NCBI GenBank assembly: GCA_017552715.1
Contig: JAFZOW010000018.1
Location: forward strand, 1 to 62,196
Length of the DNA: 62,196 nucleotides
Source: Lachnospiraceae bacterium
GTDB taxonomy: Bacteria; Bacillota; Clostridia; Lachnospirales; Lachnospiraceae
Direction: 5' to 3'
Part shown: piece after piece, positions 1 through 62,196 of the stretch
Layout of the letters: the number at the start of each line of letters is the position of its first letter
Position numbering within the stretch: the stretch's first letter is position 1
Program-made: the position numbers and the translations under genes
The notes under the pieces: generated by a model
Seen by the model: the letters and a program-made list of their open reading frames with translations, nothing else
What the model was told of the DNA's origin: nothing
The model's database searches: none

Positions 1-1
1 A

Positions 2-3000
2 TCCGAAAAGTCGGAGAAAAAATCCCGTATTTCCGTGCACAGCGGGATGGAGGAAAAAGACAAAATATCTGTACATGAAGAAGAACAGCTGCTCCAGCCG
101 GATTTTGCCCAGCAGATGACTCTGCTCACCGGTCAGATGGCTAACGACCGACGCCGTGCCAGCGGGTATAAAAAAGTGCGTACGGCCCTGCAGGCTTTCC
201 GGGCCGCGAAGCAGGACGAGCAGAAGAGTGCGGCACTGGCGCTGCGGGATGCGGCCCTGATCTATCTTGAGGAGCGGGGACGTAAGTCCTATGCGGACCG
301 GAAAGAATGGTGTGAGCAGCTGGTGAACCTGGTCAACGGGCAATACGGAGAAGTGGCCAGGGAGCCTGGATACAAGGAGCAGCTTACGGGGGCGGAGCTG
401 GATATGGAGCTGAACCTGGCCCATCATCTGGTGTACGGAAAGAAGAAATTTATGGAAGCGGAGCCGAAGAAACGCCGTGAGCGTTACAATGATCGCAGGA
501 TGCGTGTCGTAGAGGTGCGTCTGATCAGGGAAAGGGCGGAAGAGCTCAAGCAGGAGCGGGCCCTGGAAAAGGCACAGATGAACAGGGATCTGAATGCACA
601 AAGCGTAGAAGACAAAAACGCAGCCATGGTACGTTATCGCGGTGTCTTTTCCGAGCTGCTGATGCTGGATCTGAATAAGTTTAATTTCGATTCCACTCTT
701 GATTTTACAAAGCGTCTTGTGGGGAGAAGGCGGAACAGTACGGAGCATACGGCGAAGCTTTATGACGAACTCAGCCGTTTTGCGGATTTCAAACAGGCAT
801 ATGAAAAGCTGAATGGAAATGTCACGACGGAAGAACACGGCTTTACGGAGAATGAGTGGAAAGAGCTGGGGGCGAGATTTAATTATCTTTCCGACGTTTA
901 CATGGAATACTCCCTCCGTCTGGATCTGATGAGCAATCCTTATTACGCTCTGCTTCGTAACAGTGATCTGAAGGATGAGAGCGTTACGCAGCTGACCCGG
1001 CGGATGGATCAGCAGGGGATACCCAGAAGCTATGCCGATTACTTAAAGACCCTCATCGAGCGCAAGCAGCGTAACTCCCGGCCCCGGCTCTTTGAGCGCG
1101 GCAGTAAAAATGCGGACGGACAGCGCCGGGCCCGCAATACGGCCGGGCTTCCCAAGGCTTATACGGGAAAATTCGGGGATCAGGAGAAAGCGCGCTTTAA
1201 CCAGTATATTCAGGCAGCAAAAGACAGCTACGCTGCCGTGGAAGCGCCCGATGAGCAGATCCTGATCGAGTTTGATGATCATCAGCAGATCGGGGAAGAG
1301 AATTTAGTGAATGCTCCTAAAGGGGAGGTGAAGGCACCGCAGAAGAGGAAACTCGCCCATCTGGGACAGTCCAAAACGCAGGACAGTGTGGCTCCGGTGG
1401 AGGCAGGGGAACTGGATATTAAGACCAGTGTTAAAAGAGGCCGGGAGAATGAAAGGCAGAAGCGTATTGCCGAAAGAGACCGGCTGAAGCCGATACGTGA
1501 GGAAAAGGAAAGAGAAGCAGCCCGCAGGCGGGATGAAGCAGAGCTTAAGCAGACAAAAGAGAAGATGCTGAAGCTGGAGAGAGATAAACGTGTACTGGAT
1601 ACTGCACTGGGTGCGGAGCGCCGTATGGATCCGGAGACCGTGAAGGAAAAGAGCCTGGTGCAGATGAAGGAAAATGCCGTGAAGGCTCTGGAAAAACTGA
1701 GCGCGATCCCCGCAGCACGCTTTGCCATCCTGCCGGTCAAGGAGCTGCTGGGCTTAAGCCACAGGGTAAGGGAATATGCGGGGGATCCGCAGGAGTTTCA
1801 GAAGTTCATAGCGGATGAGCTCTCAAAGAGCGAGACCCTTCTGGACGGGAAGGAGCTGGAGCGGCAGCTTAAGGATGCGGATGAGGACGAGATCGAAGAG
1901 AACAATCTGGATACCTATAATAACGGGGAACTGGGCTGCCTGGAGCTGATGCGCCTGATGGCGGCCCGGGGAGTGGATGTGAGCAAAAAGGGCTATGCCG
2001 CCTTTGACGGCTACACTTCCGCCGAAAAGAAGCTGCTGGGCAAGCACTATATGCTGCTGCAGGGAAAGATCTACGGCAGGGAGAAAAACATGGAGGAGCT
2101 GCGCAGGGTCAGTATATCCGTCCTTTCCATGATCAGCGGAAAGAGTGAGACGGAGCTGGACCGCATACCTCTGCGTATCCTTCTGGAGCAGGCAGAGAAT
2201 GCCCTGCCTCTGATCACAGACCGTGAAAAGGCCAGGAAGAAGGTGGAGGGCGCTCTGACGGTGGCGGAAAAGCAGTTCCGTTCCGTCACGGAGAAGGAAC
2301 TGAACGAGATGGCGGTAAAGGCCGCCGGAAACCGTACCGCGGCCTGGGAGCTGCGGGAATACTGCAGGGCCTATCTGCTGGAACATACCGCTTTTTCGGA
2401 TCAGGAACTTGCAGATTATCCGGCCATGCAGCTCTACAGTATGGTCTGTGCCAAAATGCAGGAAGGAAAGCCGTCCGGGGCGGAGGATCCGCTCGTTTCC
2501 AACAAGACGCTGGAAAAGGGATATCTGTCGGAGAAGAAGGCAAAGGAAGATGAGAACACAAAGCTGGCCAAGAGGCTTGCAGACATCCCCGCAGAAAAAG
2601 AGAAGGCTCTGACGAAACGGAAGAAAGAGTTTGAGGATTATCTGAACGCGAATGCGAAGAAGGGTATCCTGAAACGCGACGGAAAGGGCACCATTGAAAA
2701 CAAGAGAAAACAGATGGAAGAGGATCTGAAGAGCATCGAAAACAGTTACGAGCTTGAAAGATCCGGGGCACTGGAGAAGATACAGAAGAACAGAAAGTCC
2801 CTGAAAAAGATCGATGAACAGCTGTCGATGGTCCGGACTGAGATGGAACTGGATGAAGCCGAACGGAAGAGAAGCTTCGAGGAACGGATGCAGAGGGATC
2901 TGAAGCAGGATGTGCTGCAGTACGGGAACCGTAATGTTCAGCTCTTAAAGAGCGAGAAGCTGCCCGAGCCTCAGAAGCAGTGGAGTGAGGAGGGGGGGCA

Positions 3001-6000
3001 GACCCTGAACTTCTTGGGCGACATGATGAGCGGGGAAGAGCAGTATGATGAAAAGGGGAAGGTATTGCCTGCCGAAGAGCGCCTGCGTGCGGTCCTTAAG
3101 GAACATGCCGGCATACTTGCGAAGCTGGCGGAGGCCCGGAAGGGCGAGAATCTGGCTTCGGGCATATGGAACGGTCCCCTTCAGGAGCTGGGTAGCGGCG
3201 TGACCGGCGAGCAGAAGAAGCTGCTTGCAACCATCAAGGAGGGTGTGCTGGATGAGATCCTGGATAAGCTGAATCAGAGCGGGGGGCAGGATGTGGCCGC
3301 TCTGCTGGATAAGGCGGAATTCACGGCTTTCCTTAAGGAGATGAGCGGAAAGCTTGGCAAGGTGATGCGCGCCGGAGAAGAAAAGGTCCAGAAGCTTCTG
3401 GATGATGCAACGGATAAGCTCTTCTCGCCTTCCGCCGGTATGGATGCCCTGCTCTCGGAGGAAGAAGAGAAAAATGATGAAGAGCTGAGCGAGGAAGAGA
3501 AGCTGGCGAAGAAGCTGGAGCAGGACAAGCTTACCGTAATGCGGATGAAGGATGCGGTTTACGATACCAGCAAGGGACAGGGCAAATTCCTGCATCTGGT
3601 GATGAAGGACTATTTCCGCCAGGCCGATCCCGCCGACCGTTCCTTCATGATGAGCTATATGATAAAGGACATGAAGCCGAAGAACCGAAAGCTCAAACCG
3701 GGAGAGCGGGGCGGCATGTACTTTGCATCCATGCTCAAAGGTGCGGGCCCTGTGATGCAGAAGCTTTTCCAGGGTATCCCCGAGCAGATGCTGGATAAGC
3801 AGTTCCATGAAGCCCTGAGCGTGGTGAAGAGCAATCTCCGGCCCATACCGGAAAAATATGTCCTGTCACAGCTGAACCGGATCAAGACGGATGCGGGCCT
3901 GAAGCGTATTAAGAAGCTCCGTTCCCTGGGCGCGGCCTCCATCGCCGAGACCTTCCTCTGTGAGATCACGGATGCCAAGCGAGTGAAGAAGGAAGTAGTG
4001 GTGAAGATCCTCCGTCCCGATGCGGAACAGCGTAAGGAAAGAGAGAGGGAGTTTATAAAGAAGTGTGCCATCGAGGCCGACCGGCCGAAGGAGGGGGATG
4101 TGAAAGATACCCTCTGGAATGAGAAGGAAGGCGGTGTGATGATGGCTTCCTATACCGCGCACATGCGTAAGATCGATGAGGAATTCGACCTTAAGAATGA
4201 GGCGCAAAATATCATCAAAGGCGAGAAGTCCTATGAGGCTACGCATAAAAAGTTCGGTTCCAAGGTGAGCTCGGTGAAGCTGGTGGAGGGGATCCCTTCC
4301 ACGAAGGATTATCTGGTGATGGATAAGGCGGAGGGCGAGACCGTGGACCGTTATCTGCTGGAGCTGAACCAGCAGCTGGGAGACCTTAAGGAGCCCTGGA
4401 AGGGATATAACGAAAAGACAAAAAAGGATCATAATCAGCTGACCGAAAAAGAGGCGGAGCAGTTTGAAGCAAGAAAGAAGCTGGAGACAAAGCTCAGGGA
4501 AGTCGAGAAGCGTCGGAAGAATCTGGTGCAGATGGCCAGGACCTGGGCGAATCAGGCCCTGTTCGGCAATTATTTCCATCACGGGGATCTTCATGCCGGC
4601 AATATCATGATCAACGACGAGAAGGCTACGGTACTGGACTACGGGAACTGCACCCAGCTGAACAAGGACCGGGTAGAAGCGATCCTGCGCATGATGGCGG
4701 CAGCCTTCTGCGGCTTTTCGGATGACTTTATCGACGGCCTGCGGGAGCTCCTCCATGCCGATAAGGGGAACAGCTACAACCGTATGGCAAATAAAGAGAA
4801 GGATGTGCTGAAGGCCAGACTGAAAGTGGAGCTGGACAAGATCTTTGAACTGGGTGACGGCAGCAATACCGGAGAGCGTATCTTCCTGGCCATGATGAAG
4901 GCGCAGGAGGTGGGCTTCAAGCTCCCGCAGGAGATACAGAATTTCTCCCAGTGCGAGCAGCGGCTGGAGAATTCCATCGCCGAATTCAACAGCACGGTGG
5001 AAAAGCTCCGGGAAAATGTAGCTGAGATCGATAACCTGCCTTTCTCCGGAATAGGAGAGCAGTCTTTCGACCCGGTCCATAAGCTGCGTGAGAATTGTAC
5101 GATCTCCGCGAACGACGGAAGAAGATTATGCTCGCCCGCCCAGGAGACAAGGAAGCTGATGCTCAATTTCGGTGTCGTGGATGAAGAGACCCTGCGTTAC
5201 GATCTGGAACATATAGAAGATACCGGCAAGCTGGAGGAGGCTTATCTCGGAGAGCTGCCGCAGGCACTGAAGGAGCTGACGGATATAGCGACTCTGCCCC
5301 AGAAGATCACGGAATGGAAAAAGAGCTTCCCCGAGTTCCGTGATACGATCAAAGAGGACCTATCGCAGCAGACAAACGACAAAAAGAAGAAGAAACGGAA
5401 TACGAAGATCATCCAGCTCCGCAGCGCCATCGCCGGGATCAAGATCTTTATGAACGATGTAAAGGGTGCCGGCCTCGGGAAGTATCTGGGGGGTGACGAA
5501 AAGCTGGATGCGCTGATCGAAGGAGGCGTTTCCAACGCGGATCAGGAGGCTTTTGACGAACTGATGCTCCTGCTGGAAAAGCAGCTGCCCAAGGTCGTTT
5601 CTCTTCCGGCGAAGCTGAAGGCTTATCGCGAAGAGAAGAACGAGAAGAAAAAACAGGCAGCCGCAAACGATTTTGTCGAGACCTACAAAGCCGCCATGGG
5701 CTTCAGTCCGCTGACCATGCCCGGTTTTGAGGATATAAAGATGTTCTGGCATGGGGATCATTTTGAATCCACCTATAAGGTCAAAAAAAGCGGCGGCTTT
5801 TACAAGACGGCCGTGGAAACGGCGGACTATGAAGAGGGCCTGATGCGGGAGCAGTATGACAGAGTCCTGAAGGAGAAGGGGAAGGACGCGGAACTTTTCC
5901 GCTTACGTTTTGAAGCTTTCGTTTCTGCCCGCAGGGAGTACGTGAAGGACCGTATGGAAAAGGGAAGCGAAGATGCGGAACTGAGGAAGAAGAGAGATTC

Positions 6001-6244
6001 GGCCGAGGCGGAGTTCTTAAAGAGCCTGCACTGGTTCGGCAGCCGCGAACTGAAGGCACGTCTGGAGGTGTATCAGTGGGAAGAGGAATACAGAAAGCCC
6101 CTGCCCGGCATGATGGAGATCATAGCCGGTACCATGGGTGAGCATAAGGGACGGCTCCTGAAACTCTTCAAGTTAAAGAGTGCCAAGTATGCGGCGAAAA
6201 TGGGTGTTTCGGAAGATGACCTGAAGAATGCGGCAACAGACTGA
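2..6244 (+). CDS. Giant helical protein with embedded UbiB/ABC1-like kinase domain (5' end outside window)
   Basis: The frame is open from base 2, so the start probably lies upstream; GTG at 35 and ATG at 47 are possible internal starts without a good ribosome site. Residue numbers here count from the GTG. The 2069 visible residues are mostly charged, Lys/Glu-rich predicted helix and coiled coil with no signal peptide. Around residues 1235-1540 lies an atypical kinase core of the UbiB/ABC1/AarF kind: a GPxxxKLFQ stretch resembling the family KxGQ motif, an Ala-rich loop (GAASIAET), a VVVKILRP lysine near 1324, HGDLHAGN at 1516-1523 and DYGN at 1535-1538 in place of DFG. UbiB-family kinases act on quinone or lipid pathways and are usually 500-600 residues, so a core inside a >2000-residue protein is unusual. 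The function is unknown. An 18-bp gap separates it from a GNAT-like gene, suggesting co-transcription. Confidence 0.8.
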   Translation, partial: SEKSEKKSRISVHSGMEEKDKISVHEEEQLLQPDFAQQMTLLTGQMANDRRRASGYKKVRTALQAFRAAKQDEQKSAALALRDAALIYLEERGRKSYADRKEWCEQLVNLVNGQYGEVAREPGYKEQLTGAELDMELNLAHHLVYGKKKFMEAEPKKRRERYNDRRMRVVEVRLIRERAEELKQERALEKAQMNRDLNAQSVEDKNAAMVRYRGVFSELLMLDLNKFNFDSTLDFTKRLVGRRRNSTEHTAKLYDELSRFADFKQAYEKLNGNVTTEEHGFTENEWKELGARFNYLSDVYMEYSLRLDLMSNPYYALLRNSDLKDESVTQLTRRMDQQGIPRSYADYLKTLIERKQRNSRPRLFERGSKNADGQRRARNTAGLPKAYTGKFGDQEKARFNQYIQAAKDSYAAVEAPDEQILIEFDDHQQIGEENLVNAPKGEVKAPQKRKLAHLGQSKTQDSVAPVEAGELDIKTSVKRGRENERQKRIAERDRLKPIREEKEREAARRRDEAELKQTKEKMLKLERDKRVLDTALGAERRMDPETVKEKSLVQMKENAVKALEKLSAIPAARFAILPVKELLGLSHRVREYAGDPQEFQKFIADELSKSETLLDGKELERQLKDADEDEIEENNLDTYNNGELGCLELMRLMAARGVDVSKKGYAAFDGYTSAEKKLLGKHYMLLQGKIYGREKNMEELRRVSISVLSMISGKSETELDRIPLRILLEQAENALPLITDREKARKKVEGALTVAEKQFRSVTEKELNEMAVKAAGNRTAAWELREYCRAYLLEHTAFSDQELADYPAMQLYSMVCAKMQEGKPSGAEDPLVSNKTLEKGYLSEKKAKEDENTKLAKRLADIPAEKEKALTKRKKEFEDYLNANAKKGILKRDGKGTIENKRKQMEEDLKSIENSYELERSGALEKIQKNRKSLKKIDEQLSMVRTEMELDEAERKRSFEERMQRDLKQDVLQYGNRNVQLLKSEKLPEPQKQWSEEGGQTLNFLGDMMSGEEQYDEKGKVLPAEERLRAVLKEHAGILAKLAEARKGENLASGIWNGPLQELGSGVTGEQKKLLATIKEGVLDEILDKLNQSGGQDVAALLDKAEFTAFLKEMSGKLGKVMRAGEEKVQKLLDDATDKLFSPSAGMDALLSEEEEKNDEELSEEEKLAKKLEQDKLTVMRMKDAVYDTSKGQGKFLHLVMKDYFRQADPADRSFMMSYMIKDMKPKNRKLKPGERGGMYFASMLKGAGPVMQKLFQGIPEQMLDKQFHEALSVVKSNLRPIPEKYVLSQLNRIKTDAGLKRIKKLRSLGAASIAETFLCEITDAKRVKKEVVVKILRPDAEQRKEREREFIKKCAIEADRPKEGDVKDTLWNEKEGGVMMASYTAHMRKIDEEFDLKNEAQNIIKGEKSYEATHKKFGSKVSSVKLVEGIPSTKDYLVMDKAEGETVDRYLLELNQQLGDLKEPWKGYNEKTKKDHNQLTEKEAEQFEARKKLETKLREVEKRRKNLVQMARTWANQALFGNYFHHGDLHAGNIMINDEKATVLDYGNCTQLNKDRVEAILRMMAAAFCGFSDDFIDGLRELLHADKGNSYNRMANKEKDVLKARLKVELDKIFELGDGSNTGERIFLAMMKAQEVGFKLPQEIQNFSQCEQRLENSIAEFNSTVEKLRENVAEIDNLPFSGIGEQSFDPVHKLRENCTISANDGRRLCSPAQETRKLMLNFGVVDEETLRYDLEHIEDTGKLEEAYLGELPQALKELTDIATLPQKITEWKKSFPEFRDTIKEDLSQQTNDKKKKKRNTKIIQLRSAIAGIKIFMNDVKGAGLGKYLGGDEKLDALIEGGVSNADQEAFDELMLLLEKQLPKVVSLPAKLKAYREEKNEKKKQAAANDFVETYKAAMGFSPLTMPGFEDIKMFWHGDHFESTYKVKKSGGFYKTAVETADYEEGLMREQYDRVLKEKGKDAELFRLRFEAFVSARREYVKDRMEKGSEDAELRKKRDSAEAEFLKSLHWFGSRELKARLEVYQWEEEYRKPLPGMMEIIAGTMGEHKGRLLKLFKLKSAKYAAKMGVSEDDLKNAATD

Positions 6245-6261
6245 ACAACGGGAGAAAAGAG

Positions 6262-7131
6262 ATGAAGATCGGGATCTATCATATCACAAAAGAAGATGCA
6301 GAACTGTACAAAAGATACCTTCCGCAGTACATCCTGGATCATGTGGCGCTGCCGGGCTATTATGCCCTGGCAGCGGTGACGGACGCTCCTACCCCGGCAG
6401 GGACAGCCATGTACTATCTGGGGATGCTGGAGGACGGCTCCATGTATGGCAGGATCTGCTGCATCGATGTGAAGGAAGAACAGAAGCATACGGGGGTGGG
6501 AAGCGCCCTGCTGCAGCGTATCCATCAGTTGCTGAAGGCCTCCAAGGTGGAAGAGAGTTACGCCTGTGTTCCTCAGGATGATAAAGGCGGAGCACTGTCT
6601 TTCTTCCGTCGTTTTTCATATGCCTTTGACAGCCGGGTATATGAGTATCAGGGAAGTCTGGAAGAGCTGCTTACGGAGGATCTTTCGAAATGGAAGGACC
6701 GGATCGGCATCCGGAGCATCGGAGGCCTGAAAGATAAGGAGTTTCCCCGTCTGCTGCAGCAGATCATGGATAAGGTTCCCGTTGCCTCCGGGGAAACCCT
6801 GATCCCGGCGGAACTGGCCCGGGAGCAGACAGCCTATGACCAGCGCCTGAGCTGTTTTTACCACATGGCGGACAGTGCCGGCATCTTTCTGGTAAGGCGC
6901 ACCGGGGATCTGCTGGAGCCCCTGTATCTTGCGGGTTACGGTGAGGAAGTGGAAGACCGGCTTTTTGAGCTGCTGGTCTACAGTGCCCGGATCGCAAAGA
7001 AGACCCTGCCGCCGGAGACCCGTGTAGGGATTGAACAGATGAAAAAAGAGGATCTGGAATATTTCCGGGATCTTTGCCCGGTGACAAAGCCGCTGCTCCT
7101 TCGGAAAGGCATGCGGCTGGTCAGTCTTTAA
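6262..7131 (+). CDS. Two-domain GNAT-like acetyltransferase paired with the giant kinase-like protein
   Basis: The 289-residue protein starts at an ATG preceded by GGGAGAAAAGAG. The N-terminal half has a GNAT layout: a strand with conserved Asp/Val (CIDV), then QKHTGVGSALLQ resembling the acetyl-CoA pyrophosphate loop (Q/RxxGxG/A), then a FFRRFSY segment typical of the last GNAT strands. The C-terminal half has no motif I recognise. The order of elements matches the protein at 48399-49310, which is also next to a giant helical protein, so the two are probably distant paralogues with a shared role. The substrate is unknown; acetylation of the neighbouring giant protein is only a guess. Its last 11 bases overlap the convergent nucleotidyltransferase gene, and no terminator is visible at the junction. 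Confidence 0.75.
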   Translation: MKIGIYHITKEDAELYKRYLPQYILDHVALPGYYALAAVTDAPTPAGTAMYYLGMLEDGSMYGRICCIDVKEEQKHTGVGSALLQRIHQLLKASKVEESYACVPQDDKGGALSFFRRFSYAFDSRVYEYQGSLEELLTEDLSKWKDRIGIRSIGGLKDKEFPRLLQQIMDKVPVASGETLIPAELAREQTAYDQRLSCFYHMADSAGIFLVRRTGDLLEPLYLAGYGEEVEDRLFELLVYSARIAKKTLPPETRVGIEQMKKEDLEYFRDLCPVTKPLLLRKGMRLVSL

Positions 7132-7852
7132 GAAAGGCAGTCAGTTCTTCCGGGGTGCCCAGTACATGCACCCTGGAGGGATCGATGTCGGAAATGTAGA
7201 TCTCTCCGCCTTTGGAGAGCAGATAGTCGTAAAGCGGTGCCACGTATTTTTCACCGTTCACACAGTGGGCCGGATCGCTGTAATACTCGTTATAAAGCTC
7301 TTCATACAGAGCGCAGCTGCGGAAGTAGTATGCACCCAGAGTACAGTGATCTGAGATCCGCTGTTTTTCTTTGATCTCAACCACTTTTCCCGTATCGTCC
7401 AGACGTACGAAGCTCCAATGATCCCCTTCGGCACGAAAGCAGGGGATGAAGCCGTCACCCTTAAGCTCTTCGCTGTTCATCTCGCCGGCTTCCACATAGG
7501 TATCGATGTTGTAGATGAGCAGGCCGTGTTCCGGCTCCCAGTATTTTTTTGCCAGCATGGCCGTGGTGGCCTGGCCGTCCGTCAGGTAGTCCAGCAGTAT
7601 GATCTCCGGATCCGGGATCTTAAGCTCTTCGCATTTCTTTTCGATAAAACCCCGCACATCGTTCTCTTCATCCGCCATGGCAATAAATACAAAGCGGGCG
7701 GCTTCCTTCCGGTAACCCTCCAGGCTGATCAGGGACCAGTCGAACAGGGTCTTACCCTTTGCTTCGATCATGTATTTCGGGACAGTATAACCGGCCTTAC
7801 GGAAACGGGAGCCCAGTCCTCCCATGGTGATGACGATGTCAAGTCTGCTCAT
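7121..7852 (-). CDS. Sugar- or polyol-phosphate nucleotidyltransferase family protein
   Basis: The 243-residue protein has the NTP-transferase signature near its start: GGLGSRF at residues 11-17 and a PKYM lysine at 26, the nucleotide-binding loop and activating Lys of nucleotidylyltransferases. YNIDTY around residue 115 fits the metal-binding Asp region. Such enzymes join an NTP to a phosphorylated sugar or polyol to make an activated glycan precursor. It is the last gene of the minus-strand operon and follows a HAD phosphatase and an APH-like kinase, so a small phosphorylated substrate handled by this trio is plausible. The substrate cannot be read from the sequence. Its end overlaps the end of the GNAT-like gene by 11 bases. 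Confidence 0.82.
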   Translation of the reverse strand: MSRLDIVITMGGLGSRFRKAGYTVPKYMIEAKGKTLFDWSLISLEGYRKEAARFVFIAMADEENDVRGFIEKKCEELKIPDPEIILLDYLTDGQATTAMLAKKYWEPEHGLLIYNIDTYVEAGEMNSEELKGDGFIPCFRAEGDHWSFVRLDDTGKVVEIKEKQRISDHCTLGAYYFRSCALYEELYNEYYSDPAHCVNGEKYVAPLYDYLLSKGGEIYISDIDPSRVHVLGTPEELTAFLKD

Positions 7853-7885
7853 GTGCTTTCTCCTGCTTAAGATATGATGTACTTT

Positions 7886-8299
7886 TTATTCAGCCTCTGT
7901 CTTGCTTTCCTTACATCTGGAATTCCTGCAGAGCTCTTCCAGTTCCTCCACGGAACGGTTCAGGAATTCGTCCGGCCTTACCGTGCGGTCGTCCACGTAA
8001 AAACCTTTATGTCCCGGCCATACCTTGCCGTAGATGATCTCGTCGTAAGGGATGTCCCATTTCTTCAGCCATTCGGAAAGCACGGCTGCGGTGTATTTGT
8101 TGATGAGCCCCAGATTCCCCTGATAGGAATTCATGTTCCGTGAGGTGAAGAGGATTATGCGGGCTCCCTGTGCTTTGTATTCCTTAAGCTTCGCGACCAT
8201 CTCCGGATAGGGGACCAGGTCCTCGTAGCGCTCATCCTTACTTTTGATGGGACAGAGGGTTCCGTCTATGTCAAATACAAAAGAATATTCTTCAAGCAT
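7886..8299 (-). CDS. HAD-superfamily phosphatase, capsule-biosynthesis type
   Basis: This short 137-residue HAD hydrolase has motif I DIDGT at residues 10-14 (nucleophile and acid Asp), motif II in LFTSRN, and a motif III/IV region ending GFYVDDRTVRP. It lacks an evident cap domain, as in small HAD phosphatases encoded in polysaccharide loci. It probably removes a phosphate from a glycan precursor or phosphorylated polyol in the cytosol. Its start overlaps the end of the upstream kinase gene by 8 bases, and a 33-bp gap leads to the nucleotidyltransferase, so the three are likely translated from one mRNA. The substrate is unknown. Confidence 0.82.
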   Translation of the reverse strand: MLEEYSFVFDIDGTLCPIKSKDERYEDLVPYPEMVAKLKEYKAQGARIILFTSRNMNSYQGNLGLINKYTAAVLSEWLKKWDIPYDEIIYGKVWPGHKGFYVDDRTVRPDEFLNRSVEELEELCRNSRCKESKTEAE

Positions 8300-9743
8300 C
8301 TTTTTCTATCTCCTTAAGGATGTTTTTGGCGTTCAGGATCAGGGCAAGGACCTTATGGGGGTTGTCCATGTGCAGGGGCAGCATGGAAAGGAAAAGGGAA
8401 GCTTCGTAGATCCGCACGCTGAGGTAATCGAAGCCGTTCTCCTCCGCCTTGCGCCGGAAGATCCCTTTGAATTCGCTGTTGTCAAAAGGGATATCCAGCT
8501 CGAAGGAAAAATCCGCATCCACCCGGATATCGAAAAGGGCATTATTGAAAAAGTCATAGCGTCCGCAGACGGAATGGCTTAGCTTTGCAACATCGTAATA
8601 GGGATCGGTCCAGAGCTCCTCTTCCGTCATGGCACCCTTGGGGTCGATGAACTTCAGGGTGCGGGTGGCCTTGTTATACAGGGTGTTGGCAAAGCAGGGA
8701 TCCCCGTGGCCGATCACCAGGCGTGAGGGATACTTATTCTTTTTTTCGATGGCTTTTTTCAGCCGGAAGTATTTTTCCGCCAGCCGGTCGATATCCGCAT
8801 CGCTTTCCGCCAGAAGCTTTTCGATGGGACGGAAGCCCTCCGTTTTCTTCAGCTGTTCGATACGGTCCTTTACTTTATCTACATAGAGGGCATCTGCCAC
8901 CTTCCTGCATTGTTCCTTTTCGCAGTCCTTCGAATGACGGGAGGCAAAAAAGTAGAAGTACTTATCCAGAAGCTCCTCAAATTCCGAGCTGTCCATGGAG
9001 CCGTGCACCCACTTGATGGCCAGATCCGTCATATGGAGCCGCTCCATGGTGTAGGAAGCTTCCGTCTCCGTTTCCCGGTAATCAAAGGGGATGACGAACC
9101 AGAACTTCATGTCATCCGGCAGCAGGTGATAGAAGGTATATTCCGCTTTGATCTTCTTTTTGTCGGAAGAGCTTTTTACCAGTGTGTATTCATTGCCCCG
9201 GAAACGGTTGAAATAGCGGGAATCGAAGTTTCCCGTGATGCACTGGATAAAGTTTCCGATGGTGCCGATATCCACCACTCCGTCGATGGGGGAGTGCTCT
9301 TTCATATTCCGGATCAGGTCCCAGGCGTGTGCACCTCCGGTGACGGCACGGCAGAAGGAAAGGTATTCCCGGACATTCGGGAACATCCCCGCCACGGAAC
9401 GCTTCTCGGAAAGCAGGGCAAAGCAGTCGTCCACATAAGGCAGCTTTTTAAAGGAAAGTCCTGCGGCATGGGCATCCGAGATCAGATAATTTGAAAAGCA
9501 GTGCAGGATACGGGCATCCTCCGAAGAGAGCAGTTCCAGCTCTTTGATCAGTGCCGTGTATTCGTATACCGAACGCAGCCGCTTCCATACCGCATCGGGA
9601 TATTCTTTCAGCAGTTCGTCCCTGTAGTATTCCTCCAGGCGGCGCTTCTTTACCACCACATCGGCGAAGCCCCGTTCACCGATGATATCGGCGATGACTT
9701 CGCTCTTGCGTCCCGTATCGTCATAGATGATGATCGTTTTCAT
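8292..9743 (-). CDS. APH/choline-kinase-like phosphotransferase in glycan operon
   Basis: The 483-residue protein carries the catalytic signature of the aminoglycoside-phosphotransferase/choline-kinase fold: HGDPCFANT at residues 346-354 (catalytic Asp348, Asn353) and DPKG at 367-370 in place of the DFG-type metal site. The first ~110 residues look Rossmann-like (MKTIIIYDDTG) and may be a separate nucleotide- or sugar-binding domain. The family phosphorylates small hydroxyl compounds. Between a flippase-like gene and a HAD phosphatase/nucleotidyltransferase pair, a role in making a phosphorylated substituent for a surface polymer is reasonable. It starts in a 4-base ATGA overlap with the flippase-like gene. 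The substrate is not identifiable. Confidence 0.72.
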   Translation of the reverse strand: MKTIIIYDDTGRKSEVIADIIGERGFADVVVKKRRLEEYYRDELLKEYPDAVWKRLRSVYEYTALIKELELLSSEDARILHCFSNYLISDAHAAGLSFKKLPYVDDCFALLSEKRSVAGMFPNVREYLSFCRAVTGGAHAWDLIRNMKEHSPIDGVVDIGTIGNFIQCITGNFDSRYFNRFRGNEYTLVKSSSDKKKIKAEYTFYHLLPDDMKFWFVIPFDYRETETEASYTMERLHMTDLAIKWVHGSMDSSEFEELLDKYFYFFASRHSKDCEKEQCRKVADALYVDKVKDRIEQLKKTEGFRPIEKLLAESDADIDRLAEKYFRLKKAIEKKNKYPSRLVIGHGDPCFANTLYNKATRTLKFIDPKGAMTEEELWTDPYYDVAKLSHSVCGRYDFFNNALFDIRVDADFSFELDIPFDNSEFKGIFRRKAEENGFDYLSVRIYEASLFLSMLPLHMDNPHKVLALILNAKNILKEIEKDA

Positions 9744-10606
9744 TCTTTGCTCCTTTTTCCTGTCATCAGTTCCGCTGCCTTGATCAGAAGGTAGGCAGCT
9801 ATGAGCAGGATGATGCTGATAAAGACAAAGCGCTTCAGATCCGCCGAATCCCCCGTACCCAGCGCAGCCGACAGGTAAGTACCCAGCACGCCGGAGGAGA
9901 GGGTGCCACCCGCAAAGCCGCTGAGTAAGGTCACACTTCCGATCTCCACCCCCCAGGCCAGAAGGGAGAGCAGGTAGAGGAGAAGGCCGCGGCCCTTTGT
10001 TACTGCGGCGATCTCTTTATAGATGGAATGCAGGGCCTCCATAAACCTTAACATGGAAAGCTTGCGCTCCGTTGCACGGGCAGAGAGGAGAAAGCTCTTC
10101 CAGAAGCGGTACAGTCCCGGGAATACGCAGTACAGACCCAGGGAAAGAGCCAGGAAGAGGAGCAGGAAATAGACCAGGGCAGAGAGGCTGCCTCCGGCCA
10201 CCAGCTTTACCGCGATCACCACCGTCACCAGTGCCAGCGTATCCATAAAGCGATCCAGCAGGATCAGGACCACACCCTTCAGCTTATCCTTGAGCAGTAT
10301 GCCGAAGCAGTACATGCGGAAGAACTCGCCGGACTTCATGGGCAGGATCAGGCTGACGGGAGTCACCTTGCACCAGCATTTCAGGTAATCGGAAATACGT
10401 ATCTCCGAGCCGTACAGGGCCAGATAGAGGCGGAAGGCTTTGATGCCGTGGACCAGCAGGACGGCTCCCGCAAAGAGCAGGAGATAGGAAAGACCGAGAC
10501 CGGAAAAAAGGGCTGCACCGTCCCGGTAGCTTTCCAGGAACAGCGCCGCGGCGATCAGCAGCACCACGAGGTTTATAAGATTGTAGATCAGCTTCGCGGG
10601 CTTCAT
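9740..10606 (-). CDS. Flippase-like integral membrane protein (LPG synthase TM / UPF0104 family)
   Basis: The protein has about 288 residues and several hydrophobic segments separated by short charged loops. It includes the pattern seen in the lysylphosphatidylglycerol-synthase transmembrane (flippase-like) family: an early FRLYLALYGSEIRISDYLKCW segment and a later KSGEFFRMYCFG stretch. The ATG at 10606 is preferred over an in-frame TTG at 10624 because GGAAGGA lies 6-7 bases before it. It then starts one base after the glycosyltransferase stop. Family members occur in glycolipid and surface-polymer loci and may move or bind lipid-linked intermediates. An exact role is not shown. A 4-base overlap joins it to the downstream kinase gene. 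Confidence 0.75.
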   Translation of the reverse strand: MKPAKLIYNLINLVVLLIAAALFLESYRDGAALFSGLGLSYLLLFAGAVLLVHGIKAFRLYLALYGSEIRISDYLKCWCKVTPVSLILPMKSGEFFRMYCFGILLKDKLKGVVLILLDRFMDTLALVTVVIAVKLVAGGSLSALVYFLLLFLALSLGLYCVFPGLYRFWKSFLLSARATERKLSMLRFMEALHSIYKEIAAVTKGRGLLLYLLSLLAWGVEIGSVTLLSGFAGGTLSSGVLGTYLSAALGTGDSADLKRFVFISIILLIAAYLLIKAAELMTGKRSKE

Positions 10607-10607
10607 T

Positions 10608-11414
10608 TCATCCTTCCGTATCAAATATGGTCTGTGCGCTGTAGTCGGCCACGACTTTGTCCCGGTGCTCTGCCTTTAGGAAGGCGGCCTTATCCAGTAT
10701 GTAGCTGCCCAGGAGCTTCAGCACCGTGACAGCCTGGTTGAACATCTTCACATTGGAGACCTGGTCATCCTCCCGCCATTCGATGGGGAAGAAGCGCAGG
10801 CTGTGGCGGTAATAGGAAGAACCCAGGATCATGCAGTAGTTGAACATCAGGTTATCTTTGTATTTCAGATAAAAACCGTCCTTCAGGATGGAGGTCTTAT
10901 ACAGGTTCAGCCCCGAGCCCAGATCGTAGATCTTCTGCCAGCAGCCCAGGGAAAAGAGTATATTGTATACGAAATTCCCGAAGGTACGGAAACGGGAATA
11001 GCCCGTGAGCTTAGAACCGCGCATGAAGCGGGCACCCAGAAGGCAGTCATACTTACGGTGTATGCCCCGTTTCAGATAGGGCAGCATGCAGGAGATATCC
11101 CCCTGGTCGTCCCCGTGCAGCACGATGCAGTAATCGAAATCATGCTCCAGGGCGTAACGGAAGGCAACCTTGTGGGAGCCTCCCAGACCGTAGTTATCGT
11201 CATTGCGCAGAAGCTTTACCCGTACGGGAAGCGAGTGCTCCTTCAGGTAAGAGATCACTGCCGCTTCCCCGTCATCGGTGCTGCGGTTGTTCACGATGAT
11301 GACTTCGGAAAGAAAAGCACAGACCTCCGGCCTTAACTGACGCAGTACCCGGGTGATCTGCTTTTCGCAGTTGTACATGGGGATAAAAAGCAGGATCCGT
11401 TCTTTTTTGCTCAT
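10608..11414 (-). CDS. Family 2 glycosyltransferase
   Basis: The 268-residue protein is a GT-A fold family-2 glycosyltransferase. It has the N-terminal LLFIPMYNCEKQI nucleotide-binding start, a VNNRSTDDG loop and an acidic HGDDQGDI site corresponding to the DxD metal-binding motif. No membrane helices are evident, so it likely works at the inner face of the membrane, adding a sugar from a nucleotide- or polyprenyl-linked donor. It resembles dolichyl-phosphate-sugar synthase-type enzymes. It overlaps the upstream membrane-protein gene by 4 bases (ATGA) and precedes the flippase-like gene by one base, a coupling typical of a glycolipid or glycoprotein pathway. Confidence 0.85.
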   Translation of the reverse strand: MSKKERILLFIPMYNCEKQITRVLRQLRPEVCAFLSEVIIVNNRSTDDGEAAVISYLKEHSLPVRVKLLRNDDNYGLGGSHKVAFRYALEHDFDYCIVLHGDDQGDISCMLPYLKRGIHRKYDCLLGARFMRGSKLTGYSRFRTFGNFVYNILFSLGCWQKIYDLGSGLNLYKTSILKDGFYLKYKDNLMFNYCMILGSSYYRHSLRFFPIEWREDDQVSNVKMFNQAVTVLKLLGSYILDKAAFLKAEHRDKVVADYSAQTIFDTEG

Positions 11415-14242
11415 TCTTCTACCTCCCTGAGCTTCAGCAGTGAAGCCTTACTTACGGAGGGCAAAGCTATGCTCTCGCCGTAAGAAGTGGCCGTGAGTTT
11501 TATGGCGTCATGTTCGTTAAAGAGCCAGCCGCAGCCGCTTCCCAGAGGGAAGAGGAGCTTTCCGCGGTTCAGCTCGCAGTTCATGTTATGTACCTCTCCT
11601 TCATCGTCCGCCCAGCTGACCGTGACCACCGTTCCCCGGTTATGGTCCTTTTTCATGAGTCTTGCAGATAAGGGGGAAGGAGCAGGCTGTTCCACTTCTT
11701 CAAAATAGTTGAAGAGCATGTAACTGTAGTTCTGTTCTGCTCCTTCAAATTCCAGATAGATAAAGTCTGCTTCGTCTCCGTTGATCCTTTGGTCAAAATC
11801 GATCCACAGCGCATCCTCTTCACTGCGGCATTGCGCCGTCACGGGAACATCGGAGAAGATCTTCCCAAGCGAAGCCATGGAAGAACCCCAGGAAGCGGGG
11901 GTGCGGCCCAGCTCACGGCCTTCCCTGGCCAGATCGATGTTTTTATGACGGGCAAGGACTTCTTCTGCGGAGAGGCCTTCGCTGTTGGGGCGGAAAAGGC
12001 CTTCCTCCGGAGACCAGAGGTAGGAACCGCTGCACAGGAGCCAGTGGTAAAGGTAATACTGTGAAAAGGAATCGGCGGGGGTACATACGGTCCCGTTCTT
12101 TTTAAGCAATGCACAGCTTTCCTCGGCGGCACCGTAGCCCTTGACCGTAATGTTTTCCATGACCGAATCGCCCTTTAGCTCCGAAAGGTAGAAATGCCCG
12201 AAGCGGCCGATCCCGAAATAGCCGTCCTCCCTGTTCAGGGAGGCTCTCTCATCATAATTCTTTGCGATATTCTCAAAGGTCTCCTGCGGGATGAAGCAGG
12301 TACCCAGACGGGGTACATGACCGTCCCCCACAAGGATGCAGTTATCGGGTACCGTATAGGAGGCCTCCAGTTTGCTGTCGCTATCCAGGCCCATAAAGGC
12401 CTCTCCGGATACCAGGGCCACAAAGAAGAAGGAAAGAGCCGTAAGTACACTTAAGGACTGCGGGCTGCGTACATAACGCAGGGCCAGCAGAAGGATCATC
12501 AGGGAAGAGGCATAGATGATGCCGGCGCTTCTTGCATAGATGCTGTCCGAATCGATACGAACCAGGGTATAGGAGAAGGATACCAGCACAGCGATGCCGA
12601 AGCAGCTCCACAGCGCTTTGCGGCTCTTCATGAGCATGGCGGCGGAGACCCACACTACGGCTGCCGGCACCAGGAAGGTGGCGCTGTCGAAGAAAAGCAG
12701 GCGCAGGCCGGTGCTTTCCACCGAGGGCAGGAAGGAAGCCGGAACGGTCTGACCGAAACGGGACATGCCGTCGGCATATACGGTCTGGCCGGCCATGGCC
12801 AGCATATGCTTAAGGGTTCCCAGCAGCAGGGGCACGGACAAGAGCACTGGTAAGAAGCAGATCCCCCATTCCAGCCAGAAGCGGGGGGTTTTTATCTCCT
12901 TTGAAATATCGCTCTTAATGTAGTCCCGCAGCTTAAGGAAGGCTAAGGGCAGGAAGCCCAGGCATACGGCGGCACCGAAAACGGGGTAATAGAGCCCCCC
13001 TGCAAGACTGGTAAGTAACCAGGCCTGAAGCCAGCGTTTCCTGTTCTCCATGAGCTTCGGCCAGCTCAGCAGCAGCATGACGGGAAGGATCAGGGTGACC
13101 CGGTTATAGCGGATCAAGGGGATGAGCAGGGCCAGCAGGAGCACTGCATCGTTCTTAAGCTGCCTGCGAAGGAGCAGGACGATGAGAAGAACGAAGGCAA
13201 AGTAGAAAAGGTTCTCCGTTACATAATAGAAGGCATACTGCCCTTTCCCGAAGAACCACAGGAAAAAGCCCTGCAGAAGGGAATAGAAGCCGGAGACCGG
13301 TATGTATTCCGAGAAGGGGCTCTGTCCGTATTCGAAGATCTGGGAAAAAGCAATGATGTTTTCGAAGGGATGATGCAGGTCGTCGGATACGATCTGGCCG
13401 CTGCCTGCATAGCTGTTGAAATTCATGATACAGCAGAGGGTGCCGTAGGAGATCAGCGTGCGTATATCCGTCTCGCCGCGTTTCCATTCACGGAACTTAA
13501 GCAGGGCAAGGAGGAGAAAGGCCGCGATCACCAGCCAGATGAAGAGGCTGACGCGGCGGGGCAGAGGCAGATTGATCACGCTGCCTCCCGCGTTATAATC
13601 GCACATCAGGAAGATCAGAAGGGAAAAGGGTATCGCCAGCTGCATCAGAAGAAAGCCGGGTACGAAGATATCCTTCTTGCGGTAGCGGGAATAAAACAGC
13701 ACAAGGAGTGTGAGAGCGGAAGAAAGAAAAACCAGGTTGGTGAGGTTTACGCTGCGGCCGCCTCCCAGGAATACATACAGACGGTAAGCTCCGATGCTGC
13801 CGTAGAGGGTGGAAACAAAGAAGATCAGGCCGCTCATCACCAGGAGCCTGTCCGTAAGGAGCAGGATCAGGAAAAGCAGGAGCAGGGCCGCGAGCAGGGG
13901 ATGAGTCCCGCCGCAGACGAGATAATACACGGCAGCGGAAACGATGACAGCAGTGGCTGCGATACGTATGCGGCGGCTGTTCTCGCTTTCCTCGGTGCGG
14001 GGAACGAAGCCCGCTGTTTTTTTTCTTCGGAGGAAATAAAACAGAAAAATGGCAGCTGCTCCCAGCAGTGCCAGAAGATATACCAGCTTCTGCTCGGCGG
14101 CTTTGTTGCTGCCGAAGGAAGAGGTGAACTCGCTGACCACATCCGTATATTCCTGCAGTCCGTTGCCGAAAAGGGCCAGCCAGACATATTCAAATGCTAC
14201 AGCAAATATAAGAAGGAAAACAAAAAAGAGCGTCTCCGCCAT
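11411..14242 (-). CDS. Large polytopic membrane protein of surface-glycan operon
   Basis: I chose the ATG at 14242 (943 residues) because GGAG lies about 8 bases upstream and the protein then begins with a hydrophobic helix (MAETLFFVFLLIFAVAF). A longer frame reaches 14344 but would add 34 polar residues and run through the promoter. There are well over ten predicted membrane helices in the first two thirds, then a soluble C-terminal region of roughly 300 residues, probably extracytoplasmic. The topology resembles membrane glycosyltransferases that use lipid-linked sugar donors (GT-C type), but no diagnostic motif was found. It is the first gene of the operon, behind a strong promoter, and is followed by a GT2 glycosyltransferase. 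Confidence 0.75.
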   Translation of the reverse strand: MAETLFFVFLLIFAVAFEYVWLALFGNGLQEYTDVVSEFTSSFGSNKAAEQKLVYLLALLGAAAIFLFYFLRRKKTAGFVPRTEESENSRRIRIAATAVIVSAAVYYLVCGGTHPLLAALLLLFLILLLTDRLLVMSGLIFFVSTLYGSIGAYRLYVFLGGGRSVNLTNLVFLSSALTLLVLFYSRYRKKDIFVPGFLLMQLAIPFSLLIFLMCDYNAGGSVINLPLPRRVSLFIWLVIAAFLLLALLKFREWKRGETDIRTLISYGTLCCIMNFNSYAGSGQIVSDDLHHPFENIIAFSQIFEYGQSPFSEYIPVSGFYSLLQGFFLWFFGKGQYAFYYVTENLFYFAFVLLIVLLLRRQLKNDAVLLLALLIPLIRYNRVTLILPVMLLLSWPKLMENRKRWLQAWLLTSLAGGLYYPVFGAAVCLGFLPLAFLKLRDYIKSDISKEIKTPRFWLEWGICFLPVLLSVPLLLGTLKHMLAMAGQTVYADGMSRFGQTVPASFLPSVESTGLRLLFFDSATFLVPAAVVWVSAAMLMKSRKALWSCFGIAVLVSFSYTLVRIDSDSIYARSAGIIYASSLMILLLALRYVRSPQSLSVLTALSFFFVALVSGEAFMGLDSDSKLEASYTVPDNCILVGDGHVPRLGTCFIPQETFENIAKNYDERASLNREDGYFGIGRFGHFYLSELKGDSVMENITVKGYGAAEESCALLKKNGTVCTPADSFSQYYLYHWLLCSGSYLWSPEEGLFRPNSEGLSAEEVLARHKNIDLAREGRELGRTPASWGSSMASLGKIFSDVPVTAQCRSEEDALWIDFDQRINGDEADFIYLEFEGAEQNYSYMLFNYFEEVEQPAPSPLSARLMKKDHNRGTVVTVSWADDEGEVHNMNCELNRGKLLFPLGSGCGWLFNEHDAIKLTATSYGESIALPSVSKASLLKLREVEE

Positions 14243-14272
14243 ATCCGTTTCTCCAGCTGAAATAACAAGGAA

Positions 14273-14301
14273 ATGATACATGACAAAGCCGTATTTGTCA
14301 A
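14273..14301 (-). promoter_or_regulatory. Sigma-A promoter of the surface-glycan operon with operator-like palindrome
   Basis: On the minus strand TTGACA (14301-14296) is followed after 17 bases by TATCAT (14278-14273), and the first gene starts about 31 bases further on. A perfect 7-bp inverted repeat, TGACAAA-6-TTTGTCA (14281-14300), fills the spacer and overlaps the -35 box, a placement expected for a repressor site. The cognate regulator is not obvious in the window. Confidence 0.65.
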
Positions 14302-14348
14302 TGTTTCGGGGCTTTGGAGAAGCCGGGGAACAAGTGTGGTACACAGCC

Positions 14349-14377
14349 TTGACGGAATCCCGCTTTTGTGTTATAAA
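14349..14377 (+). promoter_or_regulatory. Sigma-A promoter of the cobalamin operon
   Basis: TTGACG (14349-14354), a 17-base spacer and TATAAA (14372-14377) form a near-consensus promoter. The predicted transcript would start around 14384, just before the riboswitch. It is divergent from, and about 50 bases away from, the glycan-operon promoter. Confidence 0.75.
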
Positions 14378-14384
14378 CTCCCTT

Positions 14385-14560
14385 GTTTACAGGTGGAGCC
14401 ATGAGCGTAAGCAGCTCACGGGGCTTGTTAAATGGGAACCGGGTGAAACTCCCGGACAGTGCCGCTACCGTATAGCCGGATCTCAGCCTGCGAACAGGCA
14501 CACAAGCTTTTCCGAGTCAGAGAAGAGTGCCGAGGAGTCGGATCGCCGGCTCTCCTTTTG
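14385..14560 (+). ncRNA. Cobalamin (adenosylcobalamin-type) riboswitch
   Basis: The leader carries the conserved core of the cobalamin riboswitch: GGGAA at 14434-14438, GGTGAAACTCC at 14442-14452, and a B12-box-like ACAGTGCCGCTACCGTA at about 14456-14472. Flanking GC-rich segments can form the surrounding helices. The leader runs from the predicted transcript start to a terminator-like expression platform ahead of btuF. In this family cobalamin binding normally lowers expression, so the uptake and late-assembly operon should be on when cobalamin is scarce. The outer boundaries given are approximate. Confidence 0.9.
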
Positions 14561-14582
14561 TGTGCCGCGAAAGCGGTTTTTT
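14535..14582 (+). terminator. Riboswitch expression platform / intrinsic terminator
   Basis: Two consecutive hairpins follow the aptamer: GAGTCGG-4-CCGGCTC (14535-14552, one G-T pair) followed by CTTTT, and CCGC-GAAA-GCGG (14565-14576) followed by six T residues. Either could be the conditional terminator; the second has the better U-tract but a short stem. The lipoprotein gene starts 29 bases later. Confidence 0.6.
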
Positions 14583-14610
14583 AATTTTTATCAAAAGGGA
14601 GGAAAAGAAA

Positions 14611-15675
14611 ATGAAAAAAAGAACGTTAACCTGGATCGCTGCGGCGGTCACCAGCTTCGCCATGCTGGCAGGCTGCGGAGCACAGCCGGAGGCTGCTGCG
14701 ACACCTACCGAGGCGCCGAAGACAGAAGCTGCGACGCCCACGGAGGCGGAAACAAAGGAGCCTGAACCGGTCGTGGAGGCCGAACCCCAGGGGACAGCCA
14801 TGAGGGATCGCAGCGGGAACGACATCGTTGTACCTGCGGAAGTGAATACCATCGTTGCGATGGCTCCTTCGATCTCCCGCGTTCTGATCGATATGGGCCT
14901 TTCGGACAAGATCGTATGCTCCGATACCAATACCCAGGCTTCCTACGGCAGTGAGCTTAAGGCAGATGTACTTTATATGGATATGATGGCTCCGGATCTG
15001 GAGCAGCTGGTGGCCCTTGCCCCGGATATCATCTTTACTTCCGGTATGAGCTCCAAGGACGGCGTGGATGCTTTTGCTACCGTTCGTGAGGCAGGGATCT
15101 GCGTGGCGGATATCCCCAGCAGTTCATCCCTAAAGGCCATCGAGGAGGATCTGATCTTCATCGGACAGTGCGTAGGGGAAGATGCCCAGGCGCAGGAACT
15201 GGTGGATGACATGGAACTGGCCATTGAAAGTATAAAAGAGATCGCTGCGACGATCCCCGAGGAAGAAAAGAAGACCGTGCTCTTTGAGCTCTTTACACCT
15301 TCGGCCGATTATCCCACCATCTATACCGCTGGCCCGGGAACCTATATCAATGAGATGCTGGAGCTTGTGGGAGCCATCAATGTGGCAGGAGAGGAAGACA
15401 GCCAGTGGCCTGCTCTGACAGAGGAAGCTGCTGTAGGAGCGGATCCCCAGGTGATCCTTACAGCAGATATGTACACCCCGGACGTGATCAACGTGCTGCT
15501 GACCATGCAGGGCTGGGAGAACGTAACGGCCATTAAGAACGGGAATGTGTACATGCTGGATGCGGATCAGGTGAACCAGCCGAACCATCATGTGATCGAT
15601 GCGCTGATCGATATGGCGGAGTGCATCTATCCCGAGTACTTTGATGAAAGCTTTTTGCTTCGTCCCGCTGCGTGA
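14611..15675 (+). CDS. btuF: Corrinoid ABC transporter substrate-binding lipoprotein (BtuF-like)
   Basis: The protein has 354 residues from the ATG at 14611, which follows a strong AGGGAGGAAAAG ribosome site. A lipoprotein signal (MKKRTLTWIAAAV..., lipobox LAGC) is followed by a Thr/Glu/Ala-rich linker, then a periplasmic-binding fold of the Fe3+-siderophore/B12 class: a DRSGNDIVVPAEV start, APSISRVLIDMGL, and APDIIFTSG. It should be anchored outside the membrane and deliver corrinoid to the permease. The fold alone does not separate heme, siderophore and B12 binding, but the riboswitch upstream and the cobalamin genes downstream argue strongly for corrinoids. Its stop overlaps the permease GTG start by 4 bases. 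Confidence 0.88.
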   Translation: MKKRTLTWIAAAVTSFAMLAGCGAQPEAAATPTEAPKTEAATPTEAETKEPEPVVEAEPQGTAMRDRSGNDIVVPAEVNTIVAMAPSISRVLIDMGLSDKIVCSDTNTQASYGSELKADVLYMDMMAPDLEQLVALAPDIIFTSGMSSKDGVDAFATVREAGICVADIPSSSSLKAIEEDLIFIGQCVGEDAQAQELVDDMELAIESIKEIAATIPEEEKKTVLFELFTPSADYPTIYTAGPGTYINEMLELVGAINVAGEEDSQWPALTEEAAVGADPQVILTADMYTPDVINVLLTMQGWENVTAIKNGNVYMLDADQVNQPNHHVIDALIDMAECIYPEYFDESFLLRPAA

Positions 15676-16703
15676 GTAAGTCGGAACGGACATTAAAAAC
15701 TGCGGCGGCAGCAGTATTTGCGGTGATCGTCATGATCCTTGCGGTGGGAGTGGGCTCTGTGGCCATCTCCCCCCGGGGGATCCTGGCGATCCTTGTATAT
15801 AAGCTGGCCGGAAGAGAGCTTCCTGCGGATGTGACCGTAAGCATGGTCTCCATCCTGTGGGAGATCCGTTTTCCCCGGGCCTGCTGCGCCTTTATCACGG
15901 GCGCCATGCTCTCTTTAAGCGGTGCAGTCATGCAGTCGCTTTTACAGAATCCCCTGGCTTCCTCTTATACGCTGGGGGTTTCTTCCGGTGCGTCCCTGGG
16001 AGCGGCCATCGTGATCGTCTTCGAGATCTCGATCCCCGCACTGAACTATTTCCTGCTTCCCGCGTCGGGTTTTATCTTCGGCCTGGCTACGGTCTTTCTG
16101 GTGCTGGCCTTTTCGGCCCGACTGGACGGGGATCTGCGATCACACACCATCATTCTCTTCGGCATGATACTATCCCTTTTTGTCAATGCGATACTGACTA
16201 TGCTCTCGGCTGCTTTTTCCAGGCATATGCAGCGTCTGATCCTCTGGCAGATGGGCTCTTTTGCAGGCAGACGCTGGGAGCATGCGGCGATACTTCTGGG
16301 GATATGCATCCCCGGAGTGCTTCTTGCCTGTGCCTTTCAGAGAGAACTGGACCTTATGAGCTTCGGGGAGGATACGGCCCGGGCCGGAGGCGTGGACACG
16401 AAGAAGGGGCGTACCATCCTGCTCATCCTCTCTTCCGTACTGACCGGGGCGGCAGTCTGCTTTACCGGGGTCATCGGCTTTATCGACCTGGCAGCACCCC
16501 ATGCGGTGCGCCGTCTCTTCGGTTCTTCCCATAAATATGTGTTGCCCATGAGTGCGCTTCTGGGTGGGGCTTTCATGGCCCTGGCGGATCTGCTCTCGCG
16601 TACACTGCTCTCGCCCCAGGAGATCCCTGTAGGGGCGGTGACAGCCCTGCTGGGAGCCCCTTTCTTCCTGTGGATCTATTTCGGTAGCAGGAGGCGCAGA
16701 TGA
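15672..16703 (+). CDS. btuC: Corrinoid ABC transporter permease (BtuC/FecCD family)
   Basis: The 343-residue FecCD-family permease has many membrane helices and family signatures: RFPRACCAFITGAMLSLSG near residue 65, NPLASSYTLGVSSGASLGA near 95, and GFIDLAAPHAVRRLFG near 275, the region that contacts the ATPase. The GTG start overlaps the btuF stop (GTGA). It forms the translocation pathway for cobalamin or cobinamide together with the flanking binding protein and ATPase. The length is normal for the family. Confidence 0.92.
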   Translation: MSKSERTLKTAAAAVFAVIVMILAVGVGSVAISPRGILAILVYKLAGRELPADVTVSMVSILWEIRFPRACCAFITGAMLSLSGAVMQSLLQNPLASSYTLGVSSGASLGAAIVIVFEISIPALNYFLLPASGFIFGLATVFLVLAFSARLDGDLRSHTIILFGMILSLFVNAILTMLSAAFSRHMQRLILWQMGSFAGRRWEHAAILLGICIPGVLLACAFQRELDLMSFGEDTARAGGVDTKKGRTILLILSSVLTGAAVCFTGVIGFIDLAAPHAVRRLFGSSHKYVLPMSALLGGAFMALADLLSRTLLSPQEIPVGAVTALLGAPFFLWIYFGSRRRR

Positions 16704-17473
16704 AGGCGATCGAATGTAAGGAACTGCATGCAGCCTATGATCCGCGCAGCCTGGGAACAGATGCCGAGGTGCTGCACGGGGTAAGCATTTCCGTGGAAGA
16801 GGGCAGCCGGGTGGCCATCCTGGGTCCTAACGGTAGCGGGAAGTCTACGCTTTTGAAAGCCCTTACGGCCATGATCCCCTATCAGGGAGAACTGGAGCTT
16901 TTTGAAAAGGCTGTGAACGGGATGAAGCGCAGGGAGATCGCTTCTTCGGTATCCCTTTTAAGCCAGCTTTCCCAGCTTTTCTTCTCTTATACGGTCTTTG
17001 AATGCGTGCTGATGGGGCGCTATGTCCATGTGGGAGGCGGATTCTCACGCTACAGTGAGGCGGATAAGAAGATCGCGGAGGAATGCATGCGACGTACCGG
17101 AGTAGAGGCTCTTGCAAAGCGCCAGCTCTTTACCCTTTCCGGCGGAGAGCAGCAGCGTGTATTCCTGGCCCGGACTTTTGCCCAGGATGCTCCGATACTT
17201 ATGCTGGACGAACCGACGAACCATCTGGACCTGAAGGTGGTGGCGGGGATGAGCGAATACCTGAACGAATGGAGCCGGCAGCAGGGGCATACGCTGATCG
17301 GCGTGTATCATGATATCCCGCTGGCTCTGGCCCTGTCGGATGAGCTGATCCTGATGAAGGAAGGGCGTATCCTTGCGGCAGGAACGAAGGAAGAGCTGCT
17401 GAAGGGGACTGCGCTGGAAGCGGCTTATGATTTTGATGTTCGGGGATATCTGAAAAGGCAGGCCATATCATGA
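16700..17473 (+). CDS. btuD: Corrinoid ABC transporter ATP-binding protein (BtuD-like)
   Basis: The 257-residue ABC ATPase has a complete motif set: Walker A GPNGSGKST at 42-50, signature LSGGEQQR, Walker B ILMLDEPTNHLD and a switch His in GVYHD. It starts with ATGA overlapping the btuC stop and ends in another ATGA overlap with cobT, so transporter and cobalamin assembly are translationally coupled. It powers corrinoid import through the FecCD-type permease. Alternative iron-siderophore specificity is unlikely given the riboswitch. Confidence 0.92.
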   Translation: MKAIECKELHAAYDPRSLGTDAEVLHGVSISVEEGSRVAILGPNGSGKSTLLKALTAMIPYQGELELFEKAVNGMKRREIASSVSLLSQLSQLFFSYTVFECVLMGRYVHVGGGFSRYSEADKKIAEECMRRTGVEALAKRQLFTLSGGEQQRVFLARTFAQDAPILMLDEPTNHLDLKVVAGMSEYLNEWSRQQGHTLIGVYHDIPLALALSDELILMKEGRILAAGTKEELLKGTALEAAYDFDVRGYLKRQAIS

Positions 17474-18564
17474 GTCACTCTGTGTTTCGGCAAAAGATCG
17501 ATGGGTGGCAGGCCGCTGCGCTGCCTGTCTCGGAACAGGCATATAGGGAAGCTGCGGAAAGGCTGGACCGCATCGCAAAGCCGCTGGATTCCCTGGGGCT
17601 TTTCGAAGAGCAGTTAAAACGGATCGCAGCGATACAGAAAAGCGCCGGGATAAAGCTTACGCCGGCCCGGCTTACGGTCTTTTGCGGCGATCACGGCATC
17701 ATAGAGGAAGGCGTGAGCCAGAGTGACAGCAGTATAAGCCGCCTGGTTGCAGAGAGCATGGCGCGGGGCGGATCCTCGGTATGCCGCATGGCGGCCCGGG
17801 AAGGCGTGGATGTGCATATCGTTGATGTGGGGCTGAAAGAGGTCTGTATGCATCCGGCGGTGATATGTGATAATGTAAGGAGAGGAAGCCGGAACTTTTT
17901 ACATGAAGCGGCCATGAGCGAAGAGGAAACGCTTATGGCGCTGGATGCCGGGATACGGCAGGCACGGGAAGCGAAGGAGGGAGGTATAAGGATCCTTCTT
18001 ACGGGAGAGATGGGGATCGGGAATACCAGCAGCAGCTCGGCCCTGGCTGCAGCTTTACTCGGGCAGGATGTGAAAGCCGTGACCGGGCGTGGTGCCGGCC
18101 TGGATGATGCAGGCCTTAAGAGAAAGATCGAGGTGATCGAACGGGCACTTGATCGGCACTCTTTTACGGGAAAGACGGAGGGTAAGGAGGAAGTTTTCCG
18201 ATTGCTTTCCTGTGTCGGGGGCTACGAGCTCGCAGCACTCTCCGGGCTGTGCATCGGCGGGGCTCTCTACGGGATCCCGGTGATACTGGACGGCCTGATC
18301 ACGGCAGCAGCGGCACTGACGGCGGTGCGCATGGTGCCGGCCTGTACTCCCTGTCTCCTTGCATCTCATCAGGGGAAGGAACTTGCCATGGAGGCTTTGT
18401 TGAAAGAACTGAAACTTGAGGCACCGATCCGTGCGGGGCTTGCATTGGGAGAAGGGACCGGGGCCGTGATGGGGTACAGCCTCCTTAGGGATGCCCTGGC
18501 GGTATATGAGGAAGCGGCACCCTTTTCCGAACTTGATATGAAAGCCTATAAAAGACTATGCTGA
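17470..18564 (+). CDS. cobT: Nicotinate-nucleotide-dimethylbenzimidazole phosphoribosyltransferase
   Basis: The 364-residue protein matches CobT in length and layout. Recognisable segments are an early LDSLGLFE, VFCGDHGIIEEGVS, GEMGIGNTSSSSAL near residue 180 and GEGTGAVMGYSLL near 325, which holds the catalytic glutamate. CobT transfers ribose phosphate from nicotinate mononucleotide to the lower-ligand base, giving alpha-ribazole phosphate for the nucleotide loop. It overlaps btuD by 4 bases and cobU by 7 bases. Its presence means the cell can attach a lower ligand to imported or remodelled corrinoids. Confidence 0.95.
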   Translation: MSHSVFRQKIDGWQAAALPVSEQAYREAAERLDRIAKPLDSLGLFEEQLKRIAAIQKSAGIKLTPARLTVFCGDHGIIEEGVSQSDSSISRLVAESMARGGSSVCRMAAREGVDVHIVDVGLKEVCMHPAVICDNVRRGSRNFLHEAAMSEEETLMALDAGIRQAREAKEGGIRILLTGEMGIGNTSSSSALAAALLGQDVKAVTGRGAGLDDAGLKRKIEVIERALDRHSFTGKTEGKEEVFRLLSCVGGYELAALSGLCIGGALYGIPVILDGLITAAAALTAVRMVPACTPCLLASHQGKELAMEALLKELKLEAPIRAGLALGEGTGAVMGYSLLRDALAVYEEAAPFSELDMKAYKRLC

Positions 18565-19079
18565 TACTGGTGACCGGCGGTGCGGCCAGCGGGAAATCCG
18601 AGTTCGCGGAGAGAGTGCTGTTATCGCTTGGGAAGGATCATAAAAAAACATATCTGGCGACCATGCAGCGCGGATCGGATGCGGCGGAGCAGAGGATCAG
18701 GAGGCATCAGGCGCTGCGGGAAGGGAAGGACTTTGAACTGCTGGAAAGCCCGCGCAATATCGTCTCCGTACGTGATCGCTGCGGGGAGGCCGTGCTCCTG
18801 GAGTGTGTAACGAATCTGCTTGCCAATGAGCAGTTCGGAGAGGTCTATGATGAGCACCCGGCGGAACGGATACGTGAAGATATCCGCGCCCTGCATGAGC
18901 GCTGCCGTTTTCTGGTAGCGGTGACAGGTGAAGTGTTTTCCGATGGGATCATGTACGAGACGTATACGGAAAACTACCGCCGCGAACTGGGGAAGCTTAA
19001 CTGTATGCTGGCAGAGGATGCCGATGCTGTGGCGGAGGTATGCTGCGGCATAGGGCAATGGATCAAGGGGGGAATATGA
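18558..19079 (+). CDS. cobU: Adenosylcobinamide kinase/guanylyltransferase
   Basis: The 173-residue protein is the usual CobU length. It has a P-loop GGAASGKS at 7-14 and RIRRHQALRE, holding the His that is guanylylated in CobU. It ends with ...EVCCGIGQWIK, the typical CobU tail. The enzyme phosphorylates adenosylcobinamide and converts it to GDP-cobinamide. The segment that is normally NEVGxGxVP reads TGEVFSDGIMYE here, so one conserved loop has diverged; that loop is instead conserved in the short CobU-like protein two genes downstream. The start overlaps the cobT end by 7 bases and the end overlaps cobS (ATGA). Confidence 0.9.
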   Translation: MLILVTGGAASGKSEFAERVLLSLGKDHKKTYLATMQRGSDAAEQRIRRHQALREGKDFELLESPRNIVSVRDRCGEAVLLECVTNLLANEQFGEVYDEHPAERIREDIRALHERCRFLVAVTGEVFSDGIMYETYTENYRRELGKLNCMLAEDADAVAEVCCGIGQWIKGGI

Positions 19080-19852
19080 TCTTTCGGGCTATCCTGTTAG
19101 CGCTGTCTACCTACAGCCGGCTGCCGATGCCGATGCTGAAACTGAAAGGCGGAGAGGAGCGGCTGGTCCTGCCCTGTCTTCCGCTTGTTGGCGCAGTACT
19201 TGGCGCAGCGGAACTCTTGCTCTATCTTGCGTGTCGTGCGCTCGCCCTGCCGGATGCCGCCCTTGTCTTGCTCTTAAGCGCGCTCCCGCTGCTCTTTACC
19301 GGAGGGATCCATACCGACGGATTGATCGATACGGAGGATGCGAGGAATTCTTTTCGCTCACGGGAGGATAAGATCCGTATCCTGAAGGATCCCCATGTGG
19401 GTGCTTTCGGGGTGCTGCGGCTGCTGCTTTTCTTTATGCTCCTGTGGGCAGGGCTCTTTATCCTGCTGAAGAAGCCGATGCCTGTCGCTGTGATATGTGT
19501 CTATCTGCCCGGAAGCTTTGTGTTCTCCCGAAGTCTCTGTGCCCTGCTATCCCTTCTGCTTCCTTCCGCAAAGGAAAGCGGTATGCTCTATCAGCTGAAA
19601 AAGGGCGGCCGGGGCCCGGCGTTCCTGCCCGGAGCTGTTCTGACGGGGCTTCTTGTTCTGTACATTTTTACGGATATAAAAAGCGGAGTGCTTTATGCTT
19701 TGCTTCAGGCGATTCTTCTGTTATATTATATTCATATGACAAAAAAAGAATTCGGCGGCGATAGCGGCGATACGGCCGGCTGGCTGATCTGCATGTCGGA
19801 ATGGACGGCTGTGGCAGCCCTGTCTCTGGCGACTTTGTGGGGAGGGCTGTGA
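19076..19852 (+). CDS. cobS: Adenosylcobinamide-GDP ribazoletransferase (cobalamin synthase)
   Basis: The protein has 258 residues from the ATG at 19076, which overlaps the cobU stop (ATGA); this start gives the standard N-terminus MIFRAILLALSTYSRLPMP. GGIHTDGLIDTEDA near residue 80 matches the conserved acidic metal-binding motif of CobS. KDPHVGAFGVLRLLLFF is another family block. Several membrane helices follow, since CobS is an integral membrane enzyme. It joins GDP-cobinamide with alpha-ribazole (phosphate) in the last ring-external step. Its stop shares one base with the next start (TGATG). Confidence 0.95.
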   Translation: MIFRAILLALSTYSRLPMPMLKLKGGEERLVLPCLPLVGAVLGAAELLLYLACRALALPDAALVLLLSALPLLFTGGIHTDGLIDTEDARNSFRSREDKIRILKDPHVGAFGVLRLLLFFMLLWAGLFILLKKPMPVAVICVYLPGSFVFSRSLCALLSLLLPSAKESGMLYQLKKGGRGPAFLPGAVLTGLLVLYIFTDIKSGVLYALLQAILLLYYIHMTKKEFGGDSGDTAGWLICMSEWTAVAALSLATLWGGL

Positions 19853-20181
19853 TGAAGCTTTATTTCGGCGGAGCCTGGCAGGGAAAGGAAACACTGGTCA
19901 GGAAAACCCACGGGCCGGAGGCAAAGATCCTTCCCGCGTATCATCTGCGTGTGCGTGAACAGCTCCGGGAAGGCCAGGATCCCGTAAAGGAGCTGGAAAG
20001 GCTTGTGAAAGAGGAGCCGGAGCTGATATTGATCTGCGATGAGGTGGGATGCGGGATCGTACCGGCGGAGGCGGAAGAAGAGCGTTACCGCGAGGCGGTA
20101 GGAAGGACACTGTGCCGGGCCGCCGAGCTTTCCGATGAAGTGTTCCGCGTGCAGTGCGGTATAGGGATACGGATCAAATGA
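19852..20181 (+). CDS. Short CobU-like protein with degenerate P-loop
   Basis: This 109-residue protein resembles CobU in its ends but is much shorter. The N-terminus LYFGGAWQGKETL lines up with the CobU P-loop, but the Ser/Thr after the Lys is Glu, so ATP binding is doubtful. The C-terminal half keeps the canonical block CDEVGCGIVPAEAEEERYRE (62-81) and the tail QCGIGIRIK. The full-length CobU upstream shows the opposite pattern (good P-loop, altered EVGxG block). It could be a helper subunit, a remnant, or a separate corrinoid-nucleotide enzyme. It is coupled on both sides (TGATG with cobS, ATGA with cbiB), which argues it is expressed and kept. Confidence 0.78.
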   Translation: MKLYFGGAWQGKETLVRKTHGPEAKILPAYHLRVREQLREGQDPVKELERLVKEEPELILICDEVGCGIVPAEAEEERYREAVGRTLCRAAELSDEVFRVQCGIGIRIK

Positions 20182-21179
20182 AGGAAGCTGCGTGGCTGAT
20201 GGCTCCTTTGTTGGCCTTTCTGCTGGATCTGCTCTTCGGGGATCCGATCGGGCGCTGGCATCCGGTCTGTCTGATGGGGAAGCTGATCGCCATTCTGGAC
20301 AGGAAGCTGTACCGCAGGGAGGATGCGCCTGAAGTGCAGTTTCGAAAGGGGATCGTGCTGTGCCTTTGCGTACTGCTTGCCGTTACTCTGGCCGGGCTGC
20401 TGCTTTTTCTTCCTGTCCTTTACTTGGGGAAAGTCTACGCACTGATCGTGGGAACATTGCTGGCTGATAGCTGCCTGGCGGCCGGGGACCTGAAAAAGGA
20501 GAGCCTGGCCGTAACGAAGGCTCTTCGTGAAGGGGGGACGGATGCCGGCAGGAAAGCTGTTTCGCGTATAGTCGGCAGGGATACGCAGCGGCTTGATGAA
20601 GAAGGAGTGCTGCGTGCAGCGGTAGAGACCGTTGCGGAGAGCACCACGGATGGTGAACTTGCACCTTTGTTTTATCTGCTTCTTTTGGGACCGCTGTGTG
20701 CTCTTCTCTACAAAGCGATCAATACCATGGATTCCATGCTGGGATATAAGAACGAGCGATACCTGTATTTCGGGAGAGCGGCGGCGAGGCTGGACGATGC
20801 CGCCAATTTCCTGCCTTCCCGTATCGCGGCCCTGCTCTCGATCGTGGCGGCCCTGTTCATGAAAGATATGAGCGCATCGGAAGCATTCAGGATATGGAAG
20901 AGGGACAGACGCAAACATGAGAGCCCCAATTCGGCACAAACGGAAAGTGCCTTTGCCGGAGCATTGGGGCTTAAGCTGGCCGGACCGGCTTATTATTTCG
21001 GAAAGCGTAAGGAAAAGGAATGGATCGGAGATGCGCGGAAAGCCATAGATTGTGAAGATGTGGCAAGAGCTGACCGGCTGATGATGGCTGCGTCCTTTCT
21101 GGGTCTGCTTTTCGGGCTGCTGCTGCGAGGCGTGCTGCTTTTTGTGTTCGTCAGTCTGTTTTCGGGGAGTGCATCGTGA
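20178..21179 (+). CDS. cbiB: Adenosylcobinamide-phosphate synthase (CbiB)
   Basis: The protein has 333 residues from the ATG at 20178, which overlaps the preceding stop (ATGA). Family blocks are LLFGDPIGRWHPVCLMGK near the start, VAESTTDGELAPLFY, KAINTMDSMLGYKNERY, ARLDDAANFLPSRI and HESPNSAQTESAFAGALGLKLAG. It is an integral membrane enzyme that couples aminopropanol phosphate to cobyric acid, giving (adenosyl)cobinamide phosphate. The adjacent CobD-like decarboxylase would supply the aminopropanol phosphate. The length and motifs appear complete. Confidence 0.95.
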   Translation: MKEAAWLMAPLLAFLLDLLFGDPIGRWHPVCLMGKLIAILDRKLYRREDAPEVQFRKGIVLCLCVLLAVTLAGLLLFLPVLYLGKVYALIVGTLLADSCLAAGDLKKESLAVTKALREGGTDAGRKAVSRIVGRDTQRLDEEGVLRAAVETVAESTTDGELAPLFYLLLLGPLCALLYKAINTMDSMLGYKNERYLYFGRAAARLDDAANFLPSRIAALLSIVAALFMKDMSASEAFRIWKRDRRKHESPNSAQTESAFAGALGLKLAGPAYYFGKRKEKEWIGDARKAIDCEDVARADRLMMAASFLGLLFGLLLRGVLLFVFVSLFSGSAS

Positions 21180-22207
21180 TGCGGCACGGAGGAGAAAGCT
21201 TCGGGAAAAACATACGTCTGGACTTTTCCGTGAACTGTAACCCGCTGGGGCTTCCTGAGGGAGTGCGCCGTGTACTCGGGGAGAATATCGAAGCTTTCTC
21301 CTCTTATCCCGATATGGATTCCGCAGACTTAAAAGAGGCGCTGGCGCGAAAGGAAGGGATCGCCGCTTCGCAGCTGGTCTTGGGGAACGGGGCCTCGGAG
21401 CTGATCATGGCGCTGGCCCGGGTTTTCTCCGGCAAAAGAGTGCTCCTGCAGTGCCCGATCTTCAGCGGCTATGAAAGAGCCTTCCGGGCAGCCGGTTGTG
21501 AGCTGTCTTTTGCGTCCGGCGGTGAAAACTTTACAATCTGTAAAGAGAGTTTTGATCGGATCGAAAAGGAGAAACCCGAGCTCTTTGTGCTCTGCAGCCC
21601 TTCCAATCCGGCCGGTACACAGCCCTCGGCCGAAGATACGGAACGGCTTGCGGAAAGCTTAAAGCGGGCAGGATGCGTTCTCCTTTCGGATGAAGTGTTT
21701 CTCGATTTTGTCCCGGAGGGAAAAAGCCTTGCCGTTTTTTTTGACAAGGGAGGAAGGCTTATCGTCCTGCGGGCGTTTACGAAGAGCTATGCCATGGCAG
21801 GACTCCGCCTGGGATACGCCCTGTGTTCCGATACTGCTATGGCTGAAAAGCTTAATGCGCAGCTCCCGGAATGGAACATCTCCGTTCCGGCCCAGCTGGC
21901 AGGGCTGCAGGCACTGGAGGAAGAACCGTACCTTGTTAGAAGTCTTGAGCTGATCGGAAAGGAAAGGGAATGGCTCAGTAAGGAGCTTGATGCTTTGGGG
22001 TTTTGCTGTACTCCCTCCTGTGCAAATTACATCCTCTTTAAAAGTGATAAGGAATTATCCGAGCCCCTGTTGGATAAGGGGATACTGATCCGGCGCTGCG
22101 ATAACTACCGCGGCCTTCCGGCAGAAGGCTATTACCGCGCGGCTGTCAGGACGCGGGAAGAGAATATGCAGCTGATCGAAGCATTGCGGGAGGTCATAAA
22201 TGGCTGA
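21179..22207 (+). CDS. cobD: Threonine-phosphate decarboxylase-like aminotransferase (CobD family)
   Basis: The protein has 342 residues from the ATG at 21179; a GTG one codon earlier (21176, overlapping the cbiB stop) is an alternative. It is a fold-type I PLP enzyme of the histidinol-phosphate aminotransferase/CobD group: the N-terminus MRHGGESFGKNIRLDFSVNCNPLGLP is characteristic of CobD, LCSPSNPAGTQP matches the NPTG region, and the PLP lysine lies in LRAFTKSYAMAGLRLGY. CobD makes (R)-1-amino-2-propanol phosphate from threonine phosphate for CbiB, encoded immediately upstream. The context makes this the best reading over a histidine-pathway enzyme. It overlaps the next gene by 8 bases. 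Confidence 0.9.
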   Translation: MRHGGESFGKNIRLDFSVNCNPLGLPEGVRRVLGENIEAFSSYPDMDSADLKEALARKEGIAASQLVLGNGASELIMALARVFSGKRVLLQCPIFSGYERAFRAAGCELSFASGGENFTICKESFDRIEKEKPELFVLCSPSNPAGTQPSAEDTERLAESLKRAGCVLLSDEVFLDFVPEGKSLAVFFDKGGRLIVLRAFTKSYAMAGLRLGYALCSDTAMAEKLNAQLPEWNISVPAQLAGLQALEEEPYLVRSLELIGKEREWLSKELDALGFCCTPSCANYILFKSDKELSEPLLDKGILIRRCDNYRGLPAEGYYRAAVRTREENMQLIEALREVING

Positions 22208-23042
22208 AAAGATCATGATACAGGGAACAATGTCCTCTGTGGGGAAGAGCCTTTTGACGACAGGGCTTTTGCGTGTCCTGAAACGACGGGGAAGAAAGGC
22301 AGCTCCCTTTAAATCCCAGAATATGTCGAGTATCGCACACACACTGGAGGGCGGCCTTCAGCTTTCCAGGGCGCAGGCCATACAGGCGGAAAGTGCGGGG
22401 ACGGAAGCTATGCCGGAGATGAACCCCATCCTTCTAAAGCCCTGCGGGGATATGCGCTCCGAGGTGATCGTGATGGGGAAGAGCCGCGGGGAAATGCCGG
22501 GGATGGAATATTTTGCACGTAAGAAGGAATACATTCCGACCATCATGGAAGCCTTTCACAGGCTGGAAGAAGCGTACGATACGATCGTTATCGAAGGGGC
22601 GGGGAGCCCGGCAGAGATCAATCTGAAGAAGGATGATATCGTCAACATGGGACTGGCGAAGCTGGTGGATGCACCGGTGCTGCTGGTGGCTGACATCAAT
22701 CCCGGCGGGGTCTTTGCTCAGATCTACGGAACGCTGGCTCTGTTGGAAGAGGAAGAACGGGCCAGGGTCAAGGGCATCATCATCAATAAATTCAGGGGAG
22801 ATATACGGATCCTGGAGCCCGGGATCAAACAGATCGAGGGACTGTGCGCTGTGCCGGTGCTTGGAGTACTCCCCTATATGAAGATAGATATCGAGGAGGA
22901 AGACAGTCTGAAGGACGCGCGTAACGTGAAAACGGAACGTTCGGCTGCGGACCGGACATATCGGGAGGAACAGTACGATGTCCTGGCAGATGCCATGGAG
23001 AAGGATCTGGATATGGAAACCATCATAAATATATTAAGGTAA
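22200..23042 (+). CDS. cbiP: Cobyric acid synthase-like protein lacking the glutaminase domain
   Basis: The 280-residue protein begins exactly like CobQ/CbiP: MIQGTMSSVGKSLLTTGL (P-loop), FKSQNMS, AQAIQAESAG, NPILLKP, EGAGSPAEINL, ADINPGGVFAQIYGT and INKFRGD, reaching VLGVLPYMKIDIEEEDSL. Normal CobQ/CbiP is about 490-510 residues, with a C-terminal class-I glutamine amidotransferase domain. Here that domain is absent: after a short linker the sequence goes straight to YREEQYDVLADAMEKDLDM, which resembles the extreme C-terminal tail of clostridial CobQ. This suggests an in-frame internal loss of about 200 codons. The protein may need free ammonia or a separate glutaminase, or may be non-functional. 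No trans-acting glutaminase gene is adjacent. Confidence 0.88.
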   Translation: MAEKIMIQGTMSSVGKSLLTTGLLRVLKRRGRKAAPFKSQNMSSIAHTLEGGLQLSRAQAIQAESAGTEAMPEMNPILLKPCGDMRSEVIVMGKSRGEMPGMEYFARKKEYIPTIMEAFHRLEEAYDTIVIEGAGSPAEINLKKDDIVNMGLAKLVDAPVLLVADINPGGVFAQIYGTLALLEEEERARVKGIIINKFRGDIRILEPGIKQIEGLCAVPVLGVLPYMKIDIEEEDSLKDARNVKTERSAADRTYREEQYDVLADAMEKDLDMETIINILR

Positions 23043-23054
23043 AGGAGGGGGCTT

Positions 23055-24179
23055 ATGAGATTACGACTGATACGGCACGGAGAAACGGAATACAATAAGG
23101 AGAAGCGCTACCAGGGACAGCTGGACATACCGCTTTCGCCGGAAGGGATAGAGGGGCTTCTTCCCGCGGGGAAGGCATGCATGCCGGAAAAAGTGTATAC
23201 CACGCATCTGTCCCGGGCGGCGCAGACCGCGCAGATCATCTTTCCCGGCGTGCCCCAGACCGTGGTGAAGGAACTGGCCGAGATGAACTTCGGTGAGTTT
23301 GAGGGTAAGAGCTACGCCCAGATGGAAGAGAACGCAGCCTACTGGGAATGGGTAGACAGCGGTGGGGAAAGCCGCATACCCGGCGGGGAGAGTCGTGATG
23401 AGTTCGTGAACCGCATCGCCGGGGCCCTGATCCGTCTTGTGGCTGAGGCGGAAAAGGCCGGTGAAAAAGAGCTGTGCATCGTGGCTCATGGCGGCACGGT
23501 GATGGCGGCACAGTATTACTTTGAAAAGGAGTTCCCCGGCTGCTATCACGAATGGCTTACCGAGAACGGCGGCGGCTACGAGATCGAATGCGGGACAGAA
23601 GGGGATACACTGCGCTGGCGGACGCTGAAGCGCATATCCTACGCGAAGGGCGCCTGCCGCACCCATCTGTATTTCGGGGAAGGCCGGGGTAAGAGCAGCA
23701 TATGCAGCGGTACGGCCCTGCGGGCTCTGGCTGCAGGACGGGAGGTTCATATCCTGAGATTCTGTAAAGCTGCCGGAAGCGGTGAGGATGAGATGCTTTC
23801 GAAGCTTGGAGCCAAGCTGTATTACGGAGAGGATACGGCGGTCATGCCCAGCGCTCTGGATGAGCAGGGGAAAAAGAAGGTACGCAAACACCAGAATGAA
23901 CAGCTCTGGCAGATCATGGATGAGCTTCGGAATAATAAGACGGAACTCGGAAGGATGCTGATCCTGGACGAAGCCTGCGCAGCCGTTGAGTACGGTCTGC
24001 TGGATGAAGCCTTCCTGAAAAAAGCGGTGTTATGGCGGCCGGCCCGGCTGGAGCTGATGTTGAGCGGAAGAAATCCTTCGCCCTGGATGAAGGATGCGGC
24101 GGATTACCTGACGGAGCTGAACTGCCTGCGGCATCCTTATGAAGAAGGTATCGACGGGCGTAAGGGTATTGAGTGGTAA
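23055..24179 (+). CDS. Fusion of CobC-like histidine phosphatase and CobA/BtuR corrinoid adenosyltransferase
   Basis: The 374-residue protein starts behind an excellent AAAGGAGGGG site. Residues 1-190 are a histidine phosphatase: RHGET at 7-11, SRAAQTA and AHGG with His145, as in alpha-ribazole phosphatase CobC. Residues ~197-374 are a CobA/BtuR-type ATP:corrinoid adenosyltransferase: P-loop GEGRGKSS at 208-215, ILDEACAAVEYGLL, SGRNPSPWM, and the usual end HPYEEGIDGRKGIEW. The two activities are normally on separate proteins. Here one chain would dephosphorylate alpha-ribazole phosphate (or cobalamin phosphate) and add the adenosyl ligand. It is the last gene of the cobalamin operon; no clear terminator follows. 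Confidence 0.9.
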   Translation: MRLRLIRHGETEYNKEKRYQGQLDIPLSPEGIEGLLPAGKACMPEKVYTTHLSRAAQTAQIIFPGVPQTVVKELAEMNFGEFEGKSYAQMEENAAYWEWVDSGGESRIPGGESRDEFVNRIAGALIRLVAEAEKAGEKELCIVAHGGTVMAAQYYFEKEFPGCYHEWLTENGGGYEIECGTEGDTLRWRTLKRISYAKGACRTHLYFGEGRGKSSICSGTALRALAAGREVHILRFCKAAGSGEDEMLSKLGAKLYYGEDTAVMPSALDEQGKKKVRKHQNEQLWQIMDELRNNKTELGRMLILDEACAAVEYGLLDEAFLKKAVLWRPARLELMLSGRNPSPWMKDAADYLTELNCLRHPYEEGIDGRKGIEW

Positions 24180-24196
24180 TAGAATTCGTGGTTTTT

Positions 24197-24421
24197 GCCG
24201 TGTCAGATATGTTCGCACTCGGACACTGCTCGCGCCACAGGATCTTCCCCCTGCCTGAACGATCGCACGCTTCCCCACGTTCGTGGGGCCCCTTCCGTGC
24301 TCCAGGCATCGGGCCCCTCCTCGTGGCTCGCTCGTAGCGGACGCTAAGCTCGTGCTTATTGCACTCGCTAAGTGCCGACGGCTCGATACGGTCCTCGTCG
24401 CGAATCATATCGTGACACGGC
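24197..24421 (+). repeat. 225-bp noncoding element with imperfect terminal inverted repeats
   Basis: This lies in the ~350-bp gap after the cobalamin operon. The left end GCCGTGTCAGATATG (24197-24211) is mirrored by the right end CATATCGTGACACGGC (24406-24421), identical apart from one inserted base. Inside are further palindromes, for example CCCCACG-TT-CGTGGGG and a GCACTCGCTAAGTGC-type hairpin. There is no convincing start or ribosome site on either strand. It has the look of a MITE or other dispersed structured repeat; only one copy is in this window. Orientation is arbitrary. Confidence 0.6.
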
Positions 24422-24474
24422 ACTATCCACGGAAAGGGGCATTATGACATGAGGTCCGGCTCAGGGGCTTGTTC

Positions 24475-24503
24475 TTGACAGATATTGAAATAAGGGCTAC
24501 AAT
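24475..24503 (+). promoter_or_regulatory. Sigma-A promoter of the zinc-type ABC operon
   Basis: A perfect TTGACA (24475-24480), a 17-base spacer and TACAAT (24498-24503) precede the small membrane protein gene by 23 bases. No clear Zur-like palindrome was found near it by eye. Confidence 0.75.
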
Positions 24504-24526
24504 TTGCCGGATTGAGGTAAAAGGGT

Positions 24527-24826
24527 ATGTTCAGAGGAAGAGAGAAAAAGATCGCGCTGTTCCTGGGCCTTACGGCTCTTTTTGCGCTGCTGCTTTCCTC
24601 CTTCCTGATCACGCTGGAGAACCATCATCACTGCCACGGAGAGGATTGCCCGATCTGCGCCTGCATCCAGCAGTGCAGGGACAATCTGCGGCAGCTGGGG
24701 GATACACTCCTGCCTTCCGTAGTCTGTTTTGTATTGTTTACGGCGGTGCTTTCCGCCGCTTTCTCCGATACGGCGCCTGTCCTGCAGGACAGCCTTGTCA
24801 GCCGTAAGGTACGCATGGACAATTGA
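24527..24826 (+). CDS. Small membrane protein with His/Cys metal-binding-like cluster
   Basis: This 99-residue protein has a hydrophobic helix at about residues 9-28, then the cluster HHHCHGEDCPICACIQQC, then a second hydrophobic segment around residues 60-80. The dense His/Cys set suggests binding of zinc or another soft metal at the outer face or within the membrane. It is the first gene behind a strong promoter, followed by a metal-binding lipoprotein, ATPase and permease of the Znu/Mnt class. A role in metal capture, sensing or handing-over is inferred from that context only. I do not know an assigned function for the family. Confidence 0.75.
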   Translation: MFRGREKKIALFLGLTALFALLLSSFLITLENHHHCHGEDCPICACIQQCRDNLRQLGDTLLPSVVCFVLFTAVLSAAFSDTAPVLQDSLVSRKVRMDN

Positions 24827-24879
24827 AGTCCTTCGATAAACTGTCGCTTTAATATCATTTTATCGGAGGTAACTATATA

Positions 24880-25869
24880 ATGAAAAAAAGGATCATAGTG
24901 TTTCTGGCTGCCCTTCTGGCCATGGCAGCTCTCTGCGGCTGCGGTGCCGATAAGGTTTCCGCATCGGATGCGCAGAAGATCAGCATCGTCACCACCATAT
25001 TTCCCGAATACGACTGGGTAAAGAACATACTGGGAGAGAATCCCGCGGAGGCGGAGCTCAGCCTGCTTCTGGATAACGGCGTGGATCTGCACAGCTATCA
25101 GCCTACGGCGGAGGATATCTTAAAGATCTCCACCTGCGACCTCTTTATCTATGTGGGCGGTGAGTCCGACGGATGGGTAGAGGATGCCCTGCAGGAAGCT
25201 ACCAATAAGGATATGGTGGTGATCGACCTGCTGGATGAGCTGGGGAATGCCGTGAAGGAAGAGGAACTGGTGGAAGGCATGGAAGGCGAGGAAGAAGAGG
25301 AAGAGGAAGAAGGCGAAGAAGAGTAAGGGCCGGAGTACGATGAACATGTATGGCTTTCCCTGAAAAATGCAAAGATCCTCTGTGCTTCCATTGAAAAAGC
25401 CCTGGAAAAGATCGACGGGGCAAATGCGGCTGCTTATAAGAGCAATCTGGATACCTATGCGGAAAAGCTGGATGCGCTGGATAAGGAATACGCTGCTGCG
25501 GTTGCTGCCGGAAGTAAGGACACGGTGCTCTTCGGTGACCGTTTCCCCTTCCGTTATATGGTGGATGATTACGGCCTGAAGTATTATGCGGCCTTTGTGG
25601 GCTGTTCGGCGGAAAGTGAGGCCAGCTTCGAGACCATCACCTTCCTTTCCGGAAAGGTGGACGAGCTCTCCTTAGGCAGCGTACTGACCATTGAAAGCTC
25701 CGACGGACGCATCGCGCAGACCATCGTGGAGAACAGTAAGGCAGGCAGCGCAAAGATCCTTAAGATGGATTCGCTGCAGTCCACTACGGCGAAGGATGTG
25801 GAAGCAGGCGCCAGCTACCTGGGAGCGATGGAAAAGAACCTGGAAGTATTAAAGGAGGCATTGAAGTAG
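24880..25869 (+). pseudogene. znuA: Zinc/manganese ABC transporter binding lipoprotein (ZnuA-like), interrupted by in-frame stop
   Basis: A lipoprotein signal (lipobox LCGC) is followed by a cluster-9 metal-binding-protein sequence: IVTTIFPEYDWVKNIL, VDLHSYQPT with a likely ligand His, and YVGGESDGWVEDAL. A long acidic run ends in a TAA at 25324-25326, and the same frame continues directly with GPEYDEHVWLSLKNA (second ligand region), DRFPFRYMVDDYGLKYY and AFVGCSAESEASFE up to 25869. The reading frame is therefore intact except for one stop codon, probably a GAA or similar codon changed to TAA in a low-complexity Glu tract. It may be a true nonsense mutation, an assembly error or a read-through site. 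Without read-through the protein would lose over half its fold. Confidence 0.85.
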
Positions 25870-25871
25870 AT

Positions 25872-26579
25872 TTGGCTCTTCTGGAAGTAAGGGATCTGTC
25901 CCTGGGATACGATTCCCATACCATCATAGAAGGACTGAACTTCTCCGTGAACGCCGGCGATCATCTCTGTATCGTCGGCGAGAACGGGGCGGGGAAGAGC
26001 ACGCTCATGAAGACCCTCCTGCACCTTAAGGAGCCCATGGGCGGGCAGATCCTGTACGGAGACGGGCTGAGCCGTAATGAAGTGGGTTACCTTCCGCAGC
26101 AGACCCCGGTACAAAGGGATTTTCCGGCATCGGTATACGAGATCGTGCTGTCCGGGAATCAGGGGCGCTGCGGCTGGCGGCCCTTTTACAGTAAGGAAGA
26201 CAGGACCAGAGCCCTGGAAGCCATGGAACGGCTGGGGATCACCGAGCTTAAGAAGCGCTGCTACCGGGAACTTTCCGGCGGGCAGCAGCAGCGTGTCCTG
26301 CTGGCCAGAGCTCTCTGCGCCACCCGGCGTCTGCTCCTTCTGGACGAGCCGGTGAGCGGTCTGGACCCGAAGGTGACCGTGGAGATGTACGAACTGATCG
26401 CGGAGCTGAACAAAAGCGGGATCACCATCATCGCCATCACTCATGACATACTGGCTGCCCTGCGCTATGCCAGCCATATCCTGCATATCGGGGAAGAGGT
26501 CTTCTTCGGGACCCGGGATGAATATGCAGCCAGCGACGAAGGGCAGTATTTCTTAAAGAAGAGAGGTGGCCCGGCATGA
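25872..26579 (+). CDS. znuC: Zinc/manganese-type ABC transporter ATP-binding protein (ZnuC-like)
   Basis: The protein has 235 residues from a TTG start; an AAAGGAGG lies about 13 bases upstream, inside the end of the binding-protein gene. All ABC motifs are present: Walker A GENGAGKST, signature LSGGQQQR, Walker B LLLLDEPVSGLD and the switch His in AITHD. The DPKVTVEMYELIAELNKSG segment is typical of metal-family (cluster 9) ATPases. It overlaps the permease start by 4 bases. It would power uptake of Zn2+ or Mn2+ through the next gene product. Confidence 0.88.
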   Translation: MALLEVRDLSLGYDSHTIIEGLNFSVNAGDHLCIVGENGAGKSTLMKTLLHLKEPMGGQILYGDGLSRNEVGYLPQQTPVQRDFPASVYEIVLSGNQGRCGWRPFYSKEDRTRALEAMERLGITELKKRCYRELSGGQQQRVLLARALCATRRLLLLDEPVSGLDPKVTVEMYELIAELNKSGITIIAITHDILAALRYASHILHIGEEVFFGTRDEYAASDEGQYFLKKRGGPA

Positions 26580-27415
26580 TCGAGAAGCTGCAGCTCTATC
26601 TGGAGATCCCTTTTGTGCGCTATGCCCTGATCGTGGGGGTGCTGATCGCACTCTGTTCTTCTTTGCTTGGAGTGACACTGGTGCTCAAACGTTTTTCCTT
26701 TATCGGGGACGGGCTTTCCCATGTGGCCTTCGGCGCCATGGCCATTGCCGCGGTACTGAACCTGAGCAACGATATGCTGCTGGTGATGCCCCTTACCATA
26801 CTCTGTGCCGTGCTCCTTCTGCGTACGGGGCAGCATACGGTGATCAAAGGGGATGCAGCCATCGCCATGCTCTCGGTGGGAGCCCTGGGCTTCGGCTACC
26901 TGATCATGAACATCTTTTCCACTTCATCGAACTTAAGCGGCGATGTGTGCACCACGCTCTTCGGCTCCATGTCGATCCTGACCCTGCGACCGGCGGAGGT
27001 ACGGCTGTGCATCATCTTTTCGATCCTTGTGGTGATTGTGTTTGTTCTGTTCTACAACAAGATGTTTGCGGTGACCTTTGATGAGGATTTTTCCAGAGCC
27101 AGCGGTATGAAGGTCGGGCTATACAATCTGATCATAGCCGTTGTGACGGCAGTGATCATCGTGCTGGCCATGAACCTGGTTGGGTCGCTGCTGATCTCGG
27201 CCCTGGTGATCTTTCCGGCGCTGTCGGCTATGCGCCTTTTCAAGAATTTCCTGTCGGTAACGATCTGCTCGGTGGTGCTCTCGGTGTTCTGCGCCTTCAC
27301 CGGGATCGTGATATCGATACTGGCAGGCACCCCGGTGGGTTCCACCATCGTGGCCATGGATGCGGGAGTTTTCTTTATCTGCTGGATCATCGGCAGGGTA
27401 AAGGGAGGTAAGTGA
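26576..27415 (+). CDS. znuB: Zinc/manganese-type ABC transporter permease (ZnuB-like, ABC-3 family)
   Basis: The 279-residue membrane protein has about eight helices and ABC-3 family blocks: LIALCSSLLGVTLVLKRFSFIGDGLSHVAFG near the N-terminus, and FDEDFSRASGMKVGLYNLI followed by VGSLLISALVIFPALSAMRL. The ATG overlaps the ATPase stop. It is the membrane channel of the metal importer. Zn versus Mn specificity cannot be decided from the permease. Its stop overlaps a GTG that could start the following lipoprotein, though a better ATG lies 6 bases later. Confidence 0.9.
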   Translation: MIEKLQLYLEIPFVRYALIVGVLIALCSSLLGVTLVLKRFSFIGDGLSHVAFGAMAIAAVLNLSNDMLLVMPLTILCAVLLLRTGQHTVIKGDAAIAMLSVGALGFGYLIMNIFSTSSNLSGDVCTTLFGSMSILTLRPAEVRLCIIFSILVVIVFVLFYNKMFAVTFDEDFSRASGMKVGLYNLIIAVVTAVIIVLAMNLVGSLLISALVIFPALSAMRLFKNFLSVTICSVVLSVFCAFTGIVISILAGTPVGSTIVAMDAGVFFICWIIGRVKGGK

Positions 27416-27417
27416 AA

Positions 27418-27996
27418 ATGAAAAAAAGATATGGCTGCATCGGATTTCTTCTGGCTTTAAGCCTGCTGGCAGGCTGTTCGGACGGGCAGAGCGCGGCAGG
27501 GCGCAATGCCGGCGGGGCCAAGACCGTGGACGATATACTTGAGGAGGGGCTTAAGGAGACTCAGGCTTCCGTAGGGGCTCCGCCTGCCACTTCCACACCT
27601 ACACCTACTCCCGGAGCCGAAGTCACAGCCGTGCCGGAAGAGCCGGTGGTACTTAGCACCACCGAAGGCATTGATGTGGACCTGACGATTTTGAGCTCGA
27701 CAATGGTCTATTCCGAGGTCTATAATATGATGAGTGTTCCGGAAGACTACATCGGCAAGACCATCAAGATGGAAGGAAGCTATTCCTACTGCCGGGATGA
27801 TGTCAGCGGAGCGGAGTATTATGCCTGTATCATACAGGATGCCACGGCCTGCTGTTCCCAGGGGCTGGAATTTGTCCCGGAGAACCCGGAAGCCGTTCCC
27901 GCCGAAGGCGAGAGTGTTACGGTAGTGGGTGTTTTTGATACCTATCTGGAAGGCGATTATATGTACTGCACCCTGCGGGATGCTACGATATTATAA
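27418..27996 (+). CDS. Lipoprotein at the end of the metal-uptake operon
   Basis: The protein has 192 residues from the ATG at 27418, which has GGAGG nine bases upstream; a GTG at 27412 is possible but less well placed. The signal peptide ends in lipobox LLAGC. A Thr/Pro-rich linker (TSTPTPTPG) leads to a C-terminal domain with DYIGKTIKMEGSYSY, DATACCSQGLEFV and GVFDTYLEG, a beta-rich pattern suggestive of an OB-like fold, with paired cysteines that could bind metal. It probably sits on the outer membrane face and assists the neighbouring metal transporter. The function is unproven. Confidence 0.8.
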   Translation: MKKRYGCIGFLLALSLLAGCSDGQSAAGRNAGGAKTVDDILEEGLKETQASVGAPPATSTPTPTPGAEVTAVPEEPVVLSTTEGIDVDLTILSSTMVYSEVYNMMSVPEDYIGKTIKMEGSYSYCRDDVSGAEYYACIIQDATACCSQGLEFVPENPEAVPAEGESVTVVGVFDTYLEGDYMYCTLRDATIL

Positions 27997-28006
27997 ACGG
28001 GCGGTC

Positions 28007-28037
28007 TGCTCCTGCGGGCAGCTGCCGGACAGGAGCA
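28007..28037 (+). promoter_or_regulatory. Hairpin that buries the ribosome site of the acyl-ligase gene
   Basis: TGCTCCTG (28007-28014) pairs perfectly with CAGGAGCA (28030-28037), with further GC pairing possible inside the 15-base loop. The Shine-Dalgarno AGGAG (28031-28035), six bases before the ATG, lies wholly within the stem. No U-tract follows, so it is not a normal intrinsic terminator. It could restrict translation of the first gene of the radical SAM cluster. Confidence 0.55.
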
Positions 28038-28041
28038 ATAA

Positions 28042-29619
28042 ATGGATGCCCCGTATCTGGATACGGTCCTGTATGATAATTTTTACGAACTCCTGAAGGG
28101 ACGTTTCGGGGACAGCGCGGAAAAAAGCGCGATACGCTATTTCGCAGGGGACGAGATCGTAAGCATCAGCTATCGTGAGCTGGTCCGTCGCGTCGCCTGC
28201 GTCTATTTCTATCTTAAGGAACATCTGAAGGACGGAGCCCATATCGGGATACTCTCCGAAAACCGTTATGAATATATCGTGATCTGGCTGGCCGCCGTCT
28301 TCGACCATGTGATCGTCCCCCTGGACAAGGAACTGGATGCGGAGAGCCTGGCGGAGAGCGGGAAGGCTTTTGACATTGACTTCCTTTTCTGCACGGAAAA
28401 GACCATGAAGGCGGCGGAAGGGGCTTTTGGCTGTGAGCTGTCTTGCATCGACCGCTCTTTTTCTGCTATCATAGAAAACGGCGATCCCGTGGAGCGTTTT
28501 TTCGGGAGCGTGGAGCATACGGATGCGGAACGCTTTGCTGTGCTGGCCTCCACCTCCGGTACCGACGGGCGGATGAAGGGTGTCATGCTCTGCCAGAGGA
28601 ATGTGATCATGAACATCCGGGGGACACTGGAAAACAATGTGCTTAAGGATCCCACCCTGGCCTTTCTTCCCATGAACCACAGTTACGGCTTTCATCCCTG
28701 CATCCTGGCAACGTTATATAACGGAACAACGCTCTGCCTCAATACGGAGCTGAAGCACCTGGCCCGGGATCTGAAGGCCTTTGACCCCTACTTTTTCGGG
28801 GCAGTCCCCATGGTGGTGGAGGGCCTGTATGACAAGATCCTGCGGGAAGTAAAGCGGCGGGGAAAGGAAAGGACCTTCCGGCGAATGATCGCCCTCAGTA
28901 ACGGGCTGCGAAAGCTGGGCATCGATCTGCGGCATCTCTTTTTCGGGAAGTTCATCAACCCGCGGCTGCGCCTGGTAGTGAGCGGTGGCGCTCCTTTGGG
29001 GGCAGAGGCCGTAAAGCGCTTTGATGAACTGGGGATAACGATCCTAAACGGCTACGGCCTGACGGAATGTTCCCCTACGGTGGCGGTGAGCCGGGCCTGT
29101 CAGAATGTGCCGGGCAGTGCCGGCTTTATCATGAAGCACATAGAAGTGAAGACGGCGGAAGACGGGGAACTGCTGGTAAAAGGCCCCTGTGTGATGCTGG
29201 GATACTATAAGGACGAAGCTTCCACGAAAGCCGTGATGCGGGGAGAGTACCTTGCCACCGGTGATCTGGGGCATACCGAAGGAAAGATCCTCTTTGTCAC
29301 GGGCAGGAAAAAGAACCTGATCATACTGGGGAACGGTAAAAATGTGGCGCCGGAGTACCTGGAAGGGAAGCTGGGGGGCCTGGAGGCCGTCCGGGAATGC
29401 CTGGTGGTGGCGGCTAAAGGAGCGGGAAAGGAGAAGATCATCCGGGCCCTGATCCGCCTGAAGGAAGGGGCGGATGCTTCGGAGCTGAAGGAAGGGATAG
29501 ATGGGATCAACCGAGGCCTTCCGCCCTGGATGCGGATCGCGGACAGCAGGATCCTTACGGAAGAATTCGAAAAAAACGGATCGGGAAAGATCCTTCGGAG
29601 CAGGTATACGGATGTTTGA
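28042..29619 (+). CDS. AMP-forming acyl-CoA/acyl-ACP ligase (ANL superfamily)
   Basis: This 525-residue adenylating enzyme carries the complete ANL motif set: STSGTDGRMKG near residue 170 (P-loop), NGYGLTECSPTVAV near 336, TGDLG, GRKKNLIILGNGKNVAPEYLE, and the catalytic lysine in NGSGKILRSRY near the C-terminus. It activates a carboxylic acid as an acyl-AMP and passes it to a thiol. Because the next gene, overlapping by 8 bases, is an acyl carrier protein, loading of that carrier is more likely than CoA ligation. The substrate acid is unknown. It is the first of eight closely packed genes that include five radical SAM proteins. Its ribosome site is predicted to be in a hairpin. Confidence 0.9.
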   Translation: MDAPYLDTVLYDNFYELLKGRFGDSAEKSAIRYFAGDEIVSISYRELVRRVACVYFYLKEHLKDGAHIGILSENRYEYIVIWLAAVFDHVIVPLDKELDAESLAESGKAFDIDFLFCTEKTMKAAEGAFGCELSCIDRSFSAIIENGDPVERFFGSVEHTDAERFAVLASTSGTDGRMKGVMLCQRNVIMNIRGTLENNVLKDPTLAFLPMNHSYGFHPCILATLYNGTTLCLNTELKHLARDLKAFDPYFFGAVPMVVEGLYDKILREVKRRGKERTFRRMIALSNGLRKLGIDLRHLFFGKFINPRLRLVVSGGAPLGAEAVKRFDELGITILNGYGLTECSPTVAVSRACQNVPGSAGFIMKHIEVKTAEDGELLVKGPCVMLGYYKDEASTKAVMRGEYLATGDLGHTEGKILFVTGRKKNLIILGNGKNVAPEYLEGKLGGLEAVRECLVVAAKGAGKEKIIRALIRLKEGADASELKEGIDGINRGLPPWMRIADSRILTEEFEKNGSGKILRSRYTDV

Positions 29620-29854
29620 AGAGATAGGAAAGATTTTGAAAGAGGAATACGGGATCGTTGACATCTCCCGGGATATGGATGTAAAGGGCGGTCTGGGACT
29701 CAATTCCTTTGACCTGATGAACCTGATCTGCATCGTGGAGGAGAGATACCATATCGAGATCGACGAGGAGCAGTACCGTCAGCTGGTGACCCTGGGAGAG
29801 ATGTGTGACTACGTAGAGCTTAAGATCCGGGAGCAGAGAGGTAAGGCGGGATGA
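29612..29854 (+). CDS. Acyl carrier protein
   Basis: This 80-residue acidic helical protein uses the ATG at 29612, overlapping the ligase end by 8 bases. GLGLNSFDLMNLI places a serine at residue 32 in the position of the 4'-phosphopantetheine attachment site (usually DSL, here NSF). Helix II/III residues such as EERYHIEIDEEQY follow the ACP pattern. It likely carries the acyl group activated by the upstream ligase so that the following enzymes can act on a thioester. It is a dedicated carrier rather than the general fatty-acid ACP, judging by its context and the non-standard residue before the serine. It overlaps the next gene by 4 bases. Confidence 0.88.
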   Translation: MFEEIGKILKEEYGIVDISRDMDVKGGLGLNSFDLMNLICIVEERYHIEIDEEQYRQLVTLGEMCDYVELKIREQRGKAG

Positions 29855-30948
29855 AGCTGATATCCGCATCGGATAAAAAGCTGAAAAAACGTTTTCTGGG
29901 ATTCCGGAAAAAACTGTACCGGGATGCGAGGCTCTACGTTGATAACAATTACTTTATGCTTCAGGAGATCTTCGGAGGGAAGCTGCATTTTACGAAAGGA
30001 AAAAAGCTCCTTCCTGTCTTTGTGGAAGCCGATGAGGGGAAGATCCTCTGTGAGGCTGTTTTTTTCTATGCCCCCGAGCTTCCGGACAGCCTGCAGCTGT
30101 GCTTTTTTGAAAGCCTGCCCGAACAGGAGGAGGCTGTGGATCTTTTGCTGGGGGAAGCTTCCCGCTTTGCAAAGGAATGGATCGGAGGAGAGGCGCAGCT
30201 GATCGTGGGCTTAAGCGGCCATGTGAATTACGGTCTGGGACTGCTGGCCTCCCATTATGAGGAGAAGAATTCTTTTTCCTCCCCGGGGAATCCCGAATAC
30301 TATAATGAGTATTTCAGAAAACGCGGCTTCGGGGGAGTGTGGCTGAATTCTTATATCGCGGAAGGGCTTACGGGGCGGCTGGACCGTTATTCCCATCTGC
30401 TTGCAAAGCTTGACCGCTCCTACAGCTTCCGCAGCTTTGATAAAAAGCATTTCGAACGGGATGCGCAGATCTATACGGAGCTTAACAACCTCTGTTTTGC
30501 GGATCACCGTTATTACTATAAAAGGGAAGCCGTCGATGACGCGGAGATGCTTAAGGAACTCTTTCTCTTCATGAAAGAGGATTCGCTGATCTATGCTTTT
30601 CGCGGGGAGGAGCCGGCGGGCTTTATCCTCTGGTACCCGGATTATAACGAACTGGCGGAAAGGGGAGAGGCTTTCGGAGTGAAGCATTATTTTCGGAACA
30701 TCTTCGGCAAGGGAAAGCTCCGTACCGGTAAGGTGATGGAATACGGCGTGCTCCAGAAGTACCGGGGCAGCGGCCTTGCTCTGGCCCTGATCCGGGAAGC
30801 TTACCGCACCATAGGGGAATACGGCTATGACCGGGTGGAGTCCTCCTGGATCCTTGCGGAAAACGAAGATTCCAACAGCTTCTGCAGCGCCCTCTGTGAC
30901 GGACTCTATAAGAAATATGTGGTCTATGAAAAGGCGGTGGGTGTATGA
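29851..30948 (+). CDS. GNAT-like N-acyltransferase of the radical SAM cluster
   Basis: The 365-residue protein has a C-terminal GNAT-type core: EEPAGFILWYPDYNE, then GKVMEYGVLQKYRGSGLALALIREAY with the QxxGxGxA acyl-CoA/phosphopantetheine loop, then SSWILAENEDSNSF. The N-terminal ~180 residues are less recognisable but resemble the first half of double-GNAT acyltransferases. Coupled to the carrier protein by a 4-base overlap, it could transfer the ACP-bound acyl chain to an amine or hydroxyl acceptor. The acceptor is unknown. It ends in an ATGA overlap with the first radical SAM gene. Confidence 0.78.
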   Translation: MKLISASDKKLKKRFLGFRKKLYRDARLYVDNNYFMLQEIFGGKLHFTKGKKLLPVFVEADEGKILCEAVFFYAPELPDSLQLCFFESLPEQEEAVDLLLGEASRFAKEWIGGEAQLIVGLSGHVNYGLGLLASHYEEKNSFSSPGNPEYYNEYFRKRGFGGVWLNSYIAEGLTGRLDRYSHLLAKLDRSYSFRSFDKKHFERDAQIYTELNNLCFADHRYYYKREAVDDAEMLKELFLFMKEDSLIYAFRGEEPAGFILWYPDYNELAERGEAFGVKHYFRNIFGKGKLRTGKVMEYGVLQKYRGSGLALALIREAYRTIGEYGYDRVESSWILAENEDSNSFCSALCDGLYKKYVVYEKAVGV

Positions 30949-32330
30949 GAGTGCTGCTTTTCCGTCCCAGACCGGATCCCGAGACCATAGGCCTGCAGAA
31001 CGTGATGATCTGCGAGCCACTGGAACTGGAGTATATCTCTTCCAATATCGAAGCCCTGGGACACAAATGCCGTATCGTGGATATGATCCTGGAGAAGCGG
31101 GATGTGAGCTTCTTTGTAAAGAAATACCGGCCCCAGGTGGTGGGGATCAGCGGCTACATCACTCATGTGAACATCATGAAGGAGTATGCCCGCGCCGCAA
31201 AGGCCTGTGATCCCCGTATTCGCACCATCGTGGGGGGCGTGCATGCGGAGGTGAACCCGCAGGATTTCGACTGTGAGGAGATCGACTATATCATACGTGC
31301 CAACGGGATACGAACCTTTATCGAGATCCTTGACAGCCTGCAGCACAAGCGACCGGCGGCGGAGATCCCCTGCGTTTACGGGAAGGACAAGGCGGCGCCG
31401 AAAAAGGAGCTGAGCTTTTCCTATCGTTTTCCGGACCGGGACAAGGTGAGGAAATACCGTTCAAAGTATTACTACATGTTCCACCGCAACTGCACCCTGA
31501 TCAAGACCTCCTTCGGCTGCCCTTACAATTGTAAATTCTGCTTCTGCCGGCAGGTCATGGACGACCAGTATTTCGCCCGGGACCTGAACAATATCGTGGA
31601 AGAACTGGAGAGCATACGGGAGACGGAGATCTACATCGTGGATGACGATTTCCTGGTGGGGCGGCAGCGTATCCTGGACTTCTGCGATCTGCTGGAAGAA
31701 AAGGGGATTAAAAAGAAATACCTGATCTACGGCCGGGCGGATTTTATCGCGGCCAATGAGGATGTGATAAAGCGCTTTAAGAGCGTGGGCCTGCGGGCCG
31801 TGATCGTGGGGCTGGAAAGCTGCGACAGCAGGCAGCTGGATGATTACAACAAACGCACCAATGTGCGTATCAATGAAAAGGCCGTGAACATCTTAAAGAA
31901 GTATGATGTGGAATGCTACGGCACCTTCATCTTGGGACTGGACTGGACATGGGCGGACTTTTATGCCCTGTACCGCTGGATCAAAAAGCTGGGGCTGGTC
32001 TTTGTGAACCTGCAGCCCTTAACGCCTCTGCGGGGTACCGAGATCTATGAAAAGTACCGTCCGCGCTTCATCGTGCGGGAGGATGAATATGAGAAGTGGG
32101 ATCTGGCCCATCTGGTGGTGCGGCCGGATCACATCAGCGTGCGGCGATATTACTGGTATACCATGGTCCTGTATTACCTGATCACGGCCAATCCCGTGAG
32201 CGCCTGGTATATGGTAAAAAAGTACGGTCTGCATGATACCCTGAAGCTGAGTTGGGGCGCCATGAAGGTGAACCTGCAGTATTGGAAGAAACTGATCGAG
32301 GGCGAAAAATGTCAAAGAAAGAAAAACTGA
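30945..32330 (+). CDS. B12-binding-domain radical SAM protein, copy 1
   Basis: The 461-residue protein has an N-terminal cobalamin-binding-type Rossmann domain (VLLFRPRP..., VVGISGYITH, IVGGVHAEV) of about 130 residues. The radical SAM core has the 4Fe-4S motif CPYNCKFC (Cys192, 196, 199). Conserved stretches after it are EIYIVDDDFLVG, YGRADFIAA and VIVGLESCDS. The architecture is that of class B (BchE-like) enzymes, which methylate unactivated carbons or rearrange rings using methylcobalamin or cobalamin. The usual GEGE element after the B12 domain is replaced by RANGIRTF. It is one of four close paralogues in this operon; the substrate is unknown. Confidence 0.9.
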   Translation: MRVLLFRPRPDPETIGLQNVMICEPLELEYISSNIEALGHKCRIVDMILEKRDVSFFVKKYRPQVVGISGYITHVNIMKEYARAAKACDPRIRTIVGGVHAEVNPQDFDCEEIDYIIRANGIRTFIEILDSLQHKRPAAEIPCVYGKDKAAPKKELSFSYRFPDRDKVRKYRSKYYYMFHRNCTLIKTSFGCPYNCKFCFCRQVMDDQYFARDLNNIVEELESIRETEIYIVDDDFLVGRQRILDFCDLLEEKGIKKKYLIYGRADFIAANEDVIKRFKSVGLRAVIVGLESCDSRQLDDYNKRTNVRINEKAVNILKKYDVECYGTFILGLDWTWADFYALYRWIKKLGLVFVNLQPLTPLRGTEIYEKYRPRFIVREDEYEKWDLAHLVVRPDHISVRRYYWYTMVLYYLITANPVSAWYMVKKYGLHDTLKLSWGAMKVNLQYWKKLIEGEKCQRKKN

Positions 32331-33640
32331 GGATACTGCTGCTGCGTCCGAAATATTCCTCCATCGTGGCCAATCTGGAACCGCTGGGGCTGGAGTATCT
32401 GGCGGGTCTGGCGAAGGAGCTTAATCTGCCCTGCGCCATACATGACGAATTCCAGTATTCCTGGATCCTCCGTTATGAAAGGCTCTGCAGGGCCATACGC
32501 ATCGGTCGTTTCAACTTCATCGGCTTCAACGCCAATGCCAATACCGTGGATTATATCAACGAAACGGCGGCACGCCTTAAGAAGGACTTCCCGAAGCTCT
32601 TTGTCATGGTGGGGGGGCCGGATGCGGAGGTCAATTATGCGGACTACTGCACCGATGCCGTGGATCTGGTCTATCACGATAACGGGCTTATGAGTCTTAA
32701 GAATATCTGGAGCCGGGGGCTTACGGAGGAAGTGTTCGCCGCTCAGAGCGGTATCTGCTATAAGTCCGGAGGCCGGTGGGTGGTTAAGGAAAAGGGGGCG
32801 CCGGTCTGCGGCTTTATCAATAAGCCGGACCGTACAGCCTTCTATAAGGGGCTGAAGAAGAACTTCATCTTCATGAAGGGAAAGTATGCCCTGAGCAAGG
32901 CTTCCTTCTCCTGCCCTTATTCCTGCGCCTTCTGTTACTGCACCAAGATGAACAGCGGGGAGTATACGGAACGTAACCTCATGGAGGTGGTGGATGAGGT
33001 GGAGGAGATCCGCCACGACAAGATCTGGTTTGTGGACGACACCTTCTTTTTTGACAAGGAAAGGGTGCGGGCCTTTTGCAACGAGATCCTGAAGCGGGGT
33101 ATCAAGAAGACCTTCATGGCCTATGCCCGGGCGGACTTTATCGCGGCCAATCCCGACATCCTGCCCCTGGCTTACAAGGCCGGCTTCCGTGACATCCTGG
33201 TGGGGCTGGAGGCTATTTCGGACGAGCTTCTGGATGACTACAACAAGCAGACTTCCCGGGACGAGAACATCCGGGCCATACGAAATCTTCAGGATAACAA
33301 CCTGGTGTGCAACGGCCTGTTCGTTATCGACTATAAGGCAACGCGGGAGGATTTCCGCAAACTTCTGGATTTCATTCACGAATATAATCTGCTGTGGGTG
33401 ATCTTCGGCATCTTTACCCCCTACAAGGGTACGGATGCTTACGAGCAGTATAAGGACCAGATGAAGGGCTTCCGCTCAGAGCTTCTGGACGGGACCCACA
33501 TCACCCTGAAACCCACCAACATGAGTTCTTTTGAATTCATGATGCGCTATTACATGCTGCATGTGCTGACCTACCCGAAGATCATGGTGCGCACCCTCTT
33601 TGGGACTGGGTATGATACTAAGAAAACCGGATGGATCTGA
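32309..33640 (+). CDS. B12-binding-domain radical SAM protein, copy 2
   Basis: The protein has 443 residues from the ATG at 32309, overlapping copy 1 by 22 bases. The N-terminus LLLRPKYSSIVANLEPLGLEYLAGL shares the EPLxLEYL block with copies 1, 3 and 5; MVGGPDAEVNYADY follows in the B12-type domain. The cluster motif is CPYSCAFC (Cys202, 206, 209). WFVDDTFFFDKERV, YARADFIAAN and ILVGLEAIS repeat the pattern of copy 1. YHDNGLMS replaces the GEGE element. Paralogy within one operon suggests successive modifications of one substrate or of related positions. No TRAM or UPF0004 domain is present, so it is not an MTTase. Confidence 0.9.
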   Translation: MSKKEKLRILLLRPKYSSIVANLEPLGLEYLAGLAKELNLPCAIHDEFQYSWILRYERLCRAIRIGRFNFIGFNANANTVDYINETAARLKKDFPKLFVMVGGPDAEVNYADYCTDAVDLVYHDNGLMSLKNIWSRGLTEEVFAAQSGICYKSGGRWVVKEKGAPVCGFINKPDRTAFYKGLKKNFIFMKGKYALSKASFSCPYSCAFCYCTKMNSGEYTERNLMEVVDEVEEIRHDKIWFVDDTFFFDKERVRAFCNEILKRGIKKTFMAYARADFIAANPDILPLAYKAGFRDILVGLEAISDELLDDYNKQTSRDENIRAIRNLQDNNLVCNGLFVIDYKATREDFRKLLDFIHEYNLLWVIFGIFTPYKGTDAYEQYKDQMKGFRSELLDGTHITLKPTNMSSFEFMMRYYMLHVLTYPKIMVRTLFGTGYDTKKTGWI

Positions 33641-33685
33641 TAAACGCGAGGGTCAGCGAAGCGCTGCCCGAACCAGGAAAACGGG

Positions 33686-35005
33686 GTGGATATGAAACAG
33701 CGATACATGTTTGTCCGCGTACATTATGATAAGCGGGTGGCCAGCCTGGAGCCTCTGGGGCTGGAGTATCTTCTGGCCTGCGTGCGGGCGGAGGGGCGCA
33801 AGGGCCTGATCCACGACGAGAGCCTGGAGGCCCCCTTCTTCCGTTTTGAACGGCTGCTTCAGAAGGTGGACCGTTTAAAGATCAGCATCGTAGGCTTCTC
33901 CGTAATGAGCAATACGGCGCATTATGTGCTGAAGCTGATACGGAAGCTCCGTAAGGCGAGGCCCCGGGTAAAGATCATGGTAGGCGGGCCGGAGGTCATC
34001 ATGAATCACGAAGACTTCATGCTGCCCGAGATAGACTTTATCTCCTATGATAACGGCCTGGATTCCTTCCGGCTGGCGGTGCGTAACGATTTTGCGCCGG
34101 AGATCCTGAAGGACTGTACGGGGCTGTCCTATAGATCGGACAGCAAATGGCTGGACAATCCCAAGGGGGCTCCCGTGAGCGATTACGGCATACTGCCGGA
34201 CCGCAGCTTTTTCTACCGGCACCGCAGGCAGTTCCGCGTGCTGGCCAAGGGCTGCTTTTCCATGATGAAGACCAGCTTTTCCTGCCCCCAGAACTGCAAG
34301 TTCTGTGTTTCCAGGCATTTCAACAGCTGCAGCTTCCGGGAGCGCAGCGTGGACGCCGTGGTGGATGAGATCCTTCATCTGGATAACGACAAGATCTTTG
34401 TCATCGATGATGATTTTCTGGTCAATAAGAAAAGGATAGAAGAGATCTGCCGGCGCCTGCTGGCATCCGGTCAGCACAAGACCATCATGTGTTTCTCAAG
34501 GGCGGACAGTATCGTGAACTGCGCCGACATCCTTCCCCTTTTGTACGAGGCAGGCATAAGGGATATGCTGGTGGGGCTGGAGGCCGTGGAAGACAGCACC
34601 CTGGAAAAATACAACAAGAATTCCAGCGTGAGGCTGAACCGTGAAGCGGTGAAGCTCCTGCGCGATCATCATATGGTCTGTGTGGGGCTTTTCGTGATCA
34701 ATTACGATTTTACCCACAGAGATTTTATGCGCATCAATGAGTTCATCCGCAGGGAAAAGCTGATCTGGGTACTCTTCAGCATACTGATCCCTTTCAAGGG
34801 TACGCCGGTCTATGAGGAGAACAAGGACAGGCTGTACCGTTATGAGTACAAACGTACCGGCGGTACCGATGTGCTGATGCGGCCGTCGAAGCTGCCCATG
34901 TGGCTCTTCAAGCTGGAATTCCATTTCCTTTACTATGTGAATTATCCCCGTATTTACTGGGCGGGGCTGACCCGGACTTTTAACCGGGAATACCGGAACC
35001 GATGA
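33686..35005 (+). CDS. B12-binding-domain radical SAM protein, copy 3
   Basis: The protein has 439 residues from GTG 33686, with AGGAAAA about 6-8 bases upstream; ATG 33692 is the alternative. The B12-type domain starts YMFVRVHYDKRVASLEPLGLEYL and contains MVGGPEVIMNHEDF and SYDNGLDS. The radical SAM motif is CPQNCKFC (Cys200, 204, 207). IFVIDDDFLVNKKRI, CFSRADSIVN and MLVGLEAVED show it is a paralogue of copies 1, 2 and 5. The 45-bp gap before it holds a small hairpin (CAGCG-AAG-CGCTG, 33654-33666) without a U-tract. It ends in an ATGA overlap with copy 4. Confidence 0.9.
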   Translation: MDMKQRYMFVRVHYDKRVASLEPLGLEYLLACVRAEGRKGLIHDESLEAPFFRFERLLQKVDRLKISIVGFSVMSNTAHYVLKLIRKLRKARPRVKIMVGGPEVIMNHEDFMLPEIDFISYDNGLDSFRLAVRNDFAPEILKDCTGLSYRSDSKWLDNPKGAPVSDYGILPDRSFFYRHRRQFRVLAKGCFSMMKTSFSCPQNCKFCVSRHFNSCSFRERSVDAVVDEILHLDNDKIFVIDDDFLVNKKRIEEICRRLLASGQHKTIMCFSRADSIVNCADILPLLYEAGIRDMLVGLEAVEDSTLEKYNKNSSVRLNREAVKLLRDHHMVCVGLFVINYDFTHRDFMRINEFIRREKLIWVLFSILIPFKGTPVYEENKDRLYRYEYKRTGGTDVLMRPSKLPMWLFKLEFHFLYYVNYPRIYWAGLTRTFNREYRNR

Positions 35006-36321
35006 AGAAAAAGATACTGCTCATACAACCTACGCCTTACGACCAGTACGGGAAGCTGGTGAAGAAGAGCCGCCTATATTTTGTGGGACTGGCCCTGCCG
35101 CTGCTGGCTGCCCTCACCCCTCCGGATTTTGAAGTGGAGCTCTGTTACGAGACTATAGAAGATGTGCCCTTTGATACGGATGCTGAGCTGATCGGCATAA
35201 GCAGCATGGGGCATGCGGTGATGCGTACCATCGATATCGCCAAGCGTTTCCGGGAAATGGGCAAGACGGTGATCCTGGGGGGATACATGGTGTCCCTTAT
35301 GCCGGAGGAAGCAAAGAAATATGCGGATTCCGTCATGATCGGCGACGCAGAGGAGACCTGGGGAGAGATGATCTCGGATTATCTGAACGGGACTCTGAAG
35401 GATTATTATAAAAAGAGGCTGACGAAGCTGGATCCGCCCCTGCCCCGCTACGAACTGATACTGAAGAAAAAGATCGGAAATTTCCTGCCGGTGCAGGCGG
35501 GCCGGGGCTGCCCCAAGACCTGCAGCTTCTGCTCCATCTACTGCCTTTATCACGGACAGTATTTAAAGCGGCCCATCCCGGATGTGATGCGGGATATAAA
35601 GCGGGTGAAGGAGCTGGGCTTTAAGCAGTTCCTGCTTCTGGATGACAACCTGTTCTCGGATCGGGACTATGCCTTCGAGCTGTGCAATGAGATAAAGAAG
35701 CTGAAGATGAAGTGGATGACCCAGTGCTCCGTGGATATCGCCGGGGATGAGGAACTGCTGGATGCGGTGGCGGGCAGCGGCTGCTACGCCCTGAGCTTCG
35801 GCCTGGAGAGCATCAGCAGGGAAAGTCTTCTGGGGATGCAGAAGGGCTGGGCCCACCCGGACCGCTACAGCGAGCAGCTGTCCATCATACGCAGGCACGG
35901 TATCGATATCTCCACCGAGATGGTGGTGGGAGCGGAAGGGGATACCCTGGAATCCATCCGGGCCACTGCGAAGTTCATCGAGGACAACCAGATCGCCGTG
36001 CCCCGCTTCTATATCCTTACACCCATCCCGGGCACGCAGTATTACGAGGAGATGAAGGAACAGGACCGCATCTACAATACGGATATGTATTCCTACAATT
36101 CCTGCGAGGCGGTGCATATCCCGAAGAACATGACGCCGGAGGAACTGACAAAGGCATACTGGGAACTGTACAACGAGGTGTATTCTTACCGCTGCATCTT
36201 AAGAAGGACCATCTTTACACGGAACTTTCTGCGCCGGCCGGGGACCGCACTTTTCTATTTTGCTGTGAACCTGTTTTACCGTAACCATATCAAACACGGG
36301 ATAGTGCCGAACATCATATGA
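35002..36321 (+). CDS. B12-binding-domain radical SAM protein, copy 4 (distinct subtype)
   Basis: The protein has 439 residues. The cobalamin-type domain (LLIQPTPYDQYGKLVKKSRLYFVGLALPLLAAL, LIGISSMGH, VILGGYMVSLMPEEA) keeps the common MIGDAEETW element that the other four proteins have lost. The cluster motif is CPKTCSFC (Cys170, 174, 177). FLLLDDNLFSDRDYA and LSFGLESISRESL follow. It resembles general BchE/hopanoid-type radical SAM proteins rather than its neighbours and probably performs a different reaction. The unusually Cys-rich CSFCSIYC region could hold an extra ligand. ATGA overlaps join it to copies 3 and 5. Confidence 0.9.
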   Translation: MKKKILLIQPTPYDQYGKLVKKSRLYFVGLALPLLAALTPPDFEVELCYETIEDVPFDTDAELIGISSMGHAVMRTIDIAKRFREMGKTVILGGYMVSLMPEEAKKYADSVMIGDAEETWGEMISDYLNGTLKDYYKKRLTKLDPPLPRYELILKKKIGNFLPVQAGRGCPKTCSFCSIYCLYHGQYLKRPIPDVMRDIKRVKELGFKQFLLLDDNLFSDRDYAFELCNEIKKLKMKWMTQCSVDIAGDEELLDAVAGSGCYALSFGLESISRESLLGMQKGWAHPDRYSEQLSIIRRHGIDISTEMVVGAEGDTLESIRATAKFIEDNQIAVPRFYILTPIPGTQYYEEMKEQDRIYNTDMYSYNSCEAVHIPKNMTPEELTKAYWELYNEVYSYRCILRRTIFTRNFLRRPGTALFYFAVNLFYRNHIKHGIVPNII

Positions 36322-37694
36322 GAATATTACTTATTAAACCTGAAACCGTAGGAGTGTTCAGCTATACCTATCTGGTGGAGCATGAGCCTCTGGAGCTGGA
36401 GTATCTTTATACGGCCTTCCGTGCCCAGGGCGAGCAGCCGGTGATCTATGACCGGCGTTACGAGCTCTGTTCCCTTAAAGTCAAACTGAAGCAGGTGCGG
36501 CCGGAAGTGGTGTGCATCACCGGCTATATCACCCAGCAGAAGCTGATGATACGCCTCTGCGACGAGATCAAGGAATGGGATCCTTCGGTGCGCGTGATCC
36601 TGGGGGGCTCCAATGTGGAGATCAATTTCCGGAATTATTATGACTCCCGGGCGGATTATCTCTATCACTTAAGCGGCCTGAAGATGCTCTCAAAACTGCT
36701 GCGCTACATCAGGGCCGAGAAGAGCGGGCGTAAGCTGAAGGCGGATGCGCTGAGCAGTATCCCGGGGATCTGCTACCGCAAAGACGGGGAGTGGATCGTA
36801 AATCCCAAGATCGTGGAAAGCCCGGAGGAGCTGCCGATACCGGACCGTACCTACTTTTACCGGAACATCCGGCGATTCCGCTATCTCTGCTTCCGTCCCC
36901 TGGCGCTGGTGAAGAACTCCTACAGCTGCCGTAAGGCATGTAACTTCTGCTTCTGTACCAACCGTAACAGCGGGCGTTATGCCTGCCGCAATGTGGAGAG
37001 CCTGGTGAACGAGATCGCTTCCCTGGATGTGCCGGCGGTGCATATCACGGACGACGACTTTTTGATCGATGAGGCTTACCTGCGGGAATTCATACGCCTG
37101 ATCCGGGAGAAGGGCGTGCATAAGAAATACCTGATCTACGGCCGGGCGGACTTTATCGCGCACCATGAGGAGCTGATAAAGGAGCTGGCGGAGATCGGGC
37201 TGGCCCTGGTGATGGTGGGGCTGGAGGCCACGGACAAGGCTTCCCTGGATTCCTACAACAAGCATGTCACACCGGAAGAAAACGAAGAGTGCATACGCAT
37301 ACTGCATGAAAACCATATCTTCTGCGCCGGTCTCTTTATCGTGGAGCAGTCCATGACAAAGGCGGACTTTAAGCGCCTCTACCGCTGGATCGCGGAGCGG
37401 GATATCATCCCCACGGTCTCGGTCTTTACTCCCATGCAGGGCTCGGCTATCTATACGAAGTACGAGGATGAGCTGCTGACGAAAGATGTGACGAAACAGG
37501 ATCTGTTCCACTGCCTGCTGGCGCCGGAGCATATGAGCCTGCGCCGTTTCATGTTCGAGTATTACAGGCTTTCCCTCGGCCTTGCCTGGAAGAACCGCAA
37601 CAGCTCCCTTTATGAAGGAAACAACTATCCCGGAGCCATGCTGTACATCCTCTGGGTGCTGCTGGTAAAGCTGAAAAGAAGATTTATCTTATGA
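36318..37694 (+). CDS. B12-binding-domain radical SAM protein, copy 5
   Basis: This 458-residue protein is the last gene of the cluster. The N-terminal domain has EHEPLELEYLYTAF, VVCITGYITQ and ILGGSNVEINFRNYY, with YHLSGLKM in place of the GEGE element. The cluster motif is CRKACNFC (Cys204, 208, 211), with Arg where Pro is common. HITDDDFLIDEAYL, YGRADFIAHHEEL and VMVGLEATDKASL tie it to copies 1-3. No terminator is evident; the promoter of the metal-efflux operon begins two bases after its stop. It is likely anaerobic and oxygen-sensitive, as are all members of the superfamily. Confidence 0.9.
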   Translation: MRILLIKPETVGVFSYTYLVEHEPLELEYLYTAFRAQGEQPVIYDRRYELCSLKVKLKQVRPEVVCITGYITQQKLMIRLCDEIKEWDPSVRVILGGSNVEINFRNYYDSRADYLYHLSGLKMLSKLLRYIRAEKSGRKLKADALSSIPGICYRKDGEWIVNPKIVESPEELPIPDRTYFYRNIRRFRYLCFRPLALVKNSYSCRKACNFCFCTNRNSGRYACRNVESLVNEIASLDVPAVHITDDDFLIDEAYLREFIRLIREKGVHKKYLIYGRADFIAHHEELIKELAEIGLALVMVGLEATDKASLDSYNKHVTPEENEECIRILHENHIFCAGLFIVEQSMTKADFKRLYRWIAERDIIPTVSVFTPMQGSAIYTKYEDELLTKDVTKQDLFHCLLAPEHMSLRRFMFEYYRLSLGLAWKNRNSSLYEGNNYPGAMLYILWVLLVKLKRRFIL

Positions 37695-37695
37695 C

Positions 37696-37755
37696 TTGAC
37701 AAAAGGAGATCGTGGGGGTATAATTTGATCAAACATTTGAATAAATGTTCAGATG
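37696..37755 (+). promoter_or_regulatory. Promoter and ArsR/SmtB-type operator of the metal-efflux operon
   Basis: TTGACA (37696-37701), a 17-base spacer and TATAAT (37719-37724) form a full-consensus promoter. Ten bases downstream, CATTTGAA-TAAATG-TTCAGATG (37734-37755) is an imperfect inverted repeat of the kind bound by SmtB/CzrA/CadC repressors (core TGAA...TTCA). An ArsR-family gene ends this operon, so metal-relieved autorepression is the likely logic. Confidence 0.8.
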
Positions 37756-37783
37756 AACAAAAATACAACGGAGGGATAAGAAA

Positions 37784-38002
37784 ATGAAGAAGAGTTACAA
37801 GATCGAAGTGGATTGCGCCAACTGTGCGAACAAGATGGAAGAGGCTGCGAAGAAGACTGCCGGTGTGAAGGACTGCGTGGTTAACTTCATGGCACTGAAG
37901 ATGAACGTGGAATTTGAGGAAGGGGCCGATCCGAAGGCCGTGATGGAAGATGTGCTGAAAAACTGCAAGAAGGTTGAGGATGATTGCGAGATATATCTGT
38001 AA
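37784..38002 (+). CDS. Stand-alone heavy-metal-associated (HMA) domain protein
   Basis: The 72-residue protein matches a single HMA ferredoxin-like domain, with the metal-binding CANC at residues 11-14 (GMxCxxC is usual; here DCANC) and further Cys/Asp residues near the C-terminus. It starts behind a GGAGGGAT ribosome site. The P-type ATPase encoded next lacks an N-terminal HMA domain, so this protein probably serves that role in trans as a soluble chaperone or regulatory domain. The Asp-Cys context (EVDCANC) suits Zn2+/Cd2+ rather than Cu+. It is the first gene after the ArsR-type operator. Confidence 0.88.
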   Translation: MKKSYKIEVDCANCANKMEEAAKKTAGVKDCVVNFMALKMNVEFEEGADPKAVMEDVLKNCKKVEDDCEIYL

Positions 38003-38012
38003 ATGTCAGAAA

Positions 38013-38080
38013 ATATCCGCGGGATATCGGTGACAGGATGCAGAGAGAGAATAATGAGTTCTGAAGATGCCCGCGGATAT
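38013..38080 (+). repeat. Long-range inverted repeat between HMA and P-type ATPase genes
   Basis: ATATCCGCGGG (38013-38023) and CCCGCGGATAT (38070-38080) are perfect complements 46 bases apart in the 126-bp gap. The RNA would form a long-loop hairpin upstream of the ATPase ribosome site. No U-tract follows. It could set different protein levels from one mRNA through processing or stability; that is inference. Confidence 0.55.
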
Positions 38081-38128
38081 ACGAAGATACAATGGGAGTT
38101 CGCCGGGCGGCGAAGAGGTTGATCCATC

Positions 38129-40153
38129 ATGAATAAGAAACAGAAAAAAATGCTGGTCCGTATCATCATAGCGGCGATCCTGATGATCGCGCTGCACTTT
38201 GCCTATGCATTCCTGGGAGAGGACAGCGTGGCGGAGGACGGTACGGTCATACGGGAGGCACTGGTCCGGGAGCCGGTCTGGTTCTTCCTTTACATGATCC
38301 CCTATCTGGTGGTGGGTTATGACATTTTAAAGAAGGCCATAAAAGGCATACTGAACCGGCAGGTCTTTGACGAGAATTTCCTTATGGTGGTGGCCACCAT
38401 CGGAGCCATCGCGGTGGCGCTGGTGGAGCAGAACGGGGACTATACCGAGGCCATCGCCGTAATGCTCTTCTATCAGATCGGTGAACTCTTCCAGAGTTAT
38501 GCCGTGGGAAAGAGCCGGAGGAATATCAGTGCCCTGATGGACATCCGGCCGGACTATGCCAATATCGAAAAGGACGGGGAACTGGAAAAGGTGGATCCGG
38601 ACGAGGTGCCCATCGATTCGATCATCGTGGTCAAACCCGGTGAGAAGATCCCCATCGACGGTATCGTGGTGGAAGGCCGTACAACGCTGAACACCAGTGC
38701 CCTTACCGGTGAAAGCGTGCCCAGGGAAACGGACTGCGGGGACGAGGTGATCAGCGGCTGCATCAACATGACGGGCGTGATCAAAGTGCGTACCACCAAG
38801 GAATTCGGCGAATCCACGGTATCCAAGATCCTGGATCTGGTGGAGAATTCCTCTTCCCATAAATCCCATTCCGAGGACTTTATCAGCAAGTTTGCACGCT
38901 ATTATACACCGGCGGTCTGCGGCAGCGCGCTGGCCCTGGCCATACTGCCGCCGCTCTTTCTTCTGATCACTGGAGGCGATCCGGCTTTCGGGACCTGGGT
39001 TTATCGGGCTCTGACCTTCCTGGTGATCAGCTGCCCCTGCGCGTTGGTGATCAGCATACCCCTCACCTTCTTTGCCGGCATCGGCGGAGCCGGGAACGCA
39101 GGCATACTGGTGAAGGGCTCCAATTATCTGGAGGCCCTGTCTCGCACACGCATCGTGGCCTTTGACAAGACAGGTACCATGACCAAGGGGGTCTTTGAGG
39201 TAAACGGCATCCATCATTCCGGTATCGATAATGCAAAGCTGCTGGAATATGCGGCCCATGCAGAGTGTTTTTCGTCTCATCCCATTGCCAAGAGCATCAT
39301 CCGCACCTATCAGGAAGGTGTGGTCTGGAAGACCAATGAAGCCACGGGAGAGGCGGTGCCCGTGCCCTGTGAAGACAAGAAGATGCACCGGGGCGAGCAC
39401 CGTATCATGAAGGAACGCGTGACCAGTGTGGAAGAGATCGGCGGGAACGGCGTGTCCGCCATGGTGGACGGTCATCGCATCCTGGTGGGGAATAACAAGC
39501 TCATGAAGGCCGAAGGCATCGAAGCCATGGAGTGCCGTTATGTGGGGACCGTGGTGCATGTGGCCGTGGACGGGGAATACAGCGGACATATCCTGATCTC
39601 GGATGTGATCAAGCCTACGGCGAAGGAAGCCGTAAAGGGACTGCATAAGGCCGGCGTGCGCCGTACGGTGATGCTCACCGGGGACGCGAAGAGCGTGGCA
39701 GACAGCGTTGCTGCGGATCTGGGCATCGATGAAGTCCGGAGTGAGCTTTTGCCTGCGGATAAGGTGAGTGCCGTGGAGGAACTGCTCGAAAGCAAGAAGG
39801 AAAAGGAAATGCTGGCTTTTGTGGGTGACGGCATCAATGATGCTCCGGTTCTGTCCCGGGCGGATATAGGCATAGCCATGGGTGCCCTGGGCAGTGATGC
39901 GGCCATTGAGGCGGCGGATATCGTACTGATGGATGACGACCCGGCCAAGATCGCCAAGGCCATACGCATCTCCCGGCGCTGCATGCGCATCGTTTATGAG
40001 AATATATACTTTGCCATCGGCATCAAGCTGCTCTGTCTCGGACTGGGAGCCGTGGGTATAGCCAATATGTGGATGGCCATATTTGCGGATGTGGGCGTGA
40101 TGGTGCTGGCGGTGATCAATGCCATACGGGCGCTGTTTGTAAAGAAGGTGTGA
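38129..40153 (+). CDS. cadA: Zn2+/Cd2+/Pb2+-type P-type ATPase (ZntA/CadA family)
   Basis: The 674-residue P1B-type ATPase has the transport-site CPC at residues 302-304, the phosphorylation motif DKTGT beginning at Asp346, GDGINDAPVLSRADIGIAMG in the hinge region, and TGES in the actuator domain. The C-terminal half of the membrane domain shows the ordinary helices. It has no N-terminal HMA domain; the separate 72-residue HMA protein upstream seems to replace it. The CPC motif and the ArsR context point to export of Zn, Cd or Pb. A His-containing insertion near residues 415-425 (DKKMHRGEHR) may bind metal. Confidence 0.92.
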   Translation: MNKKQKKMLVRIIIAAILMIALHFAYAFLGEDSVAEDGTVIREALVREPVWFFLYMIPYLVVGYDILKKAIKGILNRQVFDENFLMVVATIGAIAVALVEQNGDYTEAIAVMLFYQIGELFQSYAVGKSRRNISALMDIRPDYANIEKDGELEKVDPDEVPIDSIIVVKPGEKIPIDGIVVEGRTTLNTSALTGESVPRETDCGDEVISGCINMTGVIKVRTTKEFGESTVSKILDLVENSSSHKSHSEDFISKFARYYTPAVCGSALALAILPPLFLLITGGDPAFGTWVYRALTFLVISCPCALVISIPLTFFAGIGGAGNAGILVKGSNYLEALSRTRIVAFDKTGTMTKGVFEVNGIHHSGIDNAKLLEYAAHAECFSSHPIAKSIIRTYQEGVVWKTNEATGEAVPVPCEDKKMHRGEHRIMKERVTSVEEIGGNGVSAMVDGHRILVGNNKLMKAEGIEAMECRYVGTVVHVAVDGEYSGHILISDVIKPTAKEAVKGLHKAGVRRTVMLTGDAKSVADSVAADLGIDEVRSELLPADKVSAVEELLESKKEKEMLAFVGDGINDAPVLSRADIGIAMGALGSDAAIEAADIVLMDDDPAKIAKAIRISRRCMRIVYENIYFAIGIKLLCLGLGAVGIANMWMAIFADVGVMVLAVINAIRALFVKKV

Positions 40154-40155
40154 GC

Positions 40156-40443
40156 ATGAAAGATAATGAAACGTTTGAACTGGCCGAACTTTTCAAGCTC
40201 TTCGGGGATGAGAGCCGGCTGCGTATACTGCTGGCTCTGCAGGATAAGGAATTATGCGTGGAGGAGCTGGCGGAGGGGCTGGAGATGACAGCCTCCGCGG
40301 TATCCCACCAGCTGCGTATCCTGAAAGGCGGCCGCCTGGTGAAGGGCCGCCGGGAAGGGAAGCGCATCTTCTATTCCCTGGCGGACGATCATGTTTCTTC
40401 CATCATCGCCCAGGGCCGGGATCATGTGGAAGAGGAGCACTAA
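40156..40443 (+). CDS. ArsR/SmtB-family metal-responsive repressor
   Basis: The protein has 95 residues from the ATG at 40156, two bases after the ATPase stop. A winged-helix core (LFKLFGDESRLRILLAL, then TASAVSHQLRILKGGRLV) is followed by a C-terminal helix with Asp77, His79, His90 and Glu93, which fits the alpha-5 zinc site DxHx10HxxE of SmtB/CzrA-type sensors. The alpha-3 cysteine pair of CadC (ELCVCDL) is reduced to one Cys (ELCVEEL). A zinc sensor is therefore more likely than a Cd/Pb sensor. It probably binds the operator at 37734-37755. Its end overlaps the convergent CYTH gene by 4 bases. Confidence 0.88.
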   Translation: MKDNETFELAELFKLFGDESRLRILLALQDKELCVEELAEGLEMTASAVSHQLRILKGGRLVKGRREGKRIFYSLADDHVSSIIAQGRDHVEEEH

Positions 40444-40955
40444 AGAGCTTCCGTACTCATATGGGCGTTGCTGTAGCGACGGTCGCCGGTGACGTCTTCG
40501 GAAAACCAGGCTGCGGGGCGGTAGAGCCTTGCGGCTTCTTCATTGGGAAACTCAACTTCGGCCAAAACCCGGCCGTCAAAGGGGGCATCAAAGACATCCA
40601 GTTCGATCCGGAGCCCTGAAAGCGCAGGGTGGGCATTGCGGTAATCTTCTTCGAAGGCATCGTCGTTTAAGGGAAGGATGTAGCGGGTCTTGCGTATCAC
40701 ATTGCCGTCCGCCTTTTCCACCAGATGCTCATAGGATGCTTCGTCCAGGGGCAGGTTGTATTCCGCCTGGCCGATCTCGCCGGGGACGGAAGAGCGGGCA
40801 CCCTTGTAGGTCATGTAGTAATGATCATCCTCCCGGCGCACCCGCAGCGCCGGATCCACATTCAGATAGCCCTGCTCGATCCGGTGCTTCGGATAGCCTT
40901 CCAGCCCGGAGGGCAGCTCCTTTATCAGAAATTTTCTCTCGATCTCCTGTCCCAT
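40440..40955 (-). CDS. CYTH-domain (triphosphate tunnel metalloenzyme) protein
   Basis: The protein has 171 residues from the ATG at 40955; a longer frame to 40991 has no support. The ExExK motif (EIERK, residues 4-8) that defines the CYTH family is at the N-terminus. Alternating basic and acidic strands follow (LRVRREDDHYYMTYKG, AEVEFPNEEAARLYRP), as expected for the triphosphate tunnel. Bacterial members hydrolyse inorganic triphosphate or have unknown nucleotide substrates. It is monocistronic, converges on the ArsR gene and is transcribed away from the M32 peptidase gene. Confidence 0.88.
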   Translation of the reverse strand: MGQEIERKFLIKELPSGLEGYPKHRIEQGYLNVDPALRVRREDDHYYMTYKGARSSVPGEIGQAEYNLPLDEASYEHLVEKADGNVIRKTRYILPLNDDAFEEDYRNAHPALSGLRIELDVFDAPFDGRVLAEVEFPNEEAARLYRPAAWFSEDVTGDRRYSNAHMSTEAL

Positions 40956-40987
40956 GTCAGAACCTCGCTTTACGCTTATTACTCTTA

Positions 40988-41016
40988 ACAATAATCTGCG
41001 GAATGATGGCTGTCAA
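40988..41016 (-). promoter_or_regulatory. Promoter of the CYTH gene
   Basis: On the minus strand TTGACA (41016-41011) and TATTGT (40993-40988) are separated by 17 bases, 32 bases before the ATG. The -10 box is weak but the -35 is perfect. Confidence 0.55.
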
Positions 41017-41054
41017 GCATACGATCCCTTTGCGCCTTCGAGCGGCCCGTCAAC

Positions 41055-41083
41055 TTGCGCTTGCAGGCAAAAAATGGTATCAT
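41055..41083 (+). promoter_or_regulatory. Promoter abutting the M32/HD-GYP start codon
   Basis: TTGCGC (41055-41060), a 17-base spacer and TATCAT (41078-41083) sit directly before the coding region, so the expected transcript start (about 41090) coincides with an ATG. No ribosome site lies between, which would make the mRNA leaderless. Confidence 0.45.
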
Positions 41084-41089
41084 ATGCGC

Positions 41090-44000
41090 ATGAATGTCGA
41101 AAAACTTGCTTACATTAAAGAACAGCTGAAATGCGAGGAACGTCTGTCCCAGGCTGCCAGCATCTTAAGCTTCGATCAGATGACGATCTGTCCCGAGAAA
41201 GGCCGTGAAGCCCTGGGCGACAGCCTGGTCACTCTTTCGTCTTATGCATTCCCCTTAACCCACAACGAAGAATTCTTCCGCGCGGTTGAGGAAGTATGGG
41301 CGGAGCGGGATGGCCTGGATGAATGGGACCGTGCCCTGATCGAGCGGCTGGACCGTGAACTGCGGCATGAGAGAAAGGTCAGCCCGGAGTTTAACGAACG
41401 CATTACTTCTACCCTGAACCGTGCGTGGCTGGACTGGTCGAAAGCCAGAGAGGAGGATTCCCTTGCGCTTTTCCTGCCTTCCCTGAAGGAAGTGATAGGA
41501 CTGCAGAAGGAGCGCATGAGCCTGTGGGATTGCGACGAGCGTGAAGCTGCCTTAAGCAATTACGGGCGTATGCTGGAATGCTTCGAACGGGGGATAGGGA
41601 TCGAAAAACTGGACCGGCTCTTTACGGAAAGCAGGGAGCGGATCCGGAGCCTGCTCGACCGCATACTCTCATCCAATAAGGAGATACGTACGGATTTCCT
41701 TCACCGTTCCGTGCGGGATGACCAGCAGCAGACCATCGCAAAATATCTGTTGGAGCTTCTGGGCTTTGATGCGGATCGCGGTTACATGGCCGAGAGTGAG
41801 CATCCTTTTACGGACAACATGTCCAGGCATGACACGCGCATCACGACCCATTATTATTCCGATAATTTCCTTTCCAGCATCTATTCCGTGATCCACGAAT
41901 GCGGACATGCTCTTTTTGAACAGCTGCAGCCCCAGGAGAATTTCGAGTACTTCATCACGGATAACAAGACCATGGGAATGCACGAATCCGTATCCCGTTT
42001 CTACGAGAACGTGATCGGCCGTTCCCGGGCTTTCATACGCCTGATCTATCCCAAGATCTGCGAGGTCTTTCCCCAGGTGATGCGGGATGTGACGGAGGAT
42101 GAGCTGTACGAAGCCGTCAACTTCGTGGAACCCTCCCTGATCCGTACCGATGCGGATGAGCTGACCTATACCCTGCATATCATCATCCGTTACGAGATCG
42201 AAAAAGAACTGATCGACGGAAGCCTTGACCCGAAGGATGCGGAAGAACTCTGGGAGAAGAAATATGCCGAATATCTGGGAGTGCGTCCCGAACGTGACCG
42301 GGAGGGGCTTTTGCAGGATGTGCACTGGGCCAGCGATTTCGGATATTTTCCGGCCTATGCTCTGGGGAATTTCTATAACGCCATGTATAAAAAGACCATG
42401 GCAGAGAGTCTCGATATCGATGAGGCGGTGGAAGCGGGAGACTTTGCCTCCATCAACGCATGGATGCGGGATCATGTCTTTGCCAAGGGCGACCGCCTGA
42501 GTCCGGCGGAATGGATACGGGATATCACCGGACGGGAGCTGACTGCTTCGGACTTCCTGGATTATCTGGAGGAAAAATACACTACAGTATATGAACTGGA
42601 CAAGCCGGAACTCAGTGACCGCCTGGCCAATGAATATGTGCGCCGTGCCGACCGCATACGGCGTCTTTCCTCGCCGCTTCTGGATGAGCTGAGTTCTGCC
42701 GATGCCTACAGCGCACTGCTGACCGACAACTTCCTGCGGATCGGCGAGCTGGCGGATGAAAACCGCAGCATGCTGAAAATGCTGGTGGATCCGGCGCTGG
42801 AATCCGGGGAACAGCTTTCGGAAACCGTTATCACACGCCTTAAGGATTTCAATGTGCTGTTGCTGGATGCGGTGAACGGTGATGAGCTGGATATACCCGT
42901 GGCCAGTCTGGTGAACGACCGGCTGAAGGCGGATGCCGCCGATAAGGGCGATGAGAGCTATTACATCCATCAGCTGGATAAAGAGATCGAAGACTGTTAC
43001 ATGATGATCAATATGACGGCCCGTATCGACAGTGTCTGTGATATCTCCCGCCGGTACAGGGAGAAGGGGCTGATCGCACTGGACCAGCTGCTGAAGTGGG
43101 TAGACAAGGAACGCTTCCTGAGCCTGGACCGGGAGTGCCGCCGGATCGTTATGGTCAACACGCGCTATGGTCCCTGCCTGCATGAGTATCAGGACGACAG
43201 CCCGGATTGCGCAAAAGCCAGCGCCTGGCGACTGGATATGCTGGAGAAATCCCTGGGCTATGCGGATGATCCCTTCTACCGGGAGGCCCTGCCGGATTAT
43301 GACTGGCGTTATCACATCTTCCGCTGTTACAACTATATCAGCACCACGGAGGCGGGCGGCTTTGTGAACGAGAACTGCCGCCGCATCGCCAGCCATATGG
43401 ATGATTATCAGAAGCTGTGGGAGAGCGATCCGGAGTATTTCGGCAGCCTGATATCGGAGAAAGAACTTCGGATGACCATCCTGTCCGCATATTATCGTGC
43501 GGGGCAGTTAAAACAGAGCGAGCTGAAGGAGTGTATCCTTGAGATCTACTACAGCCGTGATGTAAAACAGTTTGATGATATAGGATACATTGACAATGTG
43601 CAGAGTATTGTAGAATATGTGGCGCAGTCAAAGTACGGGATCCCGGATGAGGAGATGCGCTATACCATCAATGCCATGTACCGTTCCGCGGTGTCCTTTG
43701 CCTTCCGTATGCCCAAGCTCAGCAAGCTCACTTCCTGGCTGGCGGGCTACAGTGATCTGATACGGAAGTTCCCGGATATCCCCGGCGGCATGAGCTTTGA
43801 GGAACTGGGGCTGAACCTTCTGGCGGCTTTTCATCCCCCCAGCTATATCCATTCCCGTATGGTGGCCAAGCTGGCGGCCTGTCTGGCGGGGCATCTGGTG
43901 GATCTGCATCCCGAGCTCTTTGTGAGGGTTTGCGGCTGCGATTCGAAATACCGGGCTTATCTCTTCCGTGAGAAGATCTGCGACCATGCTTATCATGCGG

Positions 44001-44500
44001 GGCTTTGCCATGATTTCGGCAAGCTCATGATCATCGATACGGTCTTTGTGTACGGGCGCTCCCTTCTGGATACGGAGTACGAGATCCTGCGCAGCCATGC
44101 CCCCATGGGTGCAAAGCTTCTGTCCGAGCACGAATCCACGAAGGAATATGCGGAAGTGGCCCTGCTGCATCACCGCTGGTACGACGATACCGACGGATAT
44201 CCTGAGGATTCCGAAGAAGGCAGGAACAACACCATCGTGGACATCATAAGCTGCGCGGACTGCATGGATGCCGCCACTGACCGGGTGGGCCGCAGCTACA
44301 ACAAAGGCAAGACCCTGGACCAGTACATCCGCGAAGTGGATGAGGGCTCCGGGACCCAATATGCGCCGTATATGGATGAGCTCTTACATGTACCCGCCGT
44401 GCGCAAGGATCTGGAATACCTGCTGAGCACGGGAAGACAGTCCGTATACCGTGATACCTATCGTCTGCTCTGCCGCGTGCAGGATGAGACGACCATTTAA
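41090..44500 (+). CDS. M32 carboxypeptidase fused to HD-GYP-like domain
   Basis: The protein has 1136 residues from ATG 41090 (ATG 41084 is an alternative; neither has a ribosome site). Residues 1-~500 are an M32 (Taq-type) carboxypeptidase: SFDQMTICP near the start, zinc motif HECGH at 269-273, and GMHESVSRFYENVIGRS near 300, whose Glu is the third ligand. M32 enzymes normally end at ~500 residues. Here a helical region of about 400 residues follows, then an HD-type phosphohydrolase domain with HSRMV, CHDFGK (His974/Asp975) and HHRWYDDTDGYP (1027-1038), close to the HD-GYP signature HHExxDGxGYP but with altered spacing. Cytosolic. A signalling or nucleotide-controlled peptidase is possible. 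The next gene is a receiver protein, 10 bases away. Confidence 0.85.
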   Translation: MNVEKLAYIKEQLKCEERLSQAASILSFDQMTICPEKGREALGDSLVTLSSYAFPLTHNEEFFRAVEEVWAERDGLDEWDRALIERLDRELRHERKVSPEFNERITSTLNRAWLDWSKAREEDSLALFLPSLKEVIGLQKERMSLWDCDEREAALSNYGRMLECFERGIGIEKLDRLFTESRERIRSLLDRILSSNKEIRTDFLHRSVRDDQQQTIAKYLLELLGFDADRGYMAESEHPFTDNMSRHDTRITTHYYSDNFLSSIYSVIHECGHALFEQLQPQENFEYFITDNKTMGMHESVSRFYENVIGRSRAFIRLIYPKICEVFPQVMRDVTEDELYEAVNFVEPSLIRTDADELTYTLHIIIRYEIEKELIDGSLDPKDAEELWEKKYAEYLGVRPERDREGLLQDVHWASDFGYFPAYALGNFYNAMYKKTMAESLDIDEAVEAGDFASINAWMRDHVFAKGDRLSPAEWIRDITGRELTASDFLDYLEEKYTTVYELDKPELSDRLANEYVRRADRIRRLSSPLLDELSSADAYSALLTDNFLRIGELADENRSMLKMLVDPALESGEQLSETVITRLKDFNVLLLDAVNGDELDIPVASLVNDRLKADAADKGDESYYIHQLDKEIEDCYMMINMTARIDSVCDISRRYREKGLIALDQLLKWVDKERFLSLDRECRRIVMVNTRYGPCLHEYQDDSPDCAKASAWRLDMLEKSLGYADDPFYREALPDYDWRYHIFRCYNYISTTEAGGFVNENCRRIASHMDDYQKLWESDPEYFGSLISEKELRMTILSAYYRAGQLKQSELKECILEIYYSRDVKQFDDIGYIDNVQSIVEYVAQSKYGIPDEEMRYTINAMYRSAVSFAFRMPKLSKLTSWLAGYSDLIRKFPDIPGGMSFEELGLNLLAAFHPPSYIHSRMVAKLAACLAGHLVDLHPELFVRVCGCDSKYRAYLFREKICDHAYHAGLCHDFGKLMIIDTVFVYGRSLLDTEYEILRSHAPMGAKLLSEHESTKEYAEVALLHHRWYDDTDGYPEDSEEGRNNTIVDIISCADCMDAATDRVGRSYNKGKTLDQYIREVDEGSGTQYAPYMDELLHVPAVRKDLEYLLSTGRQSVYRDTYRLLCRVQDETTI

Positions 44501-44510
44501 GAGGACGATC

Positions 44511-44885
44511 ATGACCGGTGAGAAAAAGAAACTCCTGATCATTGATGATGATCCGGTATATATGAAGATGATCCGTGCCTGGCTGACGGAGCGCTACAGT
44601 CTGGTGATGACCGTCAGCGGGGAGCAGGCCTTTGCCTGGCTGAAGAATAACCGGCCGGCACTGATCCTGCTGGATTATGAAATGCCTGTAATGCCCGGTC
44701 CTCAGGTAATGGAGAAGCTTCGGAATGAGGAGGCCTGGAAGGACATTCCCGTGGTGCTGCTCACGGGAAAGAACGACAGGGAGAGTATCATGCGTATCCT
44801 GTCTCTGGGACCGGCGGATTATCTTCTGAAAAATATCGGACAGGCAGAACTGTTAAAAAAACTTGAGGAGGTACTGGAAAAATGA
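44511..44885 (+). CDS. Stand-alone response-regulator receiver protein
   Basis: The protein has 124 residues from the ATG at 44511, with GAGG six bases upstream. It is a CheY-like receiver: acidic pocket IDDDP at 11-15, phosphoacceptor Asp55 in LLDYEMP, LLTGK carrying the switch Thr, and YLLKN with the conserved Lys. There is no output domain, so it acts through protein contacts. It follows the M32/HD-GYP fusion by 10 bases and overlaps the HflK-like gene by 4 bases, suggesting the receiver controls one of these partners. No histidine kinase is present in the window. Confidence 0.9.
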   Translation: MTGEKKKLLIIDDDPVYMKMIRAWLTERYSLVMTVSGEQAFAWLKNNRPALILLDYEMPVMPGPQVMEKLRNEEAWKDIPVVLLTGKNDRESIMRILSLGPADYLLKNIGQAELLKKLEEVLEK

Positions 44886-45826
44886 GAAATCCCTTTGACA
44901 GACGGGATGTGGATGCGGCGCTGCACTTTCCTGTGATGAAAGTAGTGTGGGGCGTGCTGCTGGCCGTGGTGCTGCTGATCCTGGCGGGAGGCAGTTTTTA
45001 CAATGTGAGTGAGCAGCAGAACGCGGTGCTGACCATGTTCGGCAAGGTGATGCGCACCGACACTGCGGGCCTGTATTTTAAGGTCCCGCTGATCCAGAAG
45101 GTGAAGATCGTTGACATCACCACCCACGGAACAGGCGTAGGCTACACCATCAGCACGGAAGGGCAGAACATCGCCGATCCGGGGAACGGCATCATGATCA
45201 CCTCGGATTTCAATCTGCTGGACATCGATTTTTATCTGGAATACCGGGTATCGGATCCGGTGGCTTATCTTTACGCTTCGGACAATCCGGAGGAGATACT
45301 GAAGAATGTTGCCTTATCCAGCATACGTTCCATCGTGGCGGATTACACGGTAGATGAGGCTATGACCACGGCCAAGGGGCAGATCCAGGCCGAGGTTAAG
45401 GAGGATATGCTGCGGGAGCTGATGGAAAACGATATCGGCCTCACGGTGGTGAACATCACCGTACAGGATTCCGAGCCTCCCACGGATGCCATCAAGCAGG
45501 CTTTCAAGGCGGTGGAAACCGCAAAGCAGGGTGCCGATACTGCCCGGAACAATGCGCTGGCTTATCAGAACGAACAGCTGCCCGGAGCCGAGGCGGATGC
45601 GGACAGCATCATTCAGGGTGCGGAAGCGGACAAAGCCGCCCGTATTGCCGAAGCGGAAGGCCAGGTGGCACGTTTCAACGAGATGTATGAACAGTACAAG
45701 CTCTATCCTTATATAACACGTAAACGTATGTACTACGAGGCACTGGAGGAAGTGCTGCCGGGACTGAAGGTCATCATCACCGACGGCGATACCCAGACCA
45801 TGCTGCCGTTAGAAAAGTTTAACTGA
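44882..45826 (+). CDS. hflK: HflK-like SPFH/Band-7 membrane protein
   Basis: The 314-residue protein has one N-terminal membrane helix (about residues 20-40: VVWGVLLAVVLLILAGG). It is followed by a Band-7/SPFH domain starting NVSEQQNAVLTMFGKVMRTDTAGLYFKVP, then a long helical region with EAEGQVARFNEMY. The family forms large membrane rings with HflC that modulate the FtsH protease and membrane domains. It starts in an ATGA overlap with the receiver gene and lies 13 bases before the HflC-like gene. The pairing and order match hflK-hflC elsewhere, but the upstream partners are unusual. Confidence 0.88.
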   Translation: MRNPFDRRDVDAALHFPVMKVVWGVLLAVVLLILAGGSFYNVSEQQNAVLTMFGKVMRTDTAGLYFKVPLIQKVKIVDITTHGTGVGYTISTEGQNIADPGNGIMITSDFNLLDIDFYLEYRVSDPVAYLYASDNPEEILKNVALSSIRSIVADYTVDEAMTTAKGQIQAEVKEDMLRELMENDIGLTVVNITVQDSEPPTDAIKQAFKAVETAKQGADTARNNALAYQNEQLPGAEADADSIIQGAEADKAARIAEAEGQVARFNEMYEQYKLYPYITRKRMYYEALEEVLPGLKVIITDGDTQTMLPLEKFN

Positions 45827-45839
45827 GGAGGAGAGAGCC

Positions 45840-46775
45840 ATGAAAAAGATAATTCCCGCGATATTGATCGTGATCGTAGTGATAGTGGTGGGATCCTCCC
45901 TTTACACGGTAAATTATAACGATGCCGTGCTGGTCAAGCAGTTCGGCCGTGTCGTGAAGGTGGTAACGGAGCCGGGACTGCATTTCAAGGTCCCCTTCAT
46001 CCAGGATACCCAGGCTATCTATGACGGAAGCCGCATCTATGATATCCCCCAGAGTGACGTGATCACCCGGGACAAGAAATCCATGATCGCCGATGACTAC
46101 GTGATCTGGACCGTAGATGATGTGATAAAGTATTACCAGACTCTGGGCGGTGTGGCAGCCCGGGCGGAGGAGCGTATCGACGCGGCGGTATACAATGCCA
46201 CAAAGAACACCATTTCTTCCATGACCCAGGATGAGGTGATCGCGGCAAGAGGCATCACCCTCACCAACATGATCACCGAGGAAGCCAATTCCGATATGGC
46301 AGGCTACGGCATCAAGATCCTCACCGCCGAGATCAAGGCACTGGATCTGCCGGAAGACAATAAGGAAGCGGTGTACGAGCGTATGATCTCGGAGCGCGGA
46401 AACATCGCGGCAGGTTATACCGCAAAGGGTGAGGCGGAGGCCAAGAAGATCCGCAACGAGACGGATAAGGAAGTGACCATCACCCTGGCTAATGCGAAGA
46501 AGGATGCCGAGGCGCTGGTAGCGGAAGGTGAAGCGGAATACATGCGCATCCTTTCCGAGGCCTATAACGATTCGGAGAAGGCGGATTTTTATAACTTTAT
46601 CCGCTCCCTGGATGCACTGAAGGCTTCCCTTAAGGGCAGCGACAATACCCTGATCCTGGACAAGGATTCGGAACTGGCCCGCATACTTTACGGTGACCTG
46701 GGTGATGAAGAGGCACCGGTGCAGATCACCCTGCCTATGCAGCCTGCGGCGGAAGAACCCGCAGCACAGAATTAA
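45840..46775 (+). CDS. hflC: HflC-like SPFH/Band-7 membrane protein
   Basis: The 311-residue protein has a GAGGAGAGAG ribosome site immediately upstream. The N-terminal membrane helix (IIPAILIVIVVIVVGSSLYTV) precedes an SPFH domain, NDAVLVKQFGRVVKVVTEPGLHFKVPFIQDTQ, typical of HflC. Next comes a helical segment, ISERGNIAAGYTAKGEAEAKKIRNETDKE, which matches the HflC pattern closely. It ends with an Ala/Glu/Pro-rich tail. It should form a complex with the HflK-like neighbour and influence membrane proteolysis. Length and motifs are normal. Confidence 0.9.
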   Translation: MKKIIPAILIVIVVIVVGSSLYTVNYNDAVLVKQFGRVVKVVTEPGLHFKVPFIQDTQAIYDGSRIYDIPQSDVITRDKKSMIADDYVIWTVDDVIKYYQTLGGVAARAEERIDAAVYNATKNTISSMTQDEVIAARGITLTNMITEEANSDMAGYGIKILTAEIKALDLPEDNKEAVYERMISERGNIAAGYTAKGEAEAKKIRNETDKEVTITLANAKKDAEALVAEGEAEYMRILSEAYNDSEKADFYNFIRSLDALKASLKGSDNTLILDKDSELARILYGDLGDEEAPVQITLPMQPAAEEPAAQN

Positions 46776-46782
46776 GAGTAGG

Positions 46783-48222
46783 ATGAATAAACTCCGGAAG
46801 GAAAAAAAGATACAGTGGTGGGGGCTTTTGCTCACACTGCTGTATTTTTTGGTTCATTTATTCATGATCTTCCGTCACGAGAGCTGGCGGGACGAGGCTT
46901 ATGTGTGGGTACTGCTGCGAAACGGAAGCTTTAAGGATATCCTGCGGGAGCTGCCCCTGGTGGGGCATCCGGGACTGTGGTTTTTCCTGCTCCTGCCTTT
47001 TGCACGGGCCGGCTTTCCCTTTGCTTTTGCGGGGATCTTTTCCCTGATCCCCATGACGGTCGCCTTGTGGCTGCTGCTTTCCGAAGAAAAGCTGCCGGCG
47101 GTCTTCCGGCTGGGAGTGGCGGCGAGCAGTGTGTTTCTGTATTTTAACCCGGTGATCTGCCGGCCTTACGGCCTGTCCGTACTGCTCTGCGTGCTGCTGA
47201 TGCGTTTCTGGCGGGGGCGCAGGGAAAAGTCGCTGCGCTATTGTGCCGCTGCGGCCCTGCTGGCCCAGACCCATGTGGTCTTTGCGGGCTTCTGCGGGGG
47301 CCTGCTTTTAGAGCTTTGGTGCTGCGGAAAGAGACAGCGCAGGAAATGCTTTGGGGATTCCCTGGTGCTTCTCGGGGGACTGATCCTCTTTGTGCTGCAG
47401 CTCTGGCAGTGGGATAAGGATAATACCACCCGGCCGCTGGATGCGGCTTCCCTGGGAAGCTATGTTACGGCAGAGCATATAAAGGAGGGACTGCGTTCCG
47501 TCTTCCTTTATAACCGGGGAGCGGTGGCATACCTTTTGCTTGGCCTGTCCCTGGCAGTGCCGGTGGTCTCCGGTATCGTATTCCTGAAGGATAAGGGGGC
47601 ATCCCACCGGGCTTTTATCCCGGCCGCCTGCGGTATGGGCTGGTTTCTTGCCATCGTATGCTGCATACGTCCCGTGGAGCACGAGCAGATGGGGATCTGT
47701 TATCTGCTCTTTCTTTTCTTTCTTTTTGCCGCAAACCTTGAGGATGCGGGAAGCTGGCACAATATGGCCTGGAGGCTGGCCCTGGGACTGACACTGCTCT
47801 TTGCCGTATCCACCTGGGCTTACACCCTGCGTATGTGCCTGAGGGACCTGAAAGGTCCTTATTCCGGAGGGAAGGAAGCCGCGGAATACATGATCAAAGA
47901 GCTGCCGGAGGGAGCACTACTGGGACTGGAGGAAAAACAGAACAGTGAGGTGCCCCTGGCTTATATGAGTGCGGCCCGGCCGGATATCCGCTACCGGAAT
48001 GCCTGGAAAAACGAAAGCTATACCTTCTTCCGCTGGAAGCACATGGAGGAGCCTTCACCCGCAAAGCTGCTGGAGGCCATGAAGGGGCAGCAGGCCGAAG
48101 GGAAAAGCTATCTGCTCACCGGCAATGAGCTGCCGGAGTCCGGGGAATACGAACTGATCTTTCAGACTTCCGGAGACAGTGTGTGGTATGAGGAATATTA
48201 TCTGTATCATATAACGGAATAG
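46783..48222 (+). CDS. Polytopic membrane protein, ArnT/PMT-like glycosyltransferase candidate
   Basis: The protein has 479 residues from the ATG at 46783, eight bases after the hflC stop; the ribosome site (AAGAGTAGG) is weak. It has about ten membrane helices. The first loop contains FRHESWRDEAYVWVLLRNGSF and LVGHPGLWFFLLLP. This acidic loop followed by HPGLW is reminiscent of GT39/GT83-type glycosyltransferases that use polyprenyl-phosphate sugars, where the first loop Asp/Glu is catalytic. The C-terminal ~130 residues are soluble. The sugar and acceptor are unknown. A terminator lies 70 bases downstream, so it is the last gene of the operon. Confidence 0.72.
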   Translation: MNKLRKEKKIQWWGLLLTLLYFLVHLFMIFRHESWRDEAYVWVLLRNGSFKDILRELPLVGHPGLWFFLLLPFARAGFPFAFAGIFSLIPMTVALWLLLSEEKLPAVFRLGVAASSVFLYFNPVICRPYGLSVLLCVLLMRFWRGRREKSLRYCAAAALLAQTHVVFAGFCGGLLLELWCCGKRQRRKCFGDSLVLLGGLILFVLQLWQWDKDNTTRPLDAASLGSYVTAEHIKEGLRSVFLYNRGAVAYLLLGLSLAVPVVSGIVFLKDKGASHRAFIPAACGMGWFLAIVCCIRPVEHEQMGICYLLFLFFLFAANLEDAGSWHNMAWRLALGLTLLFAVSTWAYTLRMCLRDLKGPYSGGKEAAEYMIKELPEGALLGLEEKQNSEVPLAYMSAARPDIRYRNAWKNESYTFFRWKHMEEPSPAKLLEAMKGQQAEGKSYLLTGNELPESGEYELIFQTSGDSVWYEEYYLYHITE

Positions 48223-48295
48223 ACTTTCTGTATTTGGTTTTATCCGAAAGATCTATACTCCCACAAACCCTGATCTAAGCACTTGTACTTTTCGT

Positions 48296-48325
48296 GCACG
48301 GATACATTGAATCCGTGCATTTTTT
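48296..48325 (+). terminator. Intrinsic terminator after the HflK/C-membrane protein operon
   Basis: GCACGGAT (48296-48303) pairs perfectly with ATCCGTGC (48311-48318) across a 7-base loop, followed by ATTTTTT. This ends transcription from the operon upstream and isolates the next GNAT-like/giant protein pair. No strong promoter was recognised between it and the next start. Confidence 0.85.
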
Positions 48326-48398
48326 GCGTGTCGCGGAAATGATCGGTGTTAGAATAAAGCGGGTTGTAAAACAGCGGATATCGAGGAAAGGAGAAATT

Positions 48399-49310
48399 AT
48401 GCTGGCTGCTAAACTGAACGCACAGGGGGTACGGGCCTTTATGCATCTTATCCCCGAAGATGTCGCGAAAGAGATCGGGCAGAGCATCTCACGTCATCCG
48501 GATGAGGCCGGGATCGGTGATGAGTTTGCTGTGTATGGGGCCTACAACGAAGAACTTGAGCTCCCCCGGGGAGCCATGGTACTTCAGAGGAGCGGCGATT
48601 CACTGATCCTTCGATCCCTCTTTGTGGAGGCTGACAGCAGAGAGATGGGCGCGGCGGGCCTGATGCTGCAGGAAGTACTCCGGGACGCTCTGTATGCGGA
48701 TGATATCGAAGGCATTGAATACCTGGCGGCAGAGGACAGCCCGGAACAGATGGAGGTGGCGGAATTCCTTGCGCGGCGCGGTTTCGCCAGGGATGAAGCC
48801 GAGGAAAAGTATTTCATTACCTCTCTTTCCGATATCCTGGCAGCCGGACGGCTTTCCAAGGCACCGGAAGGGGGAGCCGAAGCCCTTAAGGAGGTGAGCC
48901 CCGCAGCCCTGAGATCCCTCAGTAATGAACTGAGCGGAAAGGAGACCACCTTTGTCCCCCTTCCGATCAATAAAGAGGATTATGAGGAAGAGCTGAGCAT
49001 GGTGACCATGAAGGACGGGGCGATACGGGATCTGGTGCTGCTTGAAAAGGATGAAGAGGGACTGGTCCTTTCCTATGCCCTGTCACGGGGGAACGGCCTG
49101 GGGGTGATGACGGCCCTCGCTGCCGCGCTGCGCCGTGCCGAAAAGAAGTACGGCGCCGATTGTGCTCTGCGCATTCCCACGGTGACTCTTTCGGGGGAGC
49201 ATCTGGTGGAAAAGATCGTTCCCGGCGCAAGTTGCAAGAGCTTTGTACACTGTCATTATTCACTGCTTCCGTTATATAAGGCAGCTTTCGGAGAAGGAAA
49301 GGGGAGATAA
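48399..49310 (+). CDS. Two-domain GNAT-like protein paired with second giant helical protein
   Basis: The protein has 303 residues from the ATG at 48399, which has GAAAGGAG upstream. The N-terminal half shows a degenerate GNAT pattern: SLFVEADSREMGAAGLMLQEVL (loop RxxGAxG) then VAEFLARRGFARDEAEEKYFI. A second domain (residues ~170-303) contains LVLLEKDEEGLVLSYALSRGNG. The order and several positions parallel the protein at 6262-7131: core loop, FFRRF/FLARRGF segment, then a SLxEL/SLSDIL helix. The catalytic residues look weak, so it may be a non-catalytic acyl-CoA binder. Two bases separate it from the giant-protein gene, implying translation coupling. Confidence 0.72.
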   Translation: MLAAKLNAQGVRAFMHLIPEDVAKEIGQSISRHPDEAGIGDEFAVYGAYNEELELPRGAMVLQRSGDSLILRSLFVEADSREMGAAGLMLQEVLRDALYADDIEGIEYLAAEDSPEQMEVAEFLARRGFARDEAEEKYFITSLSDILAAGRLSKAPEGGAEALKEVSPAALRSLSNELSGKETTFVPLPINKEDYEEELSMVTMKDGAIRDLVLLEKDEEGLVLSYALSRGNGLGVMTALAAALRRAEKKYGADCALRIPTVTLSGEHLVEKIVPGASCKSFVHCHYSLLPLYKAAFGEGKGR

Positions 49311-49312
49311 AA

Positions 49313-52267
49313 ATGGGACTTTTTGATGATCTGTTCGTGCAGAAAAGACAAGAGCAGCAGGCTGCGCTTAACGCCACAGCCGATCACGCGCAGCAGGCGG
49401 AGGAACTGGTCCGTGGGCAGCTTACGGAGGAAAAACAGCAGTATGACCGTATCGCTGCTGCAGACGGAGAGGCACCGCTGGCTTACGATCAGGAGGATAA
49501 AAAGAAACTGGCTCCTCCGATACAGGAAGCCGGCATGAATAAAAAGACCCGTGAGAAAGTGCGGAACCGTACACTGGCCAATCTGAAAAAGGGCCGGGAG
49601 GAGGTGGGCGAACTGGCCACCAGCCAGACCATTCCCCTGATGCGCTCCATGAAAAAGAATATGAAGGTCATCGCCAAGCAGCGCGAGAAGGAAAGGATTG
49701 ACATTGCCATGCTGGCGGATACCGTTATCCCGGCGGATCTTTTTGATGTGGATCTGACGGAAGAGCATTCCCATTTTGATGTGAAGAAAGCCCTGGTCAT
49801 TAAGGACAAGCTGGACCGGATCTGGGAATACAAGCAGGAACATACGAGAGAATATGCCACTCTGGATCACGTTACAAGGGTAAAACTGGAATATCTGATC
49901 GCAATGAAGGAAGGCTATGAGCGCACCCTGAGGACCGTGCTGGCCGCCAACGGTCTGTCCGAAACGGGAGAGAAGCTTGAGGAGGACGAGATCCGCCGGG
50001 CCAGGGAGGATTACTATCCCATGAAAGAGGCTTTCCGTGAGACCGTGGAGCACGAGAATGAGGAACAGGCGCGGGCCAATACCGAGATGAAGGACAAGCT
50101 GAGGCGGGATTTCCTTGTCGGCGGAGAACTTCAGAACCGTAAGACGGCTATCCGTGACGATATAGTAAACCGCTGGGCATCCTTCCAGGCCACGCATCCG
50201 GACTGGATCGATATCCCGCATAGTTACAGGACCTCCGATTACTTTTCCAGGGTCATTTACCGTATGGTGGACGGTGATGATGAAGCCAGCTATCAGAGAA
50301 TGCGGCAGAGCATCGATGCATTTCTTCTTACACAGAACGGAGTGCTGAGCGACCAGGAAAGGGATGCCCGTTTTGAAATCCTGCGCCAGCAGATCACGCC
50401 TGAATATATCGAATACCGGAAGCAGCTTCCCCGCTTTGTCCGGGAGCTTCAGGGAAAAAACGTGGAAGAACTGATCGAGATGGCGCCGGAGATCCTTCGC
50501 TTTGAACTTTCCGCCCAGCATGTCAGCGACATCGTAAGGAAATCAAAGAACAGTAAAGGCAAGACGGTCTTCGGACTGATGGATATCAGCGAGAGCGAGC
50601 AGGAGAGCATAAATACCAATCTGTCGATCCTTACCATGATACGAAAGCGCATCGTATGTGCCACTACCCTGCGGGCGGCGCAGGCCGGCGTGCCCATCAG
50701 TCAGGATGAGCTGATGAACAATATGAAAACACTGGTCAGACCCTGCTTCACCGGCCAGACCCTCACCCAGAGACCGGCCATGATCGCCGCCCTGCAGGGA
50801 GAATACGATAAGATCAGCAAGGCGATGCCGGTGGCGATCGCTCCCCATACCGAGATCGCCCGCAAAAGTGCAGAACCTCGTATAAGCAGGCTGAGGGAGA
50901 TAGAGGCAAAGGGGAGGATGATAGAAGAAGAAAGAATTAGCGATATGCAGGCTAAGTCTTTCTTCATTGGGACAATGACCATGCCTCCCAGAGAGTATAT
51001 GCTTAGTTTTGAAGTGGCAAAGGAGACGGTGGAAGATATAAAACCTCTGTGGGATGCATTCAAAGCCAGCGGGTTTAAAACAAAAAACTCAACGGCGAAA
51101 GCCTCGGATAAGACATTTGTGGATTTTAAACAACTTATTCGTGAACTTTTCGGAGGTTTAGGGGGAGAGCTGGAAAAGGAGGACCTGGAAGGCGATATTA
51201 CCATGCTGAAGATAGATGAGATGGACGCAACCATGACCGATGTTATGGATATGCTCCAGAATCCGACAGAGGATTCGATCATGCATTTTCTTCAGCCGCT
51301 TTTGGATATTGATGTAGAACACTACCTTTCCCAATTTGACAGGGAGACATTAGAGGACCCTGCTGCAACGATGGAGATGGCAGGAAAGATACTTGCGGAG
51401 GTACATCCAATGCTTGCCCTGAAGCAGTTTTCGGAAGAGTTTATTCGGAAGGAAACCATGGGAAATGTATTATCGGATGAAGCGCATAAGAAAATCGTGG
51501 ATGCCTGCTACAGGTTGAATATGGTTCAGGCGATTGTGGCGGTGATCCCTCATCCAGCGAACTTTTCGCCAACCGAGTTTTTGGAAGTGGATCTCCCGGG
51601 GATCAAGTGCCTTTTGGAGTGTGTACAACGGACAGATGAGATGAAAGCGGTCCGGGCGCAGGCAGTCGCGGAATTTACTCAGGAGCATCCGGTGGTCGTG
51701 CACAAACTTACCGATATCAGCGCCATGCAAATTGACTCTCTGAATGGTATGATGGGTCTGAAGGTTATCAATGGGGATAATGTATCCCTGCCGTTTTCGG
51801 AAGAGGAGATGGGGAAAACACTATCGCTTGATGCTGATTTCGTAAGATCTACAGCCGAGAGACTGAAGGGTTTTTCGCTCGTTGATGAAAATGGGCGTTC
51901 AAGGGTGTTGTTCAGTTCGGATGCTAAAGAATTAGTAAGCTTTGGAAAAGAAGATTTGATATATTATACGGAGATGGCCAGAGATGCCAATCTTCTGCTT
52001 CTGGCTAACCTTAAAGACAGTGCAAAGCTGTCGGAGATCCTGGGGGAGGATACACAAAAGATACTAAAGGATTGTCGGCGGATCGGAGCTATTTCACATG
52101 CACTGGAATACAAACTACAAGGACCCGACAGACAGTTGTCAATGCTTCGACAGATGTACTATGAAGATTGTAAAGAGGTTCCTGAAACCCTGGAGATCCT
52201 GCGCGAAGAGCAGCGTATCGCTGCAGCGGAGCAGAAGGAAAAAGCCTTCCTGAGTGACAGGGTTTAA
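49313..52267 (+). CDS. Large helical protein of unknown function with AT-rich (exchanged?) central segment
   Basis: This 984-residue protein starts at an ATG behind GGGGAGATAAAA. It is charged and almost entirely predicted helix, with no signal peptide, no membrane segment and no domain I recognise. Up to about base 50900 (residue ~525) codon use is GC-rich like its neighbours. From there to about 52180 third positions become markedly AT-rich, then the last ~30 residues return to local usage. This suggests the central-to-C-terminal segment was swapped in by recombination. It parallels the giant kinase-like protein at the left edge in size class, helicity and pairing with a GNAT-like gene, but I found no UbiB-type motifs in it. 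Cytosolic by inference. Confidence 0.75.
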   Translation: MGLFDDLFVQKRQEQQAALNATADHAQQAEELVRGQLTEEKQQYDRIAAADGEAPLAYDQEDKKKLAPPIQEAGMNKKTREKVRNRTLANLKKGREEVGELATSQTIPLMRSMKKNMKVIAKQREKERIDIAMLADTVIPADLFDVDLTEEHSHFDVKKALVIKDKLDRIWEYKQEHTREYATLDHVTRVKLEYLIAMKEGYERTLRTVLAANGLSETGEKLEEDEIRRAREDYYPMKEAFRETVEHENEEQARANTEMKDKLRRDFLVGGELQNRKTAIRDDIVNRWASFQATHPDWIDIPHSYRTSDYFSRVIYRMVDGDDEASYQRMRQSIDAFLLTQNGVLSDQERDARFEILRQQITPEYIEYRKQLPRFVRELQGKNVEELIEMAPEILRFELSAQHVSDIVRKSKNSKGKTVFGLMDISESEQESINTNLSILTMIRKRIVCATTLRAAQAGVPISQDELMNNMKTLVRPCFTGQTLTQRPAMIAALQGEYDKISKAMPVAIAPHTEIARKSAEPRISRLREIEAKGRMIEEERISDMQAKSFFIGTMTMPPREYMLSFEVAKETVEDIKPLWDAFKASGFKTKNSTAKASDKTFVDFKQLIRELFGGLGGELEKEDLEGDITMLKIDEMDATMTDVMDMLQNPTEDSIMHFLQPLLDIDVEHYLSQFDRETLEDPAATMEMAGKILAEVHPMLALKQFSEEFIRKETMGNVLSDEAHKKIVDACYRLNMVQAIVAVIPHPANFSPTEFLEVDLPGIKCLLECVQRTDEMKAVRAQAVAEFTQEHPVVVHKLTDISAMQIDSLNGMMGLKVINGDNVSLPFSEEEMGKTLSLDADFVRSTAERLKGFSLVDENGRSRVLFSSDAKELVSFGKEDLIYYTEMARDANLLLLANLKDSAKLSEILGEDTQKILKDCRRIGAISHALEYKLQGPDRQLSMLRQMYYEDCKEVPETLEILREEQRIAAAEQKEKAFLSDRV

Positions 52268-52279
52268 TTCGCTTTTTGA

Positions 52280-52316
52280 TTGCGAAATGCCGCCGGATAT
52301 GGTAAAATATCCGGCG
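52280..52316 (+). promoter_or_regulatory. Promoter embedded in a perfect palindrome
   Basis: TTGCGA (52280-52285), a 17-base spacer and TAAAAT (52303-52308) form a likely promoter. Its -10 box lies within the 10-bp inverted repeat CGCCGGATAT-GGTAAA-ATATCCGGCG (52291-52316). A repressor binding the palindrome would block the -10 region. No T-tract follows, so it is not a standard terminator of the upstream gene. Confidence 0.6.
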
Positions 52317-52329
52317 TTGGAGGTGAGTT

Positions 52330-53742
52330 ATGGGCGGATTTTTCGGAACAGCACTGAAGGAAGACTGTGTATTTGATCTGTATTTCGGGACGGATTATCA
52401 TTCCCATCTGGGTACACGCCGGGCGGGTATGGTGGTCTACGGGAAGAGCGGTTTTAACCGTGCGATCCACAATATCGAGAGCGCGCCTTTCCGTACGAAA
52501 TTCGATAAGGATACCCACGAGATGGAAGGAAATCTCGGCATTGGCTGTATCTCGGATTATGAGCCCCAGCCCCTGATCGTGCGTTCCCATCACGGGACCT
52601 ATGCTATCACAACGGTGGGGAAGATCAACAATTCCGAAGCGCTGACAGAACGCATCATCCAGACCGGCAGCCACTTTATGGAACTTTCCGGGGGCAGCAT
52701 CAATGCCACGGAGCTGGTGGCTACCCTGATCAATCAGAAGGATAATATTATTGAGGGGATCAAATATGCCCAGGAGGAGATCGACGGCTCCATGTCCATG
52801 ATGCTGCTGACTCCCCAGGGAGTTTATTGCGCCAGAGACCGTCTGGGCCGCACCCCCATCATCCTGGGAAAGAAGGAAGAGGGCTACTGTGCCTCCTTTG
52901 AATCCTTTGCTTTCCAGAACCTGGGTTACTCGCCTTATCGGGAGCTTGGCCCCGGTGAGGTGGTGGTGATGACACCGGAGGCGGTGACCACCCTTGCGGC
53001 ACCCGGAAAGAAGATGCGGATCTGCACCTTCCTCTGGGTCTACTACGGTTATCCCAGCTCGGTATACGAGGGTATGAGCGTGGAGCGCATGCGCTACAAC
53101 TGCGGTGCCAAGATGGCCGGCCGGGACAGGGAGCATGCCCCCGGTGCGGATATCGTGGCAGGTGTACCGGATTCCGGTACCGCCCATGCGGTGGGTTATG
53201 CCAATGCCTCGGGGATACCTTTTTCCAGGCCTTTTGTAAAGTATACACCTACCTGGCCCCGGAGTTTTATGCCTACGATCCAGAGCAAGAGGGACCTGAT
53301 CGCAAGGATGAAGCTCCTGCCGGTGCACGAGCTCATCGACGGCCACAGCATACTGCTCATCGACGATTCCATCGTGCGGGGCACCCAGCTGCGGGAGACC
53401 ACGGAGTTCCTCTACAAGAGCGGAGCCAAAGCTGTGCATGTGCGTCCGGCCTGCCCGCCCATCATGTTCGGCTGCAAATATATCAACTTCTCCCGCTCCA
53501 ATTCCGAGATGGAGCTCATCGCCCGCCGTGTGGTGAGCAAGGAAGAGGGGGATGAGGTGAGCCGGGACATCCTGGAGGACTACTGCAATCCCGATTCCGA
53601 CCGCTATCACAGGATGCTGGAAGGCATACGGCAGCAGATGGGCTTTACCAGCCTGGCCTTTAACCGTCTGGATGATATGATGGATGCCGTGGGTATCGAT
53701 AAGGACAAGCTCTGCACCTACTGCTGGGACGGGAGAGAATAA
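52330..53742 (+). CDS. Amidophosphoribosyltransferase-like protein lacking the N-terminal catalytic Cys
   Basis: The 470-residue protein has the layout of PurF: an N-terminal Ntn-type glutamine amidotransferase domain and a C-terminal phosphoribosyltransferase domain with the PRPP loop LLIDDSIVRGTQ near residue 342. True PurF begins with a processed Cys (MCGxxG); here the start is MGGFFGTALKEDC, so residue 2 is Gly and the glutaminase nucleophile is missing. HSHLGTRRAGM and NIESAPFRTKF are otherwise well conserved. It may use ammonia, act as a regulatory paralogue, or do a different phosphoribosyl transfer. It stands alone, away from other purine genes, behind a promoter with a palindromic operator-like site. 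Confidence 0.85.
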   Translation: MGGFFGTALKEDCVFDLYFGTDYHSHLGTRRAGMVVYGKSGFNRAIHNIESAPFRTKFDKDTHEMEGNLGIGCISDYEPQPLIVRSHHGTYAITTVGKINNSEALTERIIQTGSHFMELSGGSINATELVATLINQKDNIIEGIKYAQEEIDGSMSMMLLTPQGVYCARDRLGRTPIILGKKEEGYCASFESFAFQNLGYSPYRELGPGEVVVMTPEAVTTLAAPGKKMRICTFLWVYYGYPSSVYEGMSVERMRYNCGAKMAGRDREHAPGADIVAGVPDSGTAHAVGYANASGIPFSRPFVKYTPTWPRSFMPTIQSKRDLIARMKLLPVHELIDGHSILLIDDSIVRGTQLRETTEFLYKSGAKAVHVRPACPPIMFGCKYINFSRSNSEMELIARRVVSKEEGDEVSRDILEDYCNPDSDRYHRMLEGIRQQMGFTSLAFNRLDDMMDAVGIDKDKLCTYCWDGRE

Positions 53743-53751
53743 GTGCATTAT

Positions 53752-53804
53752 TCCGTATTATACGGATGATACGATAAAGCATACCGGAGCGGGAAACGCT
53801 CCGG
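53752..53804 (+). promoter_or_regulatory. Palindrome and 5'-UTR hairpin before the secreted protein
   Basis: The 81-bp gap holds a perfect 7-1-7 palindrome TCCGTAT-T-ATACGGA (53752-53766) and an 8-bp hairpin CCGGAGCG-GGAAA-CGCTCCGG (53784-53804) just ahead of the GGAGG ribosome site. There is no U-tract. The first may be an operator, the second an mRNA-stabilising or translation-control stem. Confidence 0.45.
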
Positions 53805-53823
53805 AAGAAGGAGGAAGAGTAAG

Positions 53824-56800
53824 ATGAAAGAGTGGAAACGGAAATGGAAAGGCCTGCTGGGCTGGATGCTGGCGCTGGTGATGACCTTCAGCGAGATCCC
53901 TGTTTATGCGGCCGGACCGGAAGCGGAACAGCCTGCGGAGGTGACGGAGCAGGAAGAAGCGCCGGAAAAGTCAGATGATCTTGGAAGCAAGAGCATCGGG
54001 GACTTCACGGAGAAGGATGAATTCCTGAAGGAACTGTCTTATGGTGAGCCGGATGTGCTTGGAAATGCGGATGCCGTTACCGGAGAGTATACAGTCTTTT
54101 ATATGCTGGAAGAAGGGGTATCGGTATCCCGATATGCCAAAGAGCGGATCAAAGCTGCCCAAAATGAGCGGATCATTCTCGATGAGCAGGGAAGCGTGAG
54201 TCAGAGCTTTGTTTCGGATTCGGAAGATCAGCTGGCCCCGGTGGTATATCTGAAAGAGGGGTACAAGATCAGTGGTGAGCAGGCGTGGTATCTGAGCTAT
54301 ACAGAAAAATATACGGTCCGCGTCGGGAGTGGTGCCGAGGCGCATGATGAAACGCGTACACGGACGAAAAAGGCGTACTTTCCTACTACTGCCAAGGTAA
54401 AGGATCTTCAGAATTATGCCGAGAACGGGAAGATCACCCTTTATCCCAACTGGCAGAAATCTAATCCTGTAAAGTTCGAGCTTCAGGGCAGAGATGAATA
54501 TAAGGAGCTGATCGACATCAGCGGTAACGGGATCATCAATCCTAATGAAGAGCTGGAGGTCAGCGGCTATCTGCCCCCGGAAGAACTGCAGATCGTGGCC
54601 CTGTACGGTCTCCTTGACGGCTTTACCTTCATGGGCTGGGAATATCAGTTCGGTAATGGAGAGATCCTGCCGGCACAGAAGGTCGAGACTGTGACCGACG
54701 ATCAGGGAAATGTTATACAGCTGGATCCGGAAGAAGTTTATTGGAACATCAATACCGCCGACCAGACAGAGCTTCTTACCATTTATGCCATCTGGCAGCC
54801 GGATCAGTTCAATATCACCTATAAGGGTATTGAAGTGAAGCTGGGAGATAAGGCGGAAGCTGCTCTGGCAGCTGCCTGTGCGGATGGTGCCGCTATGGAT
54901 GAGGCACTGATCGACAGCATCCTGGAGGATGGGGAATACGAGATCCTGGGAGAAGGCGAAGCACCCCTTAAGTATCTGCCCCTTACCTACGATGCCGTAA
55001 CCACCACGATCCTGCCCACGGCAGCCGAGATCAATGATGGCAGCATCGATCCGGAGTTTACAAAGTACAATCGTTTCCTGAACTTCTCTCAGAGCCGCAA
55101 GTTCAACCGCCGTGTGGAGAAGCTGGGAAAAGACGGGGATATCTACAGCGGCGATGTGACCCTTTATGTGATCTATACCTCCATGCATCCTACTCCCGAG
55201 CTGGAGAACGGACAGAAGCCTGCGAAGGAAAAGGAATTTAGCGCGCAGCAGGTGAACATGCCGAATCTGCTCTGTGTGGATGATTATGCCGTGGTACTGA
55301 TCAAGGGGACGAAAATCAGTGCCGACATGAAGCCGGAGAGCGTAAGCCTGAACGAGGCGGCTGCCAAGTATTTTGAACTTTGCGAAGTGGATTCCCTCAA
55401 GGCGGAACTCGGACACGGTTATGCGGCAGTGGGCATCCGTCTGAAGGATGGCATTACTGCCGAGGAGGCAAAGAGCGTTCAGAAGAGCAAGGCAAACCGC
55501 AAGATCGAACTCAGCTTCCTGACCGAGGATCATGACGCAGATGAGAATGGTGCCCCTGTGGTCTGCAGTGTTTCCTTTACTCTGAAGACCCAGTTGAAAT
55601 ATCCGAAGTACAAGTTGGATAAGAAAAGCGCTGTTCTCTATACCACGGCTCATAAAGAGAACGAGCCCATGGCTTTCTATACTCATGAAAAGAACGGACA
55701 GCTGGCTCCGGATAACTATGCCGGATATTGGACAGCGGATTATGTGCTGAAGGACGGCAAGGAATACAAGCCGGTGGATGCCGCCAAAGTGGCTGCGGTC
55801 ATCGATGAGACGGGCGAGATCATGGTGCTGGCCAATGAGGCTGCGAACGGATTTATCCGTCTGCGCAACAGCAGCTGGATCGATAACGCATATGTATATC
55901 TTAAGTTTACCGTTAAGGAAAACAATAAAGCTCCGAAGGCTGCTTTCAGTCAGAAGATGATAACCCTGAACAATACGGTGGATGGGGAGCGCGTTGGTGT
56001 ATACCTGACCTATGCCGGAGGCTGCGAAGTGGCTCCTGAAGGGATCAGTCTGGATAGCTCCAAGCTCCCTGCAGGCGTAAGTGCCAATCTGGCGGAAAAC
56101 CTTGTGGTAGTGAAAGCAGATAAGAGTGCGAAAAAGGGCAGCTATAAGCTGTTCGCTACAGTGGAAGGATGCAGCAAGCCTGCAGTTCTTACCATCAAGG
56201 TGACGAATACTGCTGCGGAAAAAGCCGTGAAGGGCAAGGTCAGCGGCAAGATGGACGCACAGCTGGGTGGCAGCGTTTATGTAACACCGAAGGTAACGGG
56301 CTATGCCGGTACCGTATCCGGTGCTGCAGCTGTAGCCGGTGCTGCTTCGGGCTATGATGTGTACTGGAACGGGGCAAGTATCGAGCTGGCCAGCAACGAG
56401 GCCTTTGTACCTTTCACAAAGAAAGCGGAAGTGAAGCTCACGGTCTTCATGAGCACCGGACAGGCTCTGCCTCTGACGGTGAAGCTCAAGGCCTCCAAGG
56501 GCAAACTCAGCCTGGATGTATACGATGCGGAGCTGAAGACCGCTTCCGACAATACAGCGGTGAGCGTGAACATTCCCGTGATCGCCACCTACAGCTATGA
56601 TTACTGGCTGACAGCCAAGACCCGGGTGAAGAAGGTCTATACTCTGGATCTGAGCCGTCCGGAGAATCAGGCCCTGGTGGACATCGATGCATCGGCCCTT
56701 AAGGATAAGGACGGTGCCTGGGAAGCAAGTTACGCCGACGGTGTGATCACCGTGGTAAGCAAGAAGGCAGCGGCAAAGGAGAAGACCTACAGCCTGAGCC

Positions 56801-56865
56801 TGGGCGGAACCCTGAAGCTGACGGGAAAGAAAGCTGTGGCGAAGTTCAAGCTGAATCTGAAATAG
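53824..56865 (+). CDS. Large secreted or cell-surface protein
   Basis: This 1013-residue protein has a classical signal peptide (basic MKEWKRKWKG, hydrophobic LLGWMLALVMTF, cleavage near VYAA-GP). Then come an acidic Glu/Pro-rich stretch, beta-rich segments with degenerate InlB-type repeats (ITLYPNWQKS, LLTIYAIWQPDQFNITY), and Ig-like C-terminal modules rich in Lys/Ala/Val. There is no LPxTG motif, no SLH domain and no C-terminal membrane anchor, so it is either released or held non-covalently. No enzyme motif was found. A role in adhesion or matrix is a guess from the repeat type. It is followed by a strong terminator, so it is likely a single-gene unit. Confidence 0.82.
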   Translation: MKEWKRKWKGLLGWMLALVMTFSEIPVYAAGPEAEQPAEVTEQEEAPEKSDDLGSKSIGDFTEKDEFLKELSYGEPDVLGNADAVTGEYTVFYMLEEGVSVSRYAKERIKAAQNERIILDEQGSVSQSFVSDSEDQLAPVVYLKEGYKISGEQAWYLSYTEKYTVRVGSGAEAHDETRTRTKKAYFPTTAKVKDLQNYAENGKITLYPNWQKSNPVKFELQGRDEYKELIDISGNGIINPNEELEVSGYLPPEELQIVALYGLLDGFTFMGWEYQFGNGEILPAQKVETVTDDQGNVIQLDPEEVYWNINTADQTELLTIYAIWQPDQFNITYKGIEVKLGDKAEAALAAACADGAAMDEALIDSILEDGEYEILGEGEAPLKYLPLTYDAVTTTILPTAAEINDGSIDPEFTKYNRFLNFSQSRKFNRRVEKLGKDGDIYSGDVTLYVIYTSMHPTPELENGQKPAKEKEFSAQQVNMPNLLCVDDYAVVLIKGTKISADMKPESVSLNEAAAKYFELCEVDSLKAELGHGYAAVGIRLKDGITAEEAKSVQKSKANRKIELSFLTEDHDADENGAPVVCSVSFTLKTQLKYPKYKLDKKSAVLYTTAHKENEPMAFYTHEKNGQLAPDNYAGYWTADYVLKDGKEYKPVDAAKVAAVIDETGEIMVLANEAANGFIRLRNSSWIDNAYVYLKFTVKENNKAPKAAFSQKMITLNNTVDGERVGVYLTYAGGCEVAPEGISLDSSKLPAGVSANLAENLVVVKADKSAKKGSYKLFATVEGCSKPAVLTIKVTNTAAEKAVKGKVSGKMDAQLGGSVYVTPKVTGYAGTVSGAAAVAGAASGYDVYWNGASIELASNEAFVPFTKKAEVKLTVFMSTGQALPLTVKLKASKGKLSLDVYDAELKTASDNTAVSVNIPVIATYSYDYWLTAKTRVKKVYTLDLSRPENQALVDIDASALKDKDGAWEASYADGVITVVSKKAAAKEKTYSLSLGGTLKLTGKKAVAKFKLNLK

Positions 56866-56887
56866 TATAGGAAGAATTGTATGGAGG

Positions 56888-56912
56888 GGGACGGCTTTTG
56901 GCCGTCCCTTTT
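56888..56912 (+). terminator. Intrinsic terminator after the secreted-protein gene
   Basis: GGGACGGC (56888-56895) pairs perfectly with GCCGTCCC (56901-56908) across a 5-base loop and is followed by TTTT. It lies 23 bases after the stop codon. Confidence 0.85.
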
Positions 56913-56955
56913 CATAGAGTTTAGGAAAAAGGGAATACTGAAACGATCTTAGGAT

Positions 56956-58242
56956 ATGATTGTGAATATAAGCGGGAAAAAAGCATTAGGATACTTGTTG
57001 GTCTTTGCAGGCACTGTATTACTCTTACTTACATTACTGTGTATGGCGGCAAAGATCCCCCGGGAGGCGATCCGGCCCCATAGTCTCGAGTCTGCTGAAT
57101 ATATGTGTGAAGGCGATCTTTATGCCAAGATGGTCAAAAATACTCTTGGAACTGAAATAGATCATTATGCAGATTCCATTCTGCTGAATATTGCGTGGAA
57201 CTATGAGAGAGAATACACTTTACGCAGTGTTCTGCTGTCGGCTTATTACTATTCTCCGGAGTATGATGAGAATGTGAATTATCTGCTTTCCGTAAGGGAA
57301 GGGGGAAAAGCGAATCAGCAGTATCTTCGTTATTGGCATGGGTCCATTGCAATAGTCAGACCGCTTCTGATCCTGATGTCTGTCCGTGGTATATACATAC
57401 TGAATGCGATATTACTGTTCGTGTTATTTGCTGCGATCATGGTCATACTGATACGAAAACATGAGCCTGCACCTGCCTTGGGATTACTTCTGGGATCGAT
57501 CTTCACAAGGTGGTATGTGGCGCCTTTGGCACTGGAGTATATCTGGATGTGTCTTTTGAGTCTTGTTAGCTGTCTTGTGATCCTGAGCTTCCACACGAAA
57601 GCGAAGCAAAGATGGTATGGATACCTTTTTATGATCGTTGGAATAACGGCAAATTATCTGGATTTTCTGACTACAGAAACACTGACTCTTACTTTGCCAT
57701 TGCTGCTTTTGTTATGGCTTGAACGGAAGAATGGAGAAAGCCTCAGGACCACATTGAAAGCAACATTGATGTGGGGGATAGGATACATAGGAATGTGGAT
57801 AGCGAAATGGTTACTGACCGCTTTGGTCTTCGGCGAAGATGTTCGACCTTATGTGACGGAGCATATCGCAGAAAGACTTGGAGGGGATGTCGGAGTTAGT
57901 TTACCTTTATATCTGATCATGGCTGTTTATCGGAATATAGCCTGTACTTTCCCGTTTTCCCTGGGGATCCCCGGAGTGATCGCAGCAGTGATCATCCTCT
58001 TTGTGGCTGTGGCGCTGGGGATAATATACAGATGTGAGAATATCGATAAAAAACTGATCATCCTGATCATTATGGCCGGAGCAGTACCATTTGTCAGATA
58101 TCTTGTGCTGCATAATCATTCGTATGTACATTACTTTTTTACTTACCGTGCTCTCGCAGCTACTGTACTTGCTTTTGTACTGATCCTTGCGGAGCTGCTG
58201 GGCTCCCGGCCCTGGAGGAAAAGACATGCGGGAGAAGATTGA
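56956..58242 (+). CDS. Polytopic membrane protein of unknown function (AT-rich)
   Basis: The 428-residue protein has about ten predicted membrane helices, starting with LGYLLVFAGTVLLLLTLLCMAA. A first extracytoplasmic loop of ~100 residues contains HSLESAEYMCEGDLYAKM and DSILLNIAWNY. The arrangement (one helix, large loop, then helices in pairs) recalls GT-C type membrane glycosyltransferases, and the next gene, overlapping by 17 bases, is a GT2 polyprenyl-type glycosyltransferase, which often supplies the lipid-linked sugar donor for such enzymes. Its codon use is clearly AT-richer than the flanking genes, suggesting recent acquisition. No catalytic motif was identified. Confidence 0.75.
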   Translation: MIVNISGKKALGYLLVFAGTVLLLLTLLCMAAKIPREAIRPHSLESAEYMCEGDLYAKMVKNTLGTEIDHYADSILLNIAWNYEREYTLRSVLLSAYYYSPEYDENVNYLLSVREGGKANQQYLRYWHGSIAIVRPLLILMSVRGIYILNAILLFVLFAAIMVILIRKHEPAPALGLLLGSIFTRWYVAPLALEYIWMCLLSLVSCLVILSFHTKAKQRWYGYLFMIVGITANYLDFLTTETLTLTLPLLLLLWLERKNGESLRTTLKATLMWGIGYIGMWIAKWLLTALVFGEDVRPYVTEHIAERLGGDVGVSLPLYLIMAVYRNIACTFPFSLGIPGVIAAVIILFVAVALGIIYRCENIDKKLIILIIMAGAVPFVRYLVLHNHSYVHYFFTYRALAATVLAFVLILAELLGSRPWRKRHAGED

Positions 58243-58915
58243 GGTCAGTGTGATCCTGCCCTGCAGGAATGAAGAGAGTGCGGTAGCGGCCTGCGTGAAG
58301 GAGGCACGGGCTTTTCTTGTGCAGCTCGGGGTGGAGGGCGAGATCCTGGTGGTGGATAATGCCTCGGAGGATGCTTCGGCCCGTATTGCGAAGGAGAGCG
58401 GTGCCCGGGTCATAAGACAACCCCTCCCGGGCTACGGAAGAGCTCTCCGGGCCGGGATAAGGGCCGGCAGAGGGGAGTATCTTCTGATGGCCGACTGCGA
58501 TACCACCTATGAGCTGAAGGAACTGGAAAAACTGTATCACAAACTGAAGGATGATGGCTGTGATATGGTGATCGGGGACCGCTTTGCCGGCGGCATAGAG
58601 CCGGGAGCCATGCCATTCTCTCACAAGCTTGGAGCAGAAGTTCTCTCCGCTCTGGGGCGCCGGCGCTTTCATTGCGAGGTGAAGGATTTTCACTGCGGTA
58701 TCCGGGGGCTGAGCCGGGAAGCGGCAAAAAGGCTTAAGCTGAGGACCGCCGGCATGGAATTTGCCACCGAGATGATCGCCCTGGCTTCTGCTGCCGGGAT
58801 GAGGATCGGCCAGGTGCCGGTGCAGCTTAAGAAAGCCCGTTTTCCGAGAATGTCCAAGCTCCGCACCTTACGGGACGGCTTTCGCCATCTTCGTTATATC
58901 CTTGTATACAAATAA
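58226..58915 (+). CDS. Family 2 glycosyltransferase (polyprenyl-phosphate sugar synthase-like)
   Basis: The protein has 229 residues from the ATG at 58226, within the end of the membrane-protein gene. GT-A core features are VSVILPCRNEESAVAACV at the N-terminus, VVDNASEDASARIA, the metal-binding MADCDTTYE, and GDRFAGGIEPGAMP, a block seen in dolichyl-phosphate mannosyl/glucosyltransferase-like enzymes. There is no C-terminal membrane anchor. It probably charges a polyprenyl phosphate with a sugar on the cytosolic face. The membrane protein upstream is the likely user of that donor. Its codon usage is GC-rich, unlike its partner. Confidence 0.87.
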   Translation: MREKIEVSVILPCRNEESAVAACVKEARAFLVQLGVEGEILVVDNASEDASARIAKESGARVIRQPLPGYGRALRAGIRAGRGEYLLMADCDTTYELKELEKLYHKLKDDGCDMVIGDRFAGGIEPGAMPFSHKLGAEVLSALGRRRFHCEVKDFHCGIRGLSREAAKRLKLRTAGMEFATEMIALASAAGMRIGQVPVQLKKARFPRMSKLRTLRDGFRHLRYILVYK

Positions 58916-58916
58916 A

Positions 58917-58949
58917 CGAGGACAGAGACTGTGAGTGTCTCCCTCCTCG
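58917..58949 (+). terminator. Possible terminator hairpin after the GT2 gene
   Basis: CGAGG (58917-58921) pairs with CCTCG (58945-58949), enclosing GAGAC/GTCTC (58925-58929/58937-58941). Only a loosely T-rich stretch follows, so the call is weak. The ~240-bp gap to the next gene otherwise shows only the promoter at 59099. Confidence 0.35.
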
Positions 58950-59098
58950 CCTGAATGTTCATTCTTTATATGTCTTTTAATGAGCTTCTCCCAGCAGTTT
59001 GCGTTATCTCTCTTTTATACCGGTAAAATATGACTTTTTTTCGGCGGCGATCTGGTCTCTTTTATCCCGCAGTCCGGGTACCCGTGAGGCGATTCTTT

Positions 59099-59128
59099 TT
59101 GACAGGACTTGGTGGGGCATGATAGAAT
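59099..59128 (+). promoter_or_regulatory. Promoter of the ABC-2 exporter operon
   Basis: TTGACA (59099-59104), an 18-base spacer and TAGAAT (59123-59128) lie 28 bases before the ATPase start, which has GAGG at 59146-59149. Confidence 0.65.
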
Positions 59129-59156
59129 AATCCGTCAGCTGCAGTGAGGTGGCATT

Positions 59157-60119
59157 ATGAGTTATATAGAAGTCAGCGGGCTTCGGAAGAATTTCACCGT
59201 AAAAAAGAAAAGGGAAAAAGGAAAGCTTTTCAGGGAGAAGGAGATCGTAGAGGCGTTGAAGGACGTCTCTTTTTCCGTGGAAAAGGGAGAGCTGATCGGT
59301 TATATCGGGCCCAACGGAGCGGGAAAGTCCACCACGGTCAAGATCCTCTCGGGGATACTGACGCCGGACGGGGGAAGCGCCAGCGTGGGCGGCCGGATTC
59401 CCTGGAAGGAACGCCGGGAGCATGTGCGGCATATCGGGGTGGTCTTCGGCCAGCGCAGCCAGCTGTGGTGGGATGTGCCCATCCTGGACAGCTACAGTCT
59501 CCTTAAGGATATCTACAGCATTTCGAAGAGTGCGTACGAGGACCGGCTGAAGGAGCTTACGGAGGCCCTGCAGCTGGAAGAGCTTCTGCGTACCCCCCTG
59601 CGCCTCTTAAGTCTCGGCCAGCGGATGCGGGCAGAGCTGTGCGGCTCCCTGCTCCACAGTCCGGAGCTTCTGTTCCTGGATGAGCCCACCATCGGCCTGG
59701 ATGCGGTGAGCAAGCTGGCACTGCGGGATTTCCTGCAGCGGGAGAACAAGGAGCACGGGACCACCATCATGCTGACGACCCATGACATGGAAGATATCGC
59801 GGCCCTCTGTTCCCGGGTGCTGGTGCTGGGCCACGGGCGGAAGCTCTTTGACGGGAAGCTGCCGGAGCTGCTTGCGCGTTTTGATACCACCCGTACCGTG
59901 AGCGTTCGTTATGATACAGAACCGGAGCTGAAGCTTCCGGAGGGGGTGGGGCTCAGCCGCAGCGGTGCCGACTTCCGTTTGAGCTATTCCCCCGCAGAGG
60001 TACCCACGGCGAAGCTCCTGGAGCTTTTGCAGGAAGCCGGTACCATACGGGAGATGACCCTGCAGCCCGAGAATATCGATCATCTGATCGCGGCCATGTA
60101 TAAGGAGATGGACCTGTGA
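59157..60119 (+). CDS. ABC-2 type exporter ATP-binding protein
   Basis: The 320-residue ABC ATPase has Walker A GPNGAGKST near residue 52, a degenerate signature LSLGQRMRAEL and Walker B LLFLDEPTIGLDAVSKL, with the switch His in LTTHDMEDI. The C-terminal ~90 residues form an extra domain common to drug/polymer exporter ATPases. The VVFGQRSQLWWDVP segment is typical of the subgroup that works with two ABC-2 permease subunits of ~265 residues, as encoded next. It exports an unknown substrate. It overlaps the first permease by 4 bases (GTGA). Confidence 0.9.
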   Translation: MSYIEVSGLRKNFTVKKKREKGKLFREKEIVEALKDVSFSVEKGELIGYIGPNGAGKSTTVKILSGILTPDGGSASVGGRIPWKERREHVRHIGVVFGQRSQLWWDVPILDSYSLLKDIYSISKSAYEDRLKELTEALQLEELLRTPLRLLSLGQRMRAELCGSLLHSPELLFLDEPTIGLDAVSKLALRDFLQRENKEHGTTIMLTTHDMEDIAALCSRVLVLGHGRKLFDGKLPELLARFDTTRTVSVRYDTEPELKLPEGVGLSRSGADFRLSYSPAEVPTAKLLELLQEAGTIREMTLQPENIDHLIAAMYKEMDL

Positions 60120-60907
60120 GAGCCTATCTTTCGGTGTTCCGTATGCGGAACCGGATGGAAATGCAATATCGCGGGGCCGTTCTGGGCGGGATACTGTGCC
60201 AGATGTTCTTCGGCATCGTGCTGGTGGCGCTTTACCGGGCCCTGTATGCCGGCCGGCCCCAGACCATGCCCATCGAGCATGTGACCGGCTATGTCTGGCT
60301 GCAGCAGGCTTTCTTCCGCATGCTGCTGGCCAGCGATCCGGACCTGCTGGACAAGATACGCAACGGCAATATCTCTTATGATCTGTGCCGTCCGGTGGAT
60401 ATGTACTGGTTCTATTACGTGCGCGTTATGGCTCAGAAGCTCACGGGGAGCCTGATGCGGGGGATCCCCATGCTGGTCTTTGCCTTCCTTCTGCCGAAGG
60501 GCTGGGGGCTTTCTCTGCCCGCTTCCGTACCCGGGCTGCTTGCGGGGGTGCTGGGGCTGATCCTGGGGCTTATGTGCGTGTGCGCACTGGAAAATATCAC
60601 CATGGCCTTTACCATGCGTACCCTGGATCCCAGGGGGATACAGGCCATGCTCAATCTTCTGATGATGACTTTTTCCGGGAACATCCTGCCCCTGACCCTT
60701 TTCCCGGACAGCTGGCAGAAGCTCATCACCCTGCTTCCCTATGCACAGCTGCTGGACGGGCCCATACGTCTGTATAACGGCGATTACAGCATAGCTGACG
60801 CACCCCGTGTCCTTCTGGTACAGGCGGTCTGGATCGTAGTGCTGCTCTTTGCGGGCTACGCTCTGTGGAATGCCAACCGGAAGCGCATCATCGTACAGGG
60901 GGGCTGA
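60116..60907 (+). CDS. ABC-2 type exporter permease subunit 1
   Basis: The 263-residue membrane protein has a GTG start overlapping the ATPase stop. It has about six hydrophobic segments, with an N-terminal cytosolic stretch YLSVFRMRNRMEMQYRGAVLGG and a characteristic loop ISYDLCRPVDMYWFYYVRVM. This matches permeases that form heterodimers with the next gene product. The conserved cytosolic loop NGNISYDLCRP may be the contact with the ATPase. The transported substrate is not evident; no self-resistance or biosynthetic gene is adjacent. Confidence 0.87.
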   Translation: MRAYLSVFRMRNRMEMQYRGAVLGGILCQMFFGIVLVALYRALYAGRPQTMPIEHVTGYVWLQQAFFRMLLASDPDLLDKIRNGNISYDLCRPVDMYWFYYVRVMAQKLTGSLMRGIPMLVFAFLLPKGWGLSLPASVPGLLAGVLGLILGLMCVCALENITMAFTMRTLDPRGIQAMLNLLMMTFSGNILPLTLFPDSWQKLITLLPYAQLLDGPIRLYNGDYSIADAPRVLLVQAVWIVVLLFAGYALWNANRKRIIVQGG

Positions 60908-60910
60908 AGC

Positions 60911-61711
60911 ATGGATACTTTTCGTTTATACCGTCATTCCATCGCGATGCTCATAAAGAGCCAGCTTCAATACCCTTCTTCCTTTATCATGCAGACCCTG
61001 GCCCAGCTGGTGATGCAGGGGGGCGAGATGCTGGCGGTGATCATGGTGGTGGACCGTTTCGGACAGCTGGGGCACTGGAGCGGCGGGAATCTTTTCTTTT
61101 TCTTCGGACTCATGTCGGTCTCCTTTTACCTGACGGAGGTATTCGGCAGGGGTGTCACCGGTGATTTTCCCTCCATGGTACGCAGCGGGATGCTGGACAG
61201 CCTTTTGCTGCGGCCCCGGGGGATCCTGACCCAGGTGCTGTGCAACGGAACGGACCCGCGGCGGATCAGCTGCATCGCGGTGGGTGTGCTGTCCATGGTG
61301 ATGGGATGCCGGATGAGCGAAGTCAGCTGGAGTTTTCTTAAAGTGCTGGCTCTGGCGGAATCCATCTTCATGAGCTGCCTGCTGATCCTGGGGCTTTTCC
61401 TCATTGAAGCCATCTTCTGCATCCACAGCGTAAAGTCCGTGGAGCTGGTGAACGCCCTGACCTACGGGGGAAGGAGCGCCTGCCAGTATCCCATCGATAT
61501 CTTTCCGAAGGCCCTGCGTATCCTTTTTTCCGTGGTGGCCCCCTTTGCGATGACCATGCATGTTCCGGCGGCTTATATCCTGGGGAGCCCGCTTTACGGC
61601 TGGCCTTTATGGACGGTCTTTGTCACTCCTCTGTCCGGGGCGTTACTCTTTGCCCTGATGACCCTGCTCTTTCACCGGGCCATACGCTATTACCGCTCAA
61701 CGGGAAGCTGA
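60911..61711 (+). CDS. ABC-2 type exporter permease subunit 2
   Basis: This 266-residue membrane protein lies three bases after subunit 1. It has about six helices. The MVRSGMLDSLLLRPRGILTQVL loop corresponds to the RP loop of subunit 1, so the two are paralogous halves of one channel. VELVNALTYGGRSACQYPIDIFPKALRILFSVVAPFAM is a block typical of this permease family. The complex would be an exporter with the ATPase encoded at 59157. No terminator is apparent before the repeat array that begins 87 bases downstream. Confidence 0.87.
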   Translation: MDTFRLYRHSIAMLIKSQLQYPSSFIMQTLAQLVMQGGEMLAVIMVVDRFGQLGHWSGGNLFFFFGLMSVSFYLTEVFGRGVTGDFPSMVRSGMLDSLLLRPRGILTQVLCNGTDPRRISCIAVGVLSMVMGCRMSEVSWSFLKVLALAESIFMSCLLILGLFLIEAIFCIHSVKSVELVNALTYGGRSACQYPIDIFPKALRILFSVVAPFAMTMHVPAAYILGSPLYGWPLWTVFVTPLSGALLFALMTLLFHRAIRYYRSTGS

Positions 61712-61798
61712 TTGCACCGAGGTTTTGGGGCATTTGTTCCCGCGCAGGGATCCGCCTGGATTAATGAAGAGCCGATGTATCGGGGGAGGAATTGATTA

Positions 61799-62196
61799 GA
61801 CAGCGAAAATCGCAGAAAAAGAGAGGATCGCTGTCAAAATTGCGTGTGCGGGGAGAAAAAGACAGCGGAAACGGCAGAAAAGGCGAGGATCGCTGTCAGG
61901 ATTGCGTGGACAGCGAGAAAAAGACAGCGGAAACGGCAAAAATAGAGAAAATCGCTGTCAAAATCGAGTGAGCAGGAAGAAAAAGACAGCGGAAATCGCA
62001 GAAATAGAGAGAATCGCTGTCAAAATCGAGTGAGCAGGAAGAAAAAGACAGCGAAAATCGCAGAAAAAGAGAGAATCGCTGTCAAAATCGAGTGAGCAGG
62101 AAGAAAAAGACAGCGGAAACGGCAGAAAAGGCGAGGATCGCTGTCAGGATTGCGTGGACAGCGAGAAAAAAACAGCGGAAATCGCCCAAATAGAGA
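61799..62196 (+). repeat. 62-bp tandem repeat array with internal inverted repeats, continuing past the window
   Basis: Units begin at 61799, 61861, 61923, 61985, 62047, 62109 and 62171, a period of exactly 62 bases, with the last cut by the window edge. Each complete unit has GACAGCG, a 23-base purine-rich interval, then CGCTGTC, so each can form a 7-bp stem. A 25-base linker ending GAAAAA follows. Units 2 and 6 are identical; others differ at scattered positions, and two linker types (GAGTGAGCAGG and GCGTGGACAGCG) alternate irregularly. 62 is not a multiple of three and the whole unit repeats, so neither a protein repeat nor CRISPR fits. The 87 bases before the array hold nothing recognised. 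Confidence 0.9.

Follow-up and report, generated by a model that had tools for sequence, protein, structure and literature searches.

A Lachnospiraceae operon of radical SAM proteins and acyl transfer genes as a possible version of an undescribed biosynthetic pathway in anaerobes

The radical methylation of unactivated carbons is a sought-after chemistry, and up to five enzymes of this type are encoded in one compact operon within the window, i.e., the whole 62,196-nucleotide stretch of Lachnospiraceae DNA analysed here. The row of genes, carried by a rumen bacterium, resembles an assembly line not described before, on which B12-type radical enzymes would alter a small molecule of fatty or amino-acid-like nature.

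Regarding its layout, the operon spans 28042..37694 on the + strand and holds eight co-directional, intact genes free of internal stops, in the order LIG, ACP, GN1, R1, R2, R3, R4, and R5; six of the seven junctions overlap (-8, -4, -4, -22, -4, and -4), whereas R2 and R3 are separated by a 45-base gap, so that the positions, open frames, and overlaps reported in the initial annotation were confirmed. An Rfam scan of the operon itself found neither a riboswitch nor any other Rfam family. LIG (28042..29619, 525 aa) is an ANL-superfamily acyl ligase with matches to PF00501 (AMP-binding, 171.1 bits, above the cut-off) and PF13193 (26.0 bits); the six entries that it matched in the PDB at E <= 1e-20 are all CoA synthetases (acyl-, feruloyl-, and malonyl-), and it scored under the cut-off of every one of the best 25 of 92 NCBIfam families. 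The 80-residue carrier protein ACP (29612..29854), whose frame sits within a longer mechanical ORF, passed PF00550 (PP-binding, 30.9 bits against a cut-off of 20.8). Its predicted attachment serine lies in GLNSFD and a comparable motif occurs in 27 of its 28 BLAST relatives, the remaining one being another ACP gene in L042, so that the proposal of a candidate phosphopantetheine serine held. As a side observation, L042 has an ordinary ACP gene on the opposite strand, 6.6 kb outside the set. GN1 (29851..30948, 365 aa) is a tandem-GNAT acyltransferase that passed Acetyltransf_1 with 30.3 bits.

As for the radical SAM proteins, all five passed PF04055 (50.3-59.4 bits), and CxxxCxxC is visible in each translation. 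R1 (30945..32330; PF04055 59.1 bits), R2 (32309..33640; 59.4), R3 (33686..35005; 52.9), and R5 (36318..37694; 50.3) are paralogues within one cobalamin-type family; the start of R2 is most likely ATG 32309 rather than TTG 32252. With PF02310, which has a cut-off of 32.1 bits, R1 (63.2) and R3 (53.3) scored above, and R2 (28.1, E = 2e-6) and R5 (29.2, E = 9e-7) below; at E <= 1e-3 the profile matched 52 of 52 sampled R1-family members, and PF04055 matched 52 of 52 R1-family rows and 30 of 30 R4 rows. By these profile matches, R1, R2, R3, and R5 carry a predicted N-terminal B12-binding domain, as expected of class B enzymes. In the tree, each radical SAM class forms a single clade, R2 and R3 being sisters (support 99/97), and R5 pairing with the R8 class, which occurs in L044 and L047 (100/98).

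R4 (35002..36321; PF04055 56.4 bits) belongs, as judged from its sequence, to a separate subfamily and is not paralogous at the same level to the other four. Its PF02310 match is marginal, with 32.4 bits against 32.1 over profile positions 40-116 of 121, and the profile reached E <= 1e-3 in 27 of 30 R4 rows; a cobalamin domain in R4 is doubtful, and the B12-type assignment first proposed for all five proteins is supported for R1, R2, R3, and R5 and uncertain for R4. Its solved relatives are 6fd2 (apramycin oxidoreductase 4), the best, and 9ccb. Among the four core proteins defined below, R4 shows the strongest conservation (median identity 67%, 38 loci); the distance test omitted loci in which one or more of the core proteins were missing, together with L028, L037, L051, L054, L057, and L076. 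A scan of viral_contigs with R4 found no relative, and two phage records gave only a MiaB-like match. In the plasmid collection, R4 matched 114 records, 11 of them with 80% coverage and all of these below 60% identity; the presence of an R4-like protein is therefore no sufficient sign of the set. GN2, a transferase described below, matched 20 plasmid records, none with 80% query coverage, the best being an Acetoanaerobium record.

Since four of the five proteins are paralogous, and tandem duplication alone can make rows of genes, it could be argued that the radical SAM genes are unrelated in function, gathered by chance or local duplication and sharing no pathway. Across the 3.43 Mb of the genome, PF04055 matched 26 times, which gives 0.073 expected in the operon interval and a probability of 1.6e-8 for five or more (~6e-6 when corrected over all such intervals). 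Moreover, the classes are single clades, and gene order and partner genes recur across families. These results, together with the joint occurrence of the core reported next, led to the rejection of this explanation, which is very improbable.

The conservation of the set was assessed in 57 related loci (L001-L008 not among them), 19 of which were dropped because one of their flanks was shorter than 1.5 kb, and L076 was dropped from the counts for lying on the same contig as L040. GN1, GN2, R1, and R4 occurred together in 35 of the 37 loci whose flanks both exceeded 1.5 kb, counts that are not independent, as many loci come from rumen MAGs with close relationships to one another; the starts given to orthologues are those of mechanical ORFs. 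The gene set therefore keeps together in related genomes, as anticipated, and these four genes are its core. The variable members are the ligase, the ACP, a BioC-like methyltransferase, and further radical SAM classes; in L037 and L054, broken frames inflate the radical SAM counts. The original interpretation needs amending as to ligase and ACP: they do behave as a pair, the ACP occurring without the ligase in none of the 37 loci, but as a defining core they were rejected because the set occurs without them, L044-L047, L069-L071, L073, and L075 being among such cases (a weak ligase-like match in L074, with 22% and under the 90-bit threshold, was left uncounted). It was also considered whether R2 and the methyltransferase exclude each other, which held in the first 37 loci but was broken by L095-L097. 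In three loci, two genes are gained, one for an additional phosphatidylserine decarboxylase (PSD) and one for an N-acyl amino acid synthase of FeeM type. No PKS or NRPS genes were seen in the flanks scanned, in line with the initial annotation.

The distribution of the set is patchy among anaerobes. In the genus of the window, R4 was found at >=81% in 14 of 35 genomes, the window's own counted, and the set was found in rumen Lachnospiraceae, Lachnospiraceae AB2028, Acetoanaerobium noterae, and Sedimentibacter hydroxybenzoicus; because it occurs in such rumen bacteria and named strains, its product is directly searchable, and with the natural swaps of modules, differences between products would reveal where each enzyme acts.

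GN2, the second tandem-GNAT protein, is absent from the cluster of the window and is encoded on another contig of the same genome, out of sight of the initial annotation. Its predicted structure matches the tandem-GNAT FemX fold, with 7-18% identity to the FemX, MprF, and streptothricin Sbb17/Sba18 aminoacyl-tRNA transferases in structural alignments; these lists report fold matches only, and a family missing from them is not thereby excluded. In sequence comparisons, GN2 had no significant match to these transferases, hhalign found none to FemAB either, and a PF02388 (FemAB) search of G000, a GN2-bearing genome, gave zero matches. The GN2 of L012 missed the cut-offs of PF04339 (23.0 against 27) and PF13480 (20.9 against 22), the latter being scored with 17.2 bits by the copy of the window's genome and 28.4 by that of L071. 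A relatedness between GN1 and GN2, tried with hhalign, was set aside, the match being limited to 32 columns; PF21926 (FeeM) matched neither GN1 nor the GN2 copies scanned. All 26 rows compared keep Lys306 of GN2, with x-x-F/L/I/M-G directly after it; this residue is a candidate counterpart of the catalytic Lys305 of FemX.

The best structural matches of GN2 are aminoacyl-tRNA-dependent natural-product enzymes, and the available text of PMC12945691 describes tandem-GNAT enzymes of this type with a key lysine; those of GN1 include acetyl-CoA tandem GNATs. Such matches suggest a non-lipid small metabolite, either a modified dipeptide or an antibiotic-like amide, possibly exported: the ligase would load an amino or aromatic acid on the ACP, GN2 would attach an aminoacyl group taken from aminoacyl-tRNA (like PacB, VlmA, and DhpH), GN1 would acetylate, and the radical SAM enzymes would C-methylate the amino-acid part. 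The patchy distribution and modular content suit a specialised metabolite, and a gene identified by eye as a MATE-like transporter stands beside five loci, in L018 and L020 immediately before the ligase, with an EamA transporter adjoining L047; however, neither a transporter nor a regulator is a constant partner among the loci, and the FeeM and PSD genes of three loci suggest acyl-ACP and serine-lipid chemistry, so that this product appears somewhat unlikely.

Regarding the comparison with characterised families, none of the window's radical SAM proteins reached a curated NCBIfam cut-off (186.8 of 650 bits at best), and the nearest curated family of R1 is HpnR (TIGR04367). Neither of the two outcomes that the initial annotation named as refuting it, a set that falls apart in related genomes or proteins falling in unrelated characterised families, was observed in these comparisons. 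This neighbour, the likeness of the GN2 fold to the aminoacyl-phosphatidylglycerol synthase domain, and the PSD in three loci point to a modification of membrane lipids, in which radical SAM proteins would methylate or couple acyl chains of complex lipids (compare HpnR on hopanoids and Mss on diacyl lipids) and GN1 and GN2 would (amino)acylate the head group. A parallel array on a Citrobacter plasmid is suggestive too: four R4-like radical SAM genes share a strand and a fifth lies opposite, and alongside them are encoded a fatty acid desaturase, a PAP2 phosphatase, a GH3-type protein, and an N-acetyltransferase; the last, however, was unmatched to GN1 or GN2 by BLAST. Furthermore, R1 missed the HpnR cut-off, no hopanoid genes were seen among the flank proteins scanned, and the common ligase and ACP pair argues for the loading of free acids rather than finished lipids, which makes lipid modification an unlikely account.

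The preferred reading, put forward tentatively, is that the operon could well be one form of an undescribed anaerobic pathway with a C-methylated lipo-amino acid or aminolipid as product. The gene content, co-inheritance, domain families, and predicted folds given above are observed; for substrates, cofactor use, step order, and product, we infer the following scheme. The ANL ligase would activate a carboxylic acid, most likely fatty or branched, and load the dedicated ACP with it, CoA serving as carrier in the loci lacking the ACP; R1 and the accessory R2, R3, and R5 would methylate or otherwise alter unactivated carbons by means of methylcobalamin and a 5'-deoxyadenosyl radical, and R4 would perform a second radical step of unspecified type. 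GN1 would release the acyl group from the pantetheine arm onto an amine or hydroxyl acceptor, and GN2, with its FemX/aminoacyl-tRNA-transferase fold, would append one more unit, either acyl or amino acid. The original interpretation, of an acyl substrate modified several times and then transferred, is thus supported in part, its order of steps being one possibility among others. The upstream cobalamin genes on which it also drew do exist, CobT, CbiB, and CobQ being above their cut-offs (CobD and CobC below); as context outside the operon, a cobalamin riboswitch (14374..14505, + strand; RF00174, 43.4 bits against a gathering threshold of 31.5) precedes corrinoid uptake and assembly genes. More broadly, GN1, GN2, R1, and R4 may represent a new class of natural product or lipid pathway in anaerobes, free of PKS and NRPS, a possibility advanced with some reserve: the GNATs, one of the two possibly fed by aminoacyl-tRNA, would build an amide skeleton, and two to five swappable radical SAM enzymes would set the pattern of its carbon modifications and diversify the product.

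Among known systems, FeeM N-acyl amino acid synthases follow an acyl-ACP-to-amine logic like the one proposed here, and a FeeM-family protein occurs in the three relatives and not in the window operon. Among the titles and abstract openings retrieved in searches of open-access papers, none described the gene set. According to the available text of PMC2649909 and PMC9821293, the anammox ladderane clusters share with this set an ACP, a SAM methyltransferase, and radical SAM proteins, of which one has a B12 domain, and their enzymes are proposed to act on an ACP-bound acyl chain; they differ in having fatty acid synthase and phytoene-desaturase-like genes, neither seen here (for fatty acid synthase, neither in the window operon nor among the flank proteins scanned), and the cluster descriptions in that text lack the GN1/GN2 pair. 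TIGR04072 (lipid biosynthesis B12-binding/radical SAM) is distant, the proteins of the window scoring 30.5-74.2 bits where the cut-off is 360, R4 giving the top score (84.3 for the R4 of L047). HpnR and BchE (TIGR02026) share the cobalamin-type radical SAM architecture over most of their length, but their cut-offs of 650 and 481 were missed, with 186.8 bits at best for HpnR (R1) and 127.8 (R1) and 122.1 (R3) for BchE. As for the bacterial membrane-spanning lipid synthase Mss and the archaeal Tes, PDB searches with R1, R4, and the two profiles gave, at the thresholds used, no entry named Tes or tetraether synthase. Finally, the R1-family profile matched, at E <= 1e-5 in the PDB, only OxsB, CysS, TokK, tryptophan C2-methyltransferase, 6fd2, and 9ccb; the first four differ in their substrates and longer chains, and the likeness to them is at the level of the superfamily.

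Across the loci related to the cluster, the constant element is a set of four genes, encoding two tandem-GNAT proteins (GN1, and GN2 with its FemX-like fold) and two radical SAM proteins (R1 and R4), joined by accessory genes. A scan with R1 over one genome per species gave 49 loci; a GN2 search of a phylum sample was positive in 9 of 398 genomes, from which seven regions were taken, and three more came from a GN1 search. In total, 57 loci were mapped; the 37 that were counted are non-duplicates flanked by more than 1.5 kb at each end. GN1 was present in 36 of these, GN2 in 35, R4 in 36 and R1 in all 37, R1 being the bait for most loci; all four occur together in 35, the exceptions being L034, without GN2, and L056, on a broken contig. 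A search of the rest of the L034, L049 and L056 genomes also gave no GN2. The accessory genes are the ANL ligase (22 loci), R2 (20), R3 (19), the acyl carrier protein (ACP, 18), R5 (15), a BioC-like methyltransferase (13) and the further radical SAM classes R6 (8), R8 (8), R7 (3) and R9 (1); ACP never occurs without the ligase in the 37 loci, and the ligase stands without ACP in four. Two to five radical SAM matches were counted per locus in 35/37, the two higher counts being split frames. The common order is ligase-ACP-GN1-GN2-R1-R2-R3-R5-R4; the window departs from it, with R4 preceding R5 and GN2 absent. A GN2 of this genome is on contig 103, near glycoside hydrolase genes, and is 54% identical to that of locus L012.

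The eight genes that the initial annotation placed at 28042-37694 are real and intact, with refined starts for ACP (29612-29854) and R2 (32309). Six of the seven junctions overlap and the seventh is a 45-base gap, so that co-transcription is likely; five of the 26 PF04055 matches of the genome fall in this interval, far beyond chance. The neighbours are two ABC transporter genes (25872-27415; ABC_tran and ABC-3 in Pfam) and a 194-aa ORF upstream, the latter with no Pfam match and lipoprotein-like by eye, and a P-type ATPase gene downstream (38129-40153); they are not constant partners across loci: in L022, L027 and L029, P-type ATPase pieces lie some kilobases upstream, and in L052 and L053 a distant P-type ATPase comes after the set. 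A perfect sigma-70 consensus (TTGACA, 17, TATAAT) lies at 37696-37724, directly after the R5 stop and before the ATPase gene; such matches are about as frequent in the region as in shuffles. The Rfam scan of the window gave a single family, the cobalamin riboswitch (14374-14505), and found none in L012, L047, L070 and L072. The CobQ-like ORF at 22200-23042 has only 280 aa and matches residues 2-241 of 480, the first half of cobyric acid synthase; its C-terminal half seems missing or displaced. At 40529-44500, an M32 carboxypeptidase domain (197-684) and an HD domain (1106-1240) share a single 1323-aa ORF, which is an unusual fusion.

As for distribution, R4 with at least 81% identity occurs in 14 of the 35 genomes of the window's genus, its own included and one split over two contigs, and the set is therefore accessory there; one other genome has a match at 57% and three at 34-35%. 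Three same-genus clusters (L095-L097) combine R7, the methyltransferase and R2, linking the Lachnospiraceae form to that of other families. In the family sample, GN1 had matches in 8 of 397 genomes, of which G000 (which holds GN2), G039 and G112 alone exceed 50% identity. GN1 without R4 or GN2 occurs in G039 (53%) and G244 (28%); such relatives lie at L077:8641-9768 (53%) and L078:9378-10505 (28%). A named species with the set is Acetoanaerobium noterae (L100, NZ_CP154629.1; GN1-GN2-radical SAM-methyltransferase-R1-R4-R6), whose circular sequence of 2.63 Mb, deposited as a plasmid, is probably a chromosome. In the comparison of L050 with L052/L053, GN2, R1 and R4 on a contig titled Fibrobacter succinogenes are 78-90% identical to Lachnospiraceae-titled copies, by lateral transfer or through a mislabelled MAG.

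The radical SAM proteins are of two kinds. R1, R2, R3 and R5 share 28-37% pairwise identity, and the R4 core has 21-27% with them. In a tree of 48 rows, rooted at the midpoint and carrying a long-branch warning, each of the eight classes represented by at least two rows sits on one side of a branch, and the sister pairs are R2+R3 (99/97), R5+R8 (100/98) and R1+R6 (99/99). The B12 domain was detected in 52/52 sampled rows of the R1 family (E <= 1e-3), whose profile matches OxsB, CysS, AprD4 (apramycin oxidoreductase 4, 6fd2), TokK, 9ccb and a tryptophan C2-methyltransferase in the PDB (E <= 1e-5); for R4, 27/30 rows match it, the window copy scoring 32.4 bits for a cut-off of 32.1, and the relatives of R4 among solved structures are 6fd2, 9ccb and MiaB. 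AprD4 and MiaB are not known to require cobalamin. Thus, the assignment of five B12-type enzymes is safe for R1, R2, R3 and R5, and R4 is set apart. None of the five reached a curated NCBIfam cut-off, the best scores being those of R1 for HpnR (186.8 of 650 bits) and BchE (127.8 of 481); NCBIfam gave no family for GN1 at E <= 0.01 or for GN2 of L012 at E <= 1e-12.

Gene set, families, predicted folds and co-inheritance are established, the last by core-protein distance matrices that correlate at 0.90-0.98, and show nothing beyond it. Median identity over 38 loci is 67% for R4, 58% for R1, 36% for GN2 and 35% for GN1: the two radical SAM steps are more constrained and the transferases variable, which would fit one core chemistry with varied acyl or amine partners. 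In the proposed pathway, the ligase would load ACP, R1-family enzymes would methylate, R4 would carry out another radical step, and GN1 and GN2 would make amide or ester bonds; the rival readings are a non-lipid aminoacyl metabolite and a membrane-lipid modification set.

Three leads concern lipids. Between R4 and R8, in three genomes of two genera, lie a FeeM-type N-acyl amino acid synthase and, with it, an additional phosphatidylserine decarboxylase (L072:14317-15551, L073:4404-5692, L074:3487-4721, the L074 pair recognised by order and sizes matching the others). The intervals between genes are 40, 14 and 3 bases in L072, and in L073 the genes overlap or stand 9 bases apart. Each of these three genomes has another decarboxylase elsewhere; by comparison, G476, G443 and G697 have a single one, located outside the cluster, and the window genome has none, which makes the cluster copy look dedicated. 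BioC, the methylase of ACP-bound malonyl, is the closest match for the accessory methyltransferase of L047, though at only 68.1 of 185 bits. Finally, a separate array on a Citrobacter portucalensis plasmid (NZ_CP134684.1, L101:10432-21818) encodes a GH3-type protein, five radical SAM proteins with 29.5-31.9% identity to R4, an N-acetyltransferase, a PAP2 phosphatase and a fatty acid desaturase. These leads point to, without proving, acyl or lipid chemistry.

Neighbouring ORFs were clustered over the 57 loci numbered L001-L057, with the set and the opposite-strand ORFs of its genes put aside; the four families in at least five loci, named by eye, are scattered ABC ATPases in eight loci and, in five loci each, a MATE-like transporter, a macro-domain-like protein and a long protein, the five loci of the last being related. 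The MATE-like gene (L018:4315-5778, L020:4483-5946, L031:16389-17807, L032:18863-20260, L033:18938-20311) directly precedes the ligase in L018 and L020, and an EamA transporter adjoins L047; the product may thus be exported, though no transporter is constant.

In conclusion, the enzyme superfamilies of the set are already known, and their combination was not met in the open-access literature searched. The PDB matches of R1 and R4, by sequence and by profile at the thresholds applied, included no entry named Tes or tetraether synthase. The nearest logic is that of the anammox ladderane cluster (PMC2649909, PMC9821293); compared with the cluster as presented there, the present set is without fatty acid synthase genes and has the GN1/GN2 pair.
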